From the NCBI GenBank assembly GCA_017503325.1, contig JAFVTI010000034.1:1-64000 (forward strand): a stretch of DNA of 64,000 nt, read 5' to 3'. The translations under genes and the position numbers were made by a program. Positions 1 through 64,000 of the stretch are shown here, piece after piece; the stretch's first letter is position 1, and every line of letters starts with the position of its first letter. The DNA is from Clostridia bacterium. Its GTDB lineage: Bacteria; Bacillota; Clostridia; Oscillospirales; CAG-272. The notes beneath the pieces were generated by a model. It saw only the letters and a list, made by a program, of their open reading frames with translations, made no database searches and had not been told where the DNA came from.

Positions 1-2
1 AT

Positions 3-21
3 GGGCGTGCAAAATTAGCGG
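3..21 (+). repeat. 19-bp dispersed repeat, copy 1
   Basis: GGGCGTGCAAAATTAGCGG occurs here and again, exactly, at 15046-15064. Both copies are intergenic. The role is unknown. Confidence 0.6.
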
Positions 22-37
22 GATGAGAATAAAAAAT

Positions 38-61
38 GGGCTGCTTCATTTGAGGCAGCCC
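38..61. other. Hairpin GGGCTGC...GCAGCCC
   Basis: Short inverted repeat followed on the + strand by TGTTTTC. It could be the terminator of a gene lying left of the window, but the T-tract is poor. Confidence 0.35.
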
Positions 62-84
62 TGTTTTCAAACAAAAAATATAGA

Positions 85-209
85 GTTGCTGCAGGTGCTG
101 GCGAACGCAGTTCGCCCCTACGGAAATTCATATAGAGGGTTAATGATAACAAAACCCAAAACAAAAACACTCGTAGGGGCGAACTGCGTTCGCCAGCGCC
201 TGCGACAAC
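85..209. repeat. Long inverted repeat with GTAGGGGCGA ends
   Basis: Two exact 26-bp arms (97-122 and 172-197) face each other across 49 bp. Looser pairing extends the structure to 85 and 209. The arms contain the CGTAGGGGCG core also seen at 41202, 46956 and 58502. It carries no coding frame of note. It behaves like a small non-autonomous palindromic element (REP or MITE type), which is inference. Confidence 0.7.
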
Positions 210-228
210 AACTTATAAACCAACAAAT

Positions 229-257
229 AAGGACCGTATCAACGTGATACAGTCCTT
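229..257 (-). terminator. Terminator of the Gfo/Idh/MocA gene
   Basis: Hairpin with 13-nt arms (229-241 and 245-257). It pairs better as minus-strand RNA, with one G-U wobble, and is followed on that strand by a T-rich run. It sits 52 bp after the stop of the minus-strand oxidoreductase. Confidence 0.55.
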
Positions 258-309
258 GTTTTGTGCGGATTTTACCGCTGTTTTCGCAGCCCCATGGGGC
301 TTTGCTTTT

Positions 310-1608
310 TTATTCTTGCTTGCTTCCTTGGGTCAGGGCTGCGGTGCGGTACGTGCCCTCGGTCTTGGCACATTCCTCTGCCCAAAGAGCGGCCTGGCGG
401 TCGTAGATCTCCTGCGGGATCTCGGGAGTGCCCGCAGCGAAATTGGGCAGGAGCATATCTCCTGCGGCCTTGGGGTCGGTGCAGGCGGTATCATGACGCC
501 ATTTTTCGCGTTCTTCCTTGTTTCTGAGGTTGGGAACCTCCATGGAAACGCCACCTGCCAGAATGGATCTGTAAGCAAACAGACCGGGCAGGAACATATC
601 CAGCGCTTCGTAGACGTCGATGGTATCTGCTGTCTCATCGCCCAGAATACGCTTGATGAAGTAGTACATGGAGAAGAAGTCGGATCCGCCGTGGCCAAAG
701 CCTGCCACGTCCTCGGCAGGTGCGTGCTCGGGGAAGTAGGAGCGCAGCGAGCCTGTCTCGTAGCCGCCGTCATATTCATCCTTGTTGATGTAGATCTTGG
801 CAATATGTCCGTCCATGGCATCCTCGCGGCCGCATTCCATGCGTCCCTTGGAGCCGTACATGGTGTACCAGATCGAGTTTCTGTACAGGTCTCCGTGGAT
901 CGACTTGACGATACCTCCGTTTTCCAAGGTTACCATCTCAATGCCAAACTGACCGCTCTTGCATCCCGTGCGCAGACGGCGGGCGTTCTTGGTTCCCTCA
1001 AAGCCAATGACCGATACGGGACGCAAGCCGGTGGAGTGGATGATGGGACCTAAGGAGTGCGTGCAATAGAAGGTGGCATAGCCGTTGTTGCGCCAGTGAT
1101 CTGCCTCACCGTAGGTAATAGAGGGCCAGATGGGCTCGCAGTTGTGAATGTATTCGCCCTCGCCATATTCGAATTCGCCGATCTCGCCGCTCTCGTAAAG
1201 CTTTTTCATCTCGTAGGGGGCGGGCATGTAGCAGTAGTTTTCGCCGTAAGAATAAACAAGGCCGCTTTCCTCCACAGCCTCCACCAGTTCCACAGCCTCC
1301 TTCATGTTCTGAACGGGAAGCACCTCGGAGAACACGTGCAGACCCTTTTTCAGGCAACGGATGGCAAAGGGCGCGTGCTCGTTGGCATAGTTTGCCAGCA
1401 CCACAGCATCCATATCGTGCTCGATAAACTTGTCAAAATGATCGTAGAAGGTAATATCCAGGCCTGCGGCAGCCTCTCTTTGCGCGTCCAGCGCCTCGGG
1501 GCTCTTGTCACAGATCGCGACCACCTCTGCGTGGTCTGCTCGCTTGCAGTAGTTGATCATGCTGGTGCCGCGGTAAGCACCCAAAACGCCAATTCTAACT
1601 TTTTTCAT
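310..1608 (-). CDS. Gfo/Idh/MocA family oxidoreductase
   Basis: The 432-residue protein opens with a Rossmann nucleotide-binding segment (VRIGVLGAYRGTSMI, residues 4-18), followed by the acidic VVAICD at the end of the second strand. This is typical of NAD(P)-dependent Gfo/Idh/MocA sugar or cyclitol dehydrogenases. The usual EKP catalytic-lysine motif is replaced by SEVLP (residues 94-98), so the lysine is missing. The rest, including YGENYCYMP, follows the family pattern. AAAGGAAA precedes the ATG. It is transcribed away from an AraC-type regulator, which may control it. The substrate is unknown; a cytoplasmic step in sugar catabolism is likely given the neighbours. Confidence 0.85.
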   Translation of the reverse strand: MKKVRIGVLGAYRGTSMINYCKRADHAEVVAICDKSPEALDAQREAAAGLDITFYDHFDKFIEHDMDAVVLANYANEHAPFAIRCLKKGLHVFSEVLPVQNMKEAVELVEAVEESGLVYSYGENYCYMPAPYEMKKLYESGEIGEFEYGEGEYIHNCEPIWPSITYGEADHWRNNGYATFYCTHSLGPIIHSTGLRPVSVIGFEGTKNARRLRTGCKSGQFGIEMVTLENGGIVKSIHGDLYRNSIWYTMYGSKGRMECGREDAMDGHIAKIYINKDEYDGGYETGSLRSYFPEHAPAEDVAGFGHGGSDFFSMYYFIKRILGDETADTIDVYEALDMFLPGLFAYRSILAGGVSMEVPNLRNKEEREKWRHDTACTDPKAAGDMLLPNFAAGTPEIPQEIYDRQAALWAEECAKTEGTYRTAALTQGSKQE

Positions 1609-1667
1609 GAGTTCCGTTTCCTTTCATTTGTTTGATAAACAATGGATATTGTGAACTTTACAGTATC

Positions 1668-1676
1668 ATTATACCA
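1668..1676 (-). promoter_or_regulatory. Extended -10 of the oxidoreductase gene
   Basis: On the minus strand TGGTATAAT is an extended -10 element. I see no convincing -35. It lies about 60 bp upstream of the ATG at 1608. Confidence 0.55.
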
Positions 1677-1738
1677 TATGCAAAGCTTGTCGTCTGTGGC
1701 CAAATCACACATATTAGTGGAAAATAGTCATGTTTTGG

Positions 1739-1767
1739 TTGACACGATCAATGAAATGTGCTATACT
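1739..1767 (+). promoter_or_regulatory. Promoter of the AraC-type regulator
   Basis: TTGACA (1739-1744), 17-bp spacer, TATACT (1762-1767). Transcription would begin near 1774, so translation from the earlier in-frame ATG at 1642 is ruled out and the start is at 1801. Confidence 0.8.
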
Positions 1768-1800
1768 GATGCCATCTTATCCGAAGAAGGAGGCAGGATC

Positions 1801-2634
1801 ATGGCTGAGCAGAACGTTTGTCGCTTCGTTCCGCGTGAGATCAACGACCATAGCATTCATACCGTCCATTTCGTGCTGGAAACCAAGGAGCAGCTCTACA
1901 CGGGGCTGCGACTCAAATCTTTATATACCGTTTATTACGTGCTTCAGGGAGAGGGGAGACTGCATACCAGAGGAGCGGTTCTGCCCTTGCAGCAGGGGGA
2001 CGTTTTCTTTTCATTTCCCGCCGAGCCTTTTGCCATTGAATCGGTTTCGGATTTTCAATACATGTACATCAGCTTTTTAGGCGCGCGCGGCAATCGTATC
2101 ATGGAGCAATTGGGGGTCTCTCCCAAGGCCATGCTGTATCCTGCCTGCCCCGAGCTGGAAACGGTTTGGGTGCAAGGTCTTGAAAGCCCCGCGGAGCTTT
2201 CGGATATTGCCAGCGAGGCGGTGCTGCTCCACACTTTTGCCTACCTTGGCAAACGCCTGCCCAAGTTTTCCAGCCGCGATGAGGGCAGGATCGACCTTGT
2301 GTCCATGATCCAGAAATACGTGGACGAGCATTTTTCGGATCCCGATTTTTCCTTGGAGCGACTGGGAAGTGATCTCAAATACAACAAAAAGTATCTGTCC
2401 ACGGTGTTCAAGCGGCACGTGGGCGTGGGGATTGTGGAGTATTTGCACACGGTGCGCATTCAGCATGCCTGCACCATGCTCAAGCAGGGCTTTACCAGCG
2501 TCAGCGACGTCGCGCTTCGCTGCGGCTATCCCGACGCGCAGTATTTTTCCAAGGTGTTCAAGCGCAGAATGTCCTTAGCGCCCCGCGAATATATGGCGTC
2601 GATCAAATCCGAGTCGTCCATGTCGAATTCATAG
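1801..2634 (+). CDS. AraC family transcriptional regulator
   Basis: 277 residues. The N-terminal part (about 1-150) looks like a cupin sensor domain (VYYVLQGEGRLHTRG, LQQGDVFFSF). The C-terminal 100 residues hold the two helix-turn-helix units of AraC proteins, ending in ALRCGYPDAQYFSKVFKR, the family signature. I chose ATG 1801 because GAAGGAGGCAGG sits just before it and the promoter lies downstream of the longer ORF start. It is divergent from the Gfo/Idh/MocA gene, so it probably senses a sugar and regulates that gene. The effector is unknown. Confidence 0.9.
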   Translation: MAEQNVCRFVPREINDHSIHTVHFVLETKEQLYTGLRLKSLYTVYYVLQGEGRLHTRGAVLPLQQGDVFFSFPAEPFAIESVSDFQYMYISFLGARGNRIMEQLGVSPKAMLYPACPELETVWVQGLESPAELSDIASEAVLLHTFAYLGKRLPKFSSRDEGRIDLVSMIQKYVDEHFSDPDFSLERLGSDLKYNKKYLSTVFKRHVGVGIVEYLHTVRIQHACTMLKQGFTSVSDVALRCGYPDAQYFSKVFKRRMSLAPREYMASIKSESSMSNS

Positions 2635-2641
2635 CAAAAAA

Positions 2642-2675
2642 GGGCTGAATCAGCAATGATTCAGCCCCTTTTTTA
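2642..2675. terminator. Bidirectional terminator
   Basis: GGGCTGAATCA, GCAA loop, TGATTCAGCCC, then a T-run on the + strand, with a matching A-run on the other side. It separates the convergent AraC regulator and GH99-like lipoprotein genes. Confidence 0.9.
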
Positions 2676-2680
2676 TTTCG

Positions 2681-5600
2681 TTACATCAGCGAGCGGTACA
2701 GCGTGGTCAGGGTATCCGCATCTTCTATAACAGAGGATGCAATGACCACAAGGCCGTCTGCGGTAATGGTCACGCTCTTGCCTGCGGCTGCAATGGCCTC
2801 GGCGGGCATGACGTAGGTGATGCCGTAGTGCGAGTAGGTATCAAGTCCTTCGCAGGAAATGCCGATGATCTCTTCCACAAAGGCCTTGGGGAGATAGAAC
2901 TCGTCGCCTCTGCCCATCATTACGCCCTTGGTGCTGGAAGCGTCCAGTCTGACCTGCTTGCCGCCTGCAAATGCGTTGTAAGAGCCGGCCTTGAGCACGA
3001 TCATATCCTCGGTCAGGACCTCGGGGATCTTGACCTCGGTCTGCACGGTGGTGTAGCGGTAGTTGAAGCGGTCGTTGGGAGCGGCGTCGCCCTGGTCAAG
3101 GAACTGCATGACGTTGCCGTCTGCGACAGAGTTGTCCGCCCACTTGAAATCAAAGGTGTCGCCAAGGTTCATGACCGAGCGTGCGATCTTGATCTGCAGC
3201 ACGTTGCCGCGCAGATTGTACTCGGCCTCACCCACGGTCTCAAATTCCCAGGTGTCGGTGCCCACGAACTTTTCCACCGAAACCTTGCCGTCCGCCTGCG
3301 AGCGGTTGATGATAAAGTCGTAGCCGTACCAGCCGGTCTGTGCGTTGCAATCGGCGTCGATGAAGAGGTTCATCCAGTTCGTGCCTTCGGGAGCGGTGAT
3401 GTCCTCGGCGCACTCGGCGTAGAAGTAAAGGTTGTCGGCGTCGGAGGAGACCTTGCAGGTCACAAAGTCGTTGCGTCCGGAGGTGTTTACGTAGCGGAAA
3501 TCACCCACGTAGGAGAAGTGATCGCGATCCACGGTGTCGCCCTGATAATCACGGTACTCGGGGCCTACGATATACCATTGTCCGAGGTCGCCCTCGATAT
3601 CGATCGCCCATTGCTCAAAGGCCGCTTCGCCGACGCGAGAGCCCTTGTACTTGCGGATGTTCTGTACCATTTGGTAGAAGTAGTTGTCGTTGTAGCCACC
3701 CGTCATAGGCTCAATATCGCGGGAATATTCGGTGTTGAATGCGTCCACGTAATACCATTGATACTTGGGAACGCTTTGGTTGACTCTGTATTCGTTGCAA
3801 ATGGTCTGTCCCTGTGCGGGATTGTCCACGGAGCCGCCCCAGCGGCCTGCCCACCATTCGTTCCAGCCCGTGATCATGACCAGCGGGGGATCTACCTCCA
3901 TGGCGTAATCAAAATGCTCCTGGAATGCAAGACCCAGGCCCGAGGTGGTCTTCATGAGTGCGTAACCGAAATCCCAATCGCCCTCGTAGTCGGGAATGCC
4001 GTTTTTCTTGGTATAGCTGCGGCCACCGTTGGTGCCTGCGCTGCCGTTTGCCCAGAAGCCGCACATGACGATCATCTGCTCCACGTCACCCTCGGGGGAA
4101 AGACCGGGAGACTGGGGATACATATCCGCCCATGCCCAGCGACCCTTGCCGTCCTTGGAGGTGTACCAGCCGTCGCTTGTAAATGCCCAGCTCTGACGGG
4201 CGGTGAAAAATTCGTTCATTTCATCAGGAAGGGTTTTTGCCAGCGAATCGGGATAGAAGATCAGCGGCTTGCCGTCCCACATAAACCACATATCGGCATA
4301 TTTGCCGGTCGAATAGTAATTGTTCCAAAGGAAATTCAGCGAAGAGGCAGCCAGGGAATCGGTGTTGCCGCAATGGAAGCAGATCTGCGGCACGGCATAT
4401 CCCTCGGTACGCATCTCACTCCAGACGCGCAAAAGCGTTTCCAGATTGTGCTCGTAAATAATGCCGTTGGTGGCGTCCACGTAAATGAAATCCACACCCG
4501 CCTCGGCAAGCATGTAGCCGTGCTTGCGGATGACCCATTCGTCATCCGAGTTATAGTAGCCAAAGTAGGGCTCGGCCCAGTAGTGCGCAAAGCCAAGGTT
4601 GCCCTGCGGGATCAGATCCCAAACGGCATCCACACCACCCGAAAGGTAAGCAGCCGTGTGGTCAAACAGAGGATTCTGCCCCTGCTTGGTGGCGTTGTGC
4701 CACATGAAGTAAAAGATACCGACCTTCTTATCGCCGGGGGTGGCGGTGTCTGTGCCAACGGGCGTGGTACGGTCTGCGTCATCGGTTGCTACCCACGTGT
4801 CCGCGAAAACGTCACGGGAATTGAGCATGTCGATGGGCTCGGTCGTGTAGCCGGTCGATTCGCCCGAAACCTTGATATTGGTCAGTTTTACTGCTTTTTT
4901 CATATGATGCGTCCAAATACGCGCATAGCCCGTTTTAGCCACCGGTGTGCTCAGCGGCTCGGTGATATCGGGGCTGTCGCTTCCTTCCAGATAAAATTCC
5001 AGCTTGTCGTCAAGGATCACCAGCCTTGCCAGGGGTGTTTTTGTGCCCGCGTCGTCGTAAAAGATCGAGATCACGTTGGCAACCGGGTCGTCCTCAATGA
5101 TCAGGCTCACGCCCTCGGAAAAGTCCACGGGGCAGGGAAGCATGGTGCAGCCCGGCCACTTGCCGGTACGCAGACCGATCTTCTGGTCCTTCATCAGGAT
5201 CCATACGCGCGCCGATTCATGGTTGGGCGCGGCTCCCGTATTTGACAAACGCAGACCAAAGTAGGCGCTGTCGTAATTCGCTTCCGGCTCAGGCTCGGAG
5301 GAGGTCAGCTTGAACTGATATCTGGCTGTCACGTTTTCATTGAACGAAAGGCCGATATTAAAGCACGAGAGCGTGTTTGCATTGAGCGAAACGGTGCTTT
5401 TCTTGGCTCTTCCTTCACCGATGGAGAACGCGGGGTCGGGTTCGTCCTCGGAGTATGCATGCTCTTCCGAGACGATTTTTTCAATCTCTGTCACGGTCTG
5501 CTTTTCAAAGCTCAGGTCGGTCGTGTTCTGAAAAGGACCCTCTTGCGGCTTGGAGCGATCGATCTCGGGGATCTGCTCCTGCGTCGGCACCTCCTCGGTG

Positions 5601-5695
5601 CCTTGCTCGCTTTGCTCGTCTTGGCAAGCGAACATGCCAAGCAGCATGGATGCGCACAAAAGGCAAAGGAATATTCGTTTGATTGACTTTGGCAT
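2681..5695 (-). CDS. Large multidomain lipoprotein with GH99-like catalytic region
   Basis: 1004 residues. A signal peptide ends at Cys24 (LLGMFAC), so it should be anchored outside the membrane. A glutamate-rich linker and a beta-rich domain come first. From about residue 325 to 700 there is a TIM-barrel-like region with VGIFYFMWH, DFIYVDATNG and ITGWNEWWAGRW, resembling GH99/GH71-like hydrolases. Around 745-870 lies a DOMON/CBM9-like module, and the last 100 residues resemble a copper-amine-oxidase-type surface domain. It starts 24 bp after the NlpC/P60-like lipoprotein gene with a strong AGAGGAGG site, so the two form an operon. Likely role: surface glycan binding or cleavage. The exact substrate cannot be read from sequence. 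Confidence 0.75.
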   Translation of the reverse strand: MPKSIKRIFLCLLCASMLLGMFACQDEQSEQGTEEVPTQEQIPEIDRSKPQEGPFQNTTDLSFEKQTVTEIEKIVSEEHAYSEDEPDPAFSIGEGRAKKSTVSLNANTLSCFNIGLSFNENVTARYQFKLTSSEPEPEANYDSAYFGLRLSNTGAAPNHESARVWILMKDQKIGLRTGKWPGCTMLPCPVDFSEGVSLIIEDDPVANVISIFYDDAGTKTPLARLVILDDKLEFYLEGSDSPDITEPLSTPVAKTGYARIWTHHMKKAVKLTNIKVSGESTGYTTEPIDMLNSRDVFADTWVATDDADRTTPVGTDTATPGDKKVGIFYFMWHNATKQGQNPLFDHTAAYLSGGVDAVWDLIPQGNLGFAHYWAEPYFGYYNSDDEWVIRKHGYMLAEAGVDFIYVDATNGIIYEHNLETLLRVWSEMRTEGYAVPQICFHCGNTDSLAASSLNFLWNNYYSTGKYADMWFMWDGKPLIFYPDSLAKTLPDEMNEFFTARQSWAFTSDGWYTSKDGKGRWAWADMYPQSPGLSPEGDVEQMIVMCGFWANGSAGTNGGRSYTKKNGIPDYEGDWDFGYALMKTTSGLGLAFQEHFDYAMEVDPPLVMITGWNEWWAGRWGGSVDNPAQGQTICNEYRVNQSVPKYQWYYVDAFNTEYSRDIEPMTGGYNDNYFYQMVQNIRKYKGSRVGEAAFEQWAIDIEGDLGQWYIVGPEYRDYQGDTVDRDHFSYVGDFRYVNTSGRNDFVTCKVSSDADNLYFYAECAEDITAPEGTNWMNLFIDADCNAQTGWYGYDFIINRSQADGKVSVEKFVGTDTWEFETVGEAEYNLRGNVLQIKIARSVMNLGDTFDFKWADNSVADGNVMQFLDQGDAAPNDRFNYRYTTVQTEVKIPEVLTEDMIVLKAGSYNAFAGGKQVRLDASSTKGVMMGRGDEFYLPKAFVEEIIGISCEGLDTYSHYGITYVMPAEAIAAAGKSVTITADGLVVIASSVIEDADTLTTLYRSLM

Positions 5696-5719
5696 AAAAA
5701 CCTCCTCTTTGTTGCGGGA

Positions 5720-7174
5720 TCACTGTTCCGCGTATAAATCGTGGTAATAAATATTGTTTTGTTCGGTCGCTACCGGTCTGTAGGCGAAAATGAAGGGGGC
5801 GTCACCGTAGCTGACAGGCTCTCTGGTGGGCTGCTTTTTGTTCATGATGCGCGAGTCCGAGCCGTGATCGTAGCGATATGCGCTGCCGTCCTTGGGGTCG
5901 GATGCAAGGATAAAGACGTGCTGCGGGCCGCCGTCGCCGGCAGGACGGACGAATATGATGTCTCCCGCGCGCAGATCCTCGATATTTGTGATCTTTTCAA
6001 AGCCCATTTCCTCGCACCATGGGTGCAGGTTGGATACGACCTTGCCCTGTACCAAGGGCTGGTCGGTAAATCCTGCGCGGTACAGGATCCAGTCCACAAG
6101 TCTGTCGCAGCTGGTGCGGTGCGGCGCGTGGTTGATGCCCGGATTGGTGCAGGAATCTCCGTATTTGAATTTCTCCACTCTTGCATAGTTGACAACGCAA
6201 TAGCCCTCACGCAAAAGATTGGTCTGCAGCAGGGAATAGGGGGTGTATACCACCTCACCCTTTTCGTTTGCCACGCGATATCCGTACTTCATGTATTTGT
6301 CGCAATAAGCCTTGGCCTCTTCAAGCGTTGCAAATACCTCCCCCTTGACGTTATCCTCGGGCAGGTGCAATCTGTCCTCGTAAAGGCAGACGTAATAACC
6401 CGGGGCAACCTCGGGGATGGGCTCTGTCGGGCCGCGATCCTTGGCAATATACGCGTCAGCCTCGGCGCGGTCTGCGCAAAACGCGATCTGCTCGATGATG
6501 AAAAGGTTATCGGGATTGACGAAATTGGAATAATCCAGGCGGAAGCCATCGTTAAATCGTACGCACCAGTCCTCGGTGGTCTCGTCTGCTTCAAATATCA
6601 CGTATTGCCATACGCGCTCGCCAAAGAATTCGAAGTCGCCGCCATAGATCTCAATCATGGAAAAGTTGCCCTTGGCATGCTCGCGCTCGTTTGTCGCGTA
6701 GAACAGCTCAAAGGCACCGCCCCATTCAGCCCGGATCTTGAATACGATCACCTTTTTCTCGTCGGGTGTAAAGGGCACGTAATTGCCTGTCTTGTCGTTG
6801 AGCGGATAGCCTGCTGCGAGGTACATGCTGTTTATGTCCCAGGCTACGCTTGGGTCACGGGATTCCTTTTTGGCGGTTGCCTCCAGTCCCATATCTCCCT
6901 GCGTCACCGTGGTGGCCGTGCCTCTGGGGAAGGCCTCCTTGAATACCGCCGCGTCCAGCTCTGCCAGATTGATGCGGTCGGGATAGGGGATCAGATAGGG
7001 CAGCGGCTCGGGCTCAGGCTCAGTCTGCTCGGCTACGGTGGTTTGCTCCGGCTGCTCCGAGACAATTGCATCGGACGTCTGATCCTCCGGGCTCTTGGTA
7101 TCCTTACAAGAGGTAAGGACTGTCAAAAGGGAGGCAAGTCCCAATATGTAGCAAAGAAATCTTTTTGGCGTCAT
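5720..7174 (-). CDS. Lipoprotein with C-terminal NlpC/P60-like domain
   Basis: 484 residues, lipobox LTSC with Cys23. The first two thirds contain a beta-rich module without clear identity (WQYVIFEADETTEDWCVRF). The C-terminal part has TSCDRLVDW (near residue 355), GDIIFV (near 406) and QHVFILA (near 420), the Cys/His layout of papain-fold NlpC/P60 or CHAP peptidases. It may act on peptidoglycan or on a peptide/amide in glycan material. It is first in a two-gene operon with the GH99-like lipoprotein. The catalytic assignment is inference from motif spacing. Confidence 0.65.
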   Translation of the reverse strand: MTPKRFLCYILGLASLLTVLTSCKDTKSPEDQTSDAIVSEQPEQTTVAEQTEPEPEPLPYLIPYPDRINLAELDAAVFKEAFPRGTATTVTQGDMGLEATAKKESRDPSVAWDINSMYLAAGYPLNDKTGNYVPFTPDEKKVIVFKIRAEWGGAFELFYATNEREHAKGNFSMIEIYGGDFEFFGERVWQYVIFEADETTEDWCVRFNDGFRLDYSNFVNPDNLFIIEQIAFCADRAEADAYIAKDRGPTEPIPEVAPGYYVCLYEDRLHLPEDNVKGEVFATLEEAKAYCDKYMKYGYRVANEKGEVVYTPYSLLQTNLLREGYCVVNYARVEKFKYGDSCTNPGINHAPHRTSCDRLVDWILYRAGFTDQPLVQGKVVSNLHPWCEEMGFEKITNIEDLRAGDIIFVRPAGDGGPQHVFILASDPKDGSAYRYDHGSDSRIMNKKQPTREPVSYGDAPFIFAYRPVATEQNNIYYHDLYAEQ

Positions 7175-7223
7175 TCACTCATCCTTTCTTCTCGGCTGAG
7201 AAAATGTGATTGATTGTACAATA

Positions 7224-7253
7224 ATTGTAGCATGTATGGCTTATCTTTGTCAA
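7224..7253 (-). promoter_or_regulatory. Promoter of the lipoprotein operon
   Basis: Minus strand: TTGACA (7248-7253), 18-bp spacer, TACAAT (7224-7229) preceded by TGC. It drives the two lipoprotein genes and is back to back with the GH36 promoter. Confidence 0.8.
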
Positions 7254-7312
7254 GCCTGCACAAACAACACGTGTATTTTAGTCTGTATTTTCTGTCTATT
7301 TGTCTTATTTTC

Positions 7313-7342
7313 TTGACAATGCATCCTGTTGTGCTTTATAAT
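7313..7342 (+). promoter_or_regulatory. Promoter of the alpha-galactosidase gene
   Basis: TTGACA (7313-7318), 18-bp spacer, TATAAT (7337-7342), about 40 bp before the ATG. Confidence 0.85.
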
Positions 7343-7383
7343 ACAATTGTCAAATTTTTACACAGGAGCGAAAGGAAAAGGAT

Positions 7384-9285
7384 ATGAACACTGTTCCTCG
7401 TTTTTCATTCAAGTACAGGGGAAAGCCCTTTGATCTGGCAGAAGCAAAGGTGAGTACGACTGCTTACGGCCGTCTTTACGAGCTTGCCGATGGGCTGCGC
7501 GTTGAGCTGCACGTCAAGGAATACCCCAAATACAACGCCGTCAGCTGGATGCTTTGGTTTGAAAACTGCGGTGAATATGACAGCGGACTGATCAGCGACG
7601 TGCTGGACTGCGATGCGACCTGGTGCTTTGCCGAGATTCCGGGGGTCACGCCGCCGCTTTCCCTGTATGATACAGACGGGTGTGCGGGCTATGAAGCATA
7701 CCTGCGCTCGGACAGCATTGCAGAGGAATGCAAGGTGCACGAAACCAAAATGACGCTTGGCAGGTCGCGCTCCTTCCATCCGCTGGGAGGCCGCTCTTCG
7801 AGCGGTCAGATGCCGTTTTTTGAGTTCTGCACCGTAAATCGCGGTCTGTTTGCCGCGATCGGCTGGTCGGGGCAATGGCGAGCCTCCTTTGCGCACACGC
7901 AGGGGGAAACGCTGGAGATCAAAACGGGTCTTGACTATACCGCCTTCAAGCTGCATCCGGGCGAGAGGATTCGCACGTCCTCTATCCTGCTTATGGAATA
8001 TCGCGGCAGTCGCGTGCAGGGAAGCAACCAATTCCGCCGTCTGATCAAGCACGAGCTTTGTCCCTTTGATGCTGCGCAGTTCCCGTTTGCCCTGGAAGGC
8101 ATGGGTCTTAGCACCGAGCGTCACCTTTATCATCTGAATAAATTCCGCGACCACGGCATCAAGGCCAATTATTACTGGATCGATGCGGGCTGGTACGGCA
8201 AGGGCGGCACGCCTGGAGCAGCCGACTGGTACAAGCAGGTGGGCAACTGGCAGGTGCGTCCCGACGAGCATCCCGACGGCCTTTTGGACGTGGTCAGAAC
8301 GGTGCACGAATCCGGCATGCAGTTCTTGCTCTGGATGGAGCCCGAGCGCGCCTATCCGGGCACCGATCTTGCACTCGAGCACCCCGATTGGCTGTATCCT
8401 CTGGATGGCTTTTATCTGCTTTTGCGCCTTGACAAGGACGAGGTGCGCGAGTATCTGTTCGACGTGATCTGCTCCTTTATCGATACCCTGCACATCAAGT
8501 GCTTCCGCCAGGACTTCAATATGGAGCCGCTGCAATCCTGGCGTATTACCGACGAGATGGATCGCGGTGGTATCAACGAGATCAAATACATCATGAATCT
8601 GTATCGCCTGTGGGACGATCTGCGCGCCAAGTATCCCGATCTCGTTATCGATAACTGCGCGTCCGGCGGCCGCCGCATCGACTTTGAGTCCTTGCAAAGA
8701 GCTATTCCGATCTGGCGAACCGATGCTTTCTGTGAGCCCGATCTTGACCCCGACGCGATCCAGACCCAGATGTTTGGGTATAATCGTCTGATCCCTTGCT
8801 CGGGCGGCGTGTGCAAGAGGATGGGTGACACCTATGCGACAAGAAGCTCCTATGCGCCCTGCTACGTGGGCAGCTGGTGGTGGACCGACCGTCCTGATCG
8901 CCCCGAGCCCGACGAGGAAAAGTGCGCCTGGATGAAGAAAATGTGTGACGAGTACCGTGCTCTGCAGCCTTACTTCTCCTGCGATTTCTATCCCTTGGAG
9001 AACGGCGGCTGGTCGTATGCGCACGGTGGCTGGGCAGCTTACCGATATGACAGACCCGAAGAGGGCGACGGCATCGTGATGGTGTTCCGCCGCGCAGGAT
9101 CCAATTGCGTGACCTCCTCTTACGTGCTGGAAGGGCTTGATCCCGAGGCTGTCTATACCGTGACCGATATTGATACCGAGCAAGCTTGGGAGATCGAGGG
9201 CAAGGTGCTTGTCCGTGAAGGTCTGAGCGTGACTGTTCCCAATCAATATCAGAGCAAGATCCTGATTTATCGGATCAAACATTAA
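7384..9285 (+). CDS. Alpha-galactosidase-like glycoside hydrolase (GH36 type)
   Basis: 633 residues with no signal peptide, so cytoplasmic. A beta-sandwich N-terminal domain (about 1-230) precedes a TIM barrel. Barrel motifs match GH36: YYWIDAGWYG, FLLWMEPERAYPG, CFRQDFNMEP with Asp377 as the expected nucleophile, DNCASGGRRID, and WRTDAFCEPD with Asp447 as the expected acid/base. Other clan GH-D specificities (alpha-N-acetylgalactosaminidase, for example) remain possible. RBS AGGAGCGAAAGG precedes the ATG. It is divergent from a surface lipoprotein operon that could deliver the substrate. Confidence 0.88.
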   Translation: MNTVPRFSFKYRGKPFDLAEAKVSTTAYGRLYELADGLRVELHVKEYPKYNAVSWMLWFENCGEYDSGLISDVLDCDATWCFAEIPGVTPPLSLYDTDGCAGYEAYLRSDSIAEECKVHETKMTLGRSRSFHPLGGRSSSGQMPFFEFCTVNRGLFAAIGWSGQWRASFAHTQGETLEIKTGLDYTAFKLHPGERIRTSSILLMEYRGSRVQGSNQFRRLIKHELCPFDAAQFPFALEGMGLSTERHLYHLNKFRDHGIKANYYWIDAGWYGKGGTPGAADWYKQVGNWQVRPDEHPDGLLDVVRTVHESGMQFLLWMEPERAYPGTDLALEHPDWLYPLDGFYLLLRLDKDEVREYLFDVICSFIDTLHIKCFRQDFNMEPLQSWRITDEMDRGGINEIKYIMNLYRLWDDLRAKYPDLVIDNCASGGRRIDFESLQRAIPIWRTDAFCEPDLDPDAIQTQMFGYNRLIPCSGGVCKRMGDTYATRSSYAPCYVGSWWWTDRPDRPEPDEEKCAWMKKMCDEYRALQPYFSCDFYPLENGGWSYAHGGWAAYRYDRPEEGDGIVMVFRRAGSNCVTSSYVLEGLDPEAVYTVTDIDTEQAWEIEGKVLVREGLSVTVPNQYQSKILIYRIKH

Positions 9286-9290
9286 AAATT

Positions 9291-9324
9291 ACCCCCGATG
9301 CACGGCATCGGGGGTGCTTTTTTT
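9291..9324. terminator. Bidirectional terminator
   Basis: 11-nt arms ACCCCCGATGC/GCATCGGGGGT (9291-9301, 9305-9315) followed by seven T. The stop codon of the next, convergent gene overlaps the T-tract. Confidence 0.85.
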
Positions 9325-10306
9325 ATGCCATGGTTGCAAGCATCTGCTTTGTGACCTCGTAGCGTGTGGGCGCGCCGCTTGTATAAAGGGCAAATTCATC
9401 TGCTATGTATGCGGACATGCGCCACACCTCTTGCCCAAGACTGCCCGCAATGTGCGGGGTCAGAATGCAATTGGGAAGGGAATAGAGCGGTGAGCCCTGC
9501 ACGGGTGGCTCGGGATCGGTCACGTCTAAAATCGCGGTCAGATCGGGGCGTTCCCGTAGCACGCGGACAAGATCTTCTTCCACCACTTGCGCGCCGCGCC
9601 CCGTGTTGAGAAAGGCGGCGTAGGGGCGCATGTGCGAGAATTGCGCGTAGGTCAGCATGCCGCGCGTTTCGGCATTGTTGGGCAGGTGATTGGACACCAC
9701 CGCGCACTTCTCGAAAAGCTGGTCAAGCGTGCAAGGTGACACGCCAAGCGCGGCTGCCTTTTCTGGGGAGAGGTATGGGTCGTATACGTACACGTCAAGC
9801 GCGTAAGGTTTGAGCATTTCTGCCACCAGCGAGCCGATCATGCCGCAGCCGATCAAGCCCACGCTTTGTCCGTAATTGCCAAGATAGGCCGCGCTGCGGG
9901 GAGCGGTCTGCTTGGTTTTCATATCTCTTGCCTGCGCGAAAAAGCCTTTGTTTGCAAGCACAATCTGCGCTACGGTGTATTCGGCCACGGGTACGGCATT
10001 GGCTGCCCACGCGCTGAAGATGCGCACGCCGCGCGCAAGGAACGGGCGCGCAAAGGCCTGCACGCTGCCTGCGGCGTAGAAAACGCATTGCAGGCGGGGC
10101 AGATGCTGCGCGATCTGTGCCTCGGTTATGGTCGGCATGCCCCAGGTCGAGAAAATGATCTCGGTTTCCTCGGGGATAGCATCAAGCTCAGCGGCGGTAT
10201 AAATGCGCCGGTCAAGCGTGCAGAGCGTGTGCAGGCGAGATATGGCTGTCGCGTCGTATACGCGGCGCACGTTTTCGGGGGAGTTACATAAGAATATCGC
10301 GTTCAT
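9323..10306 (-). CDS. D-isomer-specific 2-hydroxyacid dehydrogenase family protein
   Basis: 327 residues. The NAD-binding segment VGLIGCGMIGSLVAEML sits in the middle, as expected. The catalytic triad is visible: Arg in LNTGRGA, Glu in DPEPP and His in TPHIAGS. Members oxidise or reduce 2-hydroxy or 2-keto acids such as glycerate, lactate or sugar acids. It overlaps the upstream isomerase gene by 4 bp (ATGA), so the two are translationally coupled and probably act on the same sugar-derived intermediate. The substrate is not determinable here. Confidence 0.88.
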   Translation of the reverse strand: MNAIFLCNSPENVRRVYDATAISRLHTLCTLDRRIYTAAELDAIPEETEIIFSTWGMPTITEAQIAQHLPRLQCVFYAAGSVQAFARPFLARGVRIFSAWAANAVPVAEYTVAQIVLANKGFFAQARDMKTKQTAPRSAAYLGNYGQSVGLIGCGMIGSLVAEMLKPYALDVYVYDPYLSPEKAAALGVSPCTLDQLFEKCAVVSNHLPNNAETRGMLTYAQFSHMRPYAAFLNTGRGAQVVEEDLVRVLRERPDLTAILDVTDPEPPVQGSPLYSLPNCILTPHIAGSLGQEVWRMSAYIADEFALYTSGAPTRYEVTKQMLATMA

Positions 10307-11067
10307 TGCATTTCTCCTGTGATGGCGCGCAGGGCAGAGGCCTCTGCGCCGAGTGTTTCAAGCTTATCGTCCGGCATGAATTCGAGCAGGAGTGTGTGCG
10401 ATCCCTGCAAAAGTGCCAGGTAGTCCTGCCATTCGCCAAAGCCCTCGGAAAGGGAATAGCGCGCCGCGCCCTTCCATTGAAATACGTGCAGGTGCGTCAC
10501 GTAAGGCAAAAGTGTGCGCAGATAGTGGAGATTTTGCTCAACCGTGCGCCATTGGAAAGGCTGCCAGTAGGTGCGAAAATGCGGCGATGCGACCTCTCGC
10601 ATCAGCCAAAGCGCGTCCTCGGGGCGTTCGGTAAAGGTGCCCATGTGGCACTCGGTGCAAAGCGTGACGCCGTGCTTTTCTGCCATATCGGCCGCCGCGC
10701 GGCATTCTGAAAGCAGCGACGCGACCTCATCGGGCGTCATTTCCGCACCCGATTTGGTGCCGCACCACAGGCGCAAGGTGTCCGTGCCCAAGGTCTTGGC
10801 AGCAAGAATGTAAGGCTCCAGCTCGGAGAGCGGCATCTGTCCAAGACGGAAATACGTGCCGTACGAGCAGCAACGCACACCGAATTGTTTCATGAGCGCG
10901 ACCAGCTCGTCAAGTCTTGCCCGATCGTGGCAGGGGGCATGCACGTCGCTGCCCCATTCAATATAAGAGAGTCCCGCTTCCTTCATTGCGCTCAGAATCT
11001 CGCGCGGCGAATGCCCGCGAAACGAAACCGAAACCAACCCGGTGCGGTGCTTTTGCGCCTCCATCAT
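10303..11067 (-). CDS. Sugar phosphate isomerase/epimerase family (TIM barrel)
   Basis: 254 residues of the xylose-isomerase-like TIM-barrel fold. LSYIEWGSD marks an early strand. The TLCTECHMGTF and HLHVFQW segments supply Glu and His metal ligands of the type used by this family. There is no signal peptide. AAGGAGG stands five bases before the first of two tandem ATGs, so either Met may start. It is first in a two-gene operon with the 2-hydroxyacid dehydrogenase. A role in sugar or sugar-acid interconversion is likely; the exact substrate is unknown. Confidence 0.82.
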   Translation of the reverse strand: MMEAQKHRTGLVSVSFRGHSPREILSAMKEAGLSYIEWGSDVHAPCHDRARLDELVALMKQFGVRCCSYGTYFRLGQMPLSELEPYILAAKTLGTDTLRLWCGTKSGAEMTPDEVASLLSECRAAADMAEKHGVTLCTECHMGTFTERPEDALWLMREVASPHFRTYWQPFQWRTVEQNLHYLRTLLPYVTHLHVFQWKGAARYSLSEGFGEWQDYLALLQGSHTLLLEFMPDDKLETLGAEASALRAITGEMQ

Positions 11068-11094
11068 GCCACCTCCTTGCCATTCGTTAATTTT

Positions 11095-11123
11095 ATTATA
11101 GCCTGTTTGCCCACGGGTGTCAA
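11095..11123 (-). promoter_or_regulatory. Promoter of the isomerase/dehydrogenase operon
   Basis: Minus strand TTGACA (11118-11123), 17-bp spacer, TATAAT (11095-11100). Confidence 0.85.
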
Positions 11124-11223
11124 GGGATTTTGTTTTGTCGGGTGAGGTGGGGCGGGAGCAAGCCTTCGCGTCGCGGCCTCGCGCCTCTCAACCGATCGGT
11201 TTGCCACCCATACCAACGGTTGC

Positions 11224-11253
11224 TTGACAGAGCGGGGCGGAGTATGCTAAAAT
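11224..11253 (+). promoter_or_regulatory. Promoter of the ABC exporter pair
   Basis: TTGACA (11224-11229), 18-bp spacer, TAAAAT (11248-11253). The rest of the 273-bp gap between the two promoters shows only GC-rich filler and a small AACCGATCGGTT palindrome. Confidence 0.75.
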
Positions 11254-11340
11254 TTGTGTGGTACTGTGAATATTTTTTACATTTCACCTAACCTTTTTCG
11301 GATTTTACACACTATATAGATGAAAGGAGCGTGATAGGCT

Positions 11341-13188
11341 TTGGCGAAAGAGAAAAAACAAAAGAAAAAGGACAAAAAGTCCAAGCAGGACAAGCTACCC
11401 ATGCGGCGCGTGGTGCAGAACAATCTGTATATGCTGAAGATCATACACAGCGTGGATCCTTGGCTGATCCCGTTGCGGCTTTTCATGACAGTCTTGGTCA
11501 GCGCAACCTACTTTTTGGGTTCTACGTATCTTTTGCAGTACGCGCTCAATGCTGTGGGTGAAGGGAAAGGATTTTTCGATATTTTATGGATGGCGATACT
11601 GTTTGTGGCTCTTGAGCTGTCAGCGGATCTAGTCAACAATGCTTTCTGGCAGCTGTACTATGAGAAGCGCAGATATGCGGTTGGGCAGCAGGTTAACTTA
11701 AAGATTTTTGCTCATGCTGACAAGGTGGAGCTTGCTTGCTATGAAAATCCCGAATTTTTTGACAAATTCGTCAAGGCACTGGGCGAGGCGGACGATCGCG
11801 CCATGAACGTGCTTGATAATGTGGCGGGTATTCTTTGGTGCGTAGTTGACCTTGTACTTTGTGTGAGCTTGGTGGCTTCGGTGCATCCCGTATTTTTGTT
11901 GTTTGCGCTGATTCCTCTTGTCACCATTCCGCTCCGTGCCAAATACCAAAAGGGCGTGCATGACAAAGATATGGAGATCCGCCGGATCGACCGCCGCAAG
12001 GGGTATCCGCATCGCGTCTTTTTTGTAGCGGATTACGCCAAAGAGCTGCGCCTGACCGCCATGCCAACCTATTTGCTCAAATACATGAAGGACGCCTCCG
12101 AGACCTGTCGCCGTATCCATGCGAAAAAGGGTGGGCTTTTGACCTTGCTTGAGTGCGGCTGCATTGTGTTTGGCAACGTGCTTCCCACCGTGTTGACTAC
12201 GGTATATGCCGTTTGGCGTACAGTGGTGCAGGGGCTGATGGGATTTGGCGACTGCTTTGTGGTACTCAATACCACCATGCGCATTTCGGGGGTGCTGCTT
12301 GATTCATTGGATGAATTTATGAATTTTCGCAATAATGCCCGTTATATTGACACCATGCGTGAATTTTTGGAGTATCAGCCGAAGATTACCGACGGTGATG
12401 CTCCCTTGCCCGAGGGTGGCGATATTACGCTGCATCACGTGACTTTTCAGTATGAAAGTGCGTCTGCACCGACCTTGCAGAACATTTCCATGACCTTTGG
12501 CGCAGGGCAGCGCATTGCCATTGTGGGTGCAAACGGTGCGGGGAAGTCCACCTTGGTCAAGCTGCTGTTGCGACTTTATGATGCCGAGGGCGAGATTACA
12601 TACGGTGGCGTACCGATCAAATCGTTTGACGTGCGCGAGTGGCGTGATATGTTTGCGGCAGTCATGCAGGATTTTCATTTGTTTGCGGTCAGTGCCGCCG
12701 AGAACGTGACGCTCTCTCGTCGTGCAGAAGGAGATGAGGAGAATATCACACGCGCCCTGCAAAGTTCGGGGATTTGGGATAAGCTGTACGAGAATGGCGG
12801 CCTTGACGCTTGCATGACAAGGGAATTCGATCCCGCGGGTGTGATGCTTTCGGGCGGTGAGGCGCAAAAGCTGGCCATCGCTCACGTGTACGCTAAGAAA
12901 AACCGCTTTGTCATATTGGACGAGCCTTCCTCGGCACTTGACCCTATTGCAGAGTACGAAATGTACCGCACCATGCTGGACGCCTGTGCTGACTGCGGTG
13001 TGATCTTTATCTCTCACCGCCTGTCAAGCGCGGTGCTTGCAGATAAAATCTACCTGATCGATGGCGGTAGAGTTGCCGAGAGCGGCACGCACGAGCAGCT
13101 CATGGCACATGACGGCATCTATGCGGATATGTTCCGCAAGCAAGCGGAGAATTACCAAGAAACCCGAGGCGGGGAGGTGAGTGTATGA
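11341..13188 (+). CDS. ABC transporter, fused permease/ATP-binding subunit 1
   Basis: 615 residues. A lysine-rich N-terminus precedes an exporter-type membrane domain (about 40-320). The nucleotide-binding domain has Walker A GANGAGKST (near 397), signature LSGGE (near 503), Walker B FVILDEPSSALD and switch histidine ISHRLSS. The start is TTG: an in-frame stop lies two codons upstream, and AAAGGAG sits 11 bp before it. It overlaps the next exporter gene by 4 bp, so the two probably form a heterodimer in the membrane. Cargo (drug, peptide or lipid) is unknown. Confidence 0.88.
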   Translation: MAKEKKQKKKDKKSKQDKLPMRRVVQNNLYMLKIIHSVDPWLIPLRLFMTVLVSATYFLGSTYLLQYALNAVGEGKGFFDILWMAILFVALELSADLVNNAFWQLYYEKRRYAVGQQVNLKIFAHADKVELACYENPEFFDKFVKALGEADDRAMNVLDNVAGILWCVVDLVLCVSLVASVHPVFLLFALIPLVTIPLRAKYQKGVHDKDMEIRRIDRRKGYPHRVFFVADYAKELRLTAMPTYLLKYMKDASETCRRIHAKKGGLLTLLECGCIVFGNVLPTVLTTVYAVWRTVVQGLMGFGDCFVVLNTTMRISGVLLDSLDEFMNFRNNARYIDTMREFLEYQPKITDGDAPLPEGGDITLHHVTFQYESASAPTLQNISMTFGAGQRIAIVGANGAGKSTLVKLLLRLYDAEGEITYGGVPIKSFDVREWRDMFAAVMQDFHLFAVSAAENVTLSRRAEGDEENITRALQSSGIWDKLYENGGLDACMTREFDPAGVMLSGGEAQKLAIAHVYAKKNRFVILDEPSSALDPIAEYEMYRTMLDACADCGVIFISHRLSSAVLADKIYLIDGGRVAESGTHEQLMAHDGIYADMFRKQAENYQETRGGEVSV

Positions 13189-15017
13189 CCAAGGCAAAAA
13201 AGCAAAAAAAGCCCCGTGAGAGAGGTGCTTTGAAGGCGGACTTGTGGATGCTGCGCCAAATCTGGCGTTATTCTCCTTGGTACGTCATCACCAACGTGCT
13301 TTACGGCATTATGATGGGTGCTTTGCCCGCTGCGGGGCTGCTTTATACGGAGCATTTGTATAACGGAATCGAAGATGGTACGGTGTTTGGCAAGCTTCTC
13401 GCGCTTGTGCTTGTGTATATGAGCTCTTTGCTTGTGGTGCGTGCGCTGCATACCGTATATCAGTTGGTCATGTTGCCGCGTTTTCGAGAGGTTATCAACC
13501 GCAAGCTTTACAGTGAAATCTTTGCGCACGCGTCAAAAACAGACCTTGCCAATTACGACGATCCCGAATTTTTCAACGAGTTTATTTTCTCCTTGCAAGG
13601 TGCTTGGCCGCATGTCATCCAGCTGATCGAGGGCACGGGGGGCTTGATCTCCAATGCCGTCACCATGCTGGTAGGTACGGGTGTGATCGCTGGTGTCAGC
13701 CCGATCGTTGCATGCATTCTGCTTGCCTCGGGTGTATTTCGCATTTTTATTTCCAAACGCACCAATGCGCTGAGCAAAAAGCAGGAGGAGGAGATCACTC
13801 CCGTGCGTCATCGTCGCGACTATATCAAGCGCGTGTATACCACTCCCGATTATGCCAAGGAGCTGCGCATCACGCGCATATCCGAGAACCTTCACGACGA
13901 TTACCGCGATACCACCGAAAAGCTGCAGGAAAACTCGGTAAGGTATGGAAAAAAGTATATGTTCTACGATTTTTTGTTCCTGCTGATTTTGGATTTCGCG
14001 AATTATGCCGTCATGCTGATCCTGCTTTGGCAAATGCTGACAGTACCGGAAAGTGGCGTGACGCTGGGCGGCTTTGCCGTGGGTGTCAACGCCATCTGGA
14101 GCTTGAGCTGGCGTTTACAGGAAATGGGCAGAGGACTGATGGCATACCATCAGCACGGCATTTTTGTCAAAAAGATCATTCACTTTTTCAGCATCAAGCC
14201 CAAGATCGTGGGCGGCACGGTGATGACCGAGCCTTTGCAGACGCTGCGTGTTAAGGACTTAAGCTTTGTGTATCCGAGCAAAGAGGGTGAGGTGACCGCC
14301 TTGCAGAGCGTGGATATGGAGATCAGGCGTGGTGAAAAGATCGCCATCGTCGGCTACAATGGCGCCGGAAAGACCACGCTGACCAAGCTGCTTATGCGGC
14401 TGTACGATCCCACCGAGGGCTGCATTACGTACAACGGGCGCGATTTGCGGGAGTATGATCTGGAGGATTTGCGTAGCAGAGTGGCCGCGGTGTTCCAGGA
14501 TTATCGCATTTTTGCGGCCACCATTGCAGAGAACGTGGTGGGCGGTGAGCTTGCAGAGGGAGAGAACGGGCAGGAGCAACGAAAGCGCGTGATCGATGCG
14601 CTGACCAAGAGTACCTTTGCCGGTAAGCTGGCTACGTTGGAAAAGGGCATTGACACCCAACTGACCCGCGAATTTGAGGATGACGGTATGATGCTTTCGG
14701 GCGGTGAAGCGCAAAAGGTTGCCATTGCCCGCGCGTTCTATCAGGATGCGGATTTGATCATTTTGGACGAGCCCTCGTCCGCGCTTGACCCAAATGCGGA
14801 ATATGAGCTCAACCGCGCGCTGTACGATTATGCCGAGGATAAGACGGTGGTCTTTATCTCGCACCGCCTATCCACCACGCGACATGCAGATAGAATTTAC
14901 ATGTTTGACGGCGGCAAGCTGATCGAATCGGGCAGCCACGAGCAGCTGATGGCGCAAAACGGCAAATACGCCTATATGTTCAATCTGCAGGCGGAGAATT
15001 ACCGTAGCGGGACTTAA
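13185..15017 (+). CDS. ABC transporter, fused permease/ATP-binding subunit 2
   Basis: 610 residues, same layout as the upstream partner: membrane domain first, then Walker A GYNGAGKTT (near 391), signature MLSGGEAQK (near 503), Walker B LIILDEPSSALD and ISHRLST. ATG lies inside the ATGA overlap with the first subunit. Two different half-transporters translated together is the standard arrangement of heterodimeric type IV exporters. No dedicated regulator or peptide gene is adjacent, so the cargo cannot be guessed. Confidence 0.9.
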   Translation: MTKAKKQKKPRERGALKADLWMLRQIWRYSPWYVITNVLYGIMMGALPAAGLLYTEHLYNGIEDGTVFGKLLALVLVYMSSLLVVRALHTVYQLVMLPRFREVINRKLYSEIFAHASKTDLANYDDPEFFNEFIFSLQGAWPHVIQLIEGTGGLISNAVTMLVGTGVIAGVSPIVACILLASGVFRIFISKRTNALSKKQEEEITPVRHRRDYIKRVYTTPDYAKELRITRISENLHDDYRDTTEKLQENSVRYGKKYMFYDFLFLLILDFANYAVMLILLWQMLTVPESGVTLGGFAVGVNAIWSLSWRLQEMGRGLMAYHQHGIFVKKIIHFFSIKPKIVGGTVMTEPLQTLRVKDLSFVYPSKEGEVTALQSVDMEIRRGEKIAIVGYNGAGKTTLTKLLMRLYDPTEGCITYNGRDLREYDLEDLRSRVAAVFQDYRIFAATIAENVVGGELAEGENGQEQRKRVIDALTKSTFAGKLATLEKGIDTQLTREFEDDGMMLSGGEAQKVAIARAFYQDADLIILDEPSSALDPNAEYELNRALYDYAEDKTVVFISHRLSTTRHADRIYMFDGGKLIESGSHEQLMAQNGKYAYMFNLQAENYRSGT

Positions 15018-15045
15018 TCTCGCAACCAAACAAGGGCCTCCCGAC

Positions 15046-15064
15046 GGGCGTGCAAAATTAGCGG
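15046..15064 (+). repeat. 19-bp dispersed repeat, copy 2
   Basis: Exact second copy of the sequence at 3-21, placed just before the promoter of the phosphoesterase gene. Confidence 0.6.
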
Positions 15065-15081
15065 AAAAATCCGAGAACATG

Positions 15082-15110
15082 ATGACAGATTTGCGATCGT
15101 GTGCTATAAT
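15082..15110 (+). promoter_or_regulatory. Promoter of the metallophosphoesterase gene
   Basis: ATGACA (15082-15087), 17-bp spacer, TATAAT (15105-15110) with upstream TGC (extended -10). Confidence 0.75.
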
Positions 15111-15141
15111 AGAGGTATCAATCAAGCGAAAAGGAGCGGAC

Positions 15142-15849
15142 ATGATTTATCTGACGTCGGATCTTCACGGCAAATTTGAGTCGTTTCAAAGGCTTTTGCA
15201 AGCAGCGCGCTTTTCGGAGCATCCCGAAAATCAACTTTATATTCTTGGCGACGTGGTGGACAGGAGCAATCTTGGCGGCGTGGATATCCTGACGTGGATC
15301 ATGGATACCCCGAACGTGACGCTGCTGATGGGAAACCACGAAAAAATGATGCTGGATGCATGGTGGATCTTTGATGAGAATGCAAGAAAGAACCCCGATG
15401 CGGACATGGTCAAGGCGCTTGAACGATGGAAGCGCAACGGTGCGGATTTCACCATTTGTGCGCTCAAGGCCGAGGATGCGGCGATGCGGGATAGGATTTA
15501 CGCATACGTGCAAAGGTGCCCCTTGTACGCGCAGCTGGAGCTTGCGGGCAGAAGATACGTGCTTGTGCACGGAGGACTTGGGCAGTTTGAAAAGGGAAAA
15601 GCGCTTTCAGAGTATTCATGGCATGATCTGCTGTGGGAGCGTCCCGATCTTTCCACTACCTACGAGCCCGATGCCTATACCGTCATCTTCGGACACACGC
15701 CCACCTATCATCTTGACCCGAAATACAAAAATCGCATGGTCAGAACCGCGAGCTGGTGGAACATCGACACGGGCGCTGCCTCCAAGGAGGGCCACCCCAT
15801 GCTGCTCTGCCTTGACACGGGCGAGGAATACTACGTTGACGAGGATTGA
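15142..15849 (+). CDS. Serine/threonine-type metallophosphoesterase
   Basis: 235 residues. The metal-binding blocks of calcineurin-like phosphatases appear in order: DLHG near residue 8, GDVVDR near 36, GNHE near 62, VHGG near 140 and FGHTPTY near 185. The layout resembles the bacterial PrpA/ApaH-like protein phosphatases. ATG 15142 follows AAAAGGAG; a longer frame from 15079 would begin upstream of the promoter's -35 and is rejected. It is monocistronic between a promoter and a bidirectional terminator. Substrate could be a phosphoprotein or a dinucleotide. Confidence 0.88.
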   Translation: MIYLTSDLHGKFESFQRLLQAARFSEHPENQLYILGDVVDRSNLGGVDILTWIMDTPNVTLLMGNHEKMMLDAWWIFDENARKNPDADMVKALERWKRNGADFTICALKAEDAAMRDRIYAYVQRCPLYAQLELAGRRYVLVHGGLGQFEKGKALSEYSWHDLLWERPDLSTTYEPDAYTVIFGHTPTYHLDPKYKNRMVRTASWWNIDTGAASKEGHPMLLCLDTGEEYYVDED

Positions 15850-15909
15850 ACGACGGATCTTTGTTGCAGATACAGCGGCAGGTGCATATATTCAATAAAA
15901 TTCAAAAGG

Positions 15910-15936
15910 AAAAGCCGAGGCATTGCCTCGGCTTTT
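15910..15936. terminator. Bidirectional terminator
   Basis: Arms AAAAGCCGAGGC and GCCTCGGCTTTT around a 3-nt loop, between convergent phosphatase and ABC ATPase genes. Confidence 0.85.
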
Positions 15937-15937
15937 C

Positions 15938-16852
15938 TTATGCCTGCTGTCCGAAGACGTACAGGTAATAGTCCTCCAGGGTGGGGGATTGCTCGCACGC
16001 GTCGGGGGCGGGGCGATTGTCGCAAAGCACGCGCAGGATGGCCATGCCGGGCTGATGCTCAGCAGCCGAGATGTTGGTCACGGCAAAGGCACTTTGCACG
16101 GCAGCGATCTCGCCCTCGGGCACGCACAGCGTCCACACCTTGCCCTCCAGCTGCTGCAAAAGCTCGTGGCCGGGGGCTTTTTGGATGATCTCGCCCTTGC
16201 GCAGCATGATGATCTCCTTGGCGATAAATTCCACGTCGGATACCACGTGCGTGGCGATGATCACGATCTTGCCCATGGCAATGCGCGAGATGTAATTGCG
16301 CACCGCAATGCGCTGCTTGGGGTCGAGCCCCGCGGTGGGCTCGTCCAAAATCAGGATCTTTGGGTCGCCCAGCACCGCCTGTGCAAGCGCAAGACGCTGC
16401 TTCATGCCGCCCGAGAGCGAGCCGATCTTGTGGCGCGCCACGTCGGAAAGCTCCACCGCCTGCAAAACGCCGTCGATCTGTGCCTTGATCAGCGCGTCTC
16501 TCTGCTTTTTGGGCAGATCCTTTCCCACGTCCTTGAGCGTGGCAACATATTGCAAAAATTCCTCCAAGGTAAAGCTTGGGTACATACCGGGGTACTGCGG
16601 CATAAAGCCCAGCATACCGCGGAATTCCTTGCCCATGGCGGCCACGTTTTCGCAGCGTCCATCCTCGTCGGTGAAGGTGATATTTCCCGCATCCGCGCGA
16701 AGATTGCCCGTGAGAATATTCATCAGCGTGGTCTTTCCCGATCCGTTGGGCCCCAGCAGGGCGTAGATGCCCGGGGTCAATTCGGCACAAAAGTTTTTCA
16801 AAGCCTGTGTTGAGCCATATGACTTTGATATATTATGGATTTCTAATTTCAT
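15938..16852 (-). CDS. ABC transporter ATP-binding protein of the lipoprotein/double-permease cluster
   Basis: 304 residues. Walker A LLGPNGSGKTTLMN (near residue 33), Q-loop FMPQYPG, signature LSGGMKQRLALA, Walker B ILILDEPTAGLDP and switch region ATHVVSD are all intact. The C-terminal 80 residues are an accessory tail. It follows a 743-residue permease by 12 bp with a GAAAGGAA site. It is the only ATPase in a seven-gene same-strand cluster with two permeases and four lipoproteins, so it most likely powers both permeases. The family resembles drug/bacteriocin-type ABC-2 exporters. Confidence 0.9.
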   Translation of the reverse strand: MKLEIHNISKSYGSTQALKNFCAELTPGIYALLGPNGSGKTTLMNILTGNLRADAGNITFTDEDGRCENVAAMGKEFRGMLGFMPQYPGMYPSFTLEEFLQYVATLKDVGKDLPKKQRDALIKAQIDGVLQAVELSDVARHKIGSLSGGMKQRLALAQAVLGDPKILILDEPTAGLDPKQRIAVRNYISRIAMGKIVIIATHVVSDVEFIAKEIIMLRKGEIIQKAPGHELLQQLEGKVWTLCVPEGEIAAVQSAFAVTNISAAEHQPGMAILRVLCDNRPAPDACEQSPTLEDYYLYVFGQQA

Positions 16853-16864
16853 ATTAAGTTCCTT

Positions 16865-19096
16865 TCATGTGGAGAATTTGCGGTAGGCTGCAATTGCCGC
16901 CACGGCACTCAGCAGCAGTACGGGGATGGCTGCATAGATTGCCGTATGTGTCAGCGAGATCGGCAGAGCGATTACGATACCGATTGCCATTGCGTACAAA
17001 CTGCGCTGCAACAGACAGGAAAGCGAGAAAATGCCAAGAGCTGTCAGCAGGGCAAAGGCGCATCTGCAGGTCAGCATAAGTGCATAATAACCACCAATCG
17101 TGCACGTGGCAGCGATGCTTTCAAATCCCGGCAGCGAGGCCAAGGGCGCATTGGCGGCGGGCAGCGCGTATTGAGTTGCCACGCTCAAAAGATCGATCAA
17201 CGAAAAGAGGATGCATAAGCCTACCGACACGCAAAGAACAGCTGCCAATTTGGCAAAATAGGTCTTGGATCTGCCCTTGGGGGTGGCGCGCAGAATGGAT
17301 GCAAAGCCGTCTGATGGGCCACTGCGGCGGTATTCCATAGAAAATGCGTGAGAGGCAAACAGGGCGATCGCCAATAAAAGCAGCCAATCAGCTCGGGAAT
17401 TGTGCAGCTTCAGCCAGCCGGTATCATAGACAAGCCAGCCTTGCTCCGAAAGCGAGAGCAGGCGGTCGCGCTTTTGCTCCACGATTGCCCAATGCGCGTC
17501 CTCGGATTTGGCGGATTCAAGCTGCTCCAGATATGCAGCGTATTGTGCTTGCGTGATCTTGCCTGCAATAAAGTTCGCTTGCATCTGATCGGACTTGGCA
17601 AGGGTTTGGTCGATCTCATTTCTCTTTTCTTGTATATACAAAAGCTTTTGCTCGGTCAAAGGCCCTTCCAGTTCGGTCATATGTTTATAGTAGACGCGAT
17701 CGGAAACGGTGCCCGGATTGCGATATTCGTATTGCGCATATGCGATTTTGCCCGCACCAAGCAAAAGGATCGCGAAAACCATGCCCGAGACGATCAGCAT
17801 CTTGTATAGCTCTATTCCGAAAAGACTCTTTGGTACAAAGCGTGGCAGATGGCGCTTGCTTGCCAACTCCCTGAGCTTGACAGGCAGCTTGCAGGGCAGT
17901 TGCTTTTTTGCCGAGCCGCCTTGCCTGCGGACAAATACGAGCCAAAACAGCATAAGAACCGGAGCAGTCAGTATGACGCACAGGCAGAATGCAAGCGGCA
18001 CGTAATGGCAAGGCATGCCCAGCAGATTGCAGGTGCGCAGCCTTGCAAACAAAGGAGAAGCATCGGTCAGAGCGATCAGATTGAGGCTTTTCCACGGAGA
18101 ATCGGGGTTGATATAGGAAATGCTGTTCAGCGCATATTGCAAGCCAAGAAGCAATAGCCCCGCGCCAAAGGCGTATGCGCGATTGCGAATCAGCGCACAG
18201 ATCAAGGCCGACATGGCCGCAAACAGGCAAAATGCCGCAGAGCGTAAAAGCAATGAAAGCACCAAATACTGCCTGATCGACAGCGCATAGGGGCAAAGCG
18301 CAAAGCCGGGAACCGATTGGATGGCATTGGATGCCGAGGAATAGCCGCATGCAAGCCCGACTGCCGCAAATGACGTAAGCGAAAAGAGCAGCACAAGACA
18401 CACCGTCACCGGCATAAGTGTGACGATCTTTGCGCCACTTACCCCTTGCTTGCCGCGCTTGGTGCAAGCAATGACGGGCAGCATGCCGACCGTGCGGTCG
18501 CAGGAGGCAGCGGAAATGGATACCAGAAGGATCAGCGCAAACAGCAGCGCGTTTTGTGCAGAGTGGTTAAAATAGATCTCCCATCCGCGCGTGGGCTCAA
18601 TGCCGATGCGCACGGTGCTTTTGAGCTCTGTGTAGGTGCGGATGACCGTTTGCTGCAGCTTGTAGTTATAGCTGCTCTCCGGGATGCCCATAGCGCGAAA
18701 TTCCGCTAAGTTTTTCTCGGCAGATTCAACCACACCATCCATGCGCTCAGGATGCCCCTGCGCTTGCTCGATCGCAGCATAGAGAGTCGTGAACATTTGC
18801 AGATCGGTGTATCCGTCGGGGGCATATTTTTGCTCTGCCTGTTGCGGACGCTGCTCTTGCATCGGGTCGTGCATCTCGCCCCGCACAAGCTCGTTGTAAT
18901 ACGCGTCCATTTCTGCCCGATTTTCAAAGTAAAGGTCAAAAAACGCCTCCAATTCTCTATGCGGAACGGCCTCCTTTTGACTGCTCTCGGCAGCAAAAAA
19001 GGACAGCGCAAAGCAGATCGACAAAAGCACAAGCAAGCAAACGCGCAAAAAGCGCATCCCAAGCAGCTTTTTCAGTTCAAATACGATCAGCTTCAT
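16865..19096 (-). CDS. Tandem-duplicated ABC-2 type permease 1
   Basis: 743 residues with about a dozen hydrophobic segments, roughly twice the length of a normal ABC-2 permease. Both halves repeat the same order: an N-terminal helix after ELKK (1-30) or IELYK (near 430), a long polar extracytoplasmic stretch, then GW-x3-F/H (171 and 560) and a helix leading into a conserved loop ending in GR/GK-x(6-7)-K. I start it at ATG 19096, since GAAAGGAC precedes it; the longer frame begins with TTG inside that site. It lies 18 bp after a lipoprotein gene and 12 bp before the ATPase. Internal duplication suggests one chain can form the whole pore. Confidence 0.82.
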   Translation of the reverse strand: MKLIVFELKKLLGMRFLRVCLLVLLSICFALSFFAAESSQKEAVPHRELEAFFDLYFENRAEMDAYYNELVRGEMHDPMQEQRPQQAEQKYAPDGYTDLQMFTTLYAAIEQAQGHPERMDGVVESAEKNLAEFRAMGIPESSYNYKLQQTVIRTYTELKSTVRIGIEPTRGWEIYFNHSAQNALLFALILLVSISAASCDRTVGMLPVIACTKRGKQGVSGAKIVTLMPVTVCLVLLFSLTSFAAVGLACGYSSASNAIQSVPGFALCPYALSIRQYLVLSLLLRSAAFCLFAAMSALICALIRNRAYAFGAGLLLLGLQYALNSISYINPDSPWKSLNLIALTDASPLFARLRTCNLLGMPCHYVPLAFCLCVILTAPVLMLFWLVFVRRQGGSAKKQLPCKLPVKLRELASKRHLPRFVPKSLFGIELYKMLIVSGMVFAILLLGAGKIAYAQYEYRNPGTVSDRVYYKHMTELEGPLTEQKLLYIQEKRNEIDQTLAKSDQMQANFIAGKITQAQYAAYLEQLESAKSEDAHWAIVEQKRDRLLSLSEQGWLVYDTGWLKLHNSRADWLLLLAIALFASHAFSMEYRRSGPSDGFASILRATPKGRSKTYFAKLAAVLCVSVGLCILFSLIDLLSVATQYALPAANAPLASLPGFESIAATCTIGGYYALMLTCRCAFALLTALGIFSLSCLLQRSLYAMAIGIVIALPISLTHTAIYAAIPVLLLSAVAAIAAYRKFST

Positions 19097-19114
19097 GGCG
19101 TGTCCTTTCAATGT

Positions 19115-20293
19115 TCAGTATTGAGAAAGTGTCTTATCCCAGGTGTTGAAATAAACGCAATAATTGCCGGTTTCTACATCGATGACAAGCTTGCCGCCCG
19201 CGTCGGTTTGCCAAAAAGGGCAATGAAATAACTCGTGATTGACAAATGCACCAAAGTCGTAAACCAGATATCCGCCGATGATTTCAGGGTTGCCTATAAC
19301 AAGATCATCATTGGAGAACAGAATCTCCTCTTGGTCGGTGGCGGTGTTGTAGCGGTACACCGTGCCGCCCGTACGGTTATAGATTTTGCCGTTCAATCCG
19401 CATTCGCCCATCAGCCGCGGCTCTTCTGCGGACTGCGTGTAGCAAATATAGTCGCCCCATGTCAGCCCCGACTTGGGCACGGATTTGTCTGTGTTCTTGC
19501 GGTGCGTGGCAAGATCGTAGGTGCATGGCACAAGCTCGCCCTCGCGCCATTCCGAAAAGGTAAGGTAGCCGCTGTCCTGCGAGGTGACGTGATCAAACCT
19601 TACGTAGTAGAGAATGCAATCCTCCAAGATGCTTTGCTTGTCTTGCATGCTTGCATCCAAGGAGTACACCTCTGTTGCAGGCGAGCCGCTTGCAGTGCAG
19701 TAATATCTGCCATCCACGTATGCTGCGGGGATATCGTATGCGGGATCAAGCTGCTCATATGCGCCCGTTTCCAAATCGACTCTGAAAAAGACCTTTGCAT
19801 AAGCGTCGCGGTACCAGTAATAGCCAAGGGAGAGCGAGGTGGATGCGCCGCCGTTGCTCTCTGTATCCGTTCCCGAAGAAACGGTGTAAAGCATCTGCGC
19901 CTTTTTCTTTGCAAAATCGTATTTTACAAGGTCGCGGTCGGTCACGTACCAAATCACGTGCTTTGCATCGTCAACCAAAAACTGAAATCCCACGTCTGCA
20001 AATAAGCAATCGGATTTTTCATCGTGTGAGCATAGGGGATCGTCACACAGGTACGTCACCTCACCCGTGGTCACGTTGAAGCGAGCCAGAGCGCCGTTTA
20101 ACAAGAAGTATTGATACAGAGCAGCGGGCTCAAATTGCGTGTTTTTGATCGGATTTTCGTAGGAGTTGGGGTTGCTTGGGTCACCCGTGGCGGCCTGCTC
20201 ACCTGTCAAATCCTCGGGTAAGGGAAGTGCTTGATTGCAGGAGGCCAACACAAGCAGCAGGCATATGCATAGCAATCGTTGCGCTCGTTTCAT
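19115..20293 (-). CDS. Lipoprotein of the double-permease cluster (divergent member)
   Basis: 392 residues. MKRAQRLLCICLLLVLASC gives a lipobox with Cys19. The mature part is rich in short beta strands with repeated tyrosine, aspartate and glycine turns, suggestive of a beta-propeller-like fold. Residues 83-96 read C-x4-C-x-H-x5-C, the motif shared with three lipoproteins upstream. I begin at ATG 20293 after a GGGGGG site; the longer frame starts upstream of the -35. It shares a transcript with the permease and the ATPase. Likely an extracytoplasmic sensor or substrate-binding component; the function is unknown. Confidence 0.75.
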   Translation of the reverse strand: MKRAQRLLCICLLLVLASCNQALPLPEDLTGEQAATGDPSNPNSYENPIKNTQFEPAALYQYFLLNGALARFNVTTGEVTYLCDDPLCSHDEKSDCLFADVGFQFLVDDAKHVIWYVTDRDLVKYDFAKKKAQMLYTVSSGTDTESNGGASTSLSLGYYWYRDAYAKVFFRVDLETGAYEQLDPAYDIPAAYVDGRYYCTASGSPATEVYSLDASMQDKQSILEDCILYYVRFDHVTSQDSGYLTFSEWREGELVPCTYDLATHRKNTDKSVPKSGLTWGDYICYTQSAEEPRLMGECGLNGKIYNRTGGTVYRYNTATDQEEILFSNDDLVIGNPEIIGGYLVYDFGAFVNHELFHCPFWQTDAGGKLVIDVETGNYCVYFNTWDKTLSQY

Positions 20294-20330
20294 TTGGTTC
20301 CCCCCTTTTTTACGTTTCGTATCTACATTT

Positions 20331-20359
20331 ATTGTAACATGATGGGGGAGTATTGTCAA
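20331..20359 (-). promoter_or_regulatory. Internal promoter of the cluster
   Basis: Minus strand TTGACA (20354-20359), 17-bp spacer, TACAAT (20331-20336). It allows lipoprotein, permease 1 and ATPase to be transcribed apart from the upstream genes. Confidence 0.8.
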
Positions 20360-20396
20360 GTCAGCCGATCGAATACGTCATAAACGGATATCTGAT

Positions 20397-22499
20397 TCAA
20401 GCCACCTCCTTTGTTTGCTTTGCCCCGATGATGCCAAGCGTCGTGCTCAGCACCAAAAAGACGATCAGAACCGCGGCGGCACGCATCGGGCCGTCATTCA
20501 TGAAAAACAGCAGGGCTTGGTTGCCGTCCAGGTATGCGGTCAATCTGGCGTACTGCAGCAGATCAACGCCCATGCCATGGATTAGTTTGGGAATTTGCAC
20601 CGCGACGGTCAGTATGATCAGCGACAGATACGATACCTTGACAAGGCGTGTCAACTGACAAGCGAGCACACACACAAGCAAGCATGCGCTATATCTGACA
20701 AGCATGATCAGCGCGGCATATTGCCAAAGCGTCAGGTGCGGCGCGGCGTTTTTGTAGATCTGCAGGCTGACCAGCGTTGCGTTCGCGTCCTCAAAGCGGT
20801 AGGCAAGCAGGATGGGCAGCAGCTGCATGAATGTAAAGATCACAAAAAACGCGGTGGTCAGCAGCATGCATAAGAGCAGCTTGGCGCGGCTTGTCTCCCG
20901 CCTGCCGCGCGGCGTGGTGGACAGGATAGGGGAGAACTTGGAGGAATACTCGATCGCCCCCAAAAAGGTACAGGTCAGCAGGATGCACAAGAACAAGAGC
21001 AGGTGGTCGCCCGACTCAAACAGCGTCATCCAGCCCGTGTCGTAAAGCAAGGTCAAGCCGTCAAGGCCGCGCTCGGATTGGTACGCGCAGGCCTCGGACA
21101 CCCTGACCAAGGGCATTTCATGCAGGCAGGCGTAGTAGTATTCGTTCTCGATCTGTATCATACTGACCCCTTCGGGCAGCGTGTCGGACGTGGCGTTGCG
21201 GTATTTGAAGTAGTTTCTGTACCCCTGTGAGACGCGTTCGCCCTCTGCGTTAAGGTAGTCCCAACGCTGCGCGTCGTCCATGGGCGCGAGCGTTTTTACG
21301 TAATCGTAATAGATCTGATCGGATCTGCTTGTGTACTCCTTGTACTGCCAAAATGCGCCTGCGGCAGAAATGAGCAGCAAAAGCACAAGTGTGAGCACCA
21401 CAAAGCGGCTCTTTCGCAGCTTTTTGCATTCCCAGGCAAGCAGCGTGCGTGCGCCAATCGCGGTGCGCGCGTCGCGCGTGCGGCGGCCTGCAAGATTGAA
21501 GCGGATATTGGCAAATTTCAAATGCAAAAGCACGATGCCGCCGAGGCAGAGCAAAGAGAGCGCTATGTAGAGGCCTAAGATGGCAGGCACGACCGAGATC
21601 GGCTTGCCAAAGATGCGCACGCATTGGTATCTGGAAAGGAAGGTGGCAGCGTCCGTGGCTGCTATCAGATTGCAATGGTCAAGGATGACGTCTGTGTTGA
21701 GATACGTGTGCCCGTCTAGCACAAGACTGACGGCATAAACCAAGAGCGAGAGCACTAAGGCCACAAGGCGGTTGCCGAGCGTATAGGTCAAAAGTCCCAC
21801 CAGTGCGCACACGAACACCGTAACAGAGGTGCGGATGGCAAAGAGCAGGAGAATGGCTTGCCAGGTGCGCAGGGCATAGGGCGCGCCGAGAAAGACGCCG
21901 AAGCTTTGCACGTATTCGCCAAGCCCCGCAAAGGAAAAGGTTGCTCCATCCGGCAGCGTGGCAAGCAGCATGCCGATCAGCGAGATGCCGAAAAAGAGTG
22001 CGCTGAGTGTGAATTCCGAGAGCAGCATGGCAAGAATTTTGCTTGTGACATATCGGAGCCGCCCGCCGGCCGATGCGTAAATGATGGGTTGCATGCCTGT
22101 CTTGCGATCCACGCTGAACAGCTGCACCGAGAGGAATACGGCGCAGATCAGAAGCAGCGGATTTGCCGCATGAAACGACAGGTACGTATCCCAGCCGCTG
22201 ACCGGCTGCTCGGCAATTTCAAGCCCCTTGAGATCGGTATAAATGTTGATGACGTCCTCAAAGTACAAGGTGGCATAGCTGTCCTCGGAGTTGTAAAGGC
22301 TCTGTTGATACTGCCGCTTGGCGTTCGAGATCACGGCCGAGATCTTTTTCTCGTATTGCCGCGTCTGCTGCGACTCGGGGGCTTTCGACGCCTGATCGTA
22401 GGCAAGCGCGCCCGTCACAAGCAGCAATACCAGCACGATTGCCACCGTCAGCTTGGAAAGCCCGATTTTTCTGATTTCAAAAAATAACTGTTTCATCAT
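20397..22499 (-). CDS. Tandem-duplicated ABC-2 type permease 2
   Basis: 700 residues, again two permease halves fused. Half one begins LFFEIRKIGLSK and has GWDTYLSF at 102; half two begins WECKKLRKSRF near 355 and has GWMTLFESGD at 489. Both GW blocks lead into a helix and a G-x(12-13)-GR loop (TGMQPIIYASAGGR; ILSTTPRGRR). Its start overlaps the stop of the upstream lipoprotein as ATGA, or may be the second Met. It is a paralogue of permease 1 in the same cluster, and no second ATPase gene exists, so both probably use the 15938-16852 product. Confidence 0.82.
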   Translation of the reverse strand: MMKQLFFEIRKIGLSKLTVAIVLVLLLVTGALAYDQASKAPESQQTRQYEKKISAVISNAKRQYQQSLYNSEDSYATLYFEDVINIYTDLKGLEIAEQPVSGWDTYLSFHAANPLLLICAVFLSVQLFSVDRKTGMQPIIYASAGGRLRYVTSKILAMLLSEFTLSALFFGISLIGMLLATLPDGATFSFAGLGEYVQSFGVFLGAPYALRTWQAILLLFAIRTSVTVFVCALVGLLTYTLGNRLVALVLSLLVYAVSLVLDGHTYLNTDVILDHCNLIAATDAATFLSRYQCVRIFGKPISVVPAILGLYIALSLLCLGGIVLLHLKFANIRFNLAGRRTRDARTAIGARTLLAWECKKLRKSRFVVLTLVLLLLISAAGAFWQYKEYTSRSDQIYYDYVKTLAPMDDAQRWDYLNAEGERVSQGYRNYFKYRNATSDTLPEGVSMIQIENEYYYACLHEMPLVRVSEACAYQSERGLDGLTLLYDTGWMTLFESGDHLLLFLCILLTCTFLGAIEYSSKFSPILSTTPRGRRETSRAKLLLCMLLTTAFFVIFTFMQLLPILLAYRFEDANATLVSLQIYKNAAPHLTLWQYAALIMLVRYSACLLVCVLACQLTRLVKVSYLSLIILTVAVQIPKLIHGMGVDLLQYARLTAYLDGNQALLFFMNDGPMRAAAVLIVFLVLSTTLGIIGAKQTKEVA

Positions 22500-23638
22500 T
22501 CGTAAGGATTATATTTGATCAATCTGTATTCTCCCGTCACTACGTTGACAATCAGCATGTCGGTAGAAGTGAGGTTGTGATTTCCATGTTTGTCTTGATA
22601 ATAATTTTCCGAGATGAAACCCACCCAATCGCCGCATATAAACTCGTTATGTCTGTTGGGTGACGGACCTCCGTATACAAAACCGTCTACGTGGCACAAT
22701 CGCTTGCTATCCGTTCCGTCCAGGTCCACAACGTAAATGTTGCCGCCGTAAAGATCCTTGTGATCATCTCCGTCCACCGTGATCCAGATCTGGGGGTTCT
22801 CCACGAACTTGACGTAAAGCAGCTTATCGCCGTAAACGTAGAAATCCGCCACGTCCTCTGCGATCAGCACCTCTTCGCCCGTAGAAAGATCCTTGCAGTA
22901 CATCTTGTCATACGTCCACTTGCCAAGCGTCCAGCGCAGCTTGTATTTTCCCCATTCGCGGCAATAGTTTTGATCATATACACGCCAATCGCCCCCGTCC
23001 AGATCGGTGGAGTAGTATTTGAGATCATCCACCCAAACGATTCTGCCAACCTCGATCAGCTCCATTCTGGCAAACGGATGACCGCAGTCGATGACCTCAA
23101 GCTCGCTGCTTCGTGTGTTATAGCGATAGTACGTGACATTAAAATCTCCTTCCACTTGGGTAGGAAGAGATTCCATAAAATAGAGATAATAATTGTAAGA
23201 GAAAATGCGACTCAAAAGCCCGTTGGAGGTGTAAATTTCCTCTACCTTCATGCTGTCAGCATCATAAGAGCGCAGGTGGTGTTGTCCATCTGAAGATGAA
23301 GAATCCAGATTGTAATACAGAACGTTTCCAATCGAGGTCATCAAGCGCGAGCTAATGGCAAACGGACAGGAGGATCCGAACCTTTCGTGCGGACAAAACG
23401 GATCCTGACAAACGGGCGATGCGGTACCCGTGGGGATGTGGTATTTGAGTAGCAGACCGTTAAAGGCCTGGAACATGTAATCTCCCGGAACCGTTCCGGT
23501 CTCAACTTCTCCGTATTCCAATTCACTTGACGTAATCCTTTCGTGCGTCGGCCGCTCGGGTCGCTGCTGCTTTTGCCCGCAGGAGCCAAGCAGGATGCAA
23601 AGCAGGGCAAGGATGGTGAGTAATAATTTTCGTTTCAT
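22496..23638 (-). CDS. Lipoprotein of the double-permease cluster, paralogue A
   Basis: 380 residues from ATG 23638, with Cys20 as lipid site (CILLGSC). A GAGGGGAGCT site precedes two adjacent ATGs; a third, at 23656, sits in an ATGA overlap with the upstream gene and may aid coupling. Shared features with its paralogues: QRPER after the signal, GTVPGDY, KYHIPTGTA, C77-x4-C82-x-H84-x6-C91, and the end VVTGEYRLIKYNPYE. The mature region is beta-strand-rich. Its stop overlaps the start of permease 2. Role unknown; a surface receptor or sensor for the transporter is the simplest reading. Confidence 0.75.
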   Translation of the reverse strand: MKRKLLLTILALLCILLGSCGQKQQRPERPTHERITSSELEYGEVETGTVPGDYMFQAFNGLLLKYHIPTGTASPVCQDPFCPHERFGSSCPFAISSRLMTSIGNVLYYNLDSSSSDGQHHLRSYDADSMKVEEIYTSNGLLSRIFSYNYYLYFMESLPTQVEGDFNVTYYRYNTRSSELEVIDCGHPFARMELIEVGRIVWVDDLKYYSTDLDGGDWRVYDQNYCREWGKYKLRWTLGKWTYDKMYCKDLSTGEEVLIAEDVADFYVYGDKLLYVKFVENPQIWITVDGDDHKDLYGGNIYVVDLDGTDSKRLCHVDGFVYGGPSPNRHNEFICGDWVGFISENYYQDKHGNHNLTSTDMLIVNVVTGEYRLIKYNPYE

Positions 23639-23652
23639 CATAGCTCCCCTCG

Positions 23653-24786
23653 TCATTCATAAGAATTAAACTTGATCAATTTATATTCATCGGTTACAAC
23701 GTTGACCATCAGCATGTCGGTCAGGGCAAGGGAAGCCCCGCTCCAGTCATTCTCATCCGGGTAGTAATTTTGAGAGATGATTCCAACCCAATCGCCGCAG
23801 GATATGGGGTTCATGTATCCATAGCAGAATTCTTCCACGTGGCATAACAGATGTGCGTCCGAGCCGTCCGAATTCATGACGTAAACGTTTCCGCCCCACT
23901 CGTCCTTGATCTGCTTGCCGGCGTCCGAGGTGACGTATCTCGGTGTGTCCGTACGTTTCCAATACAAAACCTTGTCACCGTAAAAATAGAACCAGTCAAT
24001 ATCTTGTGCAATCACAATTTCTTGATTTGTGGAACGGTCTCTTCTGGATAAACGAACGTACTCACCATTGGCGTCAAGTGCCCACGTGTAAACGTAATTG
24101 CCCCATTCTCGCTGCAATACGGGGGTATAGCCACGCTTGTCTTCTCCGTTTAAGTCTGTGGAAAAATATTTATCTCCTCTTTCCCAAACGATTCTGCCCG
24201 CCTCAATCGCGTGAATCGTTGCGTACGGATCATCGCAATCAATGACATCAGTCGTACCTGTCTGCGTATCTAACCTGTAAATGACGGTGCCGATGATATT
24301 ATGGTCTTCCACCTCCAGCTCAGAAAAATAGAGATAGTAGTTATAGGAAAACAGACGGCTCAGAACACCGTCTGAGATCAGGATCTCCTCGATTTTCATG
24401 CTCTCACCGTCATAAGAGCGCAAACGCCACTGACCGTCTATTTCCTTGGCGTAATACAAGATATTCCCAATTGCAGCATACCGATGACCCGGCACTCTGA
24501 ACGGACAATGATAATCATGGGAGCAAAACGGATCCTGACAGACCCACGTTGCCGTGCCCGACGGAATATGGTATTTGATCAGGACATAGTTTGTCGTTGA
24601 TCCGTATACGTAATCTCCCGGAACTGTTCCGGTTTCGATTTTTCCATAATTCAATTTACTTTCGGTGATCCTTTCAGGCAAGGTTTGGAGCGGCTTTCGT
24701 TCCGGCCTTTGCTCTTGCTTTTGCCCGCAGGAGCAGAGAAGGATCATCAATGCCGCAAGGGCGATAAGTAAAAATTTGCATTTCAT
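23653..24786 (-). CDS. Lipoprotein of the double-permease cluster, paralogue B
   Basis: 377 residues, lipobox LLCSC with Cys20. It keeps GTVPGDY, KYHIPSGTA and the ending VVTDEYKLIKFNSYE. The Cys/His motif is C83-x4-C88-x-H90-x3-C94, three residues shorter than in paralogues A and C. AAAGGATG precedes the ATG. Its stop overlaps the upstream alternative start of paralogue A by 4 bp, so the genes are co-translated. Upstream lies a 386-bp repeat-rich gap separating it from paralogue C. Function not recognised. Confidence 0.75.
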   Translation of the reverse strand: MKCKFLLIALAALMILLCSCGQKQEQRPERKPLQTLPERITESKLNYGKIETGTVPGDYVYGSTTNYVLIKYHIPSGTATWVCQDPFCSHDYHCPFRVPGHRYAAIGNILYYAKEIDGQWRLRSYDGESMKIEEILISDGVLSRLFSYNYYLYFSELEVEDHNIIGTVIYRLDTQTGTTDVIDCDDPYATIHAIEAGRIVWERGDKYFSTDLNGEDKRGYTPVLQREWGNYVYTWALDANGEYVRLSRRDRSTNQEIVIAQDIDWFYFYGDKVLYWKRTDTPRYVTSDAGKQIKDEWGGNVYVMNSDGSDAHLLCHVEEFCYGYMNPISCGDWVGIISQNYYPDENDWSGASLALTDMLMVNVVTDEYKLIKFNSYE

Positions 24787-25172
24787 AAGGACATCCTTTC
24801 GTGACTTTTATGATTCAAAAGGTTTGTTTGGATAAGCAATCAATGTGGACGCGCGCCCGAAAGGCTACCCCCGAGGGGTAGCTCCCGACGCAGTCGGGTG
24901 AGGGGGATTGGCGGGCAAAACGGTGCGGTTGACCGCTTGGGTGAAACGCTCTTAAACCAAAGTATTCGCATTCCCCTTCAGTCGCTGCGTAACAGCGTCT
25001 CGCTGCGGCTCGGTCACTCTCGCATATCTGACATGCGCACCGGCATGTCAGATATGCGATCGCGCCGCTTTGCTACCCCCGGGGGATGCCTCTATAGCGC
25101 GTTTCCGTCTTTATGCGCATCCACTCTGATCAACGTCGTATTTCCTTCGCGGAATGTAAGGGCATTCTTTCA
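24787..25172. repeat. Repeat-rich intergenic region between two lipoprotein genes
   Basis: This 386-bp gap has no convincing gene. It holds a GGCTACCCC/GGGGTAGC hairpin near 24865, a CCCGAC/GTCGGG hairpin near 24887, and at 25020-25059 a perfect hairpin with 17-bp arms and a 6-nt loop. The GC-rich text resembles the dispersed palindromic elements common in gut Clostridia genomes. I saw no clear promoter for the downstream lipoprotein. Confidence 0.6.
25020..25059. repeat. Perfect 17-bp inverted repeat
   Basis: Arms 25020-25036 and 25043-25059 pair exactly (CGCATATCTGACATGC and its complement) with loop GCACCG. No T-run follows on either strand, so it is not a standard terminator. Confidence 0.75.
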
Positions 25173-26300
25173 TCATTCACACGGATTGTATTTGATATAT
25201 CTGTACTCACCCGTGACTACGTTGACGATCAGCATATCTGACTCCCAAACGCCGCCGTCATAGACGCACCACGTCAGAATCCCTACCCAATCGCCGCTGC
25301 ACAGCTGATTGTTTTGGTGCGACGACATGCCCATGATCGGGCAATCGTCTACGTGGCATAAAAGGTGCTTATCCGAGCCGTCCAGATTCATCACGTACAC
25401 GTTACCGCCAAGCGTATCGTAAGAGGTGCCGTACTCGTCCGAATACCAGATCTCAGGATTGTCCACCTGCTTGAAATACAGGATCTTATCGCCGTAAAAG
25501 TAGAACCAATCCAGCTTTTCATCCGAAACCACGATCTCCTCTCCGGTCGAGTGGTCCTTACGGTATAATGCTTGAATACATTTTTCCTCTGCAGACCAAT
25601 CCCACCTGAACGTATATTTGCCGTAAGGTCGGCTGAAATTCATGACGTATATGTCCTCGTCATTGCCGTCAAGATCGGTGGAAAAATATTCGTTTCCCCA
25701 TCTCCAGACGATCCTGTCTGCCTCAATGTCATAGATCCTTGCAGAGGCATGGCCGCAATCAATGGTTTCAAGTGCGCCGCTTTGCGTGTCCAGTCTGTAA
25801 TACGTATAGTCAAACTCCTCTTCAACGCCCGTGGGCAGCTTTTCCCAAAAATACAGATAATAATCATAGGCAAAGGGGCTGCCGATCATGCCGTTCGAGG
25901 TGCGTATCTCCTCCACCTTCATATTGTCTCCGTTATAGGAGCGCAGGTGGACCTGACCGTCAATTTCCACTCTGTAATACAGCGTGTTTCCGATAGCCGA
26001 CATTCCGGTCCAATCGACGGCGAATTGGCAAGATGATTGATACGGATCGTGCGTGCAGAACGGATCCTGACAAACGGTCGAGACCGTACCCGTGGGGATG
26101 TGATATTTGAGCAGCACATCGTTTACCGAATGGAATATGTACTCTCCCGGGACTGTGCCTGTTCCAATCTCTCCGTCCTCCATCGCACTTGACGTGATTT
26201 TTTCATGCGTCGGCCGCTCGGGGCGCTGCACCTTTTGCTCGCAGGAGCCAAGCAGGATGCAGAGCAGGGCAAGGGTGATGGGGAATAATTTTTGTCTCAT
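25173..26300 (-). CDS. Lipoprotein of the double-permease cluster, paralogue C
   Basis: 375 residues, from ATG 26300 after a perfect GAAAGGAGG site; the signal peptide ends CILLGSC with Cys20. It aligns end to end with paralogue A: QRPERPTHE, GTVPGEY, KYHIPTGTV, C77-x4-C82-x-H84-x6-C91, VVTGEYRYIKYNPCE. The mature protein has many aromatic beta-strand repeats (YYRLDTQSGALE, for example), suggesting a propeller-like fold. It is first in the cluster and follows the typA terminator; I see no strong promoter before it. Likely a recent duplication of paralogue A. Function unknown. Confidence 0.75.
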   Translation of the reverse strand: MRQKLFPITLALLCILLGSCEQKVQRPERPTHEKITSSAMEDGEIGTGTVPGEYIFHSVNDVLLKYHIPTGTVSTVCQDPFCTHDPYQSSCQFAVDWTGMSAIGNTLYYRVEIDGQVHLRSYNGDNMKVEEIRTSNGMIGSPFAYDYYLYFWEKLPTGVEEEFDYTYYRLDTQSGALETIDCGHASARIYDIEADRIVWRWGNEYFSTDLDGNDEDIYVMNFSRPYGKYTFRWDWSAEEKCIQALYRKDHSTGEEIVVSDEKLDWFYFYGDKILYFKQVDNPEIWYSDEYGTSYDTLGGNVYVMNLDGSDKHLLCHVDDCPIMGMSSHQNNQLCSGDWVGILTWCVYDGGVWESDMLIVNVVTGEYRYIKYNPCE

Positions 26301-26388
26301 AAGGGCCTCCTTTCTCAAAAGCACGCAGGACATAATACCTCTCCACCTATATAGACGGCATTTTTTGAAAAACCATCACGTTTTTTGC

Positions 26389-26421
26389 AAAAAAGACTCT
26401 CCCAAATGCTTTGGGAGAGTC
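26389..26421 (-). terminator. Terminator of typA
   Basis: 12-bp arms (26395-26406, 26410-26421), TGC loop, then six T on the minus strand, 16 bp past the typA stop. Confidence 0.88.
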
Positions 26422-26436
26422 CTTGCGTATCAAATT

Positions 26437-28284
26437 TTATTTGCCCTGCTCCATTGCGCGGCGCTTGCGCATCATTTCCTTCATACGCAGCTCGGTATTC
26501 AGGATCTTCTTGCGTAGACGGATGGACTTGGGGGTGATCTCGATCAGGTCGTCGTCGGTGATGTACTCGATCGCCTCCTCCAGCGTCATGATGATGGGGG
26601 GCGTGAGCAGCAGCTTTTCGTCCGCACCCGCGCTTCGAATGGCGGTCAGGTGCTTTTCCTTACAGGGGTTGACGGCAATGTCGTCGTTCTTGGGGTTCTC
26701 GCCCACGATCATGCCCTCGTATACGGCGGTCTGAGGACCTACGAACAGTCTGCCGCGCTCCTGGGTCTGGTACAGACCGTAGCGGGTGGTCTCGCCTGCC
26801 TCGGATGCGATCAGGGAGCCGGTGAACTTCATGGTGATCTCACCGCGGTAGGGCTCGTAGCCTGCGAAAATGGTGTTGATGGTGCCTTCGCCGTGGGTGG
26901 CGGTCAAGAATTCGGAGCGGTAGCCGAACAGGCAACGGGAGGGAATGAGGTATTCGATTCTCATGCGGTTGCCCGAGCCTAAGGGGTTCATTTCAAGCAG
27001 ATCGCCCTTGCGCTGGCCCAGCTTTTCCACAACGGCACCAACGTACTCGTTGGGCACGTCCAGCGTGACGCGCTCCATGGGCTCGCACTTTTCGCCGTCG
27101 ATCTCCTGGAACAGCACGCGGGGGTTGGAGCATGCCAGCTCAAAGCCCTCACGGCGCATGGTCTCCAGCAGAATGGAGAGGTGCATTTCGCCTCTGCCCG
27201 CAACGCGGAACTCGTCGGTGGTGTCACCGTCGCTCACGCGCAGGGAAACGTCCTTGAGCAGCTCGCGGTAGAGTCTGTCGCGGATCTGACGGGAGGTGAC
27301 GAACTTGCCTTCCTTGCCTGCCAGAGGGGAATTGTTGACTGCGAAGGTCATTTCCATGGTAGGCTCGCTGACCTTGACGAATTCAAGCGGCTCGGGGCAG
27401 GTAGTCGAGGTGATGGTGTCACCGATCGAGATCTCGCCCGCGCCGGAGAAGCAAACGATGTCGCCCACCTTGGCCTCTTCAACGGGTACGCGGTTGAGGC
27501 CGTCGATCTGCATGACCGTGACGATGCGGATCTTTTTGGGAGCTGCATCGGAGTAGTAGTTGCAGATCAGTGCGTCCTGATTGACCTTGAGGCAGCCGCG
27601 CTCAATGCGACCGATGCCGATTCTGCCCACAAAGTCGTTGTAGTCGATCGAGGAGACCAGCAGCTGCAGCTCACCCTCCTCGTCGCCCTCGGGGGCGGGG
27701 ATATAGTCCACGATGGTCTCAAACAGGGGAGTGAGGTCATCGCCCAGGTTATCGGGATCAAAGGAGGCCTTGCCCTCTCTGCCCGAGCAGTAAAGCATGG
27801 GGGAATCCAGCTGCTCGTCGCTGGCATTCAGGTCGATCAGAAGCTCAAGGATCTCGTCCTCCACCTCGCCAAGGCGGGCGTCGGGCTTGTCGATCTTGTT
27901 GATGCAAACGATGACACGGTGGTTGAGCTCCAGCGCGCGCTGCAGCACGAAACGCGTCTGAGGCATGGGACCCTCTGCTGCGTCAACCAGCAGAATCACG
28001 CCGCTGACCATCTTGAGCACTCTCTCCACCTCGCCGCCAAAGTCAGCGTGGCCGGGGGTGTCGATGATGTTGATCTTGGTGTCCTTATAATGTACGGCGG
28101 TGTTCTTTGCGAGAATGGTAATGCCGCGCTCCTTTTCCAAAGCGCCCGAGTCCATGACGCGGGTCACGGTCTCCTGGTTGTCGCGGTAAATACCGCCCTG
28201 CTGTAAAAGTCCGTCGACAAGGGTGGTCTTACCGTGGTCAACGTGCGCGATGATTGCAATGTTTCTCAAATCGTTTCTGATCAT
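26437..28284 (-). CDS. typA: Ribosome-associated GTPase TypA/BipA
   Basis: 615 residues, the usual length. The N-terminal GTPase shows [24 protein letters not shown] (switch I), [14 protein letters not shown] and NKIDKPDA, followed by the EF-G-like domains and the TypA-specific C-terminal region. It binds the ribosome in the cytoplasm and helps assembly and stress adaptation. ATG 28284 follows TTTGGAGAAGCAT; a TTG six codons earlier is less likely. Monocistronic, ended by its own terminator. Confidence 0.96.
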
Positions 28285-28327
28285 ATGCTTCTCCAAATTC
28301 AAAATTTGACATAATACGCTATCTTAA

Positions 28328-28336
28328 TTATTATAG
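28328..28336 (-). promoter_or_regulatory. Extended -10 of typA
   Basis: Minus strand TGCTATAAT about 45 bp before the start codon. The -35 region is not consensus. Confidence 0.55.
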
Positions 28337-28409
28337 CACACTTTTGCGCAAAAATACACAAGTGAAATCACGATTTTCACAAAATCCGCAAGAATTCGCT
28401 TGTGCAAAA

Positions 28410-28438
28410 TTGACAAAACGGGGGTGGTATGATATAAT
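28410..28438 (+). promoter_or_regulatory. Promoter of the HAD phosphatase gene
   Basis: TTGACA (28410-28415), 17-bp spacer, TATAAT (28433-28438). Confidence 0.85.
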
Positions 28439-28467
28439 GAAAGAACAAATGAAACGAGGTGATCTTT

Positions 28468-29130
28468 GTGATAAAAGCTATCATTTTTGACCTGGACGGG
28501 ACGGTTGCGGACACCATATCCGCCATTCGCGAGGGTGTCAATCTGACCATGGAGCAGCTGGGGTATCCCGTGCACACCGACGCGGGTATCCGCCGCTTTA
28601 TCAATCACGGTGCGCGCGAGCTGATCCGACAGGCGCTGCCCGCAGACGTGGGCAGCGATCCCGCACGCGTGGACGAGGCACTGGACGTGTATCAGGGCAT
28701 GTATGAAAGAACGTATAAAAACACCAACCTTTGCTACGACGGTATGGCACAGGCCATGACCGAGCTTGCAAAGTCATATCCGCTGGCGATTCTGTCCAAC
28801 AAGCAGGACAGAATGGTCAAAGGGCTTGCCGCGCAGCTGTTGCCTGCGGGCGTGGTCAAAATCGCGCAGGGGCAGGTGGAGGGCGTGCCGACAAAGCCTG
28901 ATCCCACCGCCGTGTGGCAGGTGTGCCGCGCGCTGGGTGTTGCACCCGCAGAGTGTGCCTTTGTGGGGGATAGCGACGTGGATATGCACACCGCCATCAA
29001 CGCAGGATGCCTGCCCGTGGGGGTCGAGTGGGGCTACCGTGGGGCGGACGTGCTGATCGAAGCGGGCGCGAAGGTGCTGGTTAAGACTCCGAGTGAATTG
29101 GTGAGTGTGATTCGCCGCTTGGCCGAGTGA
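28468..29130 (+). CDS. HAD family hydrolase, phosphoglycolate phosphatase-like
   Basis: 220 residues. Motif I IIFDLDGTVADT (nucleophile Asp in the DLD pair), motif II LSNK, the lysine of motif III, and motif IV GDSDVDMHTAINAG identify a HAD phosphatase with an alpha-helical cap, as in PGP and beta-phosphoglucomutase relatives. I start at GTG 28468, six bases after GAGGTG; another GTG lies nine bases earlier. The substrate is a small phosphorylated metabolite, unknown. Confidence 0.88.
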   Translation: MIKAIIFDLDGTVADTISAIREGVNLTMEQLGYPVHTDAGIRRFINHGARELIRQALPADVGSDPARVDEALDVYQGMYERTYKNTNLCYDGMAQAMTELAKSYPLAILSNKQDRMVKGLAAQLLPAGVVKIAQGQVEGVPTKPDPTAVWQVCRALGVAPAECAFVGDSDVDMHTAINAGCLPVGVEWGYRGADVLIEAGAKVLVKTPSELVSVIRRLAE

Positions 29131-29155
29131 TATCCTTTGACGGAAGGGTAAAGGG

Positions 29156-29188
29156 ATGGCGTGATACTCTGTCTGAGTATCACGCCAT
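29156..29188. terminator. Hairpin terminator between convergent genes
   Basis: 14-bp perfect arms (29156-29169, 29175-29188) with loop TGTCT; T-rich but interrupted tail on the + strand. Confidence 0.65.
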
Positions 29189-29200
29189 TTATCTTTATTC

Positions 29201-30907
29201 TTATTTGATCAAGTGTCTCTTGATCTTCTTGGAGGTGGTTTTTTCGAACTCGGTGGAGCGGAATTCGATGATGCGGATCTGCTTGTAAGCAACCAGCTTC
29301 TTGTTGAGCTCCTTGATCTGATCCGAAATGGTGGCCTGGATCTGCTCCTGGGTTGCATCCTTGTCGAACTTGTCAAAGTTGGGATAGATCACAGCGGTCA
29401 GCTTGACGCCGTCGTCGCTCTGTCTGCCAATGACAACGCACTCTGCAATGGTGTCGATGTTCTCAAGGTATTCTTCCATTTCCTCGGGGAATACGTTCTT
29501 ACCGTTCTCCAGAACGATCACGGACTTCTTTCTTCCCGTGATAAAGATGTACTTGTCCTCGTCCATGTAACCAAGGTCACCGGTACGGAACCAGCCGTCT
29601 CTGGTGAACGCCTTCTTGGTCTCTTCCTCGTTCTTGTAGTAGCCCAGCATGACGTTGTCACCCTTGACCTGGATCTCACCGATGGTGCGACCCTGATCGT
29701 CGATGTGATCGGGCTCGATACGAACGCGGCAGCACTCAACGGCAGGGCCTACCGAGCCCAGCTTGGGTGCAAAGTAGGGGTTGACGGCAACCAGAGGAGA
29801 GCACTCGGTAATGCCGTAGCCCTCGCAGATCTGAATGCCGAAAGCGTCAAAGTCGGCAACAACCGAGGTGTTGAGCGGTGCACCGCCCGAAATGATCTTG
29901 ACAAGTCTGCCGCCAAATGCGCCTGTTACGTCCTTGAAAAGACCTGTACCGATGTCGATACCCATCTTTCTTGCGGCACCGGATACCTTGATGGCACCCT
30001 TGAGCACCTTGTCCTTGCCCTTCTTGCGTGCGGTTTCCCAAATTCTCTTGTCCATGGTGTTGACGAACAGGGGTACCAGGGGCAGGCCGGTGGGCTTGAA
30101 CTGCTCAAAGTTACGCATAACGTGCTTGAGAGAATCGTTGATGCAGACCTCCATACCGTAGATCAGAGCCGCGATGTCAATGCAAAGCTCGTAGGTATGG
30201 TGAATGGGGAGCACGGAAACAATGGTGTCCTCCTTGCAGAAGTCAACGCAGGAGCAAGCAGCATTGGCAGCAGCGATGACGTTGTTTTCGCAAAGCATGA
30301 CGCACTTGGAGGAGCCGGTTGTACCCGAGGTGAACAGCATGACTGCCATGCGTTGCAGGTCCTTGGGGGTCTTGAGCGCGTAGTGATTATCGTGAATGTG
30401 CTGCTGACCAAGGGCGACGATGTCGTCAAACTCCTTGACCTTGGCGTTGTCGCGATAAGAGAGCTTTTCGGTGTGAACGGGAATGAAGTACTGAACGGAG
30501 GGGTGAGTTTCCACGGTCTCCTTGAACTTTTCGTTCATGCAAGCCGTGTAGACCACTGCATCAGCCTCTGCAAAGGACATAAAGCCCTCCAGCTCGGAAA
30601 CTGCCACTTCCTTATCCATGGGGATTGCAACGCCGCCTGCTGCAATGGTTGCAAGGTAGGTAGCGATCCATTCGGGGCAGGATTCACCAACGATGGCGAT
30701 TCTCTTGCCGGCAAGACCCATAGCGTCAAAGCCTGCAGCCAGCTCGGTGATCAGATCGGAAAAGTCGCGGTAGGACATAGCAAGCAGCTGCTTGCCTCTG
30801 TAATAGCGGAAGGCCACCTTTGCGCCGTGGGATCTGAAAATGTGCGTCAGATCGCGAACGTCCTTGGCAGGGGTATAGATTCTGGGTGTTTTTTTGCGTA
30901 CGAGCAT
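29201..30907 (-). CDS. Long-chain acyl-CoA synthetase (AMP-binding enzyme)
   Basis: 568 residues. The adenylate-forming signature LFTSGTTGSSKCVML (near residue 190), the YGITECSPL motif (near 364), GWFRTGDLGY and the C-terminal hinge GRKKSVIVLENGKN (near 459) are present. It activates a fatty acid with ATP to acyl-AMP and then acyl-CoA. I use ATG 30907 (MLVRKK) since GAAAGGATG precedes it and the promoter lies between it and the longer frame start. Monocistronic, divergent from a flavin reductase. Confidence 0.9.
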   Translation of the reverse strand: MLVRKKTPRIYTPAKDVRDLTHIFRSHGAKVAFRYYRGKQLLAMSYRDFSDLITELAAGFDAMGLAGKRIAIVGESCPEWIATYLATIAAGGVAIPMDKEVAVSELEGFMSFAEADAVVYTACMNEKFKETVETHPSVQYFIPVHTEKLSYRDNAKVKEFDDIVALGQQHIHDNHYALKTPKDLQRMAVMLFTSGTTGSSKCVMLCENNVIAAANAACSCVDFCKEDTIVSVLPIHHTYELCIDIAALIYGMEVCINDSLKHVMRNFEQFKPTGLPLVPLFVNTMDKRIWETARKKGKDKVLKGAIKVSGAARKMGIDIGTGLFKDVTGAFGGRLVKIISGGAPLNTSVVADFDAFGIQICEGYGITECSPLVAVNPYFAPKLGSVGPAVECCRVRIEPDHIDDQGRTIGEIQVKGDNVMLGYYKNEEETKKAFTRDGWFRTGDLGYMDEDKYIFITGRKKSVIVLENGKNVFPEEMEEYLENIDTIAECVVIGRQSDDGVKLTAVIYPNFDKFDKDATQEQIQATISDQIKELNKKLVAYKQIRIIEFRSTEFEKTTSKKIKRHLIK

Positions 30908-30986
30908 AATGATACATCCTTTCTTCGGCAGATCTCTCCGCCCATATATAATCGTGTTACATTTGAAACATTTCCATACATAATCA

Positions 30987-31015
30987 ATTATACACAATTC
31001 TGGAGAATTTGTCAA
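30987..31015 (-). promoter_or_regulatory. Promoter of the acyl-CoA synthetase gene
   Basis: Minus strand TTGACA (31010-31015), 17-bp spacer, TATAAT (30987-30992). Confidence 0.85.
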
Positions 31016-31027
31016 GAGTATTTTATC

Positions 31028-31056
31028 TTGACAGCGTGACGGCGGCGTGATATAAT
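31028..31056 (+). promoter_or_regulatory. Promoter of the flavin reductase gene
   Basis: TTGACA (31028-31033), 17-bp spacer, TATAAT (31051-31056). Confidence 0.85.
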
Positions 31057-31088
31057 CAAGAAAAAGACGAGAAATCAGGGAGAATTTT

Positions 31089-31679
31089 ATGGCAAAGATC
31101 AAATGGCGCGGCGGCGCGCTGCTCGCCCCTGCTCCTCCCGCGCTTGTGAGTTGCGGTGATATGGAGCATTCCAATGCGCTTGCGGTGGCCTGGACGGGGA
31201 TTATCAACACGGTTCCGCCCAAGACCTATATTTCGGTGCGCCCCGGCAGATACTCCTACTCTATGATCCGGGAAAGCGGGGAATTCGTCATTAACCTGAC
31301 AAGCGCGGATATGATCAAGGCCCTGGACGGCTGCGGCATGCTGACGGGGGCCAAGGTGGACAAATTCAAAAAATTCGGTCTTGAAAAGCAGGAGGCAAGC
31401 GAGGTGAAGTGCCCGTTGGTGGCGCAGAGCCCGCTCTCGCTGGAGTGCCGCGTGACCGACGTTATTGAGCTTGGCTCGCATCATATGTTCTTGGCCGACG
31501 TGGTGGCTGTGGACGTGGAGGAGAGTCTGATCGATCAGCACGGAAAGCTGCGATTGGATAAGGCCAATCTTGCGGCCTTTGCGCACGGCGAATATTTTGC
31601 GCTTGGCAAAAAGATCGGGGAATTCGGCTTCTCGGTCAGAAAAAAGAAAAAGATGCCCCCAAAGGGGAAGAAATCATAA
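31089..31679 (+). CDS. Flavin reductase-like / flavoredoxin family protein
   Basis: 196 residues of the FMN-binding split-barrel type: an N-terminal start ALLAPAPPALVSCGD, NALAVAWTGIINTVPPK, then YISVRPGRYSYSMI, the usual order in flavoredoxins. The protein ends in a very basic tail (VRKKKKMPPKGKKS). It probably binds FMN and transfers electrons or reduces a flavin in the cytoplasm. RBS GGGAGAA is before the ATG. Single gene with its own promoter and terminator. Confidence 0.85.
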   Translation: MAKIKWRGGALLAPAPPALVSCGDMEHSNALAVAWTGIINTVPPKTYISVRPGRYSYSMIRESGEFVINLTSADMIKALDGCGMLTGAKVDKFKKFGLEKQEASEVKCPLVAQSPLSLECRVTDVIELGSHHMFLADVVAVDVEESLIDQHGKLRLDKANLAAFAHGEYFALGKKIGEFGFSVRKKKKMPPKGKKS

Positions 31680-31681
31680 GG

Positions 31682-31715
31682 AAAGGGAGAATTTGCGAAA
31701 ATTCTCCCTTTTTTA
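31682..31715. terminator. Bidirectional terminator
   Basis: AAAGGGAGAATTT paired with AAATTCTCCCTTT (31699-31711), followed by T. It separates the flavin reductase from the convergent GH43 gene. Confidence 0.85.
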
Positions 31716-31726
31716 CTTTTATCGCT

Positions 31727-33937
31727 TCAATTTTTGGTAATACGAATATTATCCACGTCAAAGCAGGTCCATCCGCGTGCAATGAGATGGATCTCACGGT
31801 CAGTGGTGACCAATGCGTCGGTCACGTCGAGCAGCAGAGCACCGTTTGCATCCATTAGCTTGACCGTGCGCATATATGTGTAGTCACTTGCCGGATACGA
31901 GCCTTGGTCGCCAAGCTCCGCATAGCAGAGCAGCTGATTGTTGACGAAAATATTGATCCTGTCACCGTTGTCTTCGATTGTGAAGGTGTTGAATTCGTTC
32001 CCCAACGCCAAATCAAAGAATACGGATTGCGAGGCAACCTTGTAGCCGTCCCCCTCGGGCAGGTATTGCTTGATCGCAATACGTACACCGTTTTCGGTGG
32101 GATAGAGCATGATGCCGCTGCCACCAACCAAGAGATTGGTATCCTCTTCGTGATGAGCCAGCTTGCGATCAGCGCTGCGTACCGCAATACCGCCAAGGCG
32201 CTCCGAGGGACCGCCTACCGTTTCGCTGCTCAGCAGTCGCCAATCCAGCGAAAGGGTATAATTGTCGGCCAGCGCACCGTTCTTGAGGCCGGCCACAAAA
32301 TAGGCAGTATTGCGCAAAAAGCGATTGCCGTCCTTCTCGGTGACCGTAGCTGCGGGGCGACCGATCTCTGAGTAAAGCGAGAACAGCACGCTCCAGGTAT
32401 TTCCGAAGGTCCCGCTCAACTCCGTGGTGCCTGCTTCAAGATCCTCAAAATCGCAAGTGCTTGAATAAACTGTGGGTGCGACTTCAATAAAGGCACGAAC
32501 GGGATAGGTTTGGCTGCCAAGCGTAGCGGTGCCATTGATCACAGCCTCACCGGAAACGGACGTATCAACCTCTCCTTCCCACATGGCCTGTGCGCTCGTG
32601 CGGAATCCATTGCCCATCAGAACGTCAACAAAGGAGGGAAGCGCGTACGTATTGCCAACCGAGGTGTAACCCCATACGTCAAGCGCCTTGAGCGCTTGGG
32701 GCGCAGAGTCCTCTGCATCATACTTCACGGTCTGTTCCCCATGTGTAGGGCCGAGAATGGGCGCATTGGTTGCAGGATCAATGGCGATCAGACCGTATGC
32801 CTCATCGAAAATCACCTTGTCGATGGTCATCTGTACGCCCTGTACAACTCCACCGCCTGTGACGTGTGCTGCGATCCAAAGACCGCCGTCCGGGCCTTGG
32901 AAGATCGAGTTATGACCGCATTCACGGTATTTGTCCTGGTGCAGGTAGTATCCGTCTTGATATTTGCCGCCGTAATAGTCGCAGCGCTCTTGGCTCATGG
33001 CACCGTACATGGGATTTTCGTACATGGTCCAAGGGCCGTTGATATCATCCGCAACCGCAACACCGATCTCGTATCCTCTTGCCCATGTGGAGTAGAAGCA
33101 GTAGTAGCGTCCCTCGTGCTTGAGTACGTAAGGCCCTTCAAAGCCAACGTCAGGGCGTTCGGCATTCCATTTGTCTGAATTGGGGATGGGAGAGATGATC
33201 TGCTTTGCAGAGGACAAAAAGTGCAGATTTTCAAGATCAAATTTTGCCATCCATATGCCCGAGGCAAACAGGTAAATCTGTCCGTCGTCATCGGCAAACA
33301 GATGGGCATCGTTGCCAAGTGCCAGCGGTGCGTTGGGATTCATAATGGTGTAGGGGCCTTCAATGCTGTCAGCTACGGCAAACAAAAAGCCGTGATTGCT
33401 GCCGTCCAAAGCGCAGCAGTTGACGGTGACGTAATACTTCCCGTTATGTGCAAACAGCTCGGGCGCCCAAAAGCGCTCGCTGTACCATTTGTTTTCAGAC
33501 TGATCGGGTGTTTTGACGATATAATCAATAAACTCCCAATGCAAAAGGTCGGTGGATCTGTAAAGCGGAACCCCCTTGGTACGGTCGGCCTGGTTTTCTT
33601 CCATGCCGTAGGGAGGGAGTGTGCCCGTCATGTACCAAGCGTTATCAACCTTTAAGATAAAGGGGTCACGAACGTGATCCACGCCGCTGTTGTTTTGATA
33701 GCTCAGCGGATTTGCCCATGTAAAGCTTTCGCTGTCGGGGGTGGGCTCAACAAGCTCGGTTGTTACGGGTTCGGTCACGCTTTGCGTACCTCCTTGTGTG
33801 GATTCAGATGGTTCGGTGTGCGGCGGCTTTTCCTGCGGTGTGCAGGAGCACAGCAGCGCAAGTGCCAGCGTGCTTGTCAGCAGAATCCTGATGAATGAAC
33901 GAAAATGGGGACTTGCCTTTTTTCGGGAATGCTTCAT
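31727..33937 (-). CDS. GH43-like glycoside hydrolase lipoprotein
   Basis: 736 residues. The signal peptide ends LLCSC with Cys32, so the enzyme is surface-anchored, followed by a Thr/Glu/Pro linker. The five-bladed propeller of GH43 starts with VRDPFIL (Asp91, expected base); WAPELF and FEGPYVLKH (expected acid Glu) follow. The last 250 residues form a beta-sandwich of concanavalin or DUF1080-like type. Likely an arabinosidase, xylosidase or galactosidase on plant glycans. It is transcribed away from an AraC-type gene, its probable regulator. Confidence 0.85.
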   Translation of the reverse strand: MKHSRKKASPHFRSFIRILLTSTLALALLCSCTPQEKPPHTEPSESTQGGTQSVTEPVTTELVEPTPDSESFTWANPLSYQNNSGVDHVRDPFILKVDNAWYMTGTLPPYGMEENQADRTKGVPLYRSTDLLHWEFIDYIVKTPDQSENKWYSERFWAPELFAHNGKYYVTVNCCALDGSNHGFLFAVADSIEGPYTIMNPNAPLALGNDAHLFADDDGQIYLFASGIWMAKFDLENLHFLSSAKQIISPIPNSDKWNAERPDVGFEGPYVLKHEGRYYCFYSTWARGYEIGVAVADDINGPWTMYENPMYGAMSQERCDYYGGKYQDGYYLHQDKYRECGHNSIFQGPDGGLWIAAHVTGGGVVQGVQMTIDKVIFDEAYGLIAIDPATNAPILGPTHGEQTVKYDAEDSAPQALKALDVWGYTSVGNTYALPSFVDVLMGNGFRTSAQAMWEGEVDTSVSGEAVINGTATLGSQTYPVRAFIEVAPTVYSSTCDFEDLEAGTTELSGTFGNTWSVLFSLYSEIGRPAATVTEKDGNRFLRNTAYFVAGLKNGALADNYTLSLDWRLLSSETVGGPSERLGGIAVRSADRKLAHHEEDTNLLVGGSGIMLYPTENGVRIAIKQYLPEGDGYKVASQSVFFDLALGNEFNTFTIEDNGDRINIFVNNQLLCYAELGDQGSYPASDYTYMRTVKLMDANGALLLDVTDALVTTDREIHLIARGWTCFDVDNIRITKN

Positions 33938-33986
33938 GATTTGTCCTTTCTGCGTATGTGTGACGCCTGATGTTTTGCAAAAAAGA

Positions 33987-34015
33987 TTGACTGATTTGGA
34001 ATCCCATGGTATTAT
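33987..34015 (+). promoter_or_regulatory. Promoter of the second AraC-type regulator
   Basis: TTGACT (33987-33992), 17-bp spacer, TATTAT (34010-34015). It implies translation starts after about 34022. Confidence 0.7.
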
Positions 34016-34086
34016 TATATCACACGCAAGGCTTGACGCATAGAATATTCTTGCGGGAAACTTCTGAAAAATATACGAAAATTGTG

Positions 34087-34956
34087 ATGGATGGTGCTAT
34101 GAAATATCTCAATCATCGCCCGGACGGTATACCGGAGCGTATTCATTCTTATATGGGAACAGGGCAGAGCTGGCTGCCGCATTACGTGGAGTCCATGGGA
34201 ATCAATGCCCAGGGCGAACGTTTTTTTACGGAGCGGAGCGGCTACGATACGTTTTTCGTTTGTCTGACGCAGCTTGGAGAGGGATCTGTGCGCTGTAACG
34301 GACAAGCCTACACCCTGCGGGCGCAGGATCTTTTGATCCTGGATTGCATGGAGGCGCATTATTATTGTACCAAAACGCCCGTATGGCAGTTTCTGTGGAT
34401 CCATTTCAAGGGATACGGATGTCGGGAGCTTTTCAGAAAGCTTTGCCCGGAGGGCATTTTTTACATGCATTTAGAGCAGACCGAGCCCATATACACCTTG
34501 TATCATCAGCTTGCACCGTTATTGCTGAGCCAGACAACGGCAGACGATCTGCGAGTCTCTGCACTTTTAGGTGCGTTTTTGCACACGGTTGCGGGGTACG
34601 CATTGTGGGGAGAAGCACAGCGTATGCCGTTGCCGATTGAGCGCACGGTAGCCTATTTACAACAGCATTATCAAGAGAATATTTCCGTAGGAACACTTGC
34701 CGAGCGCGAAAACTACAGCGTATATCACTTTACTAAGCTGTTTGCCAAGTATACGGGGCAAACGCCGTATCAGTATATACTTTCTTTACGCTTGAGAAAC
34801 GCGCAGCAGATGCTTATAACTACACATTATTCTATAGAGGAAATCAGTCGATTCAACAATTTTTCAAGCTGCAGTCGCTTCATTGCTTATTTTGTCAAGC
34901 ACTTTGGTATGACGCCCTTGCAATATCGGAAGAATGCTTCGTTTGCATCTGTATAA
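34087..34956 (+). CDS. AraC family transcriptional regulator
   Basis: About 289 residues. The N-terminal cupin-like sensor (FVCLTQLGEGSVRCNG, LRAQDLLILD) is followed by the AraC DNA-binding pair: ISVGTLAERENYSVYHFTKL and the second HTH near NNFSSCSRFIAYFVKHFG, ending in TPLQYRK. The start is uncertain: the frame opens at 34006, but the promoter places the transcript start near 34022, leaving ATG 34087 or 34099, both with weak ribosome sites. It is divergent from the GH43 lipoprotein gene and probably controls it in response to a sugar. Confidence 0.87.
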   Translation: MDGAMKYLNHRPDGIPERIHSYMGTGQSWLPHYVESMGINAQGERFFTERSGYDTFFVCLTQLGEGSVRCNGQAYTLRAQDLLILDCMEAHYYCTKTPVWQFLWIHFKGYGCRELFRKLCPEGIFYMHLEQTEPIYTLYHQLAPLLLSQTTADDLRVSALLGAFLHTVAGYALWGEAQRMPLPIERTVAYLQQHYQENISVGTLAERENYSVYHFTKLFAKYTGQTPYQYILSLRLRNAQQMLITTHYSIEEISRFNNFSSCSRFIAYFVKHFGMTPLQYRKNASFASV

Positions 34957-34964
34957 AGGCAAAG

Positions 34965-34991
34965 AAGGAGGATCCCGTACGGATCCTCCTT
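34965..34991 (+). terminator. Terminator of the AraC gene
   Basis: AAGGAGGATCC, loop CGTAC, GGATCCTCCTT then TTGAATTTTT; also serves the convergent XRE gene. Confidence 0.75.
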
Positions 34992-34999
34992 TTGAATTT

Positions 35000-36001
35000 T
35001 TATGATTCCTCGTCGTCGGGGTCGAGGTCCTTGCCGGATCTTGCCTTGTAGATCAGCTTGAGCAGGGTAAATACCGCGCTACCAATCACCCAAGTCAGCC
35101 AGGAGATGTGCCAATCCCCGGTGGTAAAGCTCCAGACAAAGTATACGATGGTGACGACCAACCAATAAACCTCGGAGAACAGCGCCTGTGCGCTCTTGGG
35201 CTTTTTCTTTTTGGCGCTCAGTCTGCGGTCACCCGTCAAAAGATTCTCGAATGCGTCGTACTGAATGCCACCGATCACAAAGCAGAATACGCCCGCACCG
35301 CAAAGAAGCAGCAGCACGCCGATCATGATGATGCTCAGCAGATCCATCTCCAAAGCACTTGTCACGATCAGAGGGGCTGCGCAGAAGATGCAGAGCACCA
35401 CGCCGGTTACGGTCAGAGCGGTGTATTTGGAGGAAAAGGCCGCGCGCTTTTCGCGCACCATGCCGTCCACGCCGTAGGAAAGCTCAAAGCCCTTTTTCTC
35501 GTCGATGAATTCCCAAGGCTTGCCCGCAATGCCGGTGGCGATAAACGTACCGACTGCGACTGCAATGAGACCAAGCAAAACGCTCACTCCGATGGCAGAA
35601 GCGACCATCTCGGTCATCATGCCCGCATCGGCAAGGCCTCCGAGAATGATCAGGCAAATGGGGGAGAGGATGCAGAGCAGCACGCCAAATGCGATCTTGG
35701 CAGCAGCGCTGCGCTTGAATGCAAGATATTTGTTGGCGTCCTCCATGGATACTGAGCGCAGAGGGGAATCATCAGCGGTCGAGCCGGTGTATTCCTCGGC
35801 TTCCATTTCATCCTTTAATAAGAAGTCTGTTGTAACGCCGAAAATCTCGCTCATGCGCAAGATCTTATCAAGGTCCGGGATGGATTGCGCGCTTTCCCAT
35901 TTGGAAATGGCCTGACGGGAAACGCCCACCTTTTCGGCAAGCTCCTCTTGCGACCAACCGTTCTTTTTTCTCAAAGTGATTATCTTATCGGCTAAAATCA
36001 T
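35000..36001 (-). CDS. XRE-type HTH regulator with membrane domain
   Basis: 333 residues. Residues 1-65 are a Cro/C1-type HTH ([20 protein letters not shown]), ending [13 protein letters not shown]. After a linker, hydrophobic segments around 100-160 and 195-260, plus one near the C-terminus, indicate a membrane-embedded sensor. This regulator-plus-membrane layout is common in Firmicutes and is usually autoregulatory. GAGGTG precedes the ATG. An inverted repeat upstream (36071-36101) could be its operator. Signal and targets unknown. Confidence 0.85.
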
Positions 36002-36070
36002 AATTGCACCTCACTTGTGTTTTTGTGCCTTCATTGTAGCAGTTTTTGGGGTTGCAGTCTACCAATTCGG

Positions 36071-36101
36071 ACTTGCAATTTGTCAACTCGCGGTTGCAAG
36101 T
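36071..36101. promoter_or_regulatory. Inverted repeat upstream of the XRE gene
   Basis: ACTTGCAA (36071-36078) and TTGCAAGT (36094-36101) face each other with 15 bp between. They lie 70-100 bp before the gene, close to a TAGACT/TACAAT promoter-like pair. A plausible operator; function untested. Confidence 0.45.
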
Positions 36102-36104
36102 GGC

Positions 36105-36136
36105 AAAAAGGGGCGGTTGCACGTACAACAGCCCCT
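36105..36136 (-). terminator. Terminator of the aminotransferase-trpS operon
   Basis: AGGGGC and GCCCCT enclose a nested GTTG/CAAC stem (36109-36136); minus-strand T-run at 36105-36109. Confidence 0.75.
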
Positions 36137-36143
36137 ATAAAAC

Positions 36144-37145
36144 TTATCTGAGCTGTACGAATCCCAGCTTCTTTTCCACCTTGGAGAGCGTGCGGCGTGC
36201 AATGTAGGAGGCCTCCTCGGCACCCTTCTTCATCTGCGCTTCAAGGCCTGCCTTGTCGCCCATGTACTGCGCAAATCTCTGCTGCACGGGAGCGAGCGCG
36301 TCCGCGCAGGTCTCACCGACTGCCAGCTTAAAGTCGCCGTATCCCTTGCCTGCAAACTCGGCCTCGATCTCCTCCATGCTCTTGCCGGTAAAGCAAGCGT
36401 AGATGGACATCAGGTTGTTGATGCCGTCCTTGCCGGGAGCGAAGCGCACCTCGGTATCCGAGTCGGTTACGGCTCTTTTGAACTTGCGGATGATGGTGTC
36501 CTTGTCGTCCAGAATGTAGACCACCGCGTTGGGGTTCTCGTCCGATTTGCTCATCTTCTTGGTGGGCTCGGAGAGTGACATGATCTTCATGCCCGACTTG
36601 GAAACGATGGGCTCGGGAATGGTAAAGGTATCGGGGTAGAGCGCATTGAAGCGGGTCGCGATATCGCGGCAAAGCTCCACGTGCTGCTTCTGGTCAATGC
36701 CTACGGGCACAACGTCGGTCTGATAGAGCAGAATATCGGATGCCATGAGCACGGGGTAGGTGAAAAGACCTGCGTTGATGTTGTCCGCGTGCTTTGCGCT
36801 CTTGTCCTTGAACTGGGTCATGCGTGAAAGCTCACCGAACATGGTAAAGCAGTTGAGAATCCATGCAAGCTCGGTGTGCTCGTGCACGTGCGACTGCACG
36901 TAAAGCGTGACCTTTTCGGGGTCAAGACCGCAAGCCATGTAAAGCGCCAGCGTCTCGTAGGTGCGGCGGCGCAGATCTGCGGGCACCTGGCGTACGGTGA
37001 TGGCGTGCTGGTCTACCACGCAGTAAAGGCACTTGTAGTCCTCGGAGTAAGTGGAAAAATTACGCAGCGCGCCCAGGTAATTGCCAATGGTCAAGTTACC
37101 GCTGGGCTGAACGCCGGAATAAGAAACCTTTTGATTCTGAAACAT
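36144..37145 (-). CDS. trpS: Tryptophan-tRNA ligase
   Basis: 333 residues, the normal length. The class I motif appears as SGNLTIGNYLGAL and KMSKSDENP gives the KMSKS loop. It charges tRNA-Trp in the cytoplasm. ATG 37145 (MFQNQK) follows GAAAGGATT; the longer frame has no family match upstream. It starts 23 bp after the aminotransferase stop, so the two share a transcript. Confidence 0.96.
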   Translation of the reverse strand: MFQNQKVSYSGVQPSGNLTIGNYLGALRNFSTYSEDYKCLYCVVDQHAITVRQVPADLRRRTYETLALYMACGLDPEKVTLYVQSHVHEHTELAWILNCFTMFGELSRMTQFKDKSAKHADNINAGLFTYPVLMASDILLYQTDVVPVGIDQKQHVELCRDIATRFNALYPDTFTIPEPIVSKSGMKIMSLSEPTKKMSKSDENPNAVVYILDDKDTIIRKFKRAVTDSDTEVRFAPGKDGINNLMSIYACFTGKSMEEIEAEFAGKGYGDFKLAVGETCADALAPVQQRFAQYMGDKAGLEAQMKKGAEEASYIARRTLSKVEKKLGFVQLR

Positions 37146-37168
37146 GATGTATAAATCCTTTCGAAATT

Positions 37169-38380
37169 TTACTGAAGAAACTCTCTTGCCACCGCGCCGA
37201 GCCTTGCGCAGCCCTCGACGATCTGTTCGTCCGAGGGGGTGGAGAAGTTGATGCGGAAGCCGTTTGAGGGGGCGTCCTGGTCGCAGTTGAAGGTCGCACC
37301 GGGCACGACAAGCAGCTTTTTTGCCTTGCATGCGCGGACAAACTCCATGCTGTCGATGCCATCGGGCAGCGTGCACCAGATAAACAGACCGCCCTCGGGC
37401 TTGGTGTAGGAGATCTGCTCGGGCAATTCGCGTGCAAGGCAGTCAAGCATGAGCGTACACTTGCGGCGGTAGATGTCCTTGATGTGATCGATGTGCGCGT
37501 ACAGGTCGCACTCAGTGATATATCTGTGGCAAAGCATCTGGAAGAACAGGTTGGTGTGCACGTCTTCGGTCTGCTTGACGATCACCATCTTGGAGGCGAT
37601 CTGCTCGGGAGCGACCACAAATCCGACTCTCATGCCTGCCGAGAGCACCTTGGAGAAGGTGGAGCAGTAGACGACGATGCCGTCTTCGTCCATGCTCTTG
37701 AGCGTGGGCAGCTCCTCGCCTGCAAAGCGGGTCTCGCCGTAGGGGTTGTCTTCCAAGATCAGTATGCCGTATTTTTTAGCCAGCGCGTAAACCTTTTCTC
37801 TGACCTCGAGTGTCCAGGAAAGCCCCATGGGGTTCTGGAAGGTGGGAATGACGTAAAGCAGGTGCGCGTCGGGGTTGGCAAGAATGGTCTGCTCCAGGGC
37901 GTTCACGTCAATGCCGCAGTTGTTCATGGGCACGCCCACCGTGCGCATGCCCGCCGAGCGGAATGCGTTGAGTGCGCCGATGAAGGAGGGATCCTCACAA
38001 ATGACCGCCTCGCCGGGGTTGCACAGCACGCGGCAGGCAAGCTCAATGCCCTGTGTGCCGCCGCTGACGATCAGCGTGGTATCGTTGAAGGCGTAGCCTT
38101 CATCCGCGAATTTACCGATCTGCCATCGCTCCTTTTGCCACTTGGCCACGGCTGCGCGCAAGGGGGGATAGCCGTCGGTCGCGCCGTATTGCAGTGCCAG
38201 GGTGGATTGATGCTCAAAAATATCGGCGGAGAGTCGCGCCAGCTCGGAAACAGGGAAGGATTCGGGAGAGGGGTTGCCGGCTGCAAACGAGATAGTCTCT
38301 GCATCTGCAGGGGCTTTGAGGATCTCACGAATCGCGCTGGGCTTCATACCCGCGATGTGATCGGAAAAACGGTAGTCCAT
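37169..38380 (-). CDS. PLP-dependent aminotransferase, class I/II
   Basis: 403 residues. YGATDGYPPLR, TLIVSGGTQGIEL, IPTFQNPMG, LEDNPYGETRF and the PLP lysine in STFSKVLSAGMRVG place it in the 2-aminoadipate/aromatic aminotransferase-like branch of fold type I. It moves amino groups between amino acids and 2-oxo acids. It is upstream of trpS, so an aromatic amino acid role is tempting, but the substrate is unproven. RBS AAAGG precedes the ATG. Confidence 0.9.
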   Translation of the reverse strand: MDYRFSDHIAGMKPSAIREILKAPADAETISFAAGNPSPESFPVSELARLSADIFEHQSTLALQYGATDGYPPLRAAVAKWQKERWQIGKFADEGYAFNDTTLIVSGGTQGIELACRVLCNPGEAVICEDPSFIGALNAFRSAGMRTVGVPMNNCGIDVNALEQTILANPDAHLLYVIPTFQNPMGLSWTLEVREKVYALAKKYGILILEDNPYGETRFAGEELPTLKSMDEDGIVVYCSTFSKVLSAGMRVGFVVAPEQIASKMVIVKQTEDVHTNLFFQMLCHRYITECDLYAHIDHIKDIYRRKCTLMLDCLARELPEQISYTKPEGGLFIWCTLPDGIDSMEFVRACKAKKLLVVPGATFNCDQDAPSNGFRINFSTPSDEQIVEGCARLGAVAREFLQ

Positions 38381-38417
38381 ATGGGTTGCCTTTCTTGGTA
38401 AAAATCTATTAACCTTT

Positions 38418-38446
38418 ATTATATCACGGTATTATGTAAATTGCAA
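38418..38446 (-). promoter_or_regulatory. Promoter of the aminotransferase-trpS operon
   Basis: Minus strand TTGCAA (38441-38446), 17-bp spacer, TATAAT (38418-38423). Confidence 0.78.
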
Positions 38447-38467
38447 GAGGAAAATCAAAATACGAGG

Positions 38468-38494
38468 AGCGGACAGGCAAGAAATGCCTGTCCG
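38468..38494 (-). terminator. Hairpin after azlD
   Basis: GCGGACAGGCA paired with TGCCTGTCCGC. The minus-strand tail lacks a tight T-run, so termination is likely but weak. Confidence 0.5.
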
Positions 38495-38507
38495 CATAAA
38501 TGCTGAA

Positions 38508-38822
38508 TTATTTGACCAACATCATGACGCATTCGGCCAAAAACGCTGCCGCGCAGGAAACGACGGCCACCAGCGTAAGCCCCTTGCCCATGTAGGCAAA
38601 GATGCCGCCCACCACAAGGCCGACCGCGCCCGAGATCACGTTGCCCGTGGCGTAAAACGCGGCAGGCAGGGTCATGGCCGAGAGCACGGCGTAGGGGATG
38701 TAATATAAGAATGACTTGACAAATCGGTTATTGATCTTTTTGCGCAGTGCCGCAAAGGGAATGGCGCGGATGAGGTAGGTCGAGCCCGCTAAGATCAGTA
38801 AATAGATCCAGAAGTCCTTCAT
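38508..38822 (-). CDS. azlD: AzlD-like branched-chain amino acid exporter small subunit
   Basis: 104 residues, almost entirely hydrophobic with three to four helices. TYLIRAIPFAAL and YYIPYAVLSAMTLPA match the AzlD family. It overlaps the AzlC-like gene by 4 bp (ATGA), and the two subunits together export branched-chain amino acids or their analogues. Confidence 0.9.
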   Translation of the reverse strand: MKDFWIYLLILAGSTYLIRAIPFAALRKKINNRFVKSFLYYIPYAVLSAMTLPAAFYATGNVISGAVGLVVGGIFAYMGKGLTLVAVVSCAAAFLAECVMMLVK

Positions 38823-39535
38823 TTGGTCACCTCCTTGTCACCGTTTTCCTCCCGGACAGGGAAGAGAAGCGCACCCAACACGGCAGCCGCAATGGCGCAG
38901 ACCGAGATCGAGATGCCCGAGGAGACGTTTTCGGAAAGCCAGGGCACGAAATAAAAGACGCAATGCAAAGCCCCCGCAATGCCCACGACAGCCAACACCG
39001 CCCACGATTTGCGCGCGACGGGTGCGACAATGGCCAAGAACATGCCGTAAATGGCAAGGCAAAGCGCGCTCATGACCATAGCAGGCAGCACGTTGCCCAC
39101 CAAAGCGCCCAGCAGCGTGCCAAGTGCCCAGCCAATATAGGGGATGACCGAAAGACCCGCAAAGAACTTGGGGTCAACCTCGTCCTCGGCGGCAGCCACG
39201 GCAAAAATCTCGTCGGTCATGAAAAAGCCGAGCAGCCAACGCTTGATACCCGTGAATTTTTCGGTGACCTTTTGCGAGAGCGAAATGGACATAAAGGAAT
39301 AACGGACGTTGACGGTCAGCTGAGAGATCAGCATGGCGGCGTACTGCCCGGGGTTGATCATAATGTCAAGCGCGGCAAGCTGACCTGCCGAGGTCACGGT
39401 GGTCATGGAAATGATGACCGCCTGCCACCAGGTAAAGCCCATGGATATGGCCATGATGCCGAACGAAAACGATACCGAAAGGTATCCAAGACCGATGGGA
39501 ATGCCCGAACGCAATCCCCGAAGAAAGAGTTTCAT
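38819..39535 (-). CDS. azlC: AzlC-like branched-chain amino acid exporter large subunit
   Basis: 238 residues with six or more helices. IPIGLGYLSVSFSFGIMA at the start and the FFMTDEIFAV loop fit the AzlC family. It forms the membrane pore with AzlD. AAGGAACC precedes ATG 39535. Its promoter lies directly behind the preceding gene's stop codon. Confidence 0.92.
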   Translation of the reverse strand: MKLFLRGLRSGIPIGLGYLSVSFSFGIMAISMGFTWWQAVIISMTTVTSAGQLAALDIMINPGQYAAMLISQLTVNVRYSFMSISLSQKVTEKFTGIKRWLLGFFMTDEIFAVAAAEDEVDPKFFAGLSVIPYIGWALGTLLGALVGNVLPAMVMSALCLAIYGMFLAIVAPVARKSWAVLAVVGIAGALHCVFYFVPWLSENVSSGISISVCAIAAAVLGALLFPVREENGDKEVTK

Positions 39536-39570
39536 AACGATGGTTCCTTGGGAAAATAAGTATATGGAAT

Positions 39571-39599
39571 ATTATAATGCGATTGACAAAATTTGTCAA
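39571..39599 (-). promoter_or_regulatory. Promoter of azlCD
   Basis: Minus strand TTGACA (39594-39599), 17-bp spacer, TATAAT (39571-39576), 3 bp after the radical SAM stop codon. That gene has no separate terminator, so read-through into azlCD is possible. Confidence 0.85.
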
Positions 39600-39602
39600 G
39601 GA

Positions 39603-40430
39603 TTATACAAACCTCCTCGCATACGCGCATCTGCGGCACAGGTCTTCGGATGCGCGGCGGTGGGCAAAGCCCTCGGTCATGGCGCGGGCGCGGGGGGAGG
39701 CGAGGATATCCGAGAGGGGCTCTGTGAACACGTTGCCCAGCGTGATGACGCCGTCGCTGTCCATGCAGCAGGGCACGACAGAGCCGTCCGCGAGAATGCC
39801 GAAATGGTCGCCAAGGCCGTAGCAAAAGACCTCGTCGCCTTGGCACGGCGCGTCCTTGTCCGGCCAGGTAAAGCGGTCGCCCCACTCGAGATGCAGCTTG
39901 TCGCGGATGCGGATACCGCGCGTATTCTCGGTCCACTCTCCGTCAAAGCGCTCGCGCAGAAAAGTCTCGATGCGTGCGTTTTTGCCACCGTCAAACCCCT
40001 TGTTCCACAAGCGAAATACTACGATAATGCCCGCGCGCGAGGCCGAGTCGGCAAAATCGGCAATGCCCGAAAGGTACGCGTCAAAGGCGTGGTCGCTGCC
40101 GTCCTCAAAGCTGTGCACCGAAATGCTGACCTTGTGCGGCGCGGCTGCAATGATCTCGTCCTTGCGGCGCGAGAGCAGCGTGCCGTTGGTGGTGATGACC
40201 GAGCAGAATCCGCGTTCCTTTGCCATGCGCAAAAATTTTGGCAGGTCGGGGTGGGTCAGCGGCTCGCCCATCAGGTGATAATAGACGAATTGGGTCTGCC
40301 CGTCCAGAGCGTCCAGCACGCGGGAAAATTCCTCCTCGCTCATGCGGCGCGGCGTGCGGCTGTGCCCGTGGCAAAAGGAGCAGGCCATATTACAGATATT
40401 GGTGATCTCCACGTAAACGCGTGCATACAT
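39603..40430 (-). CDS. Radical SAM/SPASM domain protein
   Basis: 275 residues. CNMACSFC near residue 13 gives the CxxxCxxC iron-sulfur site that cleaves S-adenosylmethionine. YYHLMGEPLTHPDL follows as in many SPASM enzymes. The C-terminus has further cysteines (CQGDEVFC, PCC, CRRCAY) of a SPASM-type auxiliary cluster. No precursor-peptide gene is visible next to it. It starts 23 bp after the EEP hydrolase stop, so the two are cotranscribed. Substrate unknown. Confidence 0.88.
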   Translation of the reverse strand: MYARVYVEITNICNMACSFCHGHSRTPRRMSEEEFSRVLDALDGQTQFVYYHLMGEPLTHPDLPKFLRMAKERGFCSVITTNGTLLSRRKDEIIAAAPHKVSISVHSFEDGSDHAFDAYLSGIADFADSASRAGIIVVFRLWNKGFDGGKNARIETFLRERFDGEWTENTRGIRIRDKLHLEWGDRFTWPDKDAPCQGDEVFCYGLGDHFGILADGSVVPCCMDSDGVITLGNVFTEPLSDILASPRARAMTEGFAHRRASEDLCRRCAYARRFV

Positions 40431-40453
40431 ATCAAAGCTGCTCCTTTCTGCGC

Positions 40454-41122
40454 TTATTTTTCAATATCCGCCCACAAAAGCAGGTGGTCGGAGTGGTGAT
40501 TTTGCAAAGTGCCCGTGTCTGCGATGTGCCAATCGGGGCTGCAGAGAATGTTGTCGATGCCCTCGCCCGAGGCGGGGAAGGTAGCGTACTTGCCCGGATT
40601 TGCAAGGCTTGCGCCCTCAAATCCGTCAAAGCAGGAAAGATCGGCGGTATTGAAATCGCCCGTCAATATCCACGAGGGGGATTGCGCGGTCAGGTCTGCC
40701 AGCAACTCAAATTGCGGTGCGCGCATCGCGCCCGACTCAACCGACAGGTGCGTGTTAAAAAAGTCCACGCGCTCGCCGTCTGCGTCAAGGACTGCATGCC
40801 CGACCGAGCGACCCTCAGCAGATGCGGGAGTGGGGAGAGGAATGATTTCAAAGGCGTTGATGGGGTAGCGGGAAAGTATGGCCGTGCCGTATTGCCCGCC
40901 CGCAAAATCAATGGCGCGGCAAAAGGCGCAGTGCTCCCATCCAAGCGCACGCGCAAGCTCGTCAAGCGTGTCTCGACCGCCTACGCGCGAGGTGCGCACG
41001 TCTACCTCTTGCAAGCCGACGATATCGGCACCCATCGACAAAATATCTGCCGCCAAAAGTGACATATCGTGGCGCACGTCGTGCCCGTTTCGGATATTGT
41101 AGCTGACCACGCGCAGTTTCAT
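40454..41122 (-). CDS. Endonuclease/exonuclease/phosphatase family protein
   Basis: 222 residues. VVSYNIRNGHD, IVGLQEVDVRTSR, NTHLSV, LTGDFNT and the ending HHSDHLLLWADI are the EEP fold active-site blocks with Glu, Asp, Asn and the His of SDH. It hydrolyses phosphodiesters, with either nucleic acid or phospholipid/inositol phosphate substrates. There is no signal peptide. First gene of a two-gene operon with the radical SAM gene. Confidence 0.88.
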   Translation of the reverse strand: MKLRVVSYNIRNGHDVRHDMSLLAADILSMGADIVGLQEVDVRTSRVGGRDTLDELARALGWEHCAFCRAIDFAGGQYGTAILSRYPINAFEIIPLPTPASAEGRSVGHAVLDADGERVDFFNTHLSVESGAMRAPQFELLADLTAQSPSWILTGDFNTADLSCFDGFEGASLANPGKYATFPASGEGIDNILCSPDWHIADTGTLQNHHSDHLLLWADIEK

Positions 41123-41154
41123 AACCCGACCGTTCCTTTCATCAATATACGCCT

Positions 41155-41183
41155 ATTATAGCACGAAGCGCGAATAAATACAA
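41155..41183 (-). promoter_or_regulatory. Promoter of the EEP/radical SAM operon
   Basis: Minus strand TTGTAT (41178-41183), 17-bp spacer, TATAAT (41155-41160) with TGC before it. Confidence 0.72.
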
Positions 41184-41201
41184 GAATATTTTGATTTATT
41201 T

Positions 41202-41244
41202 CGTAGGGGCGAACAAAGAACCACCGCATGTGCGGTGGTTCTTT
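41202..41244. repeat. GTAGGGGCGA half-repeat and adjoining terminator hairpin
   Basis: CGTAGGGGCGAA (41202-41213) is a single-arm copy of the dispersed core. Beside it 14-bp arms (41215-41228, 41231-41244) form a hairpin behind the ABC-2 permease gene. The hairpin lacks a long T-run. Confidence 0.55.
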
Positions 41245-41247
41245 GAC

Positions 41248-41979
41248 TTATTGCTTTTTCATCTGTCTTAGGAACAAGAGCACGGCAAGCGCGAGCAGCA
41301 CGGCGGTATAGCCCAGCACCCACCAAAGGTGCGGGAAAATGCCTGCGAAATCGCCGGAGATCAGCGCGCGCTCCATTTCCACGGCGTGCACGAAGGGCAG
41401 GGCATAGGCGATTTTCTTGAACACGCCGCCCACAAGCTCCAAATCAAACCAGATGCCCGAAAGCCAGGCGGAGAGGTTGGTCAGGATTGAGCCGCACACC
41501 GCGCCCGCCTGTTTATCGGTCAGGATGCTGCCGAACAAAAGCCCCATGGCAATGAAGAGAAGTGCGACGGGAATGATCATGGCAAGCGCGTACAGGATAT
41601 TGACCGAGGGAGTCAGCCCCAAGGGCAGCGCGACCAGATAGCAAACCGCGCTTTGCGCCAAGGAAATGGGCAGCATGGGGAGCGTGTAGCCCAGAATAAA
41701 GTCAAGAGGGGTCAGCGGCGTGGTGTAAAGACGCTGCAAAAGCGCGCTGCCGCGGTCCTTTGCGATAATGACGGATGAAAACATGGTCATAAAGGAAAGG
41801 CCGAATACGGTCACGCCGGGGGTCAGATGGTCGATCTCAAACAGCGAGACCGGAATATTGGCCTGAATGATGCTCAGCAGTAAGATCAGCACCACGGGAA
41901 AGCCAAGACCGAAGAAGAGATTGAGCGGATCGCGCAAAATCTCCAGCGCGTTTCTTTTTGCAAAGGTCAGCATTCTCAT
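41248..41979 (-). CDS. ABC-2 type transporter permease
   Basis: 243 residues with six hydrophobic segments. An N-terminal LTFAKRNALEILRDPLN is followed by the loop DRGSALLQRLYTTPLTP, which is typical of DrrB-like ABC-2 permeases. It overlaps the ATPase gene by 4 bp. With that ATPase it forms an efflux or lipid/polyketide-type exporter in the membrane, under the TetR gene at the head of the operon. Confidence 0.9.
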   Translation of the reverse strand: MRMLTFAKRNALEILRDPLNLFFGLGFPVVLILLLSIIQANIPVSLFEIDHLTPGVTVFGLSFMTMFSSVIIAKDRGSALLQRLYTTPLTPLDFILGYTLPMLPISLAQSAVCYLVALPLGLTPSVNILYALAMIIPVALLFIAMGLLFGSILTDKQAGAVCGSILTNLSAWLSGIWFDLELVGGVFKKIAYALPFVHAVEMERALISGDFAGIFPHLWWVLGYTAVLLALAVLLFLRQMKKQ

Positions 41980-42707
41980 GCGCGCACCCCCTTTACCACC
42001 TTGATAAAGGCTTGCTCAAAGCTGTCCGTGCCTGCGGCCGCTTTGATGGCATCGGCCGTGTCGCAGACAAGCAGCCTGCCGTCCTTCATAATGCCAATGC
42101 GGTCCGAGAGTGCCTCGGCCTCTTCCATGTAGTGCGTGGTCAGAATGACGGTGACAGATCCCTTGAGCGCGCGGATGATGTCCCAGAGGTCGCTGCGCGC
42201 CAGCACGTCAAGGCCGAGTGTGGGCTCGTCGAGAAACAGGATCTCGGGCTCGCTGATCAGCGCCATGGCAATGCTCAGGCGTCGCTGCCAACCGCCCGAA
42301 AGCTTACCCGCCTTCTTTTTCATGATTGCATCAAGCCCCAGAAGCGCGGTCAGCTCGGCGATCTTGGCTTCTTTTTTGTCTTTTTCAAAGCCGTGCACGC
42401 CGCAGATCAGCTCCAGATTTTCGCGCACCGAAAGTCCGGGCGCGACGGCAGTTTCCTGCGGGGAGACTGCGATCATGGATTTGACGGCCGTGGCGTCGGT
42501 GCGAATGCTCTTGCCAAGCAGAAATGCGTCGCCCTCGGTGGGGGCAGAGAGACAGCAAAGCATTTTGATGGTGGTGGTCTTTCCCGCGCCGTTGACTCCA
42601 AGCAGCGAGAAAAGCTCGCCGCGGCGCACGTCAAGCGAGAGGTGATCCACCGCCAAAACGTCGCGGTATTGCTTGGTTAAATTTCTGATTTCGATAGCGT
42701 TTGTCAT
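41976..42707 (-). CDS. ABC transporter ATP-binding protein (DrrA-like)
   Basis: 243 residues. Walker A LLGVNGAGKTTTIKM, Q-loop VSPQET, signature LSGGWQRRLSIA, Walker B EILFLDEPTLGLDV and TTHYMEEAE. It energises the neighbouring permease. It is translationally coupled at both ends (4-bp overlaps with the TetR gene and the permease). Confidence 0.93.
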   Translation of the reverse strand: MTNAIEIRNLTKQYRDVLAVDHLSLDVRRGELFSLLGVNGAGKTTTIKMLCCLSAPTEGDAFLLGKSIRTDATAVKSMIAVSPQETAVAPGLSVRENLELICGVHGFEKDKKEAKIAELTALLGLDAIMKKKAGKLSGGWQRRLSIAMALISEPEILFLDEPTLGLDVLARSDLWDIIRALKGSVTVILTTHYMEEAEALSDRIGIMKDGRLLVCDTADAIKAAAGTDSFEQAFIKVVKGVRA

Positions 42708-43270
42708 ACGTTTTCCTCCTTGACGTATTTTGTGCGCAGACCTTGGTAAACGTCGGTCAGCATGCTGCTGATCAGCTCGGGATCAAGCGAGAGGTAGGAC
42801 GTGGCCAGTATGGTGCCAATGCCGTGCACAAAGCACCACATCTCCAGATGCCAGCGCTCGGCCTCCTCTTTGGAAATTCCGTTGGCCTTCATGATCATGT
42901 CCACCGACTGTGAATAATCTGACGAGGGAAGCAGGTCTTGGCCCTTGCGGTCACACATGAAAAGCACGCGAAAAAGCTGCTTTTCCTCTTTGGCAAAGCG
43001 GATATACGCCATGCCGAAGGCCTTGTAGGGCGGGTATTGACCGCTTTCCATCTCGTGTGTCAGAAAGCTGTGATAATGGCTGTATGCAGCCGAGAACACA
43101 GATTGCTGCAGGTCGTCCAGAGAATCAAAATTGGAAAAAATAGGCTGGGTAGAGCAGCCGAGCGCGGCGGCGATGGTGCGCGCATTCATGGCCTGCTCGC
43201 CCTGTTCGCGTAAAAGTGACAGCGTGGCTGCAACAATCTCCTGTTTTGTAATCTTTACCTTGGGCGGCAT
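42704..43270 (-). CDS. TetR family transcriptional regulator
   Basis: 188 residues from ATG 43270, which GGAGGTACCT precedes. Residues 10-50 form the TetR HTH (NARTIAAALGCSTQPIFSNF). The rest is the helical ligand domain. It is first in the tetR-ATPase-permease operon and most likely represses it until a drug-like effector binds. A palindrome overlapping the promoter -10 is its likely operator. Confidence 0.92.
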   Translation of the reverse strand: MPPKVKITKQEIVAATLSLLREQGEQAMNARTIAAALGCSTQPIFSNFDSLDDLQQSVFSAAYSHYHSFLTHEMESGQYPPYKAFGMAYIRFAKEEKQLFRVLFMCDRKGQDLLPSSDYSQSVDMIMKANGISKEEAERWHLEMWCFVHGIGTILATSYLSLDPELISSMLTDVYQGLRTKYVKEENV

Positions 43271-43299
43271 AGGTACCTCCGAAAAATAACGAGTGATAT

Positions 43300-43340
43300 A
43301 TAACACATGTTATTATACACACAAAAGAGAAAAAAGTCAA
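43300..43340 (-). promoter_or_regulatory. Promoter and candidate TetR operator
   Basis: Minus strand TTGACT (43335-43340), 17-bp spacer, TATAAT (43312-43317). ATAACA and TGTTAT arms (43300-43305, 43308-43313) overlap the end of the -10, a standard place for a repressor site. Confidence 0.7.
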
Positions 43341-43393
43341 TAGGAAATGAAAAAATATGCGCCGCGTGAATTCTGTTTTCGCCACACTTTCGG

Positions 43394-43422
43394 TTGACAA
43401 AAGCTGCCGAATGGAGTATAAT
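43394..43422 (+). promoter_or_regulatory. Promoter of mnmE
   Basis: TTGACA (43394-43399), 17-bp spacer, TATAAT (43417-43422). Confidence 0.87.
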
Positions 43423-43459
43423 TAAAATGATATATTATGGAATTGACAGGGGTATTGAT

Positions 43460-44857
43460 ATGATTACGGATACCATAGCGGCAATCAGCACGCCGTACGG
43501 CAAGGGTGGCGTGGCACTCATCCGCGTCAGCGGTGAGCGCGCGGTGGAAATTGCCGATCGGGTGTTTCTCCCCGCGGGCGGCAAGCGGCTTTGCGAGCTG
43601 CCTGCCAATTATATGGTCTACGGCCGCATCGTGGATGTCGCGGACGGGAACGTGCCCATCGACGACGGCATGGCGGTGGTATTTTACGCGCCGCATTCCT
43701 TTACGGGTGAGAACACGGTTGAGATCACCTGTCACGGCGGCGTGCTGGTCACGCAAAGCGTACTGACCTGCATTCTTGCCGCAGGCGCGCGTCCTGCCCT
43801 GGCGGGGGAGTTTACCAAGCGTGCCTTTATCAACGGAAAATTAGGGCTTTCGGCTGCCGAGGCGTTGGGAAACCTGCTTGAAGCGGGCACGAGAGAGCAA
43901 ATGCTGCTCTCGGGTGCGGGCATGCGCGGTGGACTTAGTAAAAAAACAAATGAAATATATGATAGCCTTTGCATGGTGCTCTCCAGCATTTTTGCGCGCA
44001 TCGACTATCCCGACGAGGACTTAGCCGACATGAGCCGCGAGCAGATGCGCGACGCTTTGGCGGATGCGCTTGCAAGAACCGAGGCGTTGGCGGCAACTTA
44101 CCGTACGGGGCACGCGGTAGCCGAGGGCATTCCCACAGTCATCTGCGGACGCGCCAACAGCGGCAAGAGCTCGCTTTATAACCGCATCGTGGGCAGGGAA
44201 GCGGCTATCGTGACCGATATTGCGGGCACCACGCGCGACGTACTGACGGAAACAGCGGCCATCGGGCGCGTGACCGTACGCTTGCACGACACGGCGGGCT
44301 TGCGCGAGTCCGACGACCGCGTGGAGCAGATCGGCGTGCAAAGAGCCCTGGAGCACCTGGAGAGTGCCGAGCTGGTGCTTGCGGTGTTTGATGCCTGCGT
44401 GCCGCTGACCGACGAGGATAGCGATCTTTTGGACAAGCTCATGCATCATGGCGGCTGCGTGATCGGTGTGATCAATAAGACCGATGCCGCAAGTGCCGGG
44501 CAGGTGCAGGCGCTTAGTGCAAGACTTCAAGCGTGCACGTCCTGTACAATCAGTCTGTCAGCAAGGACAGGCGAGGGCTTTGACGCGCTGGTAGCAGCGG
44601 TCAACGATGCCTTTATTGACGGCGCGATCGATCTGCGCCATGATGCCGTGGTGGCAAACGCACGCCAGCATGCCGCGCTGATTGCGGCATCCGAGCGTAT
44701 CGGGCAGGCAATTGACGCCATTGACATGGGTCTGCCTGTCGATCTTTGCTGCTCGGACGTGGAGCAGGCAGCCACAGCCTTGGCCGAGGTGGACGGCAGA
44801 GCCGTTTGCGAGGACGTGGTCGCGGGCATTTTTGCACATTTTTGCGTAGGGAAATAA
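43460..44857 (+). CDS. mnmE: tRNA uridine-5-carboxymethylaminomethyl modification GTPase MnmE
   Basis: 465 residues. N-terminal DTIAAISTPYGKGGVALIRV, a GTPase with GRANSGKSSLYNR (near 230), DIAGTTRD, DTAGLRES and NKTD, and the C-terminal FCVGK whose Cys is required. With MnmG it modifies the wobble uridine of tRNAs. ATG 43460 follows the promoter and a GGGGTATTGAT stretch. The frame opens earlier, at 43394, but that is inside the -35. The neighbouring genes are unrelated. Confidence 0.95.
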   Translation: MITDTIAAISTPYGKGGVALIRVSGERAVEIADRVFLPAGGKRLCELPANYMVYGRIVDVADGNVPIDDGMAVVFYAPHSFTGENTVEITCHGGVLVTQSVLTCILAAGARPALAGEFTKRAFINGKLGLSAAEALGNLLEAGTREQMLLSGAGMRGGLSKKTNEIYDSLCMVLSSIFARIDYPDEDLADMSREQMRDALADALARTEALAATYRTGHAVAEGIPTVICGRANSGKSSLYNRIVGREAAIVTDIAGTTRDVLTETAAIGRVTVRLHDTAGLRESDDRVEQIGVQRALEHLESAELVLAVFDACVPLTDEDSDLLDKLMHHGGCVIGVINKTDAASAGQVQALSARLQACTSCTISLSARTGEGFDALVAAVNDAFIDGAIDLRHDAVVANARQHAALIAASERIGQAIDAIDMGLPVDLCCSDVEQAATALAEVDGRAVCEDVVAGIFAHFCVGK

Positions 44858-44884
44858 AAAATAAAAATACATAGGAGAAGTGTT

Positions 44885-46951
44885 ATGAATCAACAAACTG
44901 ATCCCAAGTACCAAGCGTTATTTACCCCTTGGAAGATCGGCAACGTCGAGATCAAAAACCGCATTGTCATGTGCCCCATGGGCGGCACGTCGCTGTTCGG
45001 TTGGTTTGAGCTGACGGGTTGTCATTTTGACAAGGAAGCAGCAAAGCTGTTCTTGGAGCGCGCCGACAATAACGTCGGTCTGATCATCCCCGGCATCGCG
45101 CCCGTGCGTGATACCTTCTGGGGCAAGTGGCTGTGGCAGAACCCCAAGATGTTTGAGGATCTCAAGGAGTTCATGGACGAGATCCACAAGTCGGGCGCGA
45201 AGCTGTTTATCCAGCTGACCGCGGGCATGGGGCGCTCCTGGGCGATCACCGATCTGATCGCACCCTTGCACAAGAACAAGTTTACCCGTGCTGTGATCAA
45301 GCCCGTGATCGATACCTCGCATGAGCTTGCCAGCCCCAGCCCTCAGCCCTCGAGATGGGCGCATGATATCATCTGCCCCGAGATCACGGTAGAGCAGATC
45401 CACGAGATCATCGAGGCCTTTGCCAAGACCGCAAAGCTTTGCAAGGACGCGGGCGTGGACGGCGTGGAGGTGCACGCGGTGCACGAGGGCTATTTGCTTG
45501 ACCAGTTTGCGATTGAATTTTTCAACAAGCGTACCGACGAGTACGGCGGCAGCTTTGAAAACCGCTATCGCTTCGCAGCCGAGATTGTCAAGGCAATCAA
45601 GGAAAAGTGCGGTGCGGATTATCCCGTCTCTCTGCGTTACTCGGTGGAGTCCAAGATGAAGGGCTTTTGCGAGGGTGCAATGCCGGGCGAGGACTACGTT
45701 GAGGTAGGCCGCAGCATGGAAGAGAGCGAAAAGGCGGTCAAGTTCCTGCAGGATGCGGGATATGACATGCTCAACGCGGACAACGGCACCTACGACTCCT
45801 GGTACTGGGCACATCCGCCGATGTACATGCCCGAAAACTGCAACCTTGATGACGTTGCGCATATCAAGCAGTTTGTGGATATTCCCGTGGTTTGCGCGGG
45901 CAGAATGGATCCCGAGGCGGGTGCCAAGGCGATCGCCGAGGGCAGAATCGACGGTATGGGCGTGGCGCGTCAGTTCCTGGTTGACCCCGAATGGGTCACC
46001 AAGCTGATCGAGGACAGAATTGAGGACATCAAGCCCTGCATCTGCTGCCATGCCGGCTGCTTTAACTTCTCCCGCTCCAAGGGTCATGCAAACACGCAGG
46101 ATCTGACCGATACCATGGGGCTTTCCCGTTGCGCGCTCAACCCGCAGACCATGCAGTCTAAAAAATATCACATCGAGCCCGCCAAGAAGCAAAAGAAGAT
46201 CGCTATTATCGGCGGCGGTATCGGCGGTATGGAGGCGGCTATCGTTTGCGCGAAGCGCGGTCATAAGGTCACGCTGTACGAAAAGAGCGATAAGCTGGGC
46301 GGCGTGTTCATCGCAGCTGCAGCCCCCTCCTACAAGGAAAAGGACCGCGATCTGATCGCGTGGTATATCCGTGAGATGGCAAAGCATCCCATCGAGATCA
46401 AGTTCAATACCGAAATCAAGGACGTCAAGGCTCTGGATGCCGACGAGGTCATCGTGGCAACCGGTGCCGTGGCAAAGAGGATTCCGATCCCGGGCGTGGA
46501 GCGTTCGATCGAGGCTGTTGACTTCCTACTGGGCAACAAGCAGGTTGGTGACAAGGTAGTCGTCATCGGCGGCGGCCTGACCGGCTGCGAGATCGCGTAC
46601 GAGCTGTACCTGCAGGGTAAGCAGCCCACCATTGTGGAGATGCAGGACGACCTGATCACCACCAAGGGCATCTGCCTTGCAAACACCTCTTATCTGCGCG
46701 ATTTCTTCAAGACCAACCAAGTGCCCGTGCACTTAGAGACCGGTGTCAGCGAAATCAACGAGAGCGGCGTTGTGGTCAAGCACAAGGACGGCTCCACCGA
46801 GGCAATCGAAGCAGATTCTGTCATTCTCTCTGTTGGTTACAATCCCGCACCCGTGGCAACCAAGGGTGTACACGTGATTGGTGATGCCAAGGCTGTCGGC
46901 AACCTGCGTACCGTAATCTGGGGAGCTTGGGACGTGGCAATGAAGCTGTAA
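44885..46951 (+). CDS. FadH-like NADH:flavin oxidoreductase (old yellow enzyme plus NAD(P) domain)
   Basis: 688 residues. The FMN TIM barrel (about 1-370) has GVDGVEVHAVHEGYLLDQF and RTDEYGGSFENRYRF. The 4Fe-4S ligands are C385-x2-C388-x3-C392 followed by C416. The C-terminal NAD(P)/FAD domain has IIGGGIGGMEAAIV (near 440) and VIGGGLTGCEIAYEL. Relatives are 2,4-dienoyl-CoA reductase, 2-enoate reductase and trimethylamine dehydrogenase. The last cysteine is 23 residues away, not about 11-12. GGAGAAG precedes the ATG. It is followed by the aconitase X genes, so it probably reduces an unsaturated acid in the same pathway. Confidence 0.85.
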   Translation: MNQQTDPKYQALFTPWKIGNVEIKNRIVMCPMGGTSLFGWFELTGCHFDKEAAKLFLERADNNVGLIIPGIAPVRDTFWGKWLWQNPKMFEDLKEFMDEIHKSGAKLFIQLTAGMGRSWAITDLIAPLHKNKFTRAVIKPVIDTSHELASPSPQPSRWAHDIICPEITVEQIHEIIEAFAKTAKLCKDAGVDGVEVHAVHEGYLLDQFAIEFFNKRTDEYGGSFENRYRFAAEIVKAIKEKCGADYPVSLRYSVESKMKGFCEGAMPGEDYVEVGRSMEESEKAVKFLQDAGYDMLNADNGTYDSWYWAHPPMYMPENCNLDDVAHIKQFVDIPVVCAGRMDPEAGAKAIAEGRIDGMGVARQFLVDPEWVTKLIEDRIEDIKPCICCHAGCFNFSRSKGHANTQDLTDTMGLSRCALNPQTMQSKKYHIEPAKKQKKIAIIGGGIGGMEAAIVCAKRGHKVTLYEKSDKLGGVFIAAAAPSYKEKDRDLIAWYIREMAKHPIEIKFNTEIKDVKALDADEVIVATGAVAKRIPIPGVERSIEAVDFLLGNKQVGDKVVVIGGGLTGCEIAYELYLQGKQPTIVEMQDDLITTKGICLANTSYLRDFFKTNQVPVHLETGVSEINESGVVVKHKDGSTEAIEADSVILSVGYNPAPVATKGVHVIGDAKAVGNLRTVIWGAWDVAMKL

Positions 46952-46955
46952 AATG

Positions 46956-47005
46956 CGTAGGGGCGACCTGCGGTCGCCCGCGGGCGCACACAGTGCGCCC
47001 CTACG
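46956..47005. repeat. Palindromic repeat with GTAGGGGCG ends
   Basis: CGTAGGGGCG (46956-46965) and CGCCCCTACG (46996-47005) are exact complements, with further GC-rich pairing between them. It fills the gap between the reductase and the aconitase X large subunit gene. It has no T-run. Confidence 0.72.
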
Positions 47006-47037
47006 ATCGAATTTAGATGATGAAAGGATATACGTCT

Positions 47038-48315
47038 ATGATACTGACAAAAGAACAACAGGCAATTCTGGACGGTGAGAAGGGCGAGACCATGGCCAAG
47101 GTCATGAAAACGCTGGTCATGTACGGTGACGCGTTTGAGGCCGAAAAGTTGGTGCCCATTACCTCCAAGTATAACCACCTTGTGACCTCGTTTGGTCTGA
47201 AGGTCATGTCTCCCGTGTACGATCTGATGCAGCAGCTGCTGGATGCAGGCGTGGTGTCTGATCAGAAATTCTCGGTTGACCCCAGACCTCTGGACAAGAA
47301 CGTACCCGCAAACGTGCTGCAGAATTTTGTTTTCAATAAGTTCATGTACACCAAGCAGGATTTTTACGAGGAGCAGCTGCATAAGCTGGGTCTGATGGAC
47401 GACAAGGCCTTCTCCTGTACCTGCTATATGGACGAGGTGGGCAACAAGCCGGGCAAGGGCGACGTGCTTTCCTGGGCGGAGTCCTCTGCTGTGGTGTATG
47501 CAAACTCGGTGCTGGGGGCAAGATGCAACCGTAACTCGGGCATCATTGATATCATGGGCTCGATCGTGGGCTACGTGCCTTATTTTGGCCTGCTGACCGA
47601 CGAGGGCAGACGCGCTACCTGGGTCATCAAGGTGCAGACCACCAAGAAGCCCGAGGCACAGCTGCTTGGCTCGGCCATCGGCATGAAGGTCATGGAGGAC
47701 GTGCCTTACGTGGTTGGCCTGGATCAGTGGATCGGCACAGAGCTTGACGATGCCGCTTGCGCGTACCTCAAGGACTTTGGCGCGGCAACCGCATCCAACG
47801 GCGCAGTCGGCCTTTACCATATCGCAAATCTGACCCCCGAGGCTGTAGAACTTGGCGAAGCTCTGATCGCCGAGGGCGCAAAGGAATATATCATCGACGA
47901 CGCTGAGCTGCAGCGTGTACAGGACAATTATCCCGTGATGTGGAAGAACGCGGATGCAACCCCCAAGCTCTGCTTTGTCGGCTGCCCGCACCTGTCCTTG
48001 GAGCAGCTCAAGACCTGGACCGATAACATCGAGGCAGCTCTGGCCGCAAACGGACAGAAGAAGGTGGTCATTCCCACGGTTCTGACCGCAGCACCCGCCG
48101 TGCTGGAGGCGTTCGGTAAGACCGATTACGCCGCAAGACTCAAGGCAACCGGCGTCATCACCTCGTATATCTGCCCCTTAATGTATATGAACAATCCGCT
48201 TTGCAAGAAGATGCCGGTCATCACCTCGTCCAACAAGCTGCGCACCTATACCAGCTCGAGATATTACAGAGACGAGGAAATTTTGCAGGCTATTACGGGA
48301 GGTAAAAAGGCATGA
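47038..48315 (+). CDS. Aconitase X large (catalytic) subunit
   Basis: 425 residues of the AcnX (DUF521) type. The start MILTKEQQAILDGEKG, FSCTCYMDEVGNKPGKGD, ESSAVVYANSVLGARCNR with iron-sulfur cysteines, and CFVGCPHLSLEQL are characteristic. It is a hydro-lyase. I start at ATG 47038, eight bases after AAAGGAT; an earlier ATG at 47017 lies on top of that site. Bacterial members dehydrate cis-3-hydroxyproline, and archaeal ones dehydrate phosphomevalonate. Which substrate applies here is unknown. It overlaps its small subunit by 4 bp. Confidence 0.9.
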   Translation: MILTKEQQAILDGEKGETMAKVMKTLVMYGDAFEAEKLVPITSKYNHLVTSFGLKVMSPVYDLMQQLLDAGVVSDQKFSVDPRPLDKNVPANVLQNFVFNKFMYTKQDFYEEQLHKLGLMDDKAFSCTCYMDEVGNKPGKGDVLSWAESSAVVYANSVLGARCNRNSGIIDIMGSIVGYVPYFGLLTDEGRRATWVIKVQTTKKPEAQLLGSAIGMKVMEDVPYVVGLDQWIGTELDDAACAYLKDFGAATASNGAVGLYHIANLTPEAVELGEALIAEGAKEYIIDDAELQRVQDNYPVMWKNADATPKLCFVGCPHLSLEQLKTWTDNIEAALAANGQKKVVIPTVLTAAPAVLEAFGKTDYAARLKATGVITSYICPLMYMNNPLCKKMPVITSSNKLRTYTSSRYYRDEEILQAITGGKKA

Positions 48316-48755
48316 GAGAATTCAAGGGTAGAGTGGTCACCCCCGGCCAGGTCACGGCCGAGGCACTTGTGAGCACGCAGGGATTTAATACGCTGGCATC
48401 CTTCCAGATGGCATTGCAGTTTGGCGATAAGCAGGTCAAATGCGGCGACCAGAATAACACAGATATTCACGGCAAGCCCATGATCGGCAAGGCACTTTGC
48501 CTGCCGCAGACCATCGGCTCCACCACGGGCGGCCTTGTGCTGTATTGCGCGTGCGCCATGGAAAAGAGCCCCGCTTGCATGCTGTTTGCAAACCATATCG
48601 ACTCGCTGGCAGCCGCAGGCGCGGTGCTGGCCGACGTTTGGGTCGAGGGCGTCAGCATGCCTGTTGTGGATTGTCTTGGCGATGAGTTCCTCGCTTACGT
48701 CAAGGACGGCATGACGGTCACCGTCAAAGAGGACGGCGTGGTCGTTGTAGAGTAA
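48312..48755 (+). CDS. Aconitase X small (swivel) subunit
   Basis: 147 residues of the AcnX swivel (DUF126) type: GRVVTPGQVTAEAL at the start, DIHGKPMIGKALCLPQTIGS and TTGGLVLYCACAM. It forms the other half of the hydro-lyase with the 47038 product. It is translated from an ATG in the ATGA overlap. The two-subunit arrangement is the common bacterial form. Confidence 0.9.
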   Translation: MREFKGRVVTPGQVTAEALVSTQGFNTLASFQMALQFGDKQVKCGDQNNTDIHGKPMIGKALCLPQTIGSTTGGLVLYCACAMEKSPACMLFANHIDSLAAAGAVLADVWVEGVSMPVVDCLGDEFLAYVKDGMTVTVKEDGVVVVE

Positions 48756-48775
48756 ACGACAAAAAATAGTATAAG

Positions 48776-48814
48776 AAAATCTCCTCCTTGCCCAAGTGCA
48801 GGAGGAGATTTTTT
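48776..48814 (+). terminator. Terminator of the aconitase X genes
   Basis: AAAATCTCCTCCT (48776-48788) pairs with AGGAGGAGATTTT (48800-48812) across an 11-nt loop, then T. Confidence 0.85.
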
Positions 48815-48818
48815 GGGT

Positions 48819-48968
48819 TGCATCATCCTGAGTGTCATCCTGAGCCAAGCCCCTGCCCGTCATCCTCGAGCAAGCATTCCCATTTTTAAGATTCTTCGCT
48901 GCGCTCAAGAATGACAAAAATGGGAATGCGCCGCGAAGGATCTTGGCAGGGGCTCCGCTTATGATGCA
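48819..48968. repeat. Nested palindromic element left of the GNAT gene
   Basis: Three nested arm pairs: TGCATCAT 48819-48826 with 48961-48968; AGCCCCTGCC 48848-48857 with 48945-48954; a 14-bp arm 48874-48887 with 48916-48929. Inside are TCATCCTGAG and AAGATTCTTCGC motifs, also seen in the element at 49565. It is non-coding and resembles the repeats widely scattered in Clostridia genomes. Confidence 0.75.
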
Positions 48969-48980
48969 CACGTGACACTT

Positions 48981-49529
48981 TTACAAATACTTCTGCATCA
49001 TATATTCATCAAGCAGAGAACCATCCCTTTGCCGAATGGCGTTTGGCTTTTTGCCGACAATCTCAAAGCCGTATTTTTCATAAAGTGCTCTTGCGCGGTT
49101 ATTGCCCTCGATAAATTCCAATTCCATGATCATGATGCCGTGCTTCCGTGCCGCTGCGATCATTTGCTCAAACATGGCAGAGCCGATGCCTAAGGCCCAG
49201 TAATCCTGCAGGATTGCAATGGCAATGGTCGCGCGATGGCTTGTTTTCATGCCCGTGTGAAACATGATTTCGCAGTTTCCTGCCAATTTACCGTCCACAA
49301 AGCAGGTAATAGCCAGAACGTCGGGCGATTCGCGCCGATTTTGTACCCAGGCCTGCTCACGCTCCAGGGGCATGCTTGCCCATTCCTCGGGATATCGCGC
49401 CAAAAATTCGGTTTCACCGCAAGCCTTGGTGATGTATGCCAGCAAATCTGCCGCGTCCGCAACCTCGGGGGAGCGCAGAACGGCCTGTCTGCCGTCCTTG
49501 AGTTGTATTTGTATTGGTTGTAATATCAT
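48981..49529 (-). CDS. GNAT family N-acetyltransferase
   Basis: 182 residues. IAIAILQDYWALGIGSAMFEQ is the acetyl-CoA-binding loop, and ELEFIEGNNRARALYEKYGFE the C-terminal signature of RimL-like GNAT enzymes. It acetylates an amine; the substrate is not predictable. The gene lies exactly between two nested palindromic elements with only 12 and 35 bp to spare, so it may be a cargo gene or simply in a repeat-rich gap. No promoter is evident other than inside the flank. Confidence 0.88.
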   Translation of the reverse strand: MILQPIQIQLKDGRQAVLRSPEVADAADLLAYITKACGETEFLARYPEEWASMPLEREQAWVQNRRESPDVLAITCFVDGKLAGNCEIMFHTGMKTSHRATIAIAILQDYWALGIGSAMFEQMIAAARKHGIMIMELEFIEGNNRARALYEKYGFEIVGKKPNAIRQRDGSLLDEYMMQKYL

Positions 49530-49564
49530 GGTATTTCTCCTTTTGAATTATGTTGAGATAACCA

Positions 49565-49665
49565 CCCCGCCCTAAGATCCTTCGCGTCGCAGTCCACATC
49601 TGTCATTCTCGAGCGAAGCGAAGAATCTTGATGTGGACTGCTTGCTCAAGGATGACAGGGCGGGG
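49565..49665. repeat. Nested palindromic element right of the GNAT gene
   Basis: CCCCGCCCT (49565-49573) with AGGGCGGGG (49657-49665), and GCAGTCCACAT (49589-49599) with ATGTGGACTGC (49631-49641). The centre has TCATTCTCGAGCGAAGCG and AAGAATCTT, related to the element at 48819-48968. Confidence 0.75.
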
Positions 49666-49691
49666 GATTTTTGTCAATCGTTGAAATGTTT

Positions 49692-50267
49692 CTACCCGTC
49701 AATTTTTAGGCTCTTTTTTATGGTTCGTGCCACCTCGTCGGGGGCAAGATGCGTGTTGTCAATCTTGAGATAACTCTCAAAGGGCAAGATCTCGCCCTCG
49801 CGGGAATTGAGCCTGTGCGTTGCTTGCGTGTGGCGCATCTCGGCCTCGCTTCGCTCTACGTTGCGCTTGGATTCCTTTTGCGCAAGGCGATTTTCGCTCT
49901 TGTTGCGTGCCAGACGCTCTTCAAAATCCGCGCAAAGCTCGACGACGTGGCAGACGGCACCGTGCGATGAAAACAGCTCTATGATCTCGTTCAGATACGC
50001 AAATTCACTCGGCTGGTCAAAGTCCATCATGTAGGTAAAGATCAGCCCGGGAAGGTCACCCGCGGCAAACTGCTCAAACACGGTCTTGCGGATGGTCTCG
50101 TTGAGCGCACGGAATTCGGGCGTGCCGAAATCAAACAGCTTGAGCGAGAGCTCAATAGACATGTGGTTGTGAAACAGGCGCAGGCCCGTGATCTTGGCAA
50201 GCTCCTGCCCAACCGTCATTTTGCCCACCGCGTGCGGGCCCGTGATGATGACTAAGGTCTTTTTCAT
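49692..50267 (-). CDS. P-loop kinase-like protein
   Basis: 191 residues. Walker A GPHAVGKMTVGQEL near residue 10, a shikimate/adenylate-kinase-like layout with LFHNHMSIEL, and arginine- and glutamate-rich helices with a glutamine cluster. It probably phosphorylates a small molecule in the cytoplasm. ATG 50267 follows GAAGGAGAAGTT; the longer frame has no family resemblance upstream. It overlaps the methyltransferase stop by 4 bp, so the two are cotranscribed. Confidence 0.78.
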   Translation of the reverse strand: MKKTLVIITGPHAVGKMTVGQELAKITGLRLFHNHMSIELSLKLFDFGTPEFRALNETIRKTVFEQFAAGDLPGLIFTYMMDFDQPSEFAYLNEIIELFSSHGAVCHVVELCADFEERLARNKSENRLAQKESKRNVERSEAEMRHTQATHRLNSREGEILPFESYLKIDNTHLAPDEVARTIKKSLKIDG

Positions 50268-51058
50268 AACTTCTCCTTCCTCAATACGTCCAAAATATGA
50301 TTGGTCGCGCCCACCATATCGGGGCGTTCGCAAATGCTCAGGTGATATTTCATGTAAAGCGCGAAGGTCTCTTGATCCATGGCGTCCACCTTGTCGCCAA
50401 TGTAGCGCGTCAGCATATCCGCGCCCACGTAATGCAACCGCTGTACGGGCAGGGGAGATACCAGCGCGTCAACGTCCTCCTTGCGGTACAGGGCAAAGAT
50501 CTCGGCGGGTGTGGAGCTCAGCGCAAAGGTGTCGTAATCGATCAGATCCTTGTATTGCGGATCGTGAATACCACCGCGCGCAAAGCAGAATTGGTAGACC
50601 GTCATGTCGCTGTTGCAGTATGCGACAAAGACCGTGCCACCCGGGCGGGTCAAGCGCACTGCCTCGCTAAGCGCTGCCTGCTTATCCTCGTCGGCGTAGA
50701 GGTGATACATGGGGCCAAGCAGCAGCGTGACGTCATATGTGTCCGAGGGGAAGTCGGAAAGGTCAATGGCGTCGCCCTGCGAGATCGAGATGCTTTCGCC
50801 CTCTTTGGTGTTGCGCATAAAGGCCTCGATATTGCACTCCATCAGCTCCACGGCAACCACGGAGTACCCCTTTTGCGCAAAATAATGCGAATAGCGTCCC
50901 GTGCCCGCGCCGATCTCCAGAATGGTCATGCCGGGCTTTAAGTATTTTTCAATATAGTGTACGGTGGTCAGAAATTCCACTGAGCCGTGCTGCGAGCCGA
51001 GTCGCGCGTGCTCGTCGTGGCTTTCATAGTAGTTTTTGAGTGCTTCCAATCTTTCCAT
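50264..51058 (-). CDS. SAM-dependent methyltransferase (class I)
   Basis: 264 residues. The SAM motif MTILEIGAGTGRYSHYFAQ (near 44) and the acidic end VVAVEL, then SDTYDVTLLLGPMYHL, define a small-molecule methyltransferase fold. The substrate is unknown. I start at ATG 51058 after TTTGGAGGAATTT; a longer frame runs into the attenuator hairpin. It lies downstream of the 36-residue small ORF and its hairpin, which may control it. It shares an operon with the kinase-like gene. Confidence 0.82.
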   Translation of the reverse strand: MERLEALKNYYESHDEHARLGSQHGSVEFLTTVHYIEKYLKPGMTILEIGAGTGRYSHYFAQKGYSVVAVELMECNIEAFMRNTKEGESISISQGDAIDLSDFPSDTYDVTLLLGPMYHLYADEDKQAALSEAVRLTRPGGTVFVAYCNSDMTVYQFCFARGGIHDPQYKDLIDYDTFALSSTPAEIFALYRKEDVDALVSPLPVQRLHYVGADMLTRYIGDKVDAMDQETFALYMKYHLSICERPDMVGATNHILDVLRKEKL

Positions 51059-51071
51059 AAATTCCTCCAAA

Positions 51072-51115
51072 TCAAAACAAAACGGTGCAAATCGCTTTTT
51101 TGCGACTTGCACCGT
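51072..51115 (-). terminator. Hairpin between the small ORF and the methyltransferase
   Basis: 14-bp arms (51082-51095, 51102-51115) with a single G-U pair, followed by TTTTGTTTTG on the minus strand. A terminator or attenuator. Confidence 0.72.
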
Positions 51116-51143
51116 CAGTATCCAAATATCAATAGCCTATCGG

Positions 51144-51254
51144 TTATCTTATAAAATGGGTATGACAATACAAGCCCGACCTGTCCCAATTCATGGGATA
51201 CATGCCGCGCACGTTCACGGTATTCAGAATGGTTGTGAATACGAACATTGTCAT
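51144..51254 (-). CDS. Small ORF, 36 residues, unknown
   Basis: A 36-residue frame (start MTMFVFTTILNTVNV, end GLYCHTHFIR) read from ATG 51254. AAAAAGGAGCT precedes it by the normal distance, and a promoter with 17-bp spacing lies 25-50 bp upstream. The hairpin at 51082-51115 follows the stop. Promoter, ribosome site, ORF and terminator together suggest a true small gene or a regulatory leader peptide for the methyltransferase/kinase operon. I do not recognise the sequence. Confidence 0.5.
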   Translation of the reverse strand: MTMFVFTTILNTVNVRGMYPMNWDRSGLYCHTHFIR

Positions 51255-51276
51255 AGCTCCTTTTTGTATTTTGCTC

Positions 51277-51305
51277 AGTATAACACGCAATTTTGCGTTT
51301 GTCAA
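51277..51305 (-). promoter_or_regulatory. Promoter of the small ORF with palindrome in the spacer
   Basis: Minus strand TTGACA (51300-51305), 17-bp spacer, TATACT (51277-51282). The spacer is ACGCAA-2-TTGCGT (51285-51298), an operator-like inverted repeat between the -35 and -10. Confidence 0.72.
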
Positions 51306-51320
51306 GAGGTGTGTGAGAGA

Positions 51321-52877
51321 TTATTGCCACTCCCGATCCAGCACCTTGCGTCTGTTTTCCAAAAAATCCAAGAGGAATCGGTAGTTTTGCTCGGTAATAT
51401 CATCCTTGTCCGAGTACCAAAGCTGATCGTTGAGTGCAAGGGATTGGTCGATCTCACTCTTGTAGCTCTGTACGTAAACGATGCAATCGCCCAGCACCTC
51501 GGAATAGTAGGTCTGATATTGCTCGCAAAGCATGGCGTAAAGCTCATCCGAGCGGGATACACCGCGGAAGAAATCGTTGGAATATTCAATCGTGCTGTCC
51601 ACGTGATAATATTCGTTGGGCGCACCGGTCCAGGGCACGTACAGGCTGTAATCGTAATCCCAGATCGGACCGAACGCCAGCTTTTCGCCCGCGATCTGAT
51701 AGGTGTAGAAGGATTTCCAGATGTGGTCGCGCTCGCCCATGATCTGGTCAATGATCATGTAATCGATCAGCGAGTCTACGTCCAAATAGTGCTTCAGCTT
51801 TTTGGTGTTGCCGTCATTGCATGCTTCCAGAATCTTGTTATAGCGATTTTCTAACTGCGAAAAGAAGGAATAAAACTGCTCGTCCGAGCAAAAATCCTGC
51901 TTTTGCGGATATTTGAGCGTGAAATAGTTGTTACACCACGCCACGTAGAAATAGTCCTCGCCTTCGATTGCCGAGGGGTCATGCTGTACGCCCTCGTCTA
52001 AGCAAACGTAGAAATTGAACTGGTCAAGGTCGGTCATGTCGGGGGTAATGGTTTGTTCTATATCCATGCGCCCCTCGTTTTCCTGCACCTGCTCGCAAAG
52101 CGTGTAAAGACCCATAAATTCGCCGTTGAGGTAGAGGTTGACGTGATGCGGCGTGGGTGTGAATGCCAGCGCATCGGATGCTGCGCCAAGATAAAATGCG
52201 GTGGTATTGTGCATGCAGGATGGATCAAGATATTCGGCAAGCAGCACCCAGCTCTTTGCCTTTTCCAGACCGAAAAGCGAAACCTTTTGATTGAATTTGA
52301 TGCGATAAGGCTTTTTGGGATAGCCCTGCGTGGAGTTACCGCGCAGGCGGATGCCGCCGCCTACGTTGTGGAACTCGTCCTCTGTGTTGACAAGATCTGC
52401 GCGCATGTCCACGTAGTCAAATTTGTTTTCAATCGGCGCGTCGCTTGTGTCAATGTGTAAAATGGGCAGCTCGCGCGTCACGTAGTCCAATAGCAGCGTG
52501 ACCCTGGTGTCCTTGGTCACGTTTTCAAGCGAGATATCGGTGCCCTCGAACACCTGGCCGTCGATTTCGTAGCCGTCGTAGACGTAGCCGCGCTTGATCT
52601 CAAACGATACGGGTACAAAGGCCGCGTCGGTCACGTCCTGCACGGGTTCACCGCCCGAAAAGACGACTGCGTCCTTGATCGGGCAGACGATCTCAACCAC
52701 GGTGCGCCCGTCGTCGGTTTCTGTTTCGGTTTCGACTTCAGTCTCGATTTCGACTTCAGTCTCGATTTGTGTTTCGGTAGTGCTGTCGGTCGTTTGCTCC
52801 TGCGGTGTGGATACGTCGTTGCACGCACCCAGCATAAGGCAAAGCAAAAGACCGAGGCAAAGCCATCTTTTTTTCAT
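51321..52877 (-). CDS. CotH kinase family lipoprotein
   Basis: 518 residues. Signal peptide MKKRWLCLGLLLCLMLGAC with Cys19 as lipid site, then a repetitive Glu/Thr linker (ETEVEIETEVETETET). The CotH domain begins near residue 140 with ILHIDT and GIRLRGNSTQGYPKKPYR, and the late FGPIWDYDYS carries metal-binding Asp residues. CotH proteins phosphorylate proteins or other surface molecules outside the membrane. RBS AGAAAGG. It lies 12 bp after an MFS gene in one operon. Confidence 0.87.
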   Translation of the reverse strand: MKKRWLCLGLLLCLMLGACNDVSTPQEQTTDSTTETQIETEVEIETEVETETETDDGRTVVEIVCPIKDAVVFSGGEPVQDVTDAAFVPVSFEIKRGYVYDGYEIDGQVFEGTDISLENVTKDTRVTLLLDYVTRELPILHIDTSDAPIENKFDYVDMRADLVNTEDEFHNVGGGIRLRGNSTQGYPKKPYRIKFNQKVSLFGLEKAKSWVLLAEYLDPSCMHNTTAFYLGAASDALAFTPTPHHVNLYLNGEFMGLYTLCEQVQENEGRMDIEQTITPDMTDLDQFNFYVCLDEGVQHDPSAIEGEDYFYVAWCNNYFTLKYPQKQDFCSDEQFYSFFSQLENRYNKILEACNDGNTKKLKHYLDVDSLIDYMIIDQIMGERDHIWKSFYTYQIAGEKLAFGPIWDYDYSLYVPWTGAPNEYYHVDSTIEYSNDFFRGVSRSDELYAMLCEQYQTYYSEVLGDCIVYVQSYKSEIDQSLALNDQLWYSDKDDITEQNYRFLLDFLENRRKVLDREWQ

Positions 52878-52889
52878 AAAAATCCTTTC

Positions 52890-54224
52890 TTATATGGATT
52901 CGGGATCCGGCTCAAGGCGTTTGCCCATGAGCAGGATATAGGCGACGATGCCCAGCTGAATGATGCCCGAAAGCGCGATCAGCCAGGGAATGCCGCCCCG
53001 GTAGGTGTAGCCAAGCAGGGGAACGGCGAAGTTTTTGGAAAGGGCAACGAATATGGTGCCAAACAGCAGACCTGCAGCCGCGCCTATGTTGAACACGATC
53101 TGATAAAACGAGGTGTAGCAGGTACGGTTGGCCTCGGGCATATTGATGTATTGCATATTGGCCACGATGGAGTTGCGTCCAACGCCCGCAAAGTGCTGCG
53201 GCAGACGAATGGCCAGCAGCATGGTTACAAGCAGCCAGGGCGCAAGATCGGGACGGATGAGCGCATAAAGCAGCTGCAGGGGGGATTCAATCATCAAAGC
53301 AAAGGCCAGCGCGCGCAGCCAGGAGGTTTTTTGAATGCGCTTTTGCCAGAATTTCATGGAGAAGGGGAAAAAGAAGGGGTAGACGAAAATGATAAAGCAG
53401 TAAAGGAAATAGGTAATGCCGATGGTGTCCATCAGGTAAACCTGCAGGAAGGTGTTGTGGCAGTAAAGCGAGAACTGCCATGCAAACACGACCACCATGC
53501 AAAGCATGTATTTTTTGTTGGAGAGAGGAATGGTGATGATGTCACGGAATTTGGGCGTGCGGATCACGGGGTAGTCCACCTCGCGGGGCAGCGAGAGCAA
53601 AATGACGTCCACGACGCCGAGGATAAAGCCGAAATGGCGCACGTACTCCAAAAATTTCAGCTGATCGGCAGGCATAGCGGCAAGGCGGTCGGCAAACACG
53701 GCTGCGACCAAAACCAGAATGCCGGGGAGCAGCGCAGCGGCAAACTGATTGAAGGTCATGTATTGCGCGCGAATGCTCTCGGGCAAAAACTTGACGTGCC
53801 ATGCGGCATATCCCGAAACTGCGATGATGTTGAATATGTAGGCAATAAATTGCAGCACCGACATGCAAATGATCAGCACGGTGGCGTTGCTCACAAAGCG
53901 AGGCAGCAGCGTCAGCGCGAAAATGCTGCAGACGTAGTACATGAGCTTGCAAAAGCCGAGCACAAAGCGACGCTTTTTGAAGTGTGTCAGAAGGGCGGGC
54001 GCGAAAATGACGAAAAGTCCTGCGATAAAGGGAGAGAAGGCTAAGATTCCGATCTCCTCGGGCTCCATGTGGTAGCCGCGCAGAAATTCAGTCCAGAATA
54101 TGCCGGTGGTAATGTAGTTGATCATCGCCTCCAGCGCGACGGACAACAGTAACAGGCAACGCGTGCGTGCGTCGGGGTCCTTGAAATTAAAGACCTGACC
54201 CATAGTCGATTTTTTTAATTGCAT
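52890..54224 (-). CDS. Major facilitator superfamily transporter
   Basis: 444 residues with about twelve membrane segments. ATG 54224 (MQLKKS) follows CTGGAGCTGTC; an alternative 12 codons upstream has no ribosome site. It contains no recognisable substrate motif. The late segment NSIVANMQYINMPEANRTCY is unusual. It is first in an operon with the CotH lipoprotein, so the transported molecule could be the kinase target or a product of its action. Confidence 0.78.
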   Translation of the reverse strand: MQLKKSTMGQVFNFKDPDARTRCLLLLSVALEAMINYITTGIFWTEFLRGYHMEPEEIGILAFSPFIAGLFVIFAPALLTHFKKRRFVLGFCKLMYYVCSIFALTLLPRFVSNATVLIICMSVLQFIAYIFNIIAVSGYAAWHVKFLPESIRAQYMTFNQFAAALLPGILVLVAAVFADRLAAMPADQLKFLEYVRHFGFILGVVDVILLSLPREVDYPVIRTPKFRDIITIPLSNKKYMLCMVVVFAWQFSLYCHNTFLQVYLMDTIGITYFLYCFIIFVYPFFFPFSMKFWQKRIQKTSWLRALAFALMIESPLQLLYALIRPDLAPWLLVTMLLAIRLPQHFAGVGRNSIVANMQYINMPEANRTCYTSFYQIVFNIGAAAGLLFGTIFVALSKNFAVPLLGYTYRGGIPWLIALSGIIQLGIVAYILLMGKRLEPDPESI

Positions 54225-54259
54225 GACAGCTCCAGATCGAAAAAGAAAATTACAATACA

Positions 54260-54288
54260 ATTATATCCCGCCCTGCTGTGTTTGTCAA
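54260..54288 (-). promoter_or_regulatory. Promoter of the MFS-CotH operon
   Basis: Minus strand TTGACA (54283-54288), 17-bp spacer, TATAAT (54260-54265). Confidence 0.85.
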
Positions 54289-54360
54289 TATGATAGGGGT
54301 TGGATTATTTGCAAGAAAGGCATGAAAAAGCCACGGAGCAGCCGAGTGCACGTTTCCTTA

Positions 54361-54389
54361 TTGACGCATGCTCCAAAATATGGTATAAT
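54361..54389 (+). promoter_or_regulatory. Promoter of the 305-residue methyltransferase gene
   Basis: TTGACG (54361-54366), 17-bp spacer, TATAAT (54384-54389) preceded by TGG. Confidence 0.8.
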
Positions 54390-54419
54390 CAGGTCATGAT
54401 GTAAAGAGAGGTTTGACAA

Positions 54420-55337
54420 ATGGAAACACCGATCAAGCAAATATCGGGGCTGCGGCCCGAGACCATCCGCACCTATAACGACGGCGTGGTGCGTATGATG
54501 AGCCTTTTGCTCAACATCGCAGCTGATTCGCTGGACGCAGGCACGGTGGACGAGATCGCGCGAGAATGCGGCGTCAGCCGCGCGTATGCGTATGCCGAGT
54601 GCTTGGCAGCCGTGTGCGGCCTTGACAGCGCGGGAAGAGACAGAGACTTATTCCGCCATTATTTCGTTCCCATGATCCACGAGCTTGACCCTGCGGATTT
54701 TGAGAACGATGCGTATTACCGGAATATCAAAATCAAGCCGGGCAAGAGCGGCAAATGGGAGTATAGGCAAATGAGCCTGAAACCCTGCGAAGCCTTTGTC
54801 TGCAACGATTTTTTGGTGACAAGGGACAATCGCATGATCCCGCAGATCGGCTTTTTCATGCGCGAATTCGCTTTTCCCGGCGTTTTGGAAAACGGCAGGG
54901 AATGGATGACGCTGATGCCCAACGAGACCGTGACCACCAAGCCCGCTCTGGAGCGCGCGCACGGCCGCGTGCTGACCTTTGGACTGGGACTTGGCTACTT
55001 TGCGTACATGGCGGCTCGCAAGCCCGAGGTCGAATCGGTCACGGTGGTGGATCTGAGCGCGGACGCGATTTCGTTGTTTGAGCAGAATCTGCTGCCGCAG
55101 ATGGAGTGCCGCAACAAGATCAAGGTGATCCATGCCGACGCGTTTGATTTTGCCGAAAAGCACTATCCAACGGGGGAGTTTGACTTTGTCTTTGCCGACA
55201 TCTGGCACGACGTGTCGGACGGCAAGGATCTCTATCTTCGATTCAAGTCTATGGAAAAGCTCGCGCCCGGGATGGAATATGTCTATTGGCTGGAGAATTC
55301 CATTGCGTGCTATCTTGACGACGCGCTGTGGCCTTAA
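54420..55337 (+). CDS. Class I methyltransferase-fold protein with N-terminal helical region
   Basis: 305 residues. Residues 35-65 contain an HTH-like stretch (TVDEIARECGVSRAYAYAE). The C-terminal half is a Rossmann SAM or spermidine-synthase fold: RVLTFGLGLGYFAYMAAR, then VTVVDLSADAISLFEQN, VIHADAFDFAE and DFVFADIWHD. The catalytic identity and substrate are unknown. GAGAGG precedes the ATG. It is monocistronic. Confidence 0.7.
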   Translation: METPIKQISGLRPETIRTYNDGVVRMMSLLLNIAADSLDAGTVDEIARECGVSRAYAYAECLAAVCGLDSAGRDRDLFRHYFVPMIHELDPADFENDAYYRNIKIKPGKSGKWEYRQMSLKPCEAFVCNDFLVTRDNRMIPQIGFFMREFAFPGVLENGREWMTLMPNETVTTKPALERAHGRVLTFGLGLGYFAYMAARKPEVESVTVVDLSADAISLFEQNLLPQMECRNKIKVIHADAFDFAEKHYPTGEFDFVFADIWHDVSDGKDLYLRFKSMEKLAPGMEYVYWLENSIACYLDDALWP

Positions 55338-55364
55338 AAAGTTTCCAAGAATTGCGCAATCTTA

Positions 55365-55393
55365 TTGCAATTGCCCCGCGTGTATGATATAAT
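55365..55393 (+). promoter_or_regulatory. Promoter of the GH78-like gene
   Basis: TTGCAA (55365-55370), 17-bp spacer, TATAAT (55388-55393). Confidence 0.78.
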
Positions 55394-55437
55394 CAAAATG
55401 CAGATACCATAAATCAAGAACAGAAAGGGTATTCAAC

Positions 55438-57135
55438 ATGGCAAAAAGAATAATTGATAAGTTTACGGCTCTGGCAGGGGAGCATACCGACCCCCGTACC
55501 AGAAGATATTTGGCTCCCAAGAGAATCGTGTGGACGCAGGGAAACGTCAGCGGCGCGGAGAATCTCTTGGAGGAAAAGAGCAATCAGATCACGCTGGTGG
55601 TAGGGCAGGATAACTGCACGCTCAAGAACGAGCCCGGCAAGCCCCACGCAGCGATTTTGGTGGACTTCGGCATTGAATTTGCAGGCTCTGCACGCTTCCA
55701 TACCTGGATGACGCACGGCCCCGGACACAACGGTGCTGTCCGCGTTGCCGCCCGCTTTGGCGAGAGCGTGATGGAGGCTCTGACGCCTCTGGGCGAAAAG
55801 AACACCACCAACGACCACGCTCTCCGTGACAGCGTATACAGCCTTGGCATGTATTCGGGCATTGAGACCAACGAGACCGGCTACCGTTTCCTTTACGTAG
55901 AGCTGCTGGACGAGGACGCATTCATTACCTTCAAGGCCATTCAGGGCGTATTCCACTATATGGATCTGGAATATAAGGGCACGTTCAAGTGCTCCGATGA
56001 GCGTCTGAACCAGATCTGGGATACCGCTGCATACACCGCGCACCTGAACATGCAGGAATATTTGTGGGACGGCATCAAGCGTGACAGACTTGTCTGGATC
56101 GGTGACATGCACACCGAGGTCAAGACCATTCTGACCACCTTCGGCTACACCGACATCGTGCCGAGATCTCTGGACGTTGTTCGTGACGAGACCCCAGTCG
56201 GCACTTGGATGAACGGCATTTCGTCCTATTCCATGTGGTGGCTGATCATTCAGCACGACTGGTACAGAACCGTGGGCGACACGGTCTATCTGTCTCAGCA
56301 GAGAGATTACATTCACGATCTGATGAACGTACTGGCCGATTGCGTGGACGAGGACGGCGTGGAGCACATGCCCGAGAACAGATTTATGGACTGGCCCAAC
56401 AACGACAATCCCGGTGCGATCCATGCAGGTCTGCAGGGCCTTCTCAAGATCGCGCTTGACAAGGGTACCTCGCTGCTCTATACCTTGGGCGACGTGGCTC
56501 TGGCCGAAAAGTGCGCCATGGCGGCAGTGCGCATGAGAAAGCACGTGCCCGATCCTTGCGGCTCCAAGCAGGCAGCAGCGCTTTTGGTGCTGGCAGGCTT
56601 GGCTGACCCCAAGGAGATCAACGACACCATGATTGCGCCCGGCGGCGGACACGGCTATTCCACCTTCTTTGGCTACTATATCCTCAAGGCAAAGGCACTG
56701 GCAGGTGACTTCGCAGGCGCTTTGGACGATATCAAGGAATACTGGGGCGGCATGCTGGACATGGGTGCTACCACCTTCTGGGAGGATTTCCACCTGTCCT
56801 GGATGGAGAATGCAGGCAGAATTGACGAGATCGTGCCCGAGGGCAAGATCGACATTCACGGTGACTACGGCGCATACTGCTACGTCAAGTTCCGTCATTC
56901 GCTCTGTCACGGCTGGGCTTCCGGTCCTTGCCCCTACCTGTCCTCTTACGTCATGGGTGTTCGCTCCATCTCTCCCAATACCTACGAGATCAAGCCCGAG
57001 CTTGCATACCTCGATTGGGTAGAGGGCACGTACCCCACCCCCAAGGGCGAAATCTACATCAAGGTCACCAAGGATGCAGAGGGCAAGCAGGTTGTTGATA
57101 TTCAGGCACCCAAGGGCATCTTTATTCTCAGATGA
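55438..57135 (+). CDS. Alpha-L-rhamnosidase-like (GH78) protein
   Basis: 565 residues without a signal peptide, so probably intracellular. A beta-sandwich N-terminus is followed by an (alpha/alpha)6 barrel; KRDRLVWIGDMHTE (near 213-227) is the GH78 active-site block and SLCHGWASGPCPYL its usual late signature. It would release terminal rhamnose from plant glycosides or polysaccharides. It is shorter than typical 900-1000-residue GH78 enzymes, so accessory domains are missing. AAAGGG precedes the ATG. The unknown membrane protein downstream may share its transcript. Confidence 0.8.
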   Translation: MAKRIIDKFTALAGEHTDPRTRRYLAPKRIVWTQGNVSGAENLLEEKSNQITLVVGQDNCTLKNEPGKPHAAILVDFGIEFAGSARFHTWMTHGPGHNGAVRVAARFGESVMEALTPLGEKNTTNDHALRDSVYSLGMYSGIETNETGYRFLYVELLDEDAFITFKAIQGVFHYMDLEYKGTFKCSDERLNQIWDTAAYTAHLNMQEYLWDGIKRDRLVWIGDMHTEVKTILTTFGYTDIVPRSLDVVRDETPVGTWMNGISSYSMWWLIIQHDWYRTVGDTVYLSQQRDYIHDLMNVLADCVDEDGVEHMPENRFMDWPNNDNPGAIHAGLQGLLKIALDKGTSLLYTLGDVALAEKCAMAAVRMRKHVPDPCGSKQAAALLVLAGLADPKEINDTMIAPGGGHGYSTFFGYYILKAKALAGDFAGALDDIKEYWGGMLDMGATTFWEDFHLSWMENAGRIDEIVPEGKIDIHGDYGAYCYVKFRHSLCHGWASGPCPYLSSYVMGVRSISPNTYEIKPELAYLDWVEGTYPTPKGEIYIKVTKDAEGKQVVDIQAPKGIFILR

Positions 57136-57169
57136 GTTAGTTAAGTATATAGAAAACCCGACAGAGTGA

Positions 57170-57197
57170 GGCGTTGTGTTCCTAAGGACACAACGCC
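57170..57197 (+). other. Hairpin after the GH78-like gene
   Basis: GGCGTTGTGT and ACACAACGCC pair. No T-run follows, so termination is doubtful; read-through into the next gene is possible. Confidence 0.5.
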
Positions 57198-57247
57198 AAC
57201 TCTAAATGAATTTTTGCAATTTTTCATTGAACCTTACGGAGGAATTT

Positions 57248-58450
57248 ATGGATAAAGCGCTACTCAAACGAATTGGAAAATCCGTTCTGCGGTCGGTTCT
57301 TTTATTTTTCGTTTTTGCACTTGTAACCATCGTTTCGCGCTCTGTGTTTGACGGCGAGCTGGAAAACATGGATATGCTGAACGGTGTGGCGATTCCGCTT
57401 TGGTTGCTTGGGCTTTGGCACGTTTTCTATATGCTTTTGATCTTTGAATCCACAGTTTTTGCGCTTCACAGGCATGCTGCTGAGGAAAAGGCAGCATACT
57501 TGGATAAACGCATTGGTGTCGGGCTGCGCGCAGAGCTGAGGGCATTGTTTTGCTCATTTGAATTCTACGTGGATTGCGCTGCGACCGTCATTTTGTCCTT
57601 GGTCATGCCGCTTGGTCTGTATGATTGTATCGGTCAAGCACTTCCGAGCGCGGGTTTGGGAAAAATCCCCGTGACCTTGATTGGACTTGTGCTGCTGCTG
57701 GCGCTGCTCTTGGTGGCACGTTTGTCGCTTGGTCGTTTGTGGATCTCCGACAGCATCTCATCAGGCCGAGAGGGCAAGAAAAAGAAGAAAGAGCGCAGCG
57801 CACTGTTCCTGACCATCAAGGGAATTGCCTTTGCAGTGATGGTGTATATCGTTTCGTCGTATGCGATTACGTGGTTTGTACCGTTTCTTGTGACCTTGGC
57901 CAACCTTGCCGGTGGAGTGATCGTGGTTTTATATTTATTTATTGCGATTTTGATTGCACTTGCGGTTGCACTTGCGGTGTTCTATATCAGGGCCATTGTC
58001 AAACGCCGTCAGTTTATAGCGGACATGAAAAAGATCTGCCAAGAGCGAGGCGCTGTTTTGTCTGACATAAAAAGGCCGTATTTGTCTGTATTTTTCCAGC
58101 ATAAGGGAACGAGCTTTACGTTAAAGCAAGAAGGAAAGGAATACCAATGCAAGCTGATTGCAGGCGTGTTCCGAAGCTCTCCCCTCGTATTTACCGACAC
58201 GGGTGAGGGTCTTCGCCAGGATGTGCTGCGCATAGTCAGGGTGAACTTGCTGCACGTGAATACGCGCATAGATTACCGTATGGAGGGCGATGGCAAAAAG
58301 CTTCTGATCGTGCTGCCCGTGCCCGAAAGAATATACGTATCGACAGAAGGTTCAACGCCTCGCCCTGCGGATACGGGAGAGGTGCTCGGAGAGTACACCC
58401 TCTATACCGCAACGGGATTCTTGGGAGCGTTGGAGCGAAATATTCTGTGA
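57248..58450 (+). CDS. Unknown integral membrane protein
   Basis: 400 residues. Six to seven hydrophobic segments between about 10 and 270 (VLLFFVFALVTIVS, PLWLLGLWHVFYMLLIF and VIVVLYLFIAILIALAVAL, for example), then a soluble C-terminal 130 residues with beta-strand character. I start at ATG 57248 after GGAGGAATTT; the longer frame from 57206 lacks one. No enzyme or transport motif is seen. It follows the GH78-like gene with only a hairpin between. Function not recognised. Confidence 0.65.
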   Translation: MDKALLKRIGKSVLRSVLLFFVFALVTIVSRSVFDGELENMDMLNGVAIPLWLLGLWHVFYMLLIFESTVFALHRHAAEEKAAYLDKRIGVGLRAELRALFCSFEFYVDCAATVILSLVMPLGLYDCIGQALPSAGLGKIPVTLIGLVLLLALLLVARLSLGRLWISDSISSGREGKKKKKERSALFLTIKGIAFAVMVYIVSSYAITWFVPFLVTLANLAGGVIVVLYLFIAILIALAVALAVFYIRAIVKRRQFIADMKKICQERGAVLSDIKRPYLSVFFQHKGTSFTLKQEGKEYQCKLIAGVFRSSPLVFTDTGEGLRQDVLRIVRVNLLHVNTRIDYRMEGDGKKLLIVLPVPERIYVSTEGSTPRPADTGEVLGEYTLYTATGFLGALERNIL

Positions 58451-58462
58451 GAATTGAAAAAG

Positions 58463-58495
58463 GGAGATCACCGGCAAAGGTGATCTCCTTTTTTA
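58463..58495 (+). terminator. Terminator of the membrane protein gene
   Basis: GGAGATCACC, loop GGCAAA, GGTGATCTCC and a run of T. Confidence 0.88.
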
Positions 58496-58501
58496 TACGA
58501 A

Positions 58502-58772
58502 CGTAGGGGCGATTCACGAATCGACCGCGAATTTGGGGATGCGAAAGGGGCAGATATGAAATCCGCCCCAAGGCTGTTGGGGTGTTATGTGAAGAAATCC
58601 ACTCCGTTCTTTTTGAGCAAGGAGCTGCAAAGAAGAACATATTTGCTTCGCAAATTAAACAGCGTGAAAGAGTTTCGCCTCTGCGGAGGCGACGAGGGCT
58701 TCGCGCCCTCGACCTGCGCCGCCTTTTGAAAAAGGCGGGCGAAAACTTTCGTGAAGGGCTCGTCCGAGTTGA
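58502..58772. repeat. Repeat-rich gap with GTAGGGGCGA core and composite hairpin
   Basis: CGTAGGGGCGA (58502-58512) is the dispersed core. At 58671-58747 three hairpins in a row (58675-58692, 58693-58711, 58720-58737) are enclosed by near-complementary outer ends AGTTTCGCC and GGCGAAAACT, forming a branched structure. I find no coding gene. It abuts the stop of the DUF4091 gene. Confidence 0.65.
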
Positions 58773-60422
58773 TTACTCGACCGCTGCCGCGATCATACCA
58801 TTGATCTTTTCGCGCATTGCGAGGATGGAGCCGGCGCAGGTGGCGCATCTGTCAAAGCGGATCTCGCCCAAAATCTCCTCGGCTGCCGCAATCACGGCGT
58901 CCTTGCCGTAATACTTTTCGGCCAGCTTCATGGCGCGGATGTCCTGCAGCGCTTCGTGGAACACGATGATTCTCAGCGATTCCCATGCCGTGCCGTCAAG
59001 GCCGGGGTAAACCGAATAAGTATCTCCGCCCGGCACCCAATATTCGCCGCATGCGTCCACGAACGGGTTGATCGGGTCGACAGAGCCGCAGGTGTTATAG
59101 AAGTTATATCCCCACTGCAAAAAGCCCGCGATATCATATTTATACATCTGATAGCCGATCGATCTGTTTCGCCACGAGGGCATTGCCATCAGGCGGTTGG
59201 AGACGTTGACGCATTGGCCGCAGCAATAGTAGGTCCAAAGGTTTGGCACCTCTGCTTCAATAAAGGATGCGATATGGTCGTTGGAGGGAATGGGCAGGGG
59301 AACGATGCCTTGCTTGAAGAATTCAAAATTGGAAAGCGCGTCCATGATGGGATAGCCCTCCAGAATGTCCGCCACGACCGCCTTTGCCGCCTTATACGAC
59401 TCTAACTGCTCGGTATTGGGCTCGTCCGAGATATGGAAGTAGCAACGCTTATCGTCACCGCGTGCTTTCATATGTGCCAGAAAATCGGGCAGGAAGGTGC
59501 GCAGGAAGGTGCTGTAATCCTTTCCCGCTGCCTCGGTCTCCCAACCGAAGATCTTTTTGTATTCGCCGTCCACGGTCGCCATGACCTTGGGAGCGTGCGC
59601 CGCGCCCCATTGGGTAAACAGGTGCGCGATCTCAAAATATTTGATACCCACGCGGTCGCACATGTCGATCCAGCGATCCAGCTTGTCATAGCCAAAGGAA
59701 TAGGTATCACCGTTCTTGCAAACGTCGATCAGCTGCACCGTGGTGCGCTCACCGCCCACGGTGGTGTCCAGCGCGGGGGTAAAGATAGGCGTCAGCAGCA
59801 GATTGATGCCGTTTTTCTTTGCAGTCGCGGCAAAATTCTCCACGATTCTCCAATGCTCCTCGCTCCAAGCGTCCACGCGGTAATAGTTAGCAAGGCAGTC
59901 GGTATGGAACCATTGTGTCAAAATCAGCTCCTGCTCGGGCAGGGATGCACCGATTACTCTCACCTCAAATCTCTCCGTTGCCACCTCGTTGCCAAGTCCG
60001 TCCACTAAAGTGATCGCGCAAGGGTACGTGTCTGCGGCCACCGAGCCGTCAAGGTCAAATTCCACCCATGCGCTCTGGGTCTGATCCTTCATGATCGAAA
60101 CCGCGCCGCCGTAGTGCAGAGGCTGCAGCAGATCGGGGTAAAGCCCCGGCTCGGTGCGCAAGTAGTTGCCGTCGTCACAGCCGGGGAAGGTGGGAATGTC
60201 TACACGGATATTCTTGACAAAGCGAACGCTTGCAAAGGGCGCAAGTGCGCCGTCCACGCGCACGATGGCGCGGCCTGCGTGGTCGGGCTCGCTGCAAAAA
60301 AGCAGCTGCACCGAAAAGCGTTCGTTATTGAGTACGGAAAGCGCGGACAGGGGCTTGAAATCCTCAATTTTCTGATCGGGAAAGCATTTTTCAAGGCTGG
60401 AAATGAGAGCTGTTTTGATCAT
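58773..60422 (-). CDS. DUF4091 glycoside hydrolase-like protein
   Basis: 549 residues. The N-terminal half has beta-sandwich segments; the centre, including GIKYFEIAHLFTQWG and CYFHISDEPN, looks like a TIM-barrel glycosidase with acidic residues. The end, with WGYNFYN and PGLDGTAWESLRI then FHEALQDIRAM, is the DUF4091 region. No signal peptide is seen, so it is probably intracellular. It follows proC by 20 bp on the same strand; a functional link to proline is not obvious. The glycan substrate is unknown. Confidence 0.8.
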   Translation of the reverse strand: MIKTALISSLEKCFPDQKIEDFKPLSALSVLNNERFSVQLLFCSEPDHAGRAIVRVDGALAPFASVRFVKNIRVDIPTFPGCDDGNYLRTEPGLYPDLLQPLHYGGAVSIMKDQTQSAWVEFDLDGSVAADTYPCAITLVDGLGNEVATERFEVRVIGASLPEQELILTQWFHTDCLANYYRVDAWSEEHWRIVENFAATAKKNGINLLLTPIFTPALDTTVGGERTTVQLIDVCKNGDTYSFGYDKLDRWIDMCDRVGIKYFEIAHLFTQWGAAHAPKVMATVDGEYKKIFGWETEAAGKDYSTFLRTFLPDFLAHMKARGDDKRCYFHISDEPNTEQLESYKAAKAVVADILEGYPIMDALSNFEFFKQGIVPLPIPSNDHIASFIEAEVPNLWTYYCCGQCVNVSNRLMAMPSWRNRSIGYQMYKYDIAGFLQWGYNFYNTCGSVDPINPFVDACGEYWVPGGDTYSVYPGLDGTAWESLRIIVFHEALQDIRAMKLAEKYYGKDAVIAAAEEILGEIRFDRCATCAGSILAMREKINGMIAAAVE

Positions 60423-60442
60423 TTGGTCATGTCCTCCGTTAT

Positions 60443-61240
60443 TTATGATTTTCCGAGTTGCTTGTTACGTTCAAAAGAAGCCTTGACCGCGTCTATTACG
60501 GTCTGCTCAAGATTGTCATTTTGCAGCACCTTGACGCCCTCAATGGTCGAGCCGCCCTTGGAGCAAACGGCCTCGCGCAGCGCGTCGGGGGTTCTGCCGT
60601 CATTTTGCAGCATCAGCGCCGCGCCCAGCAGCATTTGCGAGGCGTAAGCGCAGGCCTGCTCGTAGGAAAGTCCGCATGCCTCGCCGCCCTTGGCAAGCGC
60701 GTCGGCAAACATGTAAGCAAAGGCAGGACCGCAGCCCGAGACCGAGGTGCCCGCGTCAAACAACGCCTCGTCGAGCAGATCAACCTTGCCCGCGTGCTGC
60801 ATGGCGTAAAGGAAGGTGTCCACCTGCTCGGATGTTGCCTGCCGGTTATAGCAATAGAGAATCATACCCGCTCCTACCGCCACGGGGGTGTTGGGCATGA
60901 TGCGGATGACGGGTGCGCCCGGGAACAGCTCTGCAAGGCGTTCCAGCGTCACGCCCGCGCACATGCTGACAAGGCAAAATGGGGTCTCTCTGCTCTGAAG
61001 CACAGGGGAAAGCTCGGCAGCCACCGCGGCAAGCATCTGCGGCTTGACGCCCAGATAGATCAGGTCGCAGACCGCGCAGACCGTATCGTTGTCGGCCTGT
61101 GTCGCGCCTGTTTTTTTGCAAAGCATTTGCGCCTTGAAGGTGTCGGGGTCGCTGACGTAGAGCGAGCAATCGGTACGCGAAGCGGCAAGGGCAAGCGCAC
61201 CGCCCATGTTACCTGCACCGATAAATCCAATTCGTTTCAT
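60443..61240 (-). CDS. proC: Pyrroline-5-carboxylate reductase
   Basis: 265 residues, normal length. GFIGAGNMGGALA (5-17) binds NAD(P)H; the CAGVTLERL, RIMPNTPVAVGAG and SGCGPAFAYMFADALA motifs with the late DALREAVCSKGGST are family hallmarks. It does the last step of proline synthesis. It starts 9 bp after proA in the proBAC operon. Confidence 0.96.
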   Translation of the reverse strand: MKRIGFIGAGNMGGALALAASRTDCSLYVSDPDTFKAQMLCKKTGATQADNDTVCAVCDLIYLGVKPQMLAAVAAELSPVLQSRETPFCLVSMCAGVTLERLAELFPGAPVIRIMPNTPVAVGAGMILYCYNRQATSEQVDTFLYAMQHAGKVDLLDEALFDAGTSVSGCGPAFAYMFADALAKGGEACGLSYEQACAYASQMLLGAALMLQNDGRTPDALREAVCSKGGSTIEGVKVLQNDNLEQTVIDAVKASFERNKQLGKS

Positions 61241-61249
61241 ATAAGCTCC

Positions 61250-62509
61250 TTATCTGACTTGACCGTTTCCGGTGATCACGTATTTGTAAGTCGTCAGCTC
61301 GCAAAGCCCCATCGGGCCGCGCGCGTGCAGCTTTTGGGTGGAGATGCCCATCTCACAGCCAAAGCCAAATTCACCGCCGTCGGTAAAGCGGGTGGACACG
61401 TTGACGTAGACCGACGAGGAATCCACGCCGCGCACGAATGCGTCGATGGCCGCGTCGTCGGTGGCGATAATGGCCTCGGAGTGCCCCGTGGAGTGTGCGC
61501 CGATGTGGAAGATCGCCTCGTCCGCGCTGTCCACAATGCCCACGGCTAAGATATAGTCCAAAAATTCGGTGTCAAAATCGTTCTCGCCTGTAGGAATTGC
61601 ATCAATGATGGCGCATGCGCGCGCATCTGCTCTGAGCTCGACCGGAATATTGCCCGCGTCGCGTCGCGCGTCAACCAGTCGCGCCTTGAGCAGGGGAAGA
61701 AAACCGGCTGCAATATCCTTGTGTACCAGGCATACCTCGCATGCGTTGCAAACCGAGGGGCGGCTGGTCTTGGCGTTGTCTAAAATATTCAGAGCCTTGT
61801 CAAAGTCGGCACTTTTGTCCACGTAAACGTGGCAGATGCCCGTGCCGGTCTGAATGCAGGGAACCGTGGCGTTTTCGATGCAGGAGCGGATCAGCCCCGC
61901 GCCGCCGCGCGGGATCAGCATATCCACGTAGCCGTTGGCCTTCATCAGATCTGTCGCACTCTGGCGAGAGGTGTCCTCCACCAGGTTGACAAGATCCTCG
62001 CAAAGTCCCGCATCCAAAAGTCCCTTGCGAAGGGCTGAGACGATGGCGGCTGCGGACAGAGCCGCATCACGTCCCGGGCGCAGCACGCAAACGCTGCCCG
62101 CCTTGATGGCAAGGGCGGCGGCGTCCGAGGTCACGTTGGGGCGGCTTTCGTAAATGATGGCGATCACGCCCATAGCCGAGGAGATCTTGCGCACCACCAT
62201 GCCGTTGGGTCGCTCAAAGCATGCAAGCTCGCGCCCCAAAGGGGAGGGGAGCGATACCACGTCCAGAATACCGTTGGCCATGCCGCGGATGCGCGCGGCA
62301 TCCAGGCGCAGTCTGTCTAACATCACATCCGAAATGCGGCCGCGTGCGGCCTCTACGTCCTTTTGGTTGGCGGCAAGAATGGCGTCTGTGTCTGCCACAA
62401 GCGCGCCTGCCATGGCGGTCAGCGCCGCATCGATCTGCTCGGGTGTATAATTTCTGATTTCGGTCACCGCGTGTTTGGCGGTCACTAAAATTTCTTGTGT
62501 TGTTCTCAT
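61250..62509 (-). CDS. proA: Glutamate-5-semialdehyde dehydrogenase (gamma-glutamyl phosphate reductase)
   Basis: 419 residues, normal length. VIAIIYESRPNVTSDAAAL, LIPRGGAGLIRSCIE and SVCNACEVCLVHKD with the catalytic Cys are typical. It reduces gamma-glutamyl phosphate to the semialdehyde for proline. It starts 3 bp after the proB stop, so the two are tightly coupled and the unstable intermediate may be passed between the enzymes. Confidence 0.96.
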   Translation of the reverse strand: MRTTQEILVTAKHAVTEIRNYTPEQIDAALTAMAGALVADTDAILAANQKDVEAARGRISDVMLDRLRLDAARIRGMANGILDVVSLPSPLGRELACFERPNGMVVRKISSAMGVIAIIYESRPNVTSDAAALAIKAGSVCVLRPGRDAALSAAAIVSALRKGLLDAGLCEDLVNLVEDTSRQSATDLMKANGYVDMLIPRGGAGLIRSCIENATVPCIQTGTGICHVYVDKSADFDKALNILDNAKTSRPSVCNACEVCLVHKDIAAGFLPLLKARLVDARRDAGNIPVELRADARACAIIDAIPTGENDFDTEFLDYILAVGIVDSADEAIFHIGAHSTGHSEAIIATDDAAIDAFVRGVDSSSVYVNVSTRFTDGGEFGFGCEMGISTQKLHARGPMGLCELTTYKYVITGNGQVR

Positions 62510-62512
62510 GCC

Positions 62513-63283
62513 TTATTCTCCTTTTGCGTGAAAGCGCGTGCCCACGGCCTTGCCGTCAAGGATATCGTAAAGTGACTCGGGGTCGCGGCCGTTGGCGATC
62601 ACCATGTCGCAGCCCGCGCCGGTTGCGATCTGTGCCGCGCGCAGCTTGGTAGCCATGCCGCCCGTGCCAAGCGAGGAGCCTGCGCTGCCGCCAAGTGCAA
62701 GAATGCGCTCGTCCAGCTCGTAAACGTCCGAGATCAGCTGCGCATCGGCGTTCTTGTGGGGGTCTGCGGTATAAAGACCGTCAATGTCGGAAAGAAGCAC
62801 CAGCAAATCGGCATGTGTGCTCTCTGCCACAATGGCTGCCAGCGTGTCGTTGTCGCCGATCTCAATCTCCTCGGTGGCCACCGTGTCGTTTTCGTTGATG
62901 ATGGGCAGCACCGAAAGCGCGAGGAGGCGACTCATGGTGTTCTCAAAATTTTGGTGGCGATCCGCATGACGAAGATCCTCTGCAGTCAGCAGGATCTGTG
63001 CCACGGTGTGATTATATTCTGCAAAAAGCTTGTCGTAAGTATACATCAGCTCGCATTGACCCACGGCAGCCGCGGCCTGCTTGCCTGCGGTGTCGCGCGG
63101 GCGAGATGGAAGCCCCAGCTTGCCCACACCCATGCCGATCGCGCCCGAGGAGACCAAAATGATCTCGTGCCCCGCGTTTTTGAGGTCGGAGAGCACCTTG
63201 CAAAGCTGCTCGATACGCTTGATATTGAGTCTGCCCGTGGCGTGCGCCAGCGTGGACGTGCCGATTTTGACAACCGTTTTCAT
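62513..63283 (-). CDS. proB: Glutamate 5-kinase, short form
   Basis: 256 residues. MKTVVKIGTSTLAHATG, LVSSGAIGMGVGKLGL, INENDTV, DIDGLYTADP and GTGGMATKLRAAQIA are the amino-acid-kinase motifs. It phosphorylates glutamate. The C-terminal PUA domain found in 367-residue enzymes such as E. coli ProB is absent, as in some Bacillota. RBS GGAGGGGTATTTTCC precedes the ATG. First gene of proBAC. Confidence 0.95.
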   Translation of the reverse strand: MKTVVKIGTSTLAHATGRLNIKRIEQLCKVLSDLKNAGHEIILVSSGAIGMGVGKLGLPSRPRDTAGKQAAAAVGQCELMYTYDKLFAEYNHTVAQILLTAEDLRHADRHQNFENTMSRLLALSVLPIINENDTVATEEIEIGDNDTLAAIVAESTHADLLVLLSDIDGLYTADPHKNADAQLISDVYELDERILALGGSAGSSLGTGGMATKLRAAQIATGAGCDMVIANGRDPESLYDILDGKAVGTRFHAKGE

Positions 63284-63337
63284 GGAAAATACCCCTCCTT
63301 GGATGAAAGGATTTTAGTTTGCTAAATAGTTAGTATC

Positions 63338-63366
63338 ATTATAGCATATTATCATGCCGTGCGCAA
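63338..63366 (-). promoter_or_regulatory. Promoter of proBAC
   Basis: Minus strand TTGCGC (63361-63366), 17-bp spacer, TATAAT (63338-63343) with TGC before it. Confidence 0.75.
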
Positions 63367-63376
63367 GAGAAAGAGC

Positions 63377-63414
63377 AAAAAAAGCAGAGCGAAAAGGATT
63401 TTTCGCTCTGCTTT
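63377..63414 (-). terminator. Terminator of the deacetylase gene
   Basis: 15-bp arms (63381-63395, 63400-63414) with a 4-nt loop; minus-strand T-run at 63377-63383. It lies 4 bp past the stop and close to the proB promoter. Confidence 0.85.
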
Positions 63415-63418
63415 GTTT

Positions 63419-64000
63419 TTATTCGCTTTGTTTCCAGGAAGGGATCTGATCCTTGTAGACCGTATAGAACTCGGTGTTGGTGACAAGGTAGACGCCCTCG
63501 GCCTCGCTCATCATCTTAACCAGCTGCTCAAAGGTCTCGTAGCCCTTTCCGCCGTTGAGATCCAGCTCGTAAGCGTGTCCCCATACGTAAAAGAGCATAT
63601 CCTCGGTGCACTCGGCGTCAATGAATTCCTGCGCCAATGTCAGGCAACGGGGGTCAACGATTGAGCAGGTGGGCATCCACTTCATAAAGTATTCGGGCAG
63701 CGCAAAGCTGTAGGTCGAGGTCGTGCCGCGTGCAAAGCGGATGTCGGTATTTTCCAGCACCAGCTCAATGGTCTTGTCGGTGTATTCGGTGTCACCGCCC
63801 GGCCATGCCATGCCAACGGGACGCACGCCTGTCAGCTCTTCAATGTTGTCGGCATCCTTGCCAACCTCTTTTTTGATCTGATTTGCGCGCTTGTCGTAGT
63901 TCTTGAGCGAGGGGTGATTGAGCGTGTGCACCAGCACCTCGTAGCCGTCGTAAATGCCGGTTTTGAGCTCCTCCTCGGTAAAGCGTTGATGGGGAATAGA
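63419..64000 (-). CDS. Polysaccharide deacetylase-like protein, 5' end cut by window
   Basis: The last 193 codons are present and the frame runs open to the window edge. HTLNHPSL fits the NodB motif H-[ST]-x2-H; the MAWPGGDTE and HAYELD segments match later NodB-homology positions. It removes acetyl groups from glycans or peptidoglycan. The start, any signal peptide and the first catalytic motif are outside the window, so location and substrate are open. Confidence 0.7.
   Translation of the reverse strand, partial: SIPHQRFTEEELKTGIYDGYEVLVHTLNHPSLKNYDKRANQIKKEVGKDADNIEELTGVRPVGMAWPGGDTEYTDKTIELVLENTDIRFARGTTSTYSFALPEYFMKWMPTCSIVDPRCLTLAQEFIDAECTEDMLFYVWGHAYELDLNGGKGYETFEQLVKMMSEAEGVYLVTNTEFYTVYKDQIPSWKQSE

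Follow-up and report, generated by a model that had tools for sequence, protein, structure and literature searches.

A minus-strand row of seven genes (positions 15938-26300 of the window, i.e., the whole 64,000-nucleotide stretch of DNA that was analysed) encodes one ABC ATPase, two permeases and four lipoproteins, and we interpret it as a type V exporter with extracellular propeller lipoproteins as subunits, probably for envelope protection, with a probability of roughly 50%. The proposed subunit architecture, namely a type V pump with a complete membrane-domain pair per permease and propellers as outside partners, is considered quite likely, whereas the proposed activity, in which a peptide or lipid-like ligand would be exported or cleared, is put forward tentatively and by analogy. 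The genes are transcribed in the order LipA, LipB, LipC, PermA, LipD, PermB and ATPase, and the features of the region are the following:

25173..26300, minus strand: LipA, lipoprotein of 375 aa, motif CQDPFCTHDPYQSSC
24787..25172, minus strand: noncoding LipA-LipB gap of 386 bp, containing an inverted repeat
23653..24786, minus strand: LipB, lipoprotein of 377 aa, motif CQDPFCSHDYHC
22496..23638, minus strand: LipC, lipoprotein of 380 aa, motif CQDPFCPHERFGSSC, overlapping PermA by 4 bp
20397..22499, minus strand: PermA, double-length ABC-2/type V permease (predicted) of 700 aa
20331..20359, minus strand: promoter-like site, TTGACA-17-TACAAT with TG ahead of the second hexamer, 11/12 matches
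19115..20293, minus strand: LipD, lipoprotein, likely ATG start at 20293, motif CDDPLCSHDEKSDC
16865..19096, minus strand: PermB, double-length permease of 743 aa
15938..16852, minus strand: ABC ATPase of 304 aa, catalytic motifs present
15909..15937, minus strand: terminator-like hairpin of 13 pairs, directly 3' of the ATPase gene

All seven genes of the original prediction were present, and the close spacing it described holds overall, except at two points: the 386-bp noncoding stretch that separates LipA from LipB and the approximately 100 bp between PermA and LipD. Because the gene set recurs in other genomes, a chance cluster is implausible. The start of LipD is most likely the ATG at 20293 and not the TTG at 20359, since the latter falls in the first hexamer of the promoter-like site, which was called solely by its consensus match. 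Sites of any quality occurred in the region at numbers near chance, both promoter-like (11 found vs. 9.2 expected) and terminator-like (20 vs. 12.5), and therefore only the quality and place of the 20331-20359 site and of the hairpin after the ATPase gene are notable. The arrangement suggests two joined modules, LipA-LipB-LipC-PermA and LipD-PermB-ATPase, with one common ATPase. This fits better than the single seven-part machine that had been proposed, which was set aside because of the promoter-like site and the separate positions of PermA and PermB in the permease tree.

Within the LipA-LipB gap, 130 bp were found again on contig C40 with 82% identity, perhaps as a small repeat element, and a search for a lipoprotein remnant hidden in the gap gave no convincing match. 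The nearest flanks of the cluster, among those window genes that were annotated, encode TypA, a phosphoesterase and two ABC ATPase proteins. Positions 11341-15017 hold adjoining proteins of 615 and 610 aa, each with a C-terminal ABC ATPase domain, whose genes overlap by 4 bp and converge on the cluster. Three long minus-strand frames (1004, 484 and 625 aa) at 2681-9282 had no Pfam match at E 1e-4, and their strand is unsure because plus-strand frames of similar length overlap them.

Both permeases had been described as internal duplications made of fused half-permeases, and both parts of this description were borne out. Profiles of the first and second halves, built from 15 homologues, matched with a probability of 99.9% over 328 columns, compared with 29% over 42 columns in the reversed control. 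Moreover, in six loci (L122-L127) the halves are separate genes with one lipoprotein each; an ATPase lies beside or between the split halves in L123-L127, and L122 has no close ATPase alongside. Because relatives carry the halves separately, one double permease corresponds to one complete membrane pair, and the window cluster would then hold two complete pairs per one ATPase gene. A simple scan detected 12 hydrophobic segments in PermA and 11 in PermB, and in the structure model of PermB the membrane-length helices form two groups of six, accompanied by helical ectodomains. Six helices per half is the arrangement of the type V membrane fold, and this fold, as in NosY, Pdr5 and ABCA4, is predicted for the permeases. 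Foldseek alone gave no permease match below E 0.001, the second match (E 0.016) being the mycobacterial efflux pump 8k1p with its 509-residue permease chain, and the best permease match by sequence among solved structures had an E of only 0.3. Neither PermA nor PermB matched lantibiotic permease models, which we take to be included in the NCBIfam library, up to E 1.

PermA and PermB share 25% identity and stand at separate places in the permease tree, in which 23 of 67 inner branches were drawn open. PermB grouped with database homologues, with L069 and with a permease from another contig of its own genome, and the branch of PermA was long and its placement unsure. A recent duplication giving rise to PermA and PermB was rejected in view of their low identity and of the grouping of PermB with other homologues. 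With regard to the ATPase, Walker A, signature, Walker B and switch His were all intact and the score against Pfam ABC_tran was 103.5 bits, so that the cluster has the intact cognate ATPase of a type V (ABC-2) exporter. Against the lantibiotic ATPase model the protein scored 135.6 bits, under the cut-off of 309.75.

The four lipoproteins carry the lipoboxes LGSC, LCSC, LGSC and LASC (LipA to LipD) and have the motif CxDP(L/F)CxH-x(n)-C in common; identity to LipA was 51% for LipB, 57% for LipC and 25% for LipD. An all-beta propeller was obtained as the structure model of LipC (pLDDT 87.1), and the modelled fold was close to that of the DUF5050-like propeller 3s25 (EUBREC_1955); a beta-propeller is accordingly the fold predicted for the lipoproteins. 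By sequence, LipA reached 20.3 bits against DUF5050 (PF16472), under the gathering cut-off of 27, LipB, LipC and LipD gave no Pfam match to this family up to E 1, and the best E against solved relatives was only 0.048.

Besides the lipobox Cys and the start Met, the best-conserved positions in 186 lipoprotein sequences, a few of which are genes counted twice via overlapping loci (L040, L025), were C91, C82, D79, C77 and H84. C77, C82, H84 and the following Cys, scored as any Cys from the His up to residue 100, were all kept in 171 of the 186; nine lacked only the His, three only C77, and three all four positions with the Asp kept. All four were likewise kept in 89 of 90 database homologues, which were not selected by motif, yet were found with motif-carrying queries. 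Because three Cys cannot all form disulphides within the site, a metal site is the simplest inference, and we see an even chance that CxDPxCxH-C is a zinc-type knuckle.

The association of lipoproteins with permeases, also part of the original prediction, is supported by in-frame fusions and by correlated distances. In 11 genomes from four families (G129, G360, G206, G354, G325, G159, G071, G236, G395, G390 and G386), the second half-permease is followed by an in-frame tail that extends roughly 180 to 645 residues past the junction. Thirteen tails, selected for long frames, were examined; 10 showed a lipobox-like Cys at the junction, two had no regex match, and the match in L116 lay at a false place. 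An alignment of the tails (11 rows, some roughly cut, 9 of them used by hhalign) matched the lipoprotein alignment with a probability of 98.9% over 236 columns, compared with 0.6% for the permease half. Taken singly, six of the 13 reached E 0.003 or better against the lipoprotein HMM. DUF5050 was over the cut-off in the tail of L118 (39.8 bits, 546-657), under it in L108, L113 and L115, and absent from L110 and L120. As a set, the tails are propeller-like by sequence comparison. The fusion of two parts in relatives is accepted evidence that they work together, and these tails suggest, while being no proof of binding, that the window lipoproteins and permeases do so.

The CxDPxCxH motif was absent from the tails, which bears on a NosDFYL-like alternative in which the ABC part would work mechanically for extracellular metal handling, and the Cys/His lipoproteins would carry or receive the metal ion, in place of peptide or lipid export. 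The transporter part may manage without the motif, as the fused tails lack it; the likeness to the NosY fold is common to ABCG, Pdr5 and ABCA proteins; and no metalloenzyme was recognised beside the cluster among the annotated genes. We consider it unlikely. The genes scanned with Pfam included none recognised as NosZ, NosD or NosL.

Distances among lipoproteins and among permeases were compared by a Mantel correlation restricted to lipoproteins directly upstream. In 30 adjacent pairs, which include both L044 and L096 although these are one locus, r was 0.72; after dropping permeases at least 50% identical, 26 pairs gave an r of 0.53. Neither value was reached in any of 2000 shuffles. Shared descent of whole modules explains this correlation equally well.

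These results also weigh on the possibility that the lipoproteins are cargo, extracted or translocated by a LolCDE-like sorter, with the tandem arrays being assorted surface proteins that depend on a single exporter. As many as nine lipoproteins were counted within 6 kb of a permease (L073), one genome (G108) has 21 lipoproteins vs. three permeases, and other lipobox or surface proteins (LRR_5, DUF6273) occur in sister clusters, all of which would suit cargo. An in-frame propeller-like permease tail, however, suits a subunit better, the fold matches are of type V, and lipoprotein and permease distances correlate, though co-inheritance gives the same pattern. LolCDE and MacB were absent among the permease matches listed, which excludes nothing. 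All in all, a cargo role appears distinctly improbable, and the propellers are read below as subunits of a type V exporter.

The original prediction was to be supported by recurrence of the lipoprotein-permease-ATPase order elsewhere, and the set was indeed found again. A survey of the order detected permease relatives in 92 of 394 genomes and in 46 of the 169 genera sampled; copies are undercounted, because scoring was limited to two candidates in each genome. The loci, from Clostridia genomes of mostly gut and rumen origin plus further relatives, typically contain a permease with an ATPase and one to nine lipoproteins, and sometimes no lipoprotein was seen. Among 18 well-flanked permeases (5 kb or more on each side), 17 had a family lipoprotein within 6 kb on the same strand and 12 a close ATPase within 8 kb, the other six being without one. 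These 18 include two from the window's own genome as well as the closely related L073, L075, L085 and L088. Across all 63 permeases, many of them in loci cut short, the numbers were 46 for lipoprotein, 48 for ATPase and 13 for ECF sigma genes; the neighbour count omits L039-L041 (same places as L030, L025 and L036) and permeases below 500 aa.

The window's own genome has seven permeases and four close ATPases, and none of its 10 lipoprotein genes is more than 10 kb from a permease. Its contig C54 (1069-39349; L024, L025) holds a sister supercluster with four double permeases, two close ATPases, six lipoprotein genes at E 1e-6 and further lipobox proteins, as well as a Sigma70_r2 gene, a BspA-type LRR protein and, in between, a MoxR/DUF58/BatA-VWA module. 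On contig C33 (2-2957; L027), three tandem DUF6273 proteins with List_Bact_rpt (Flg_new) domains are encoded directly upstream of another lipoprotein-permease-ATPase set.

Since the seeds of the lipoprotein HMM were picked by motif from the genes of loci that had for the most part been retrieved via the permease, it favours permease neighbours, and genome-wide counts are the fairer test. In 15 genomes (12 with permeases and 3 without), 37 of 55 lipoprotein genes lay within 10 kb of a permease, the remaining 18 being located in G108 (16) and G020 (2); in 23 further permease-bearing genomes, 19 of 24 lay near one. With profile A4 at E 1e-6, no lipoprotein was detected in two of the 12 permease-bearing genomes (G129, G031), in 11 of the 23 further ones, or in the three permease-free genomes. 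This profile is narrow, because some genomes it missed, such as G023 (L036), have a motif lipoprotein adjoining the permease. Within the same genus, a search with PermA came back empty for all three other genomes, of which two are 71-76% complete. The finding named in advance as telling against the prediction, that the parts occur mostly apart, was borne out in part, by G108, in which 16 of the 21 lipoprotein genes lie away from any of its three permeases. Pairing is common and not strict, or else the profile is too narrow.

Six of the 18 well-flanked permeases have an ECF sigma gene within 3 kb, in several cases overlapping by 4 bp. In L106, the genes for an ECF factor and a DUF4367 membrane protein stand ahead of the ATPase and permease genes, and in L093 such a pair stands ahead of four lipoprotein genes. 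Such neighbours could mean that propellers and transporter detect an envelope signal and release the ECF sigma factor, transport being secondary. Nevertheless, no ECF gene is nearby in the other 12, none was seen beside the window cluster, and an operon ECF gene is also expected if it merely regulates a pump; we rate a sensor as very improbable. In L093 (G108, contig C57, 4971-13341), the ECF/DUF4367 pair is accompanied by genes for two small proteins that look secreted and for a tandem row of four propeller lipoproteins, and no permease occurs in the 18-kb stretch. Small secreted-looking proteins of 143-175 aa without confident Pfam match (L106, 1763-2714; L093, 6562-7575) separate the ECF/DUF4367 pair from the lipoprotein or ABC genes.

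Returning to the exporter reading, each permease would be a full membrane-domain pair driven by two copies of the common ATPase. In each permease half, the helical ectodomain between TM1 and TM2 would be the docking place of the propellers, which would hold an amphipathic ligand, probably peptide or lipid-like, at the outer face; ATP-driven movement would then expel this ligand or clear the membrane of it, as LanFEG and LanI do for lantibiotics. CxDPxCxH-C may form a small metal knuckle, probably with zinc, that fixes the first-blade loop for docking, and multiple lipoproteins per permease may be interchangeable heads of different specificity. Induction by envelope stress is suggested because an ECF sigma gene adjoins a third of the well-flanked relatives. 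Counting against the exporter reading, no bacteriocin gene was recognised in the annotated set, neither permease matched a lantibiotic model, lipoprotein and ATPase neighbours are missing from some permeases, the PermA search of the genus was empty, the fused tails have no CxDPxCxH, and Foldseek by itself placed no permease match below E 0.001. The bolder possibility of a new class of ABC machine, in which a type V transporter bears exchangeable metal-knuckled propeller heads, in tandem arrays and sometimes permease-fused, letting a single ATPase with one or two permeases serve many extracellular ligands, is in our view rather doubtful.

All homologues listed are called just 'hypothetical protein'. 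Should the lipoproteins prove to be docking heads, a large propeller family that lacks annotation would be linked to an ATP-driven pump, providing a testable system for surface ligand handling in Gram-positive anaerobes, with heads analogous to the binding proteins of importers but serving a type V exporter. The conserved CxDPxCxH-C site would offer a simple handle for metal-binding and mutational tests.

Compared with DUF5050-like propellers (3s25), the window lipoproteins score below the DUF5050 cut-off or are unmatched, and they carry the Cys/His site. The 8k1p pump resembles the window permeases in its 509-residue chain, and we know of no lipoprotein partner for it. NosY chains are single halves (246-275 residues), and NosD and NosL are not known to have the propeller fold predicted here; the likeness to NosDFYL lies in the predicted type V permease fold and in the presence of NosD and NosL as extra complex parts (PDB titles). 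A propeller family as partner, its arrays and its permease fusion were not found in the open-licence literature searched, in which DUF5050 appeared in titles on other topics and DUF4367 in none.

The premise of the original prediction that ABC-2 exporters normally use short permeases and no lipoprotein family was not supported: both fused permeases (AlbCD, EcsAB) and ABC-plus-lipoprotein sets (LanFEG/LanI) are already known. In B. subtilis AlbCD, EcsAB and YthPQ, two membrane domains are fused in one chain, as in the window permeases, and SkfE2F and YthP2Q combine one membrane chain with two ATPases; the accessible portion of that source describes no propeller lipoprotein partner for AlbCD, EcsAB, YthPQ or SkfEF (PMC11466899). 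LanFEG/LanI and CprABC place an ABC-2 transporter beside a lipoprotein, and LanI binds the lantibiotic outside the cell (PMC5786555). The window cluster shares with them one ATPase, an ABC-2 pair of six-helix halves and a lipoprotein encoded beside the ABC genes (PMC5786555). It differs in that PermA and PermB have no match to a lantibiotic permease family in NCBIfam up to E 1, that the halves are fused with a helical ectodomain predicted in each, and that the lipoproteins are predicted propellers with a Cys/His site, encoded in arrays.
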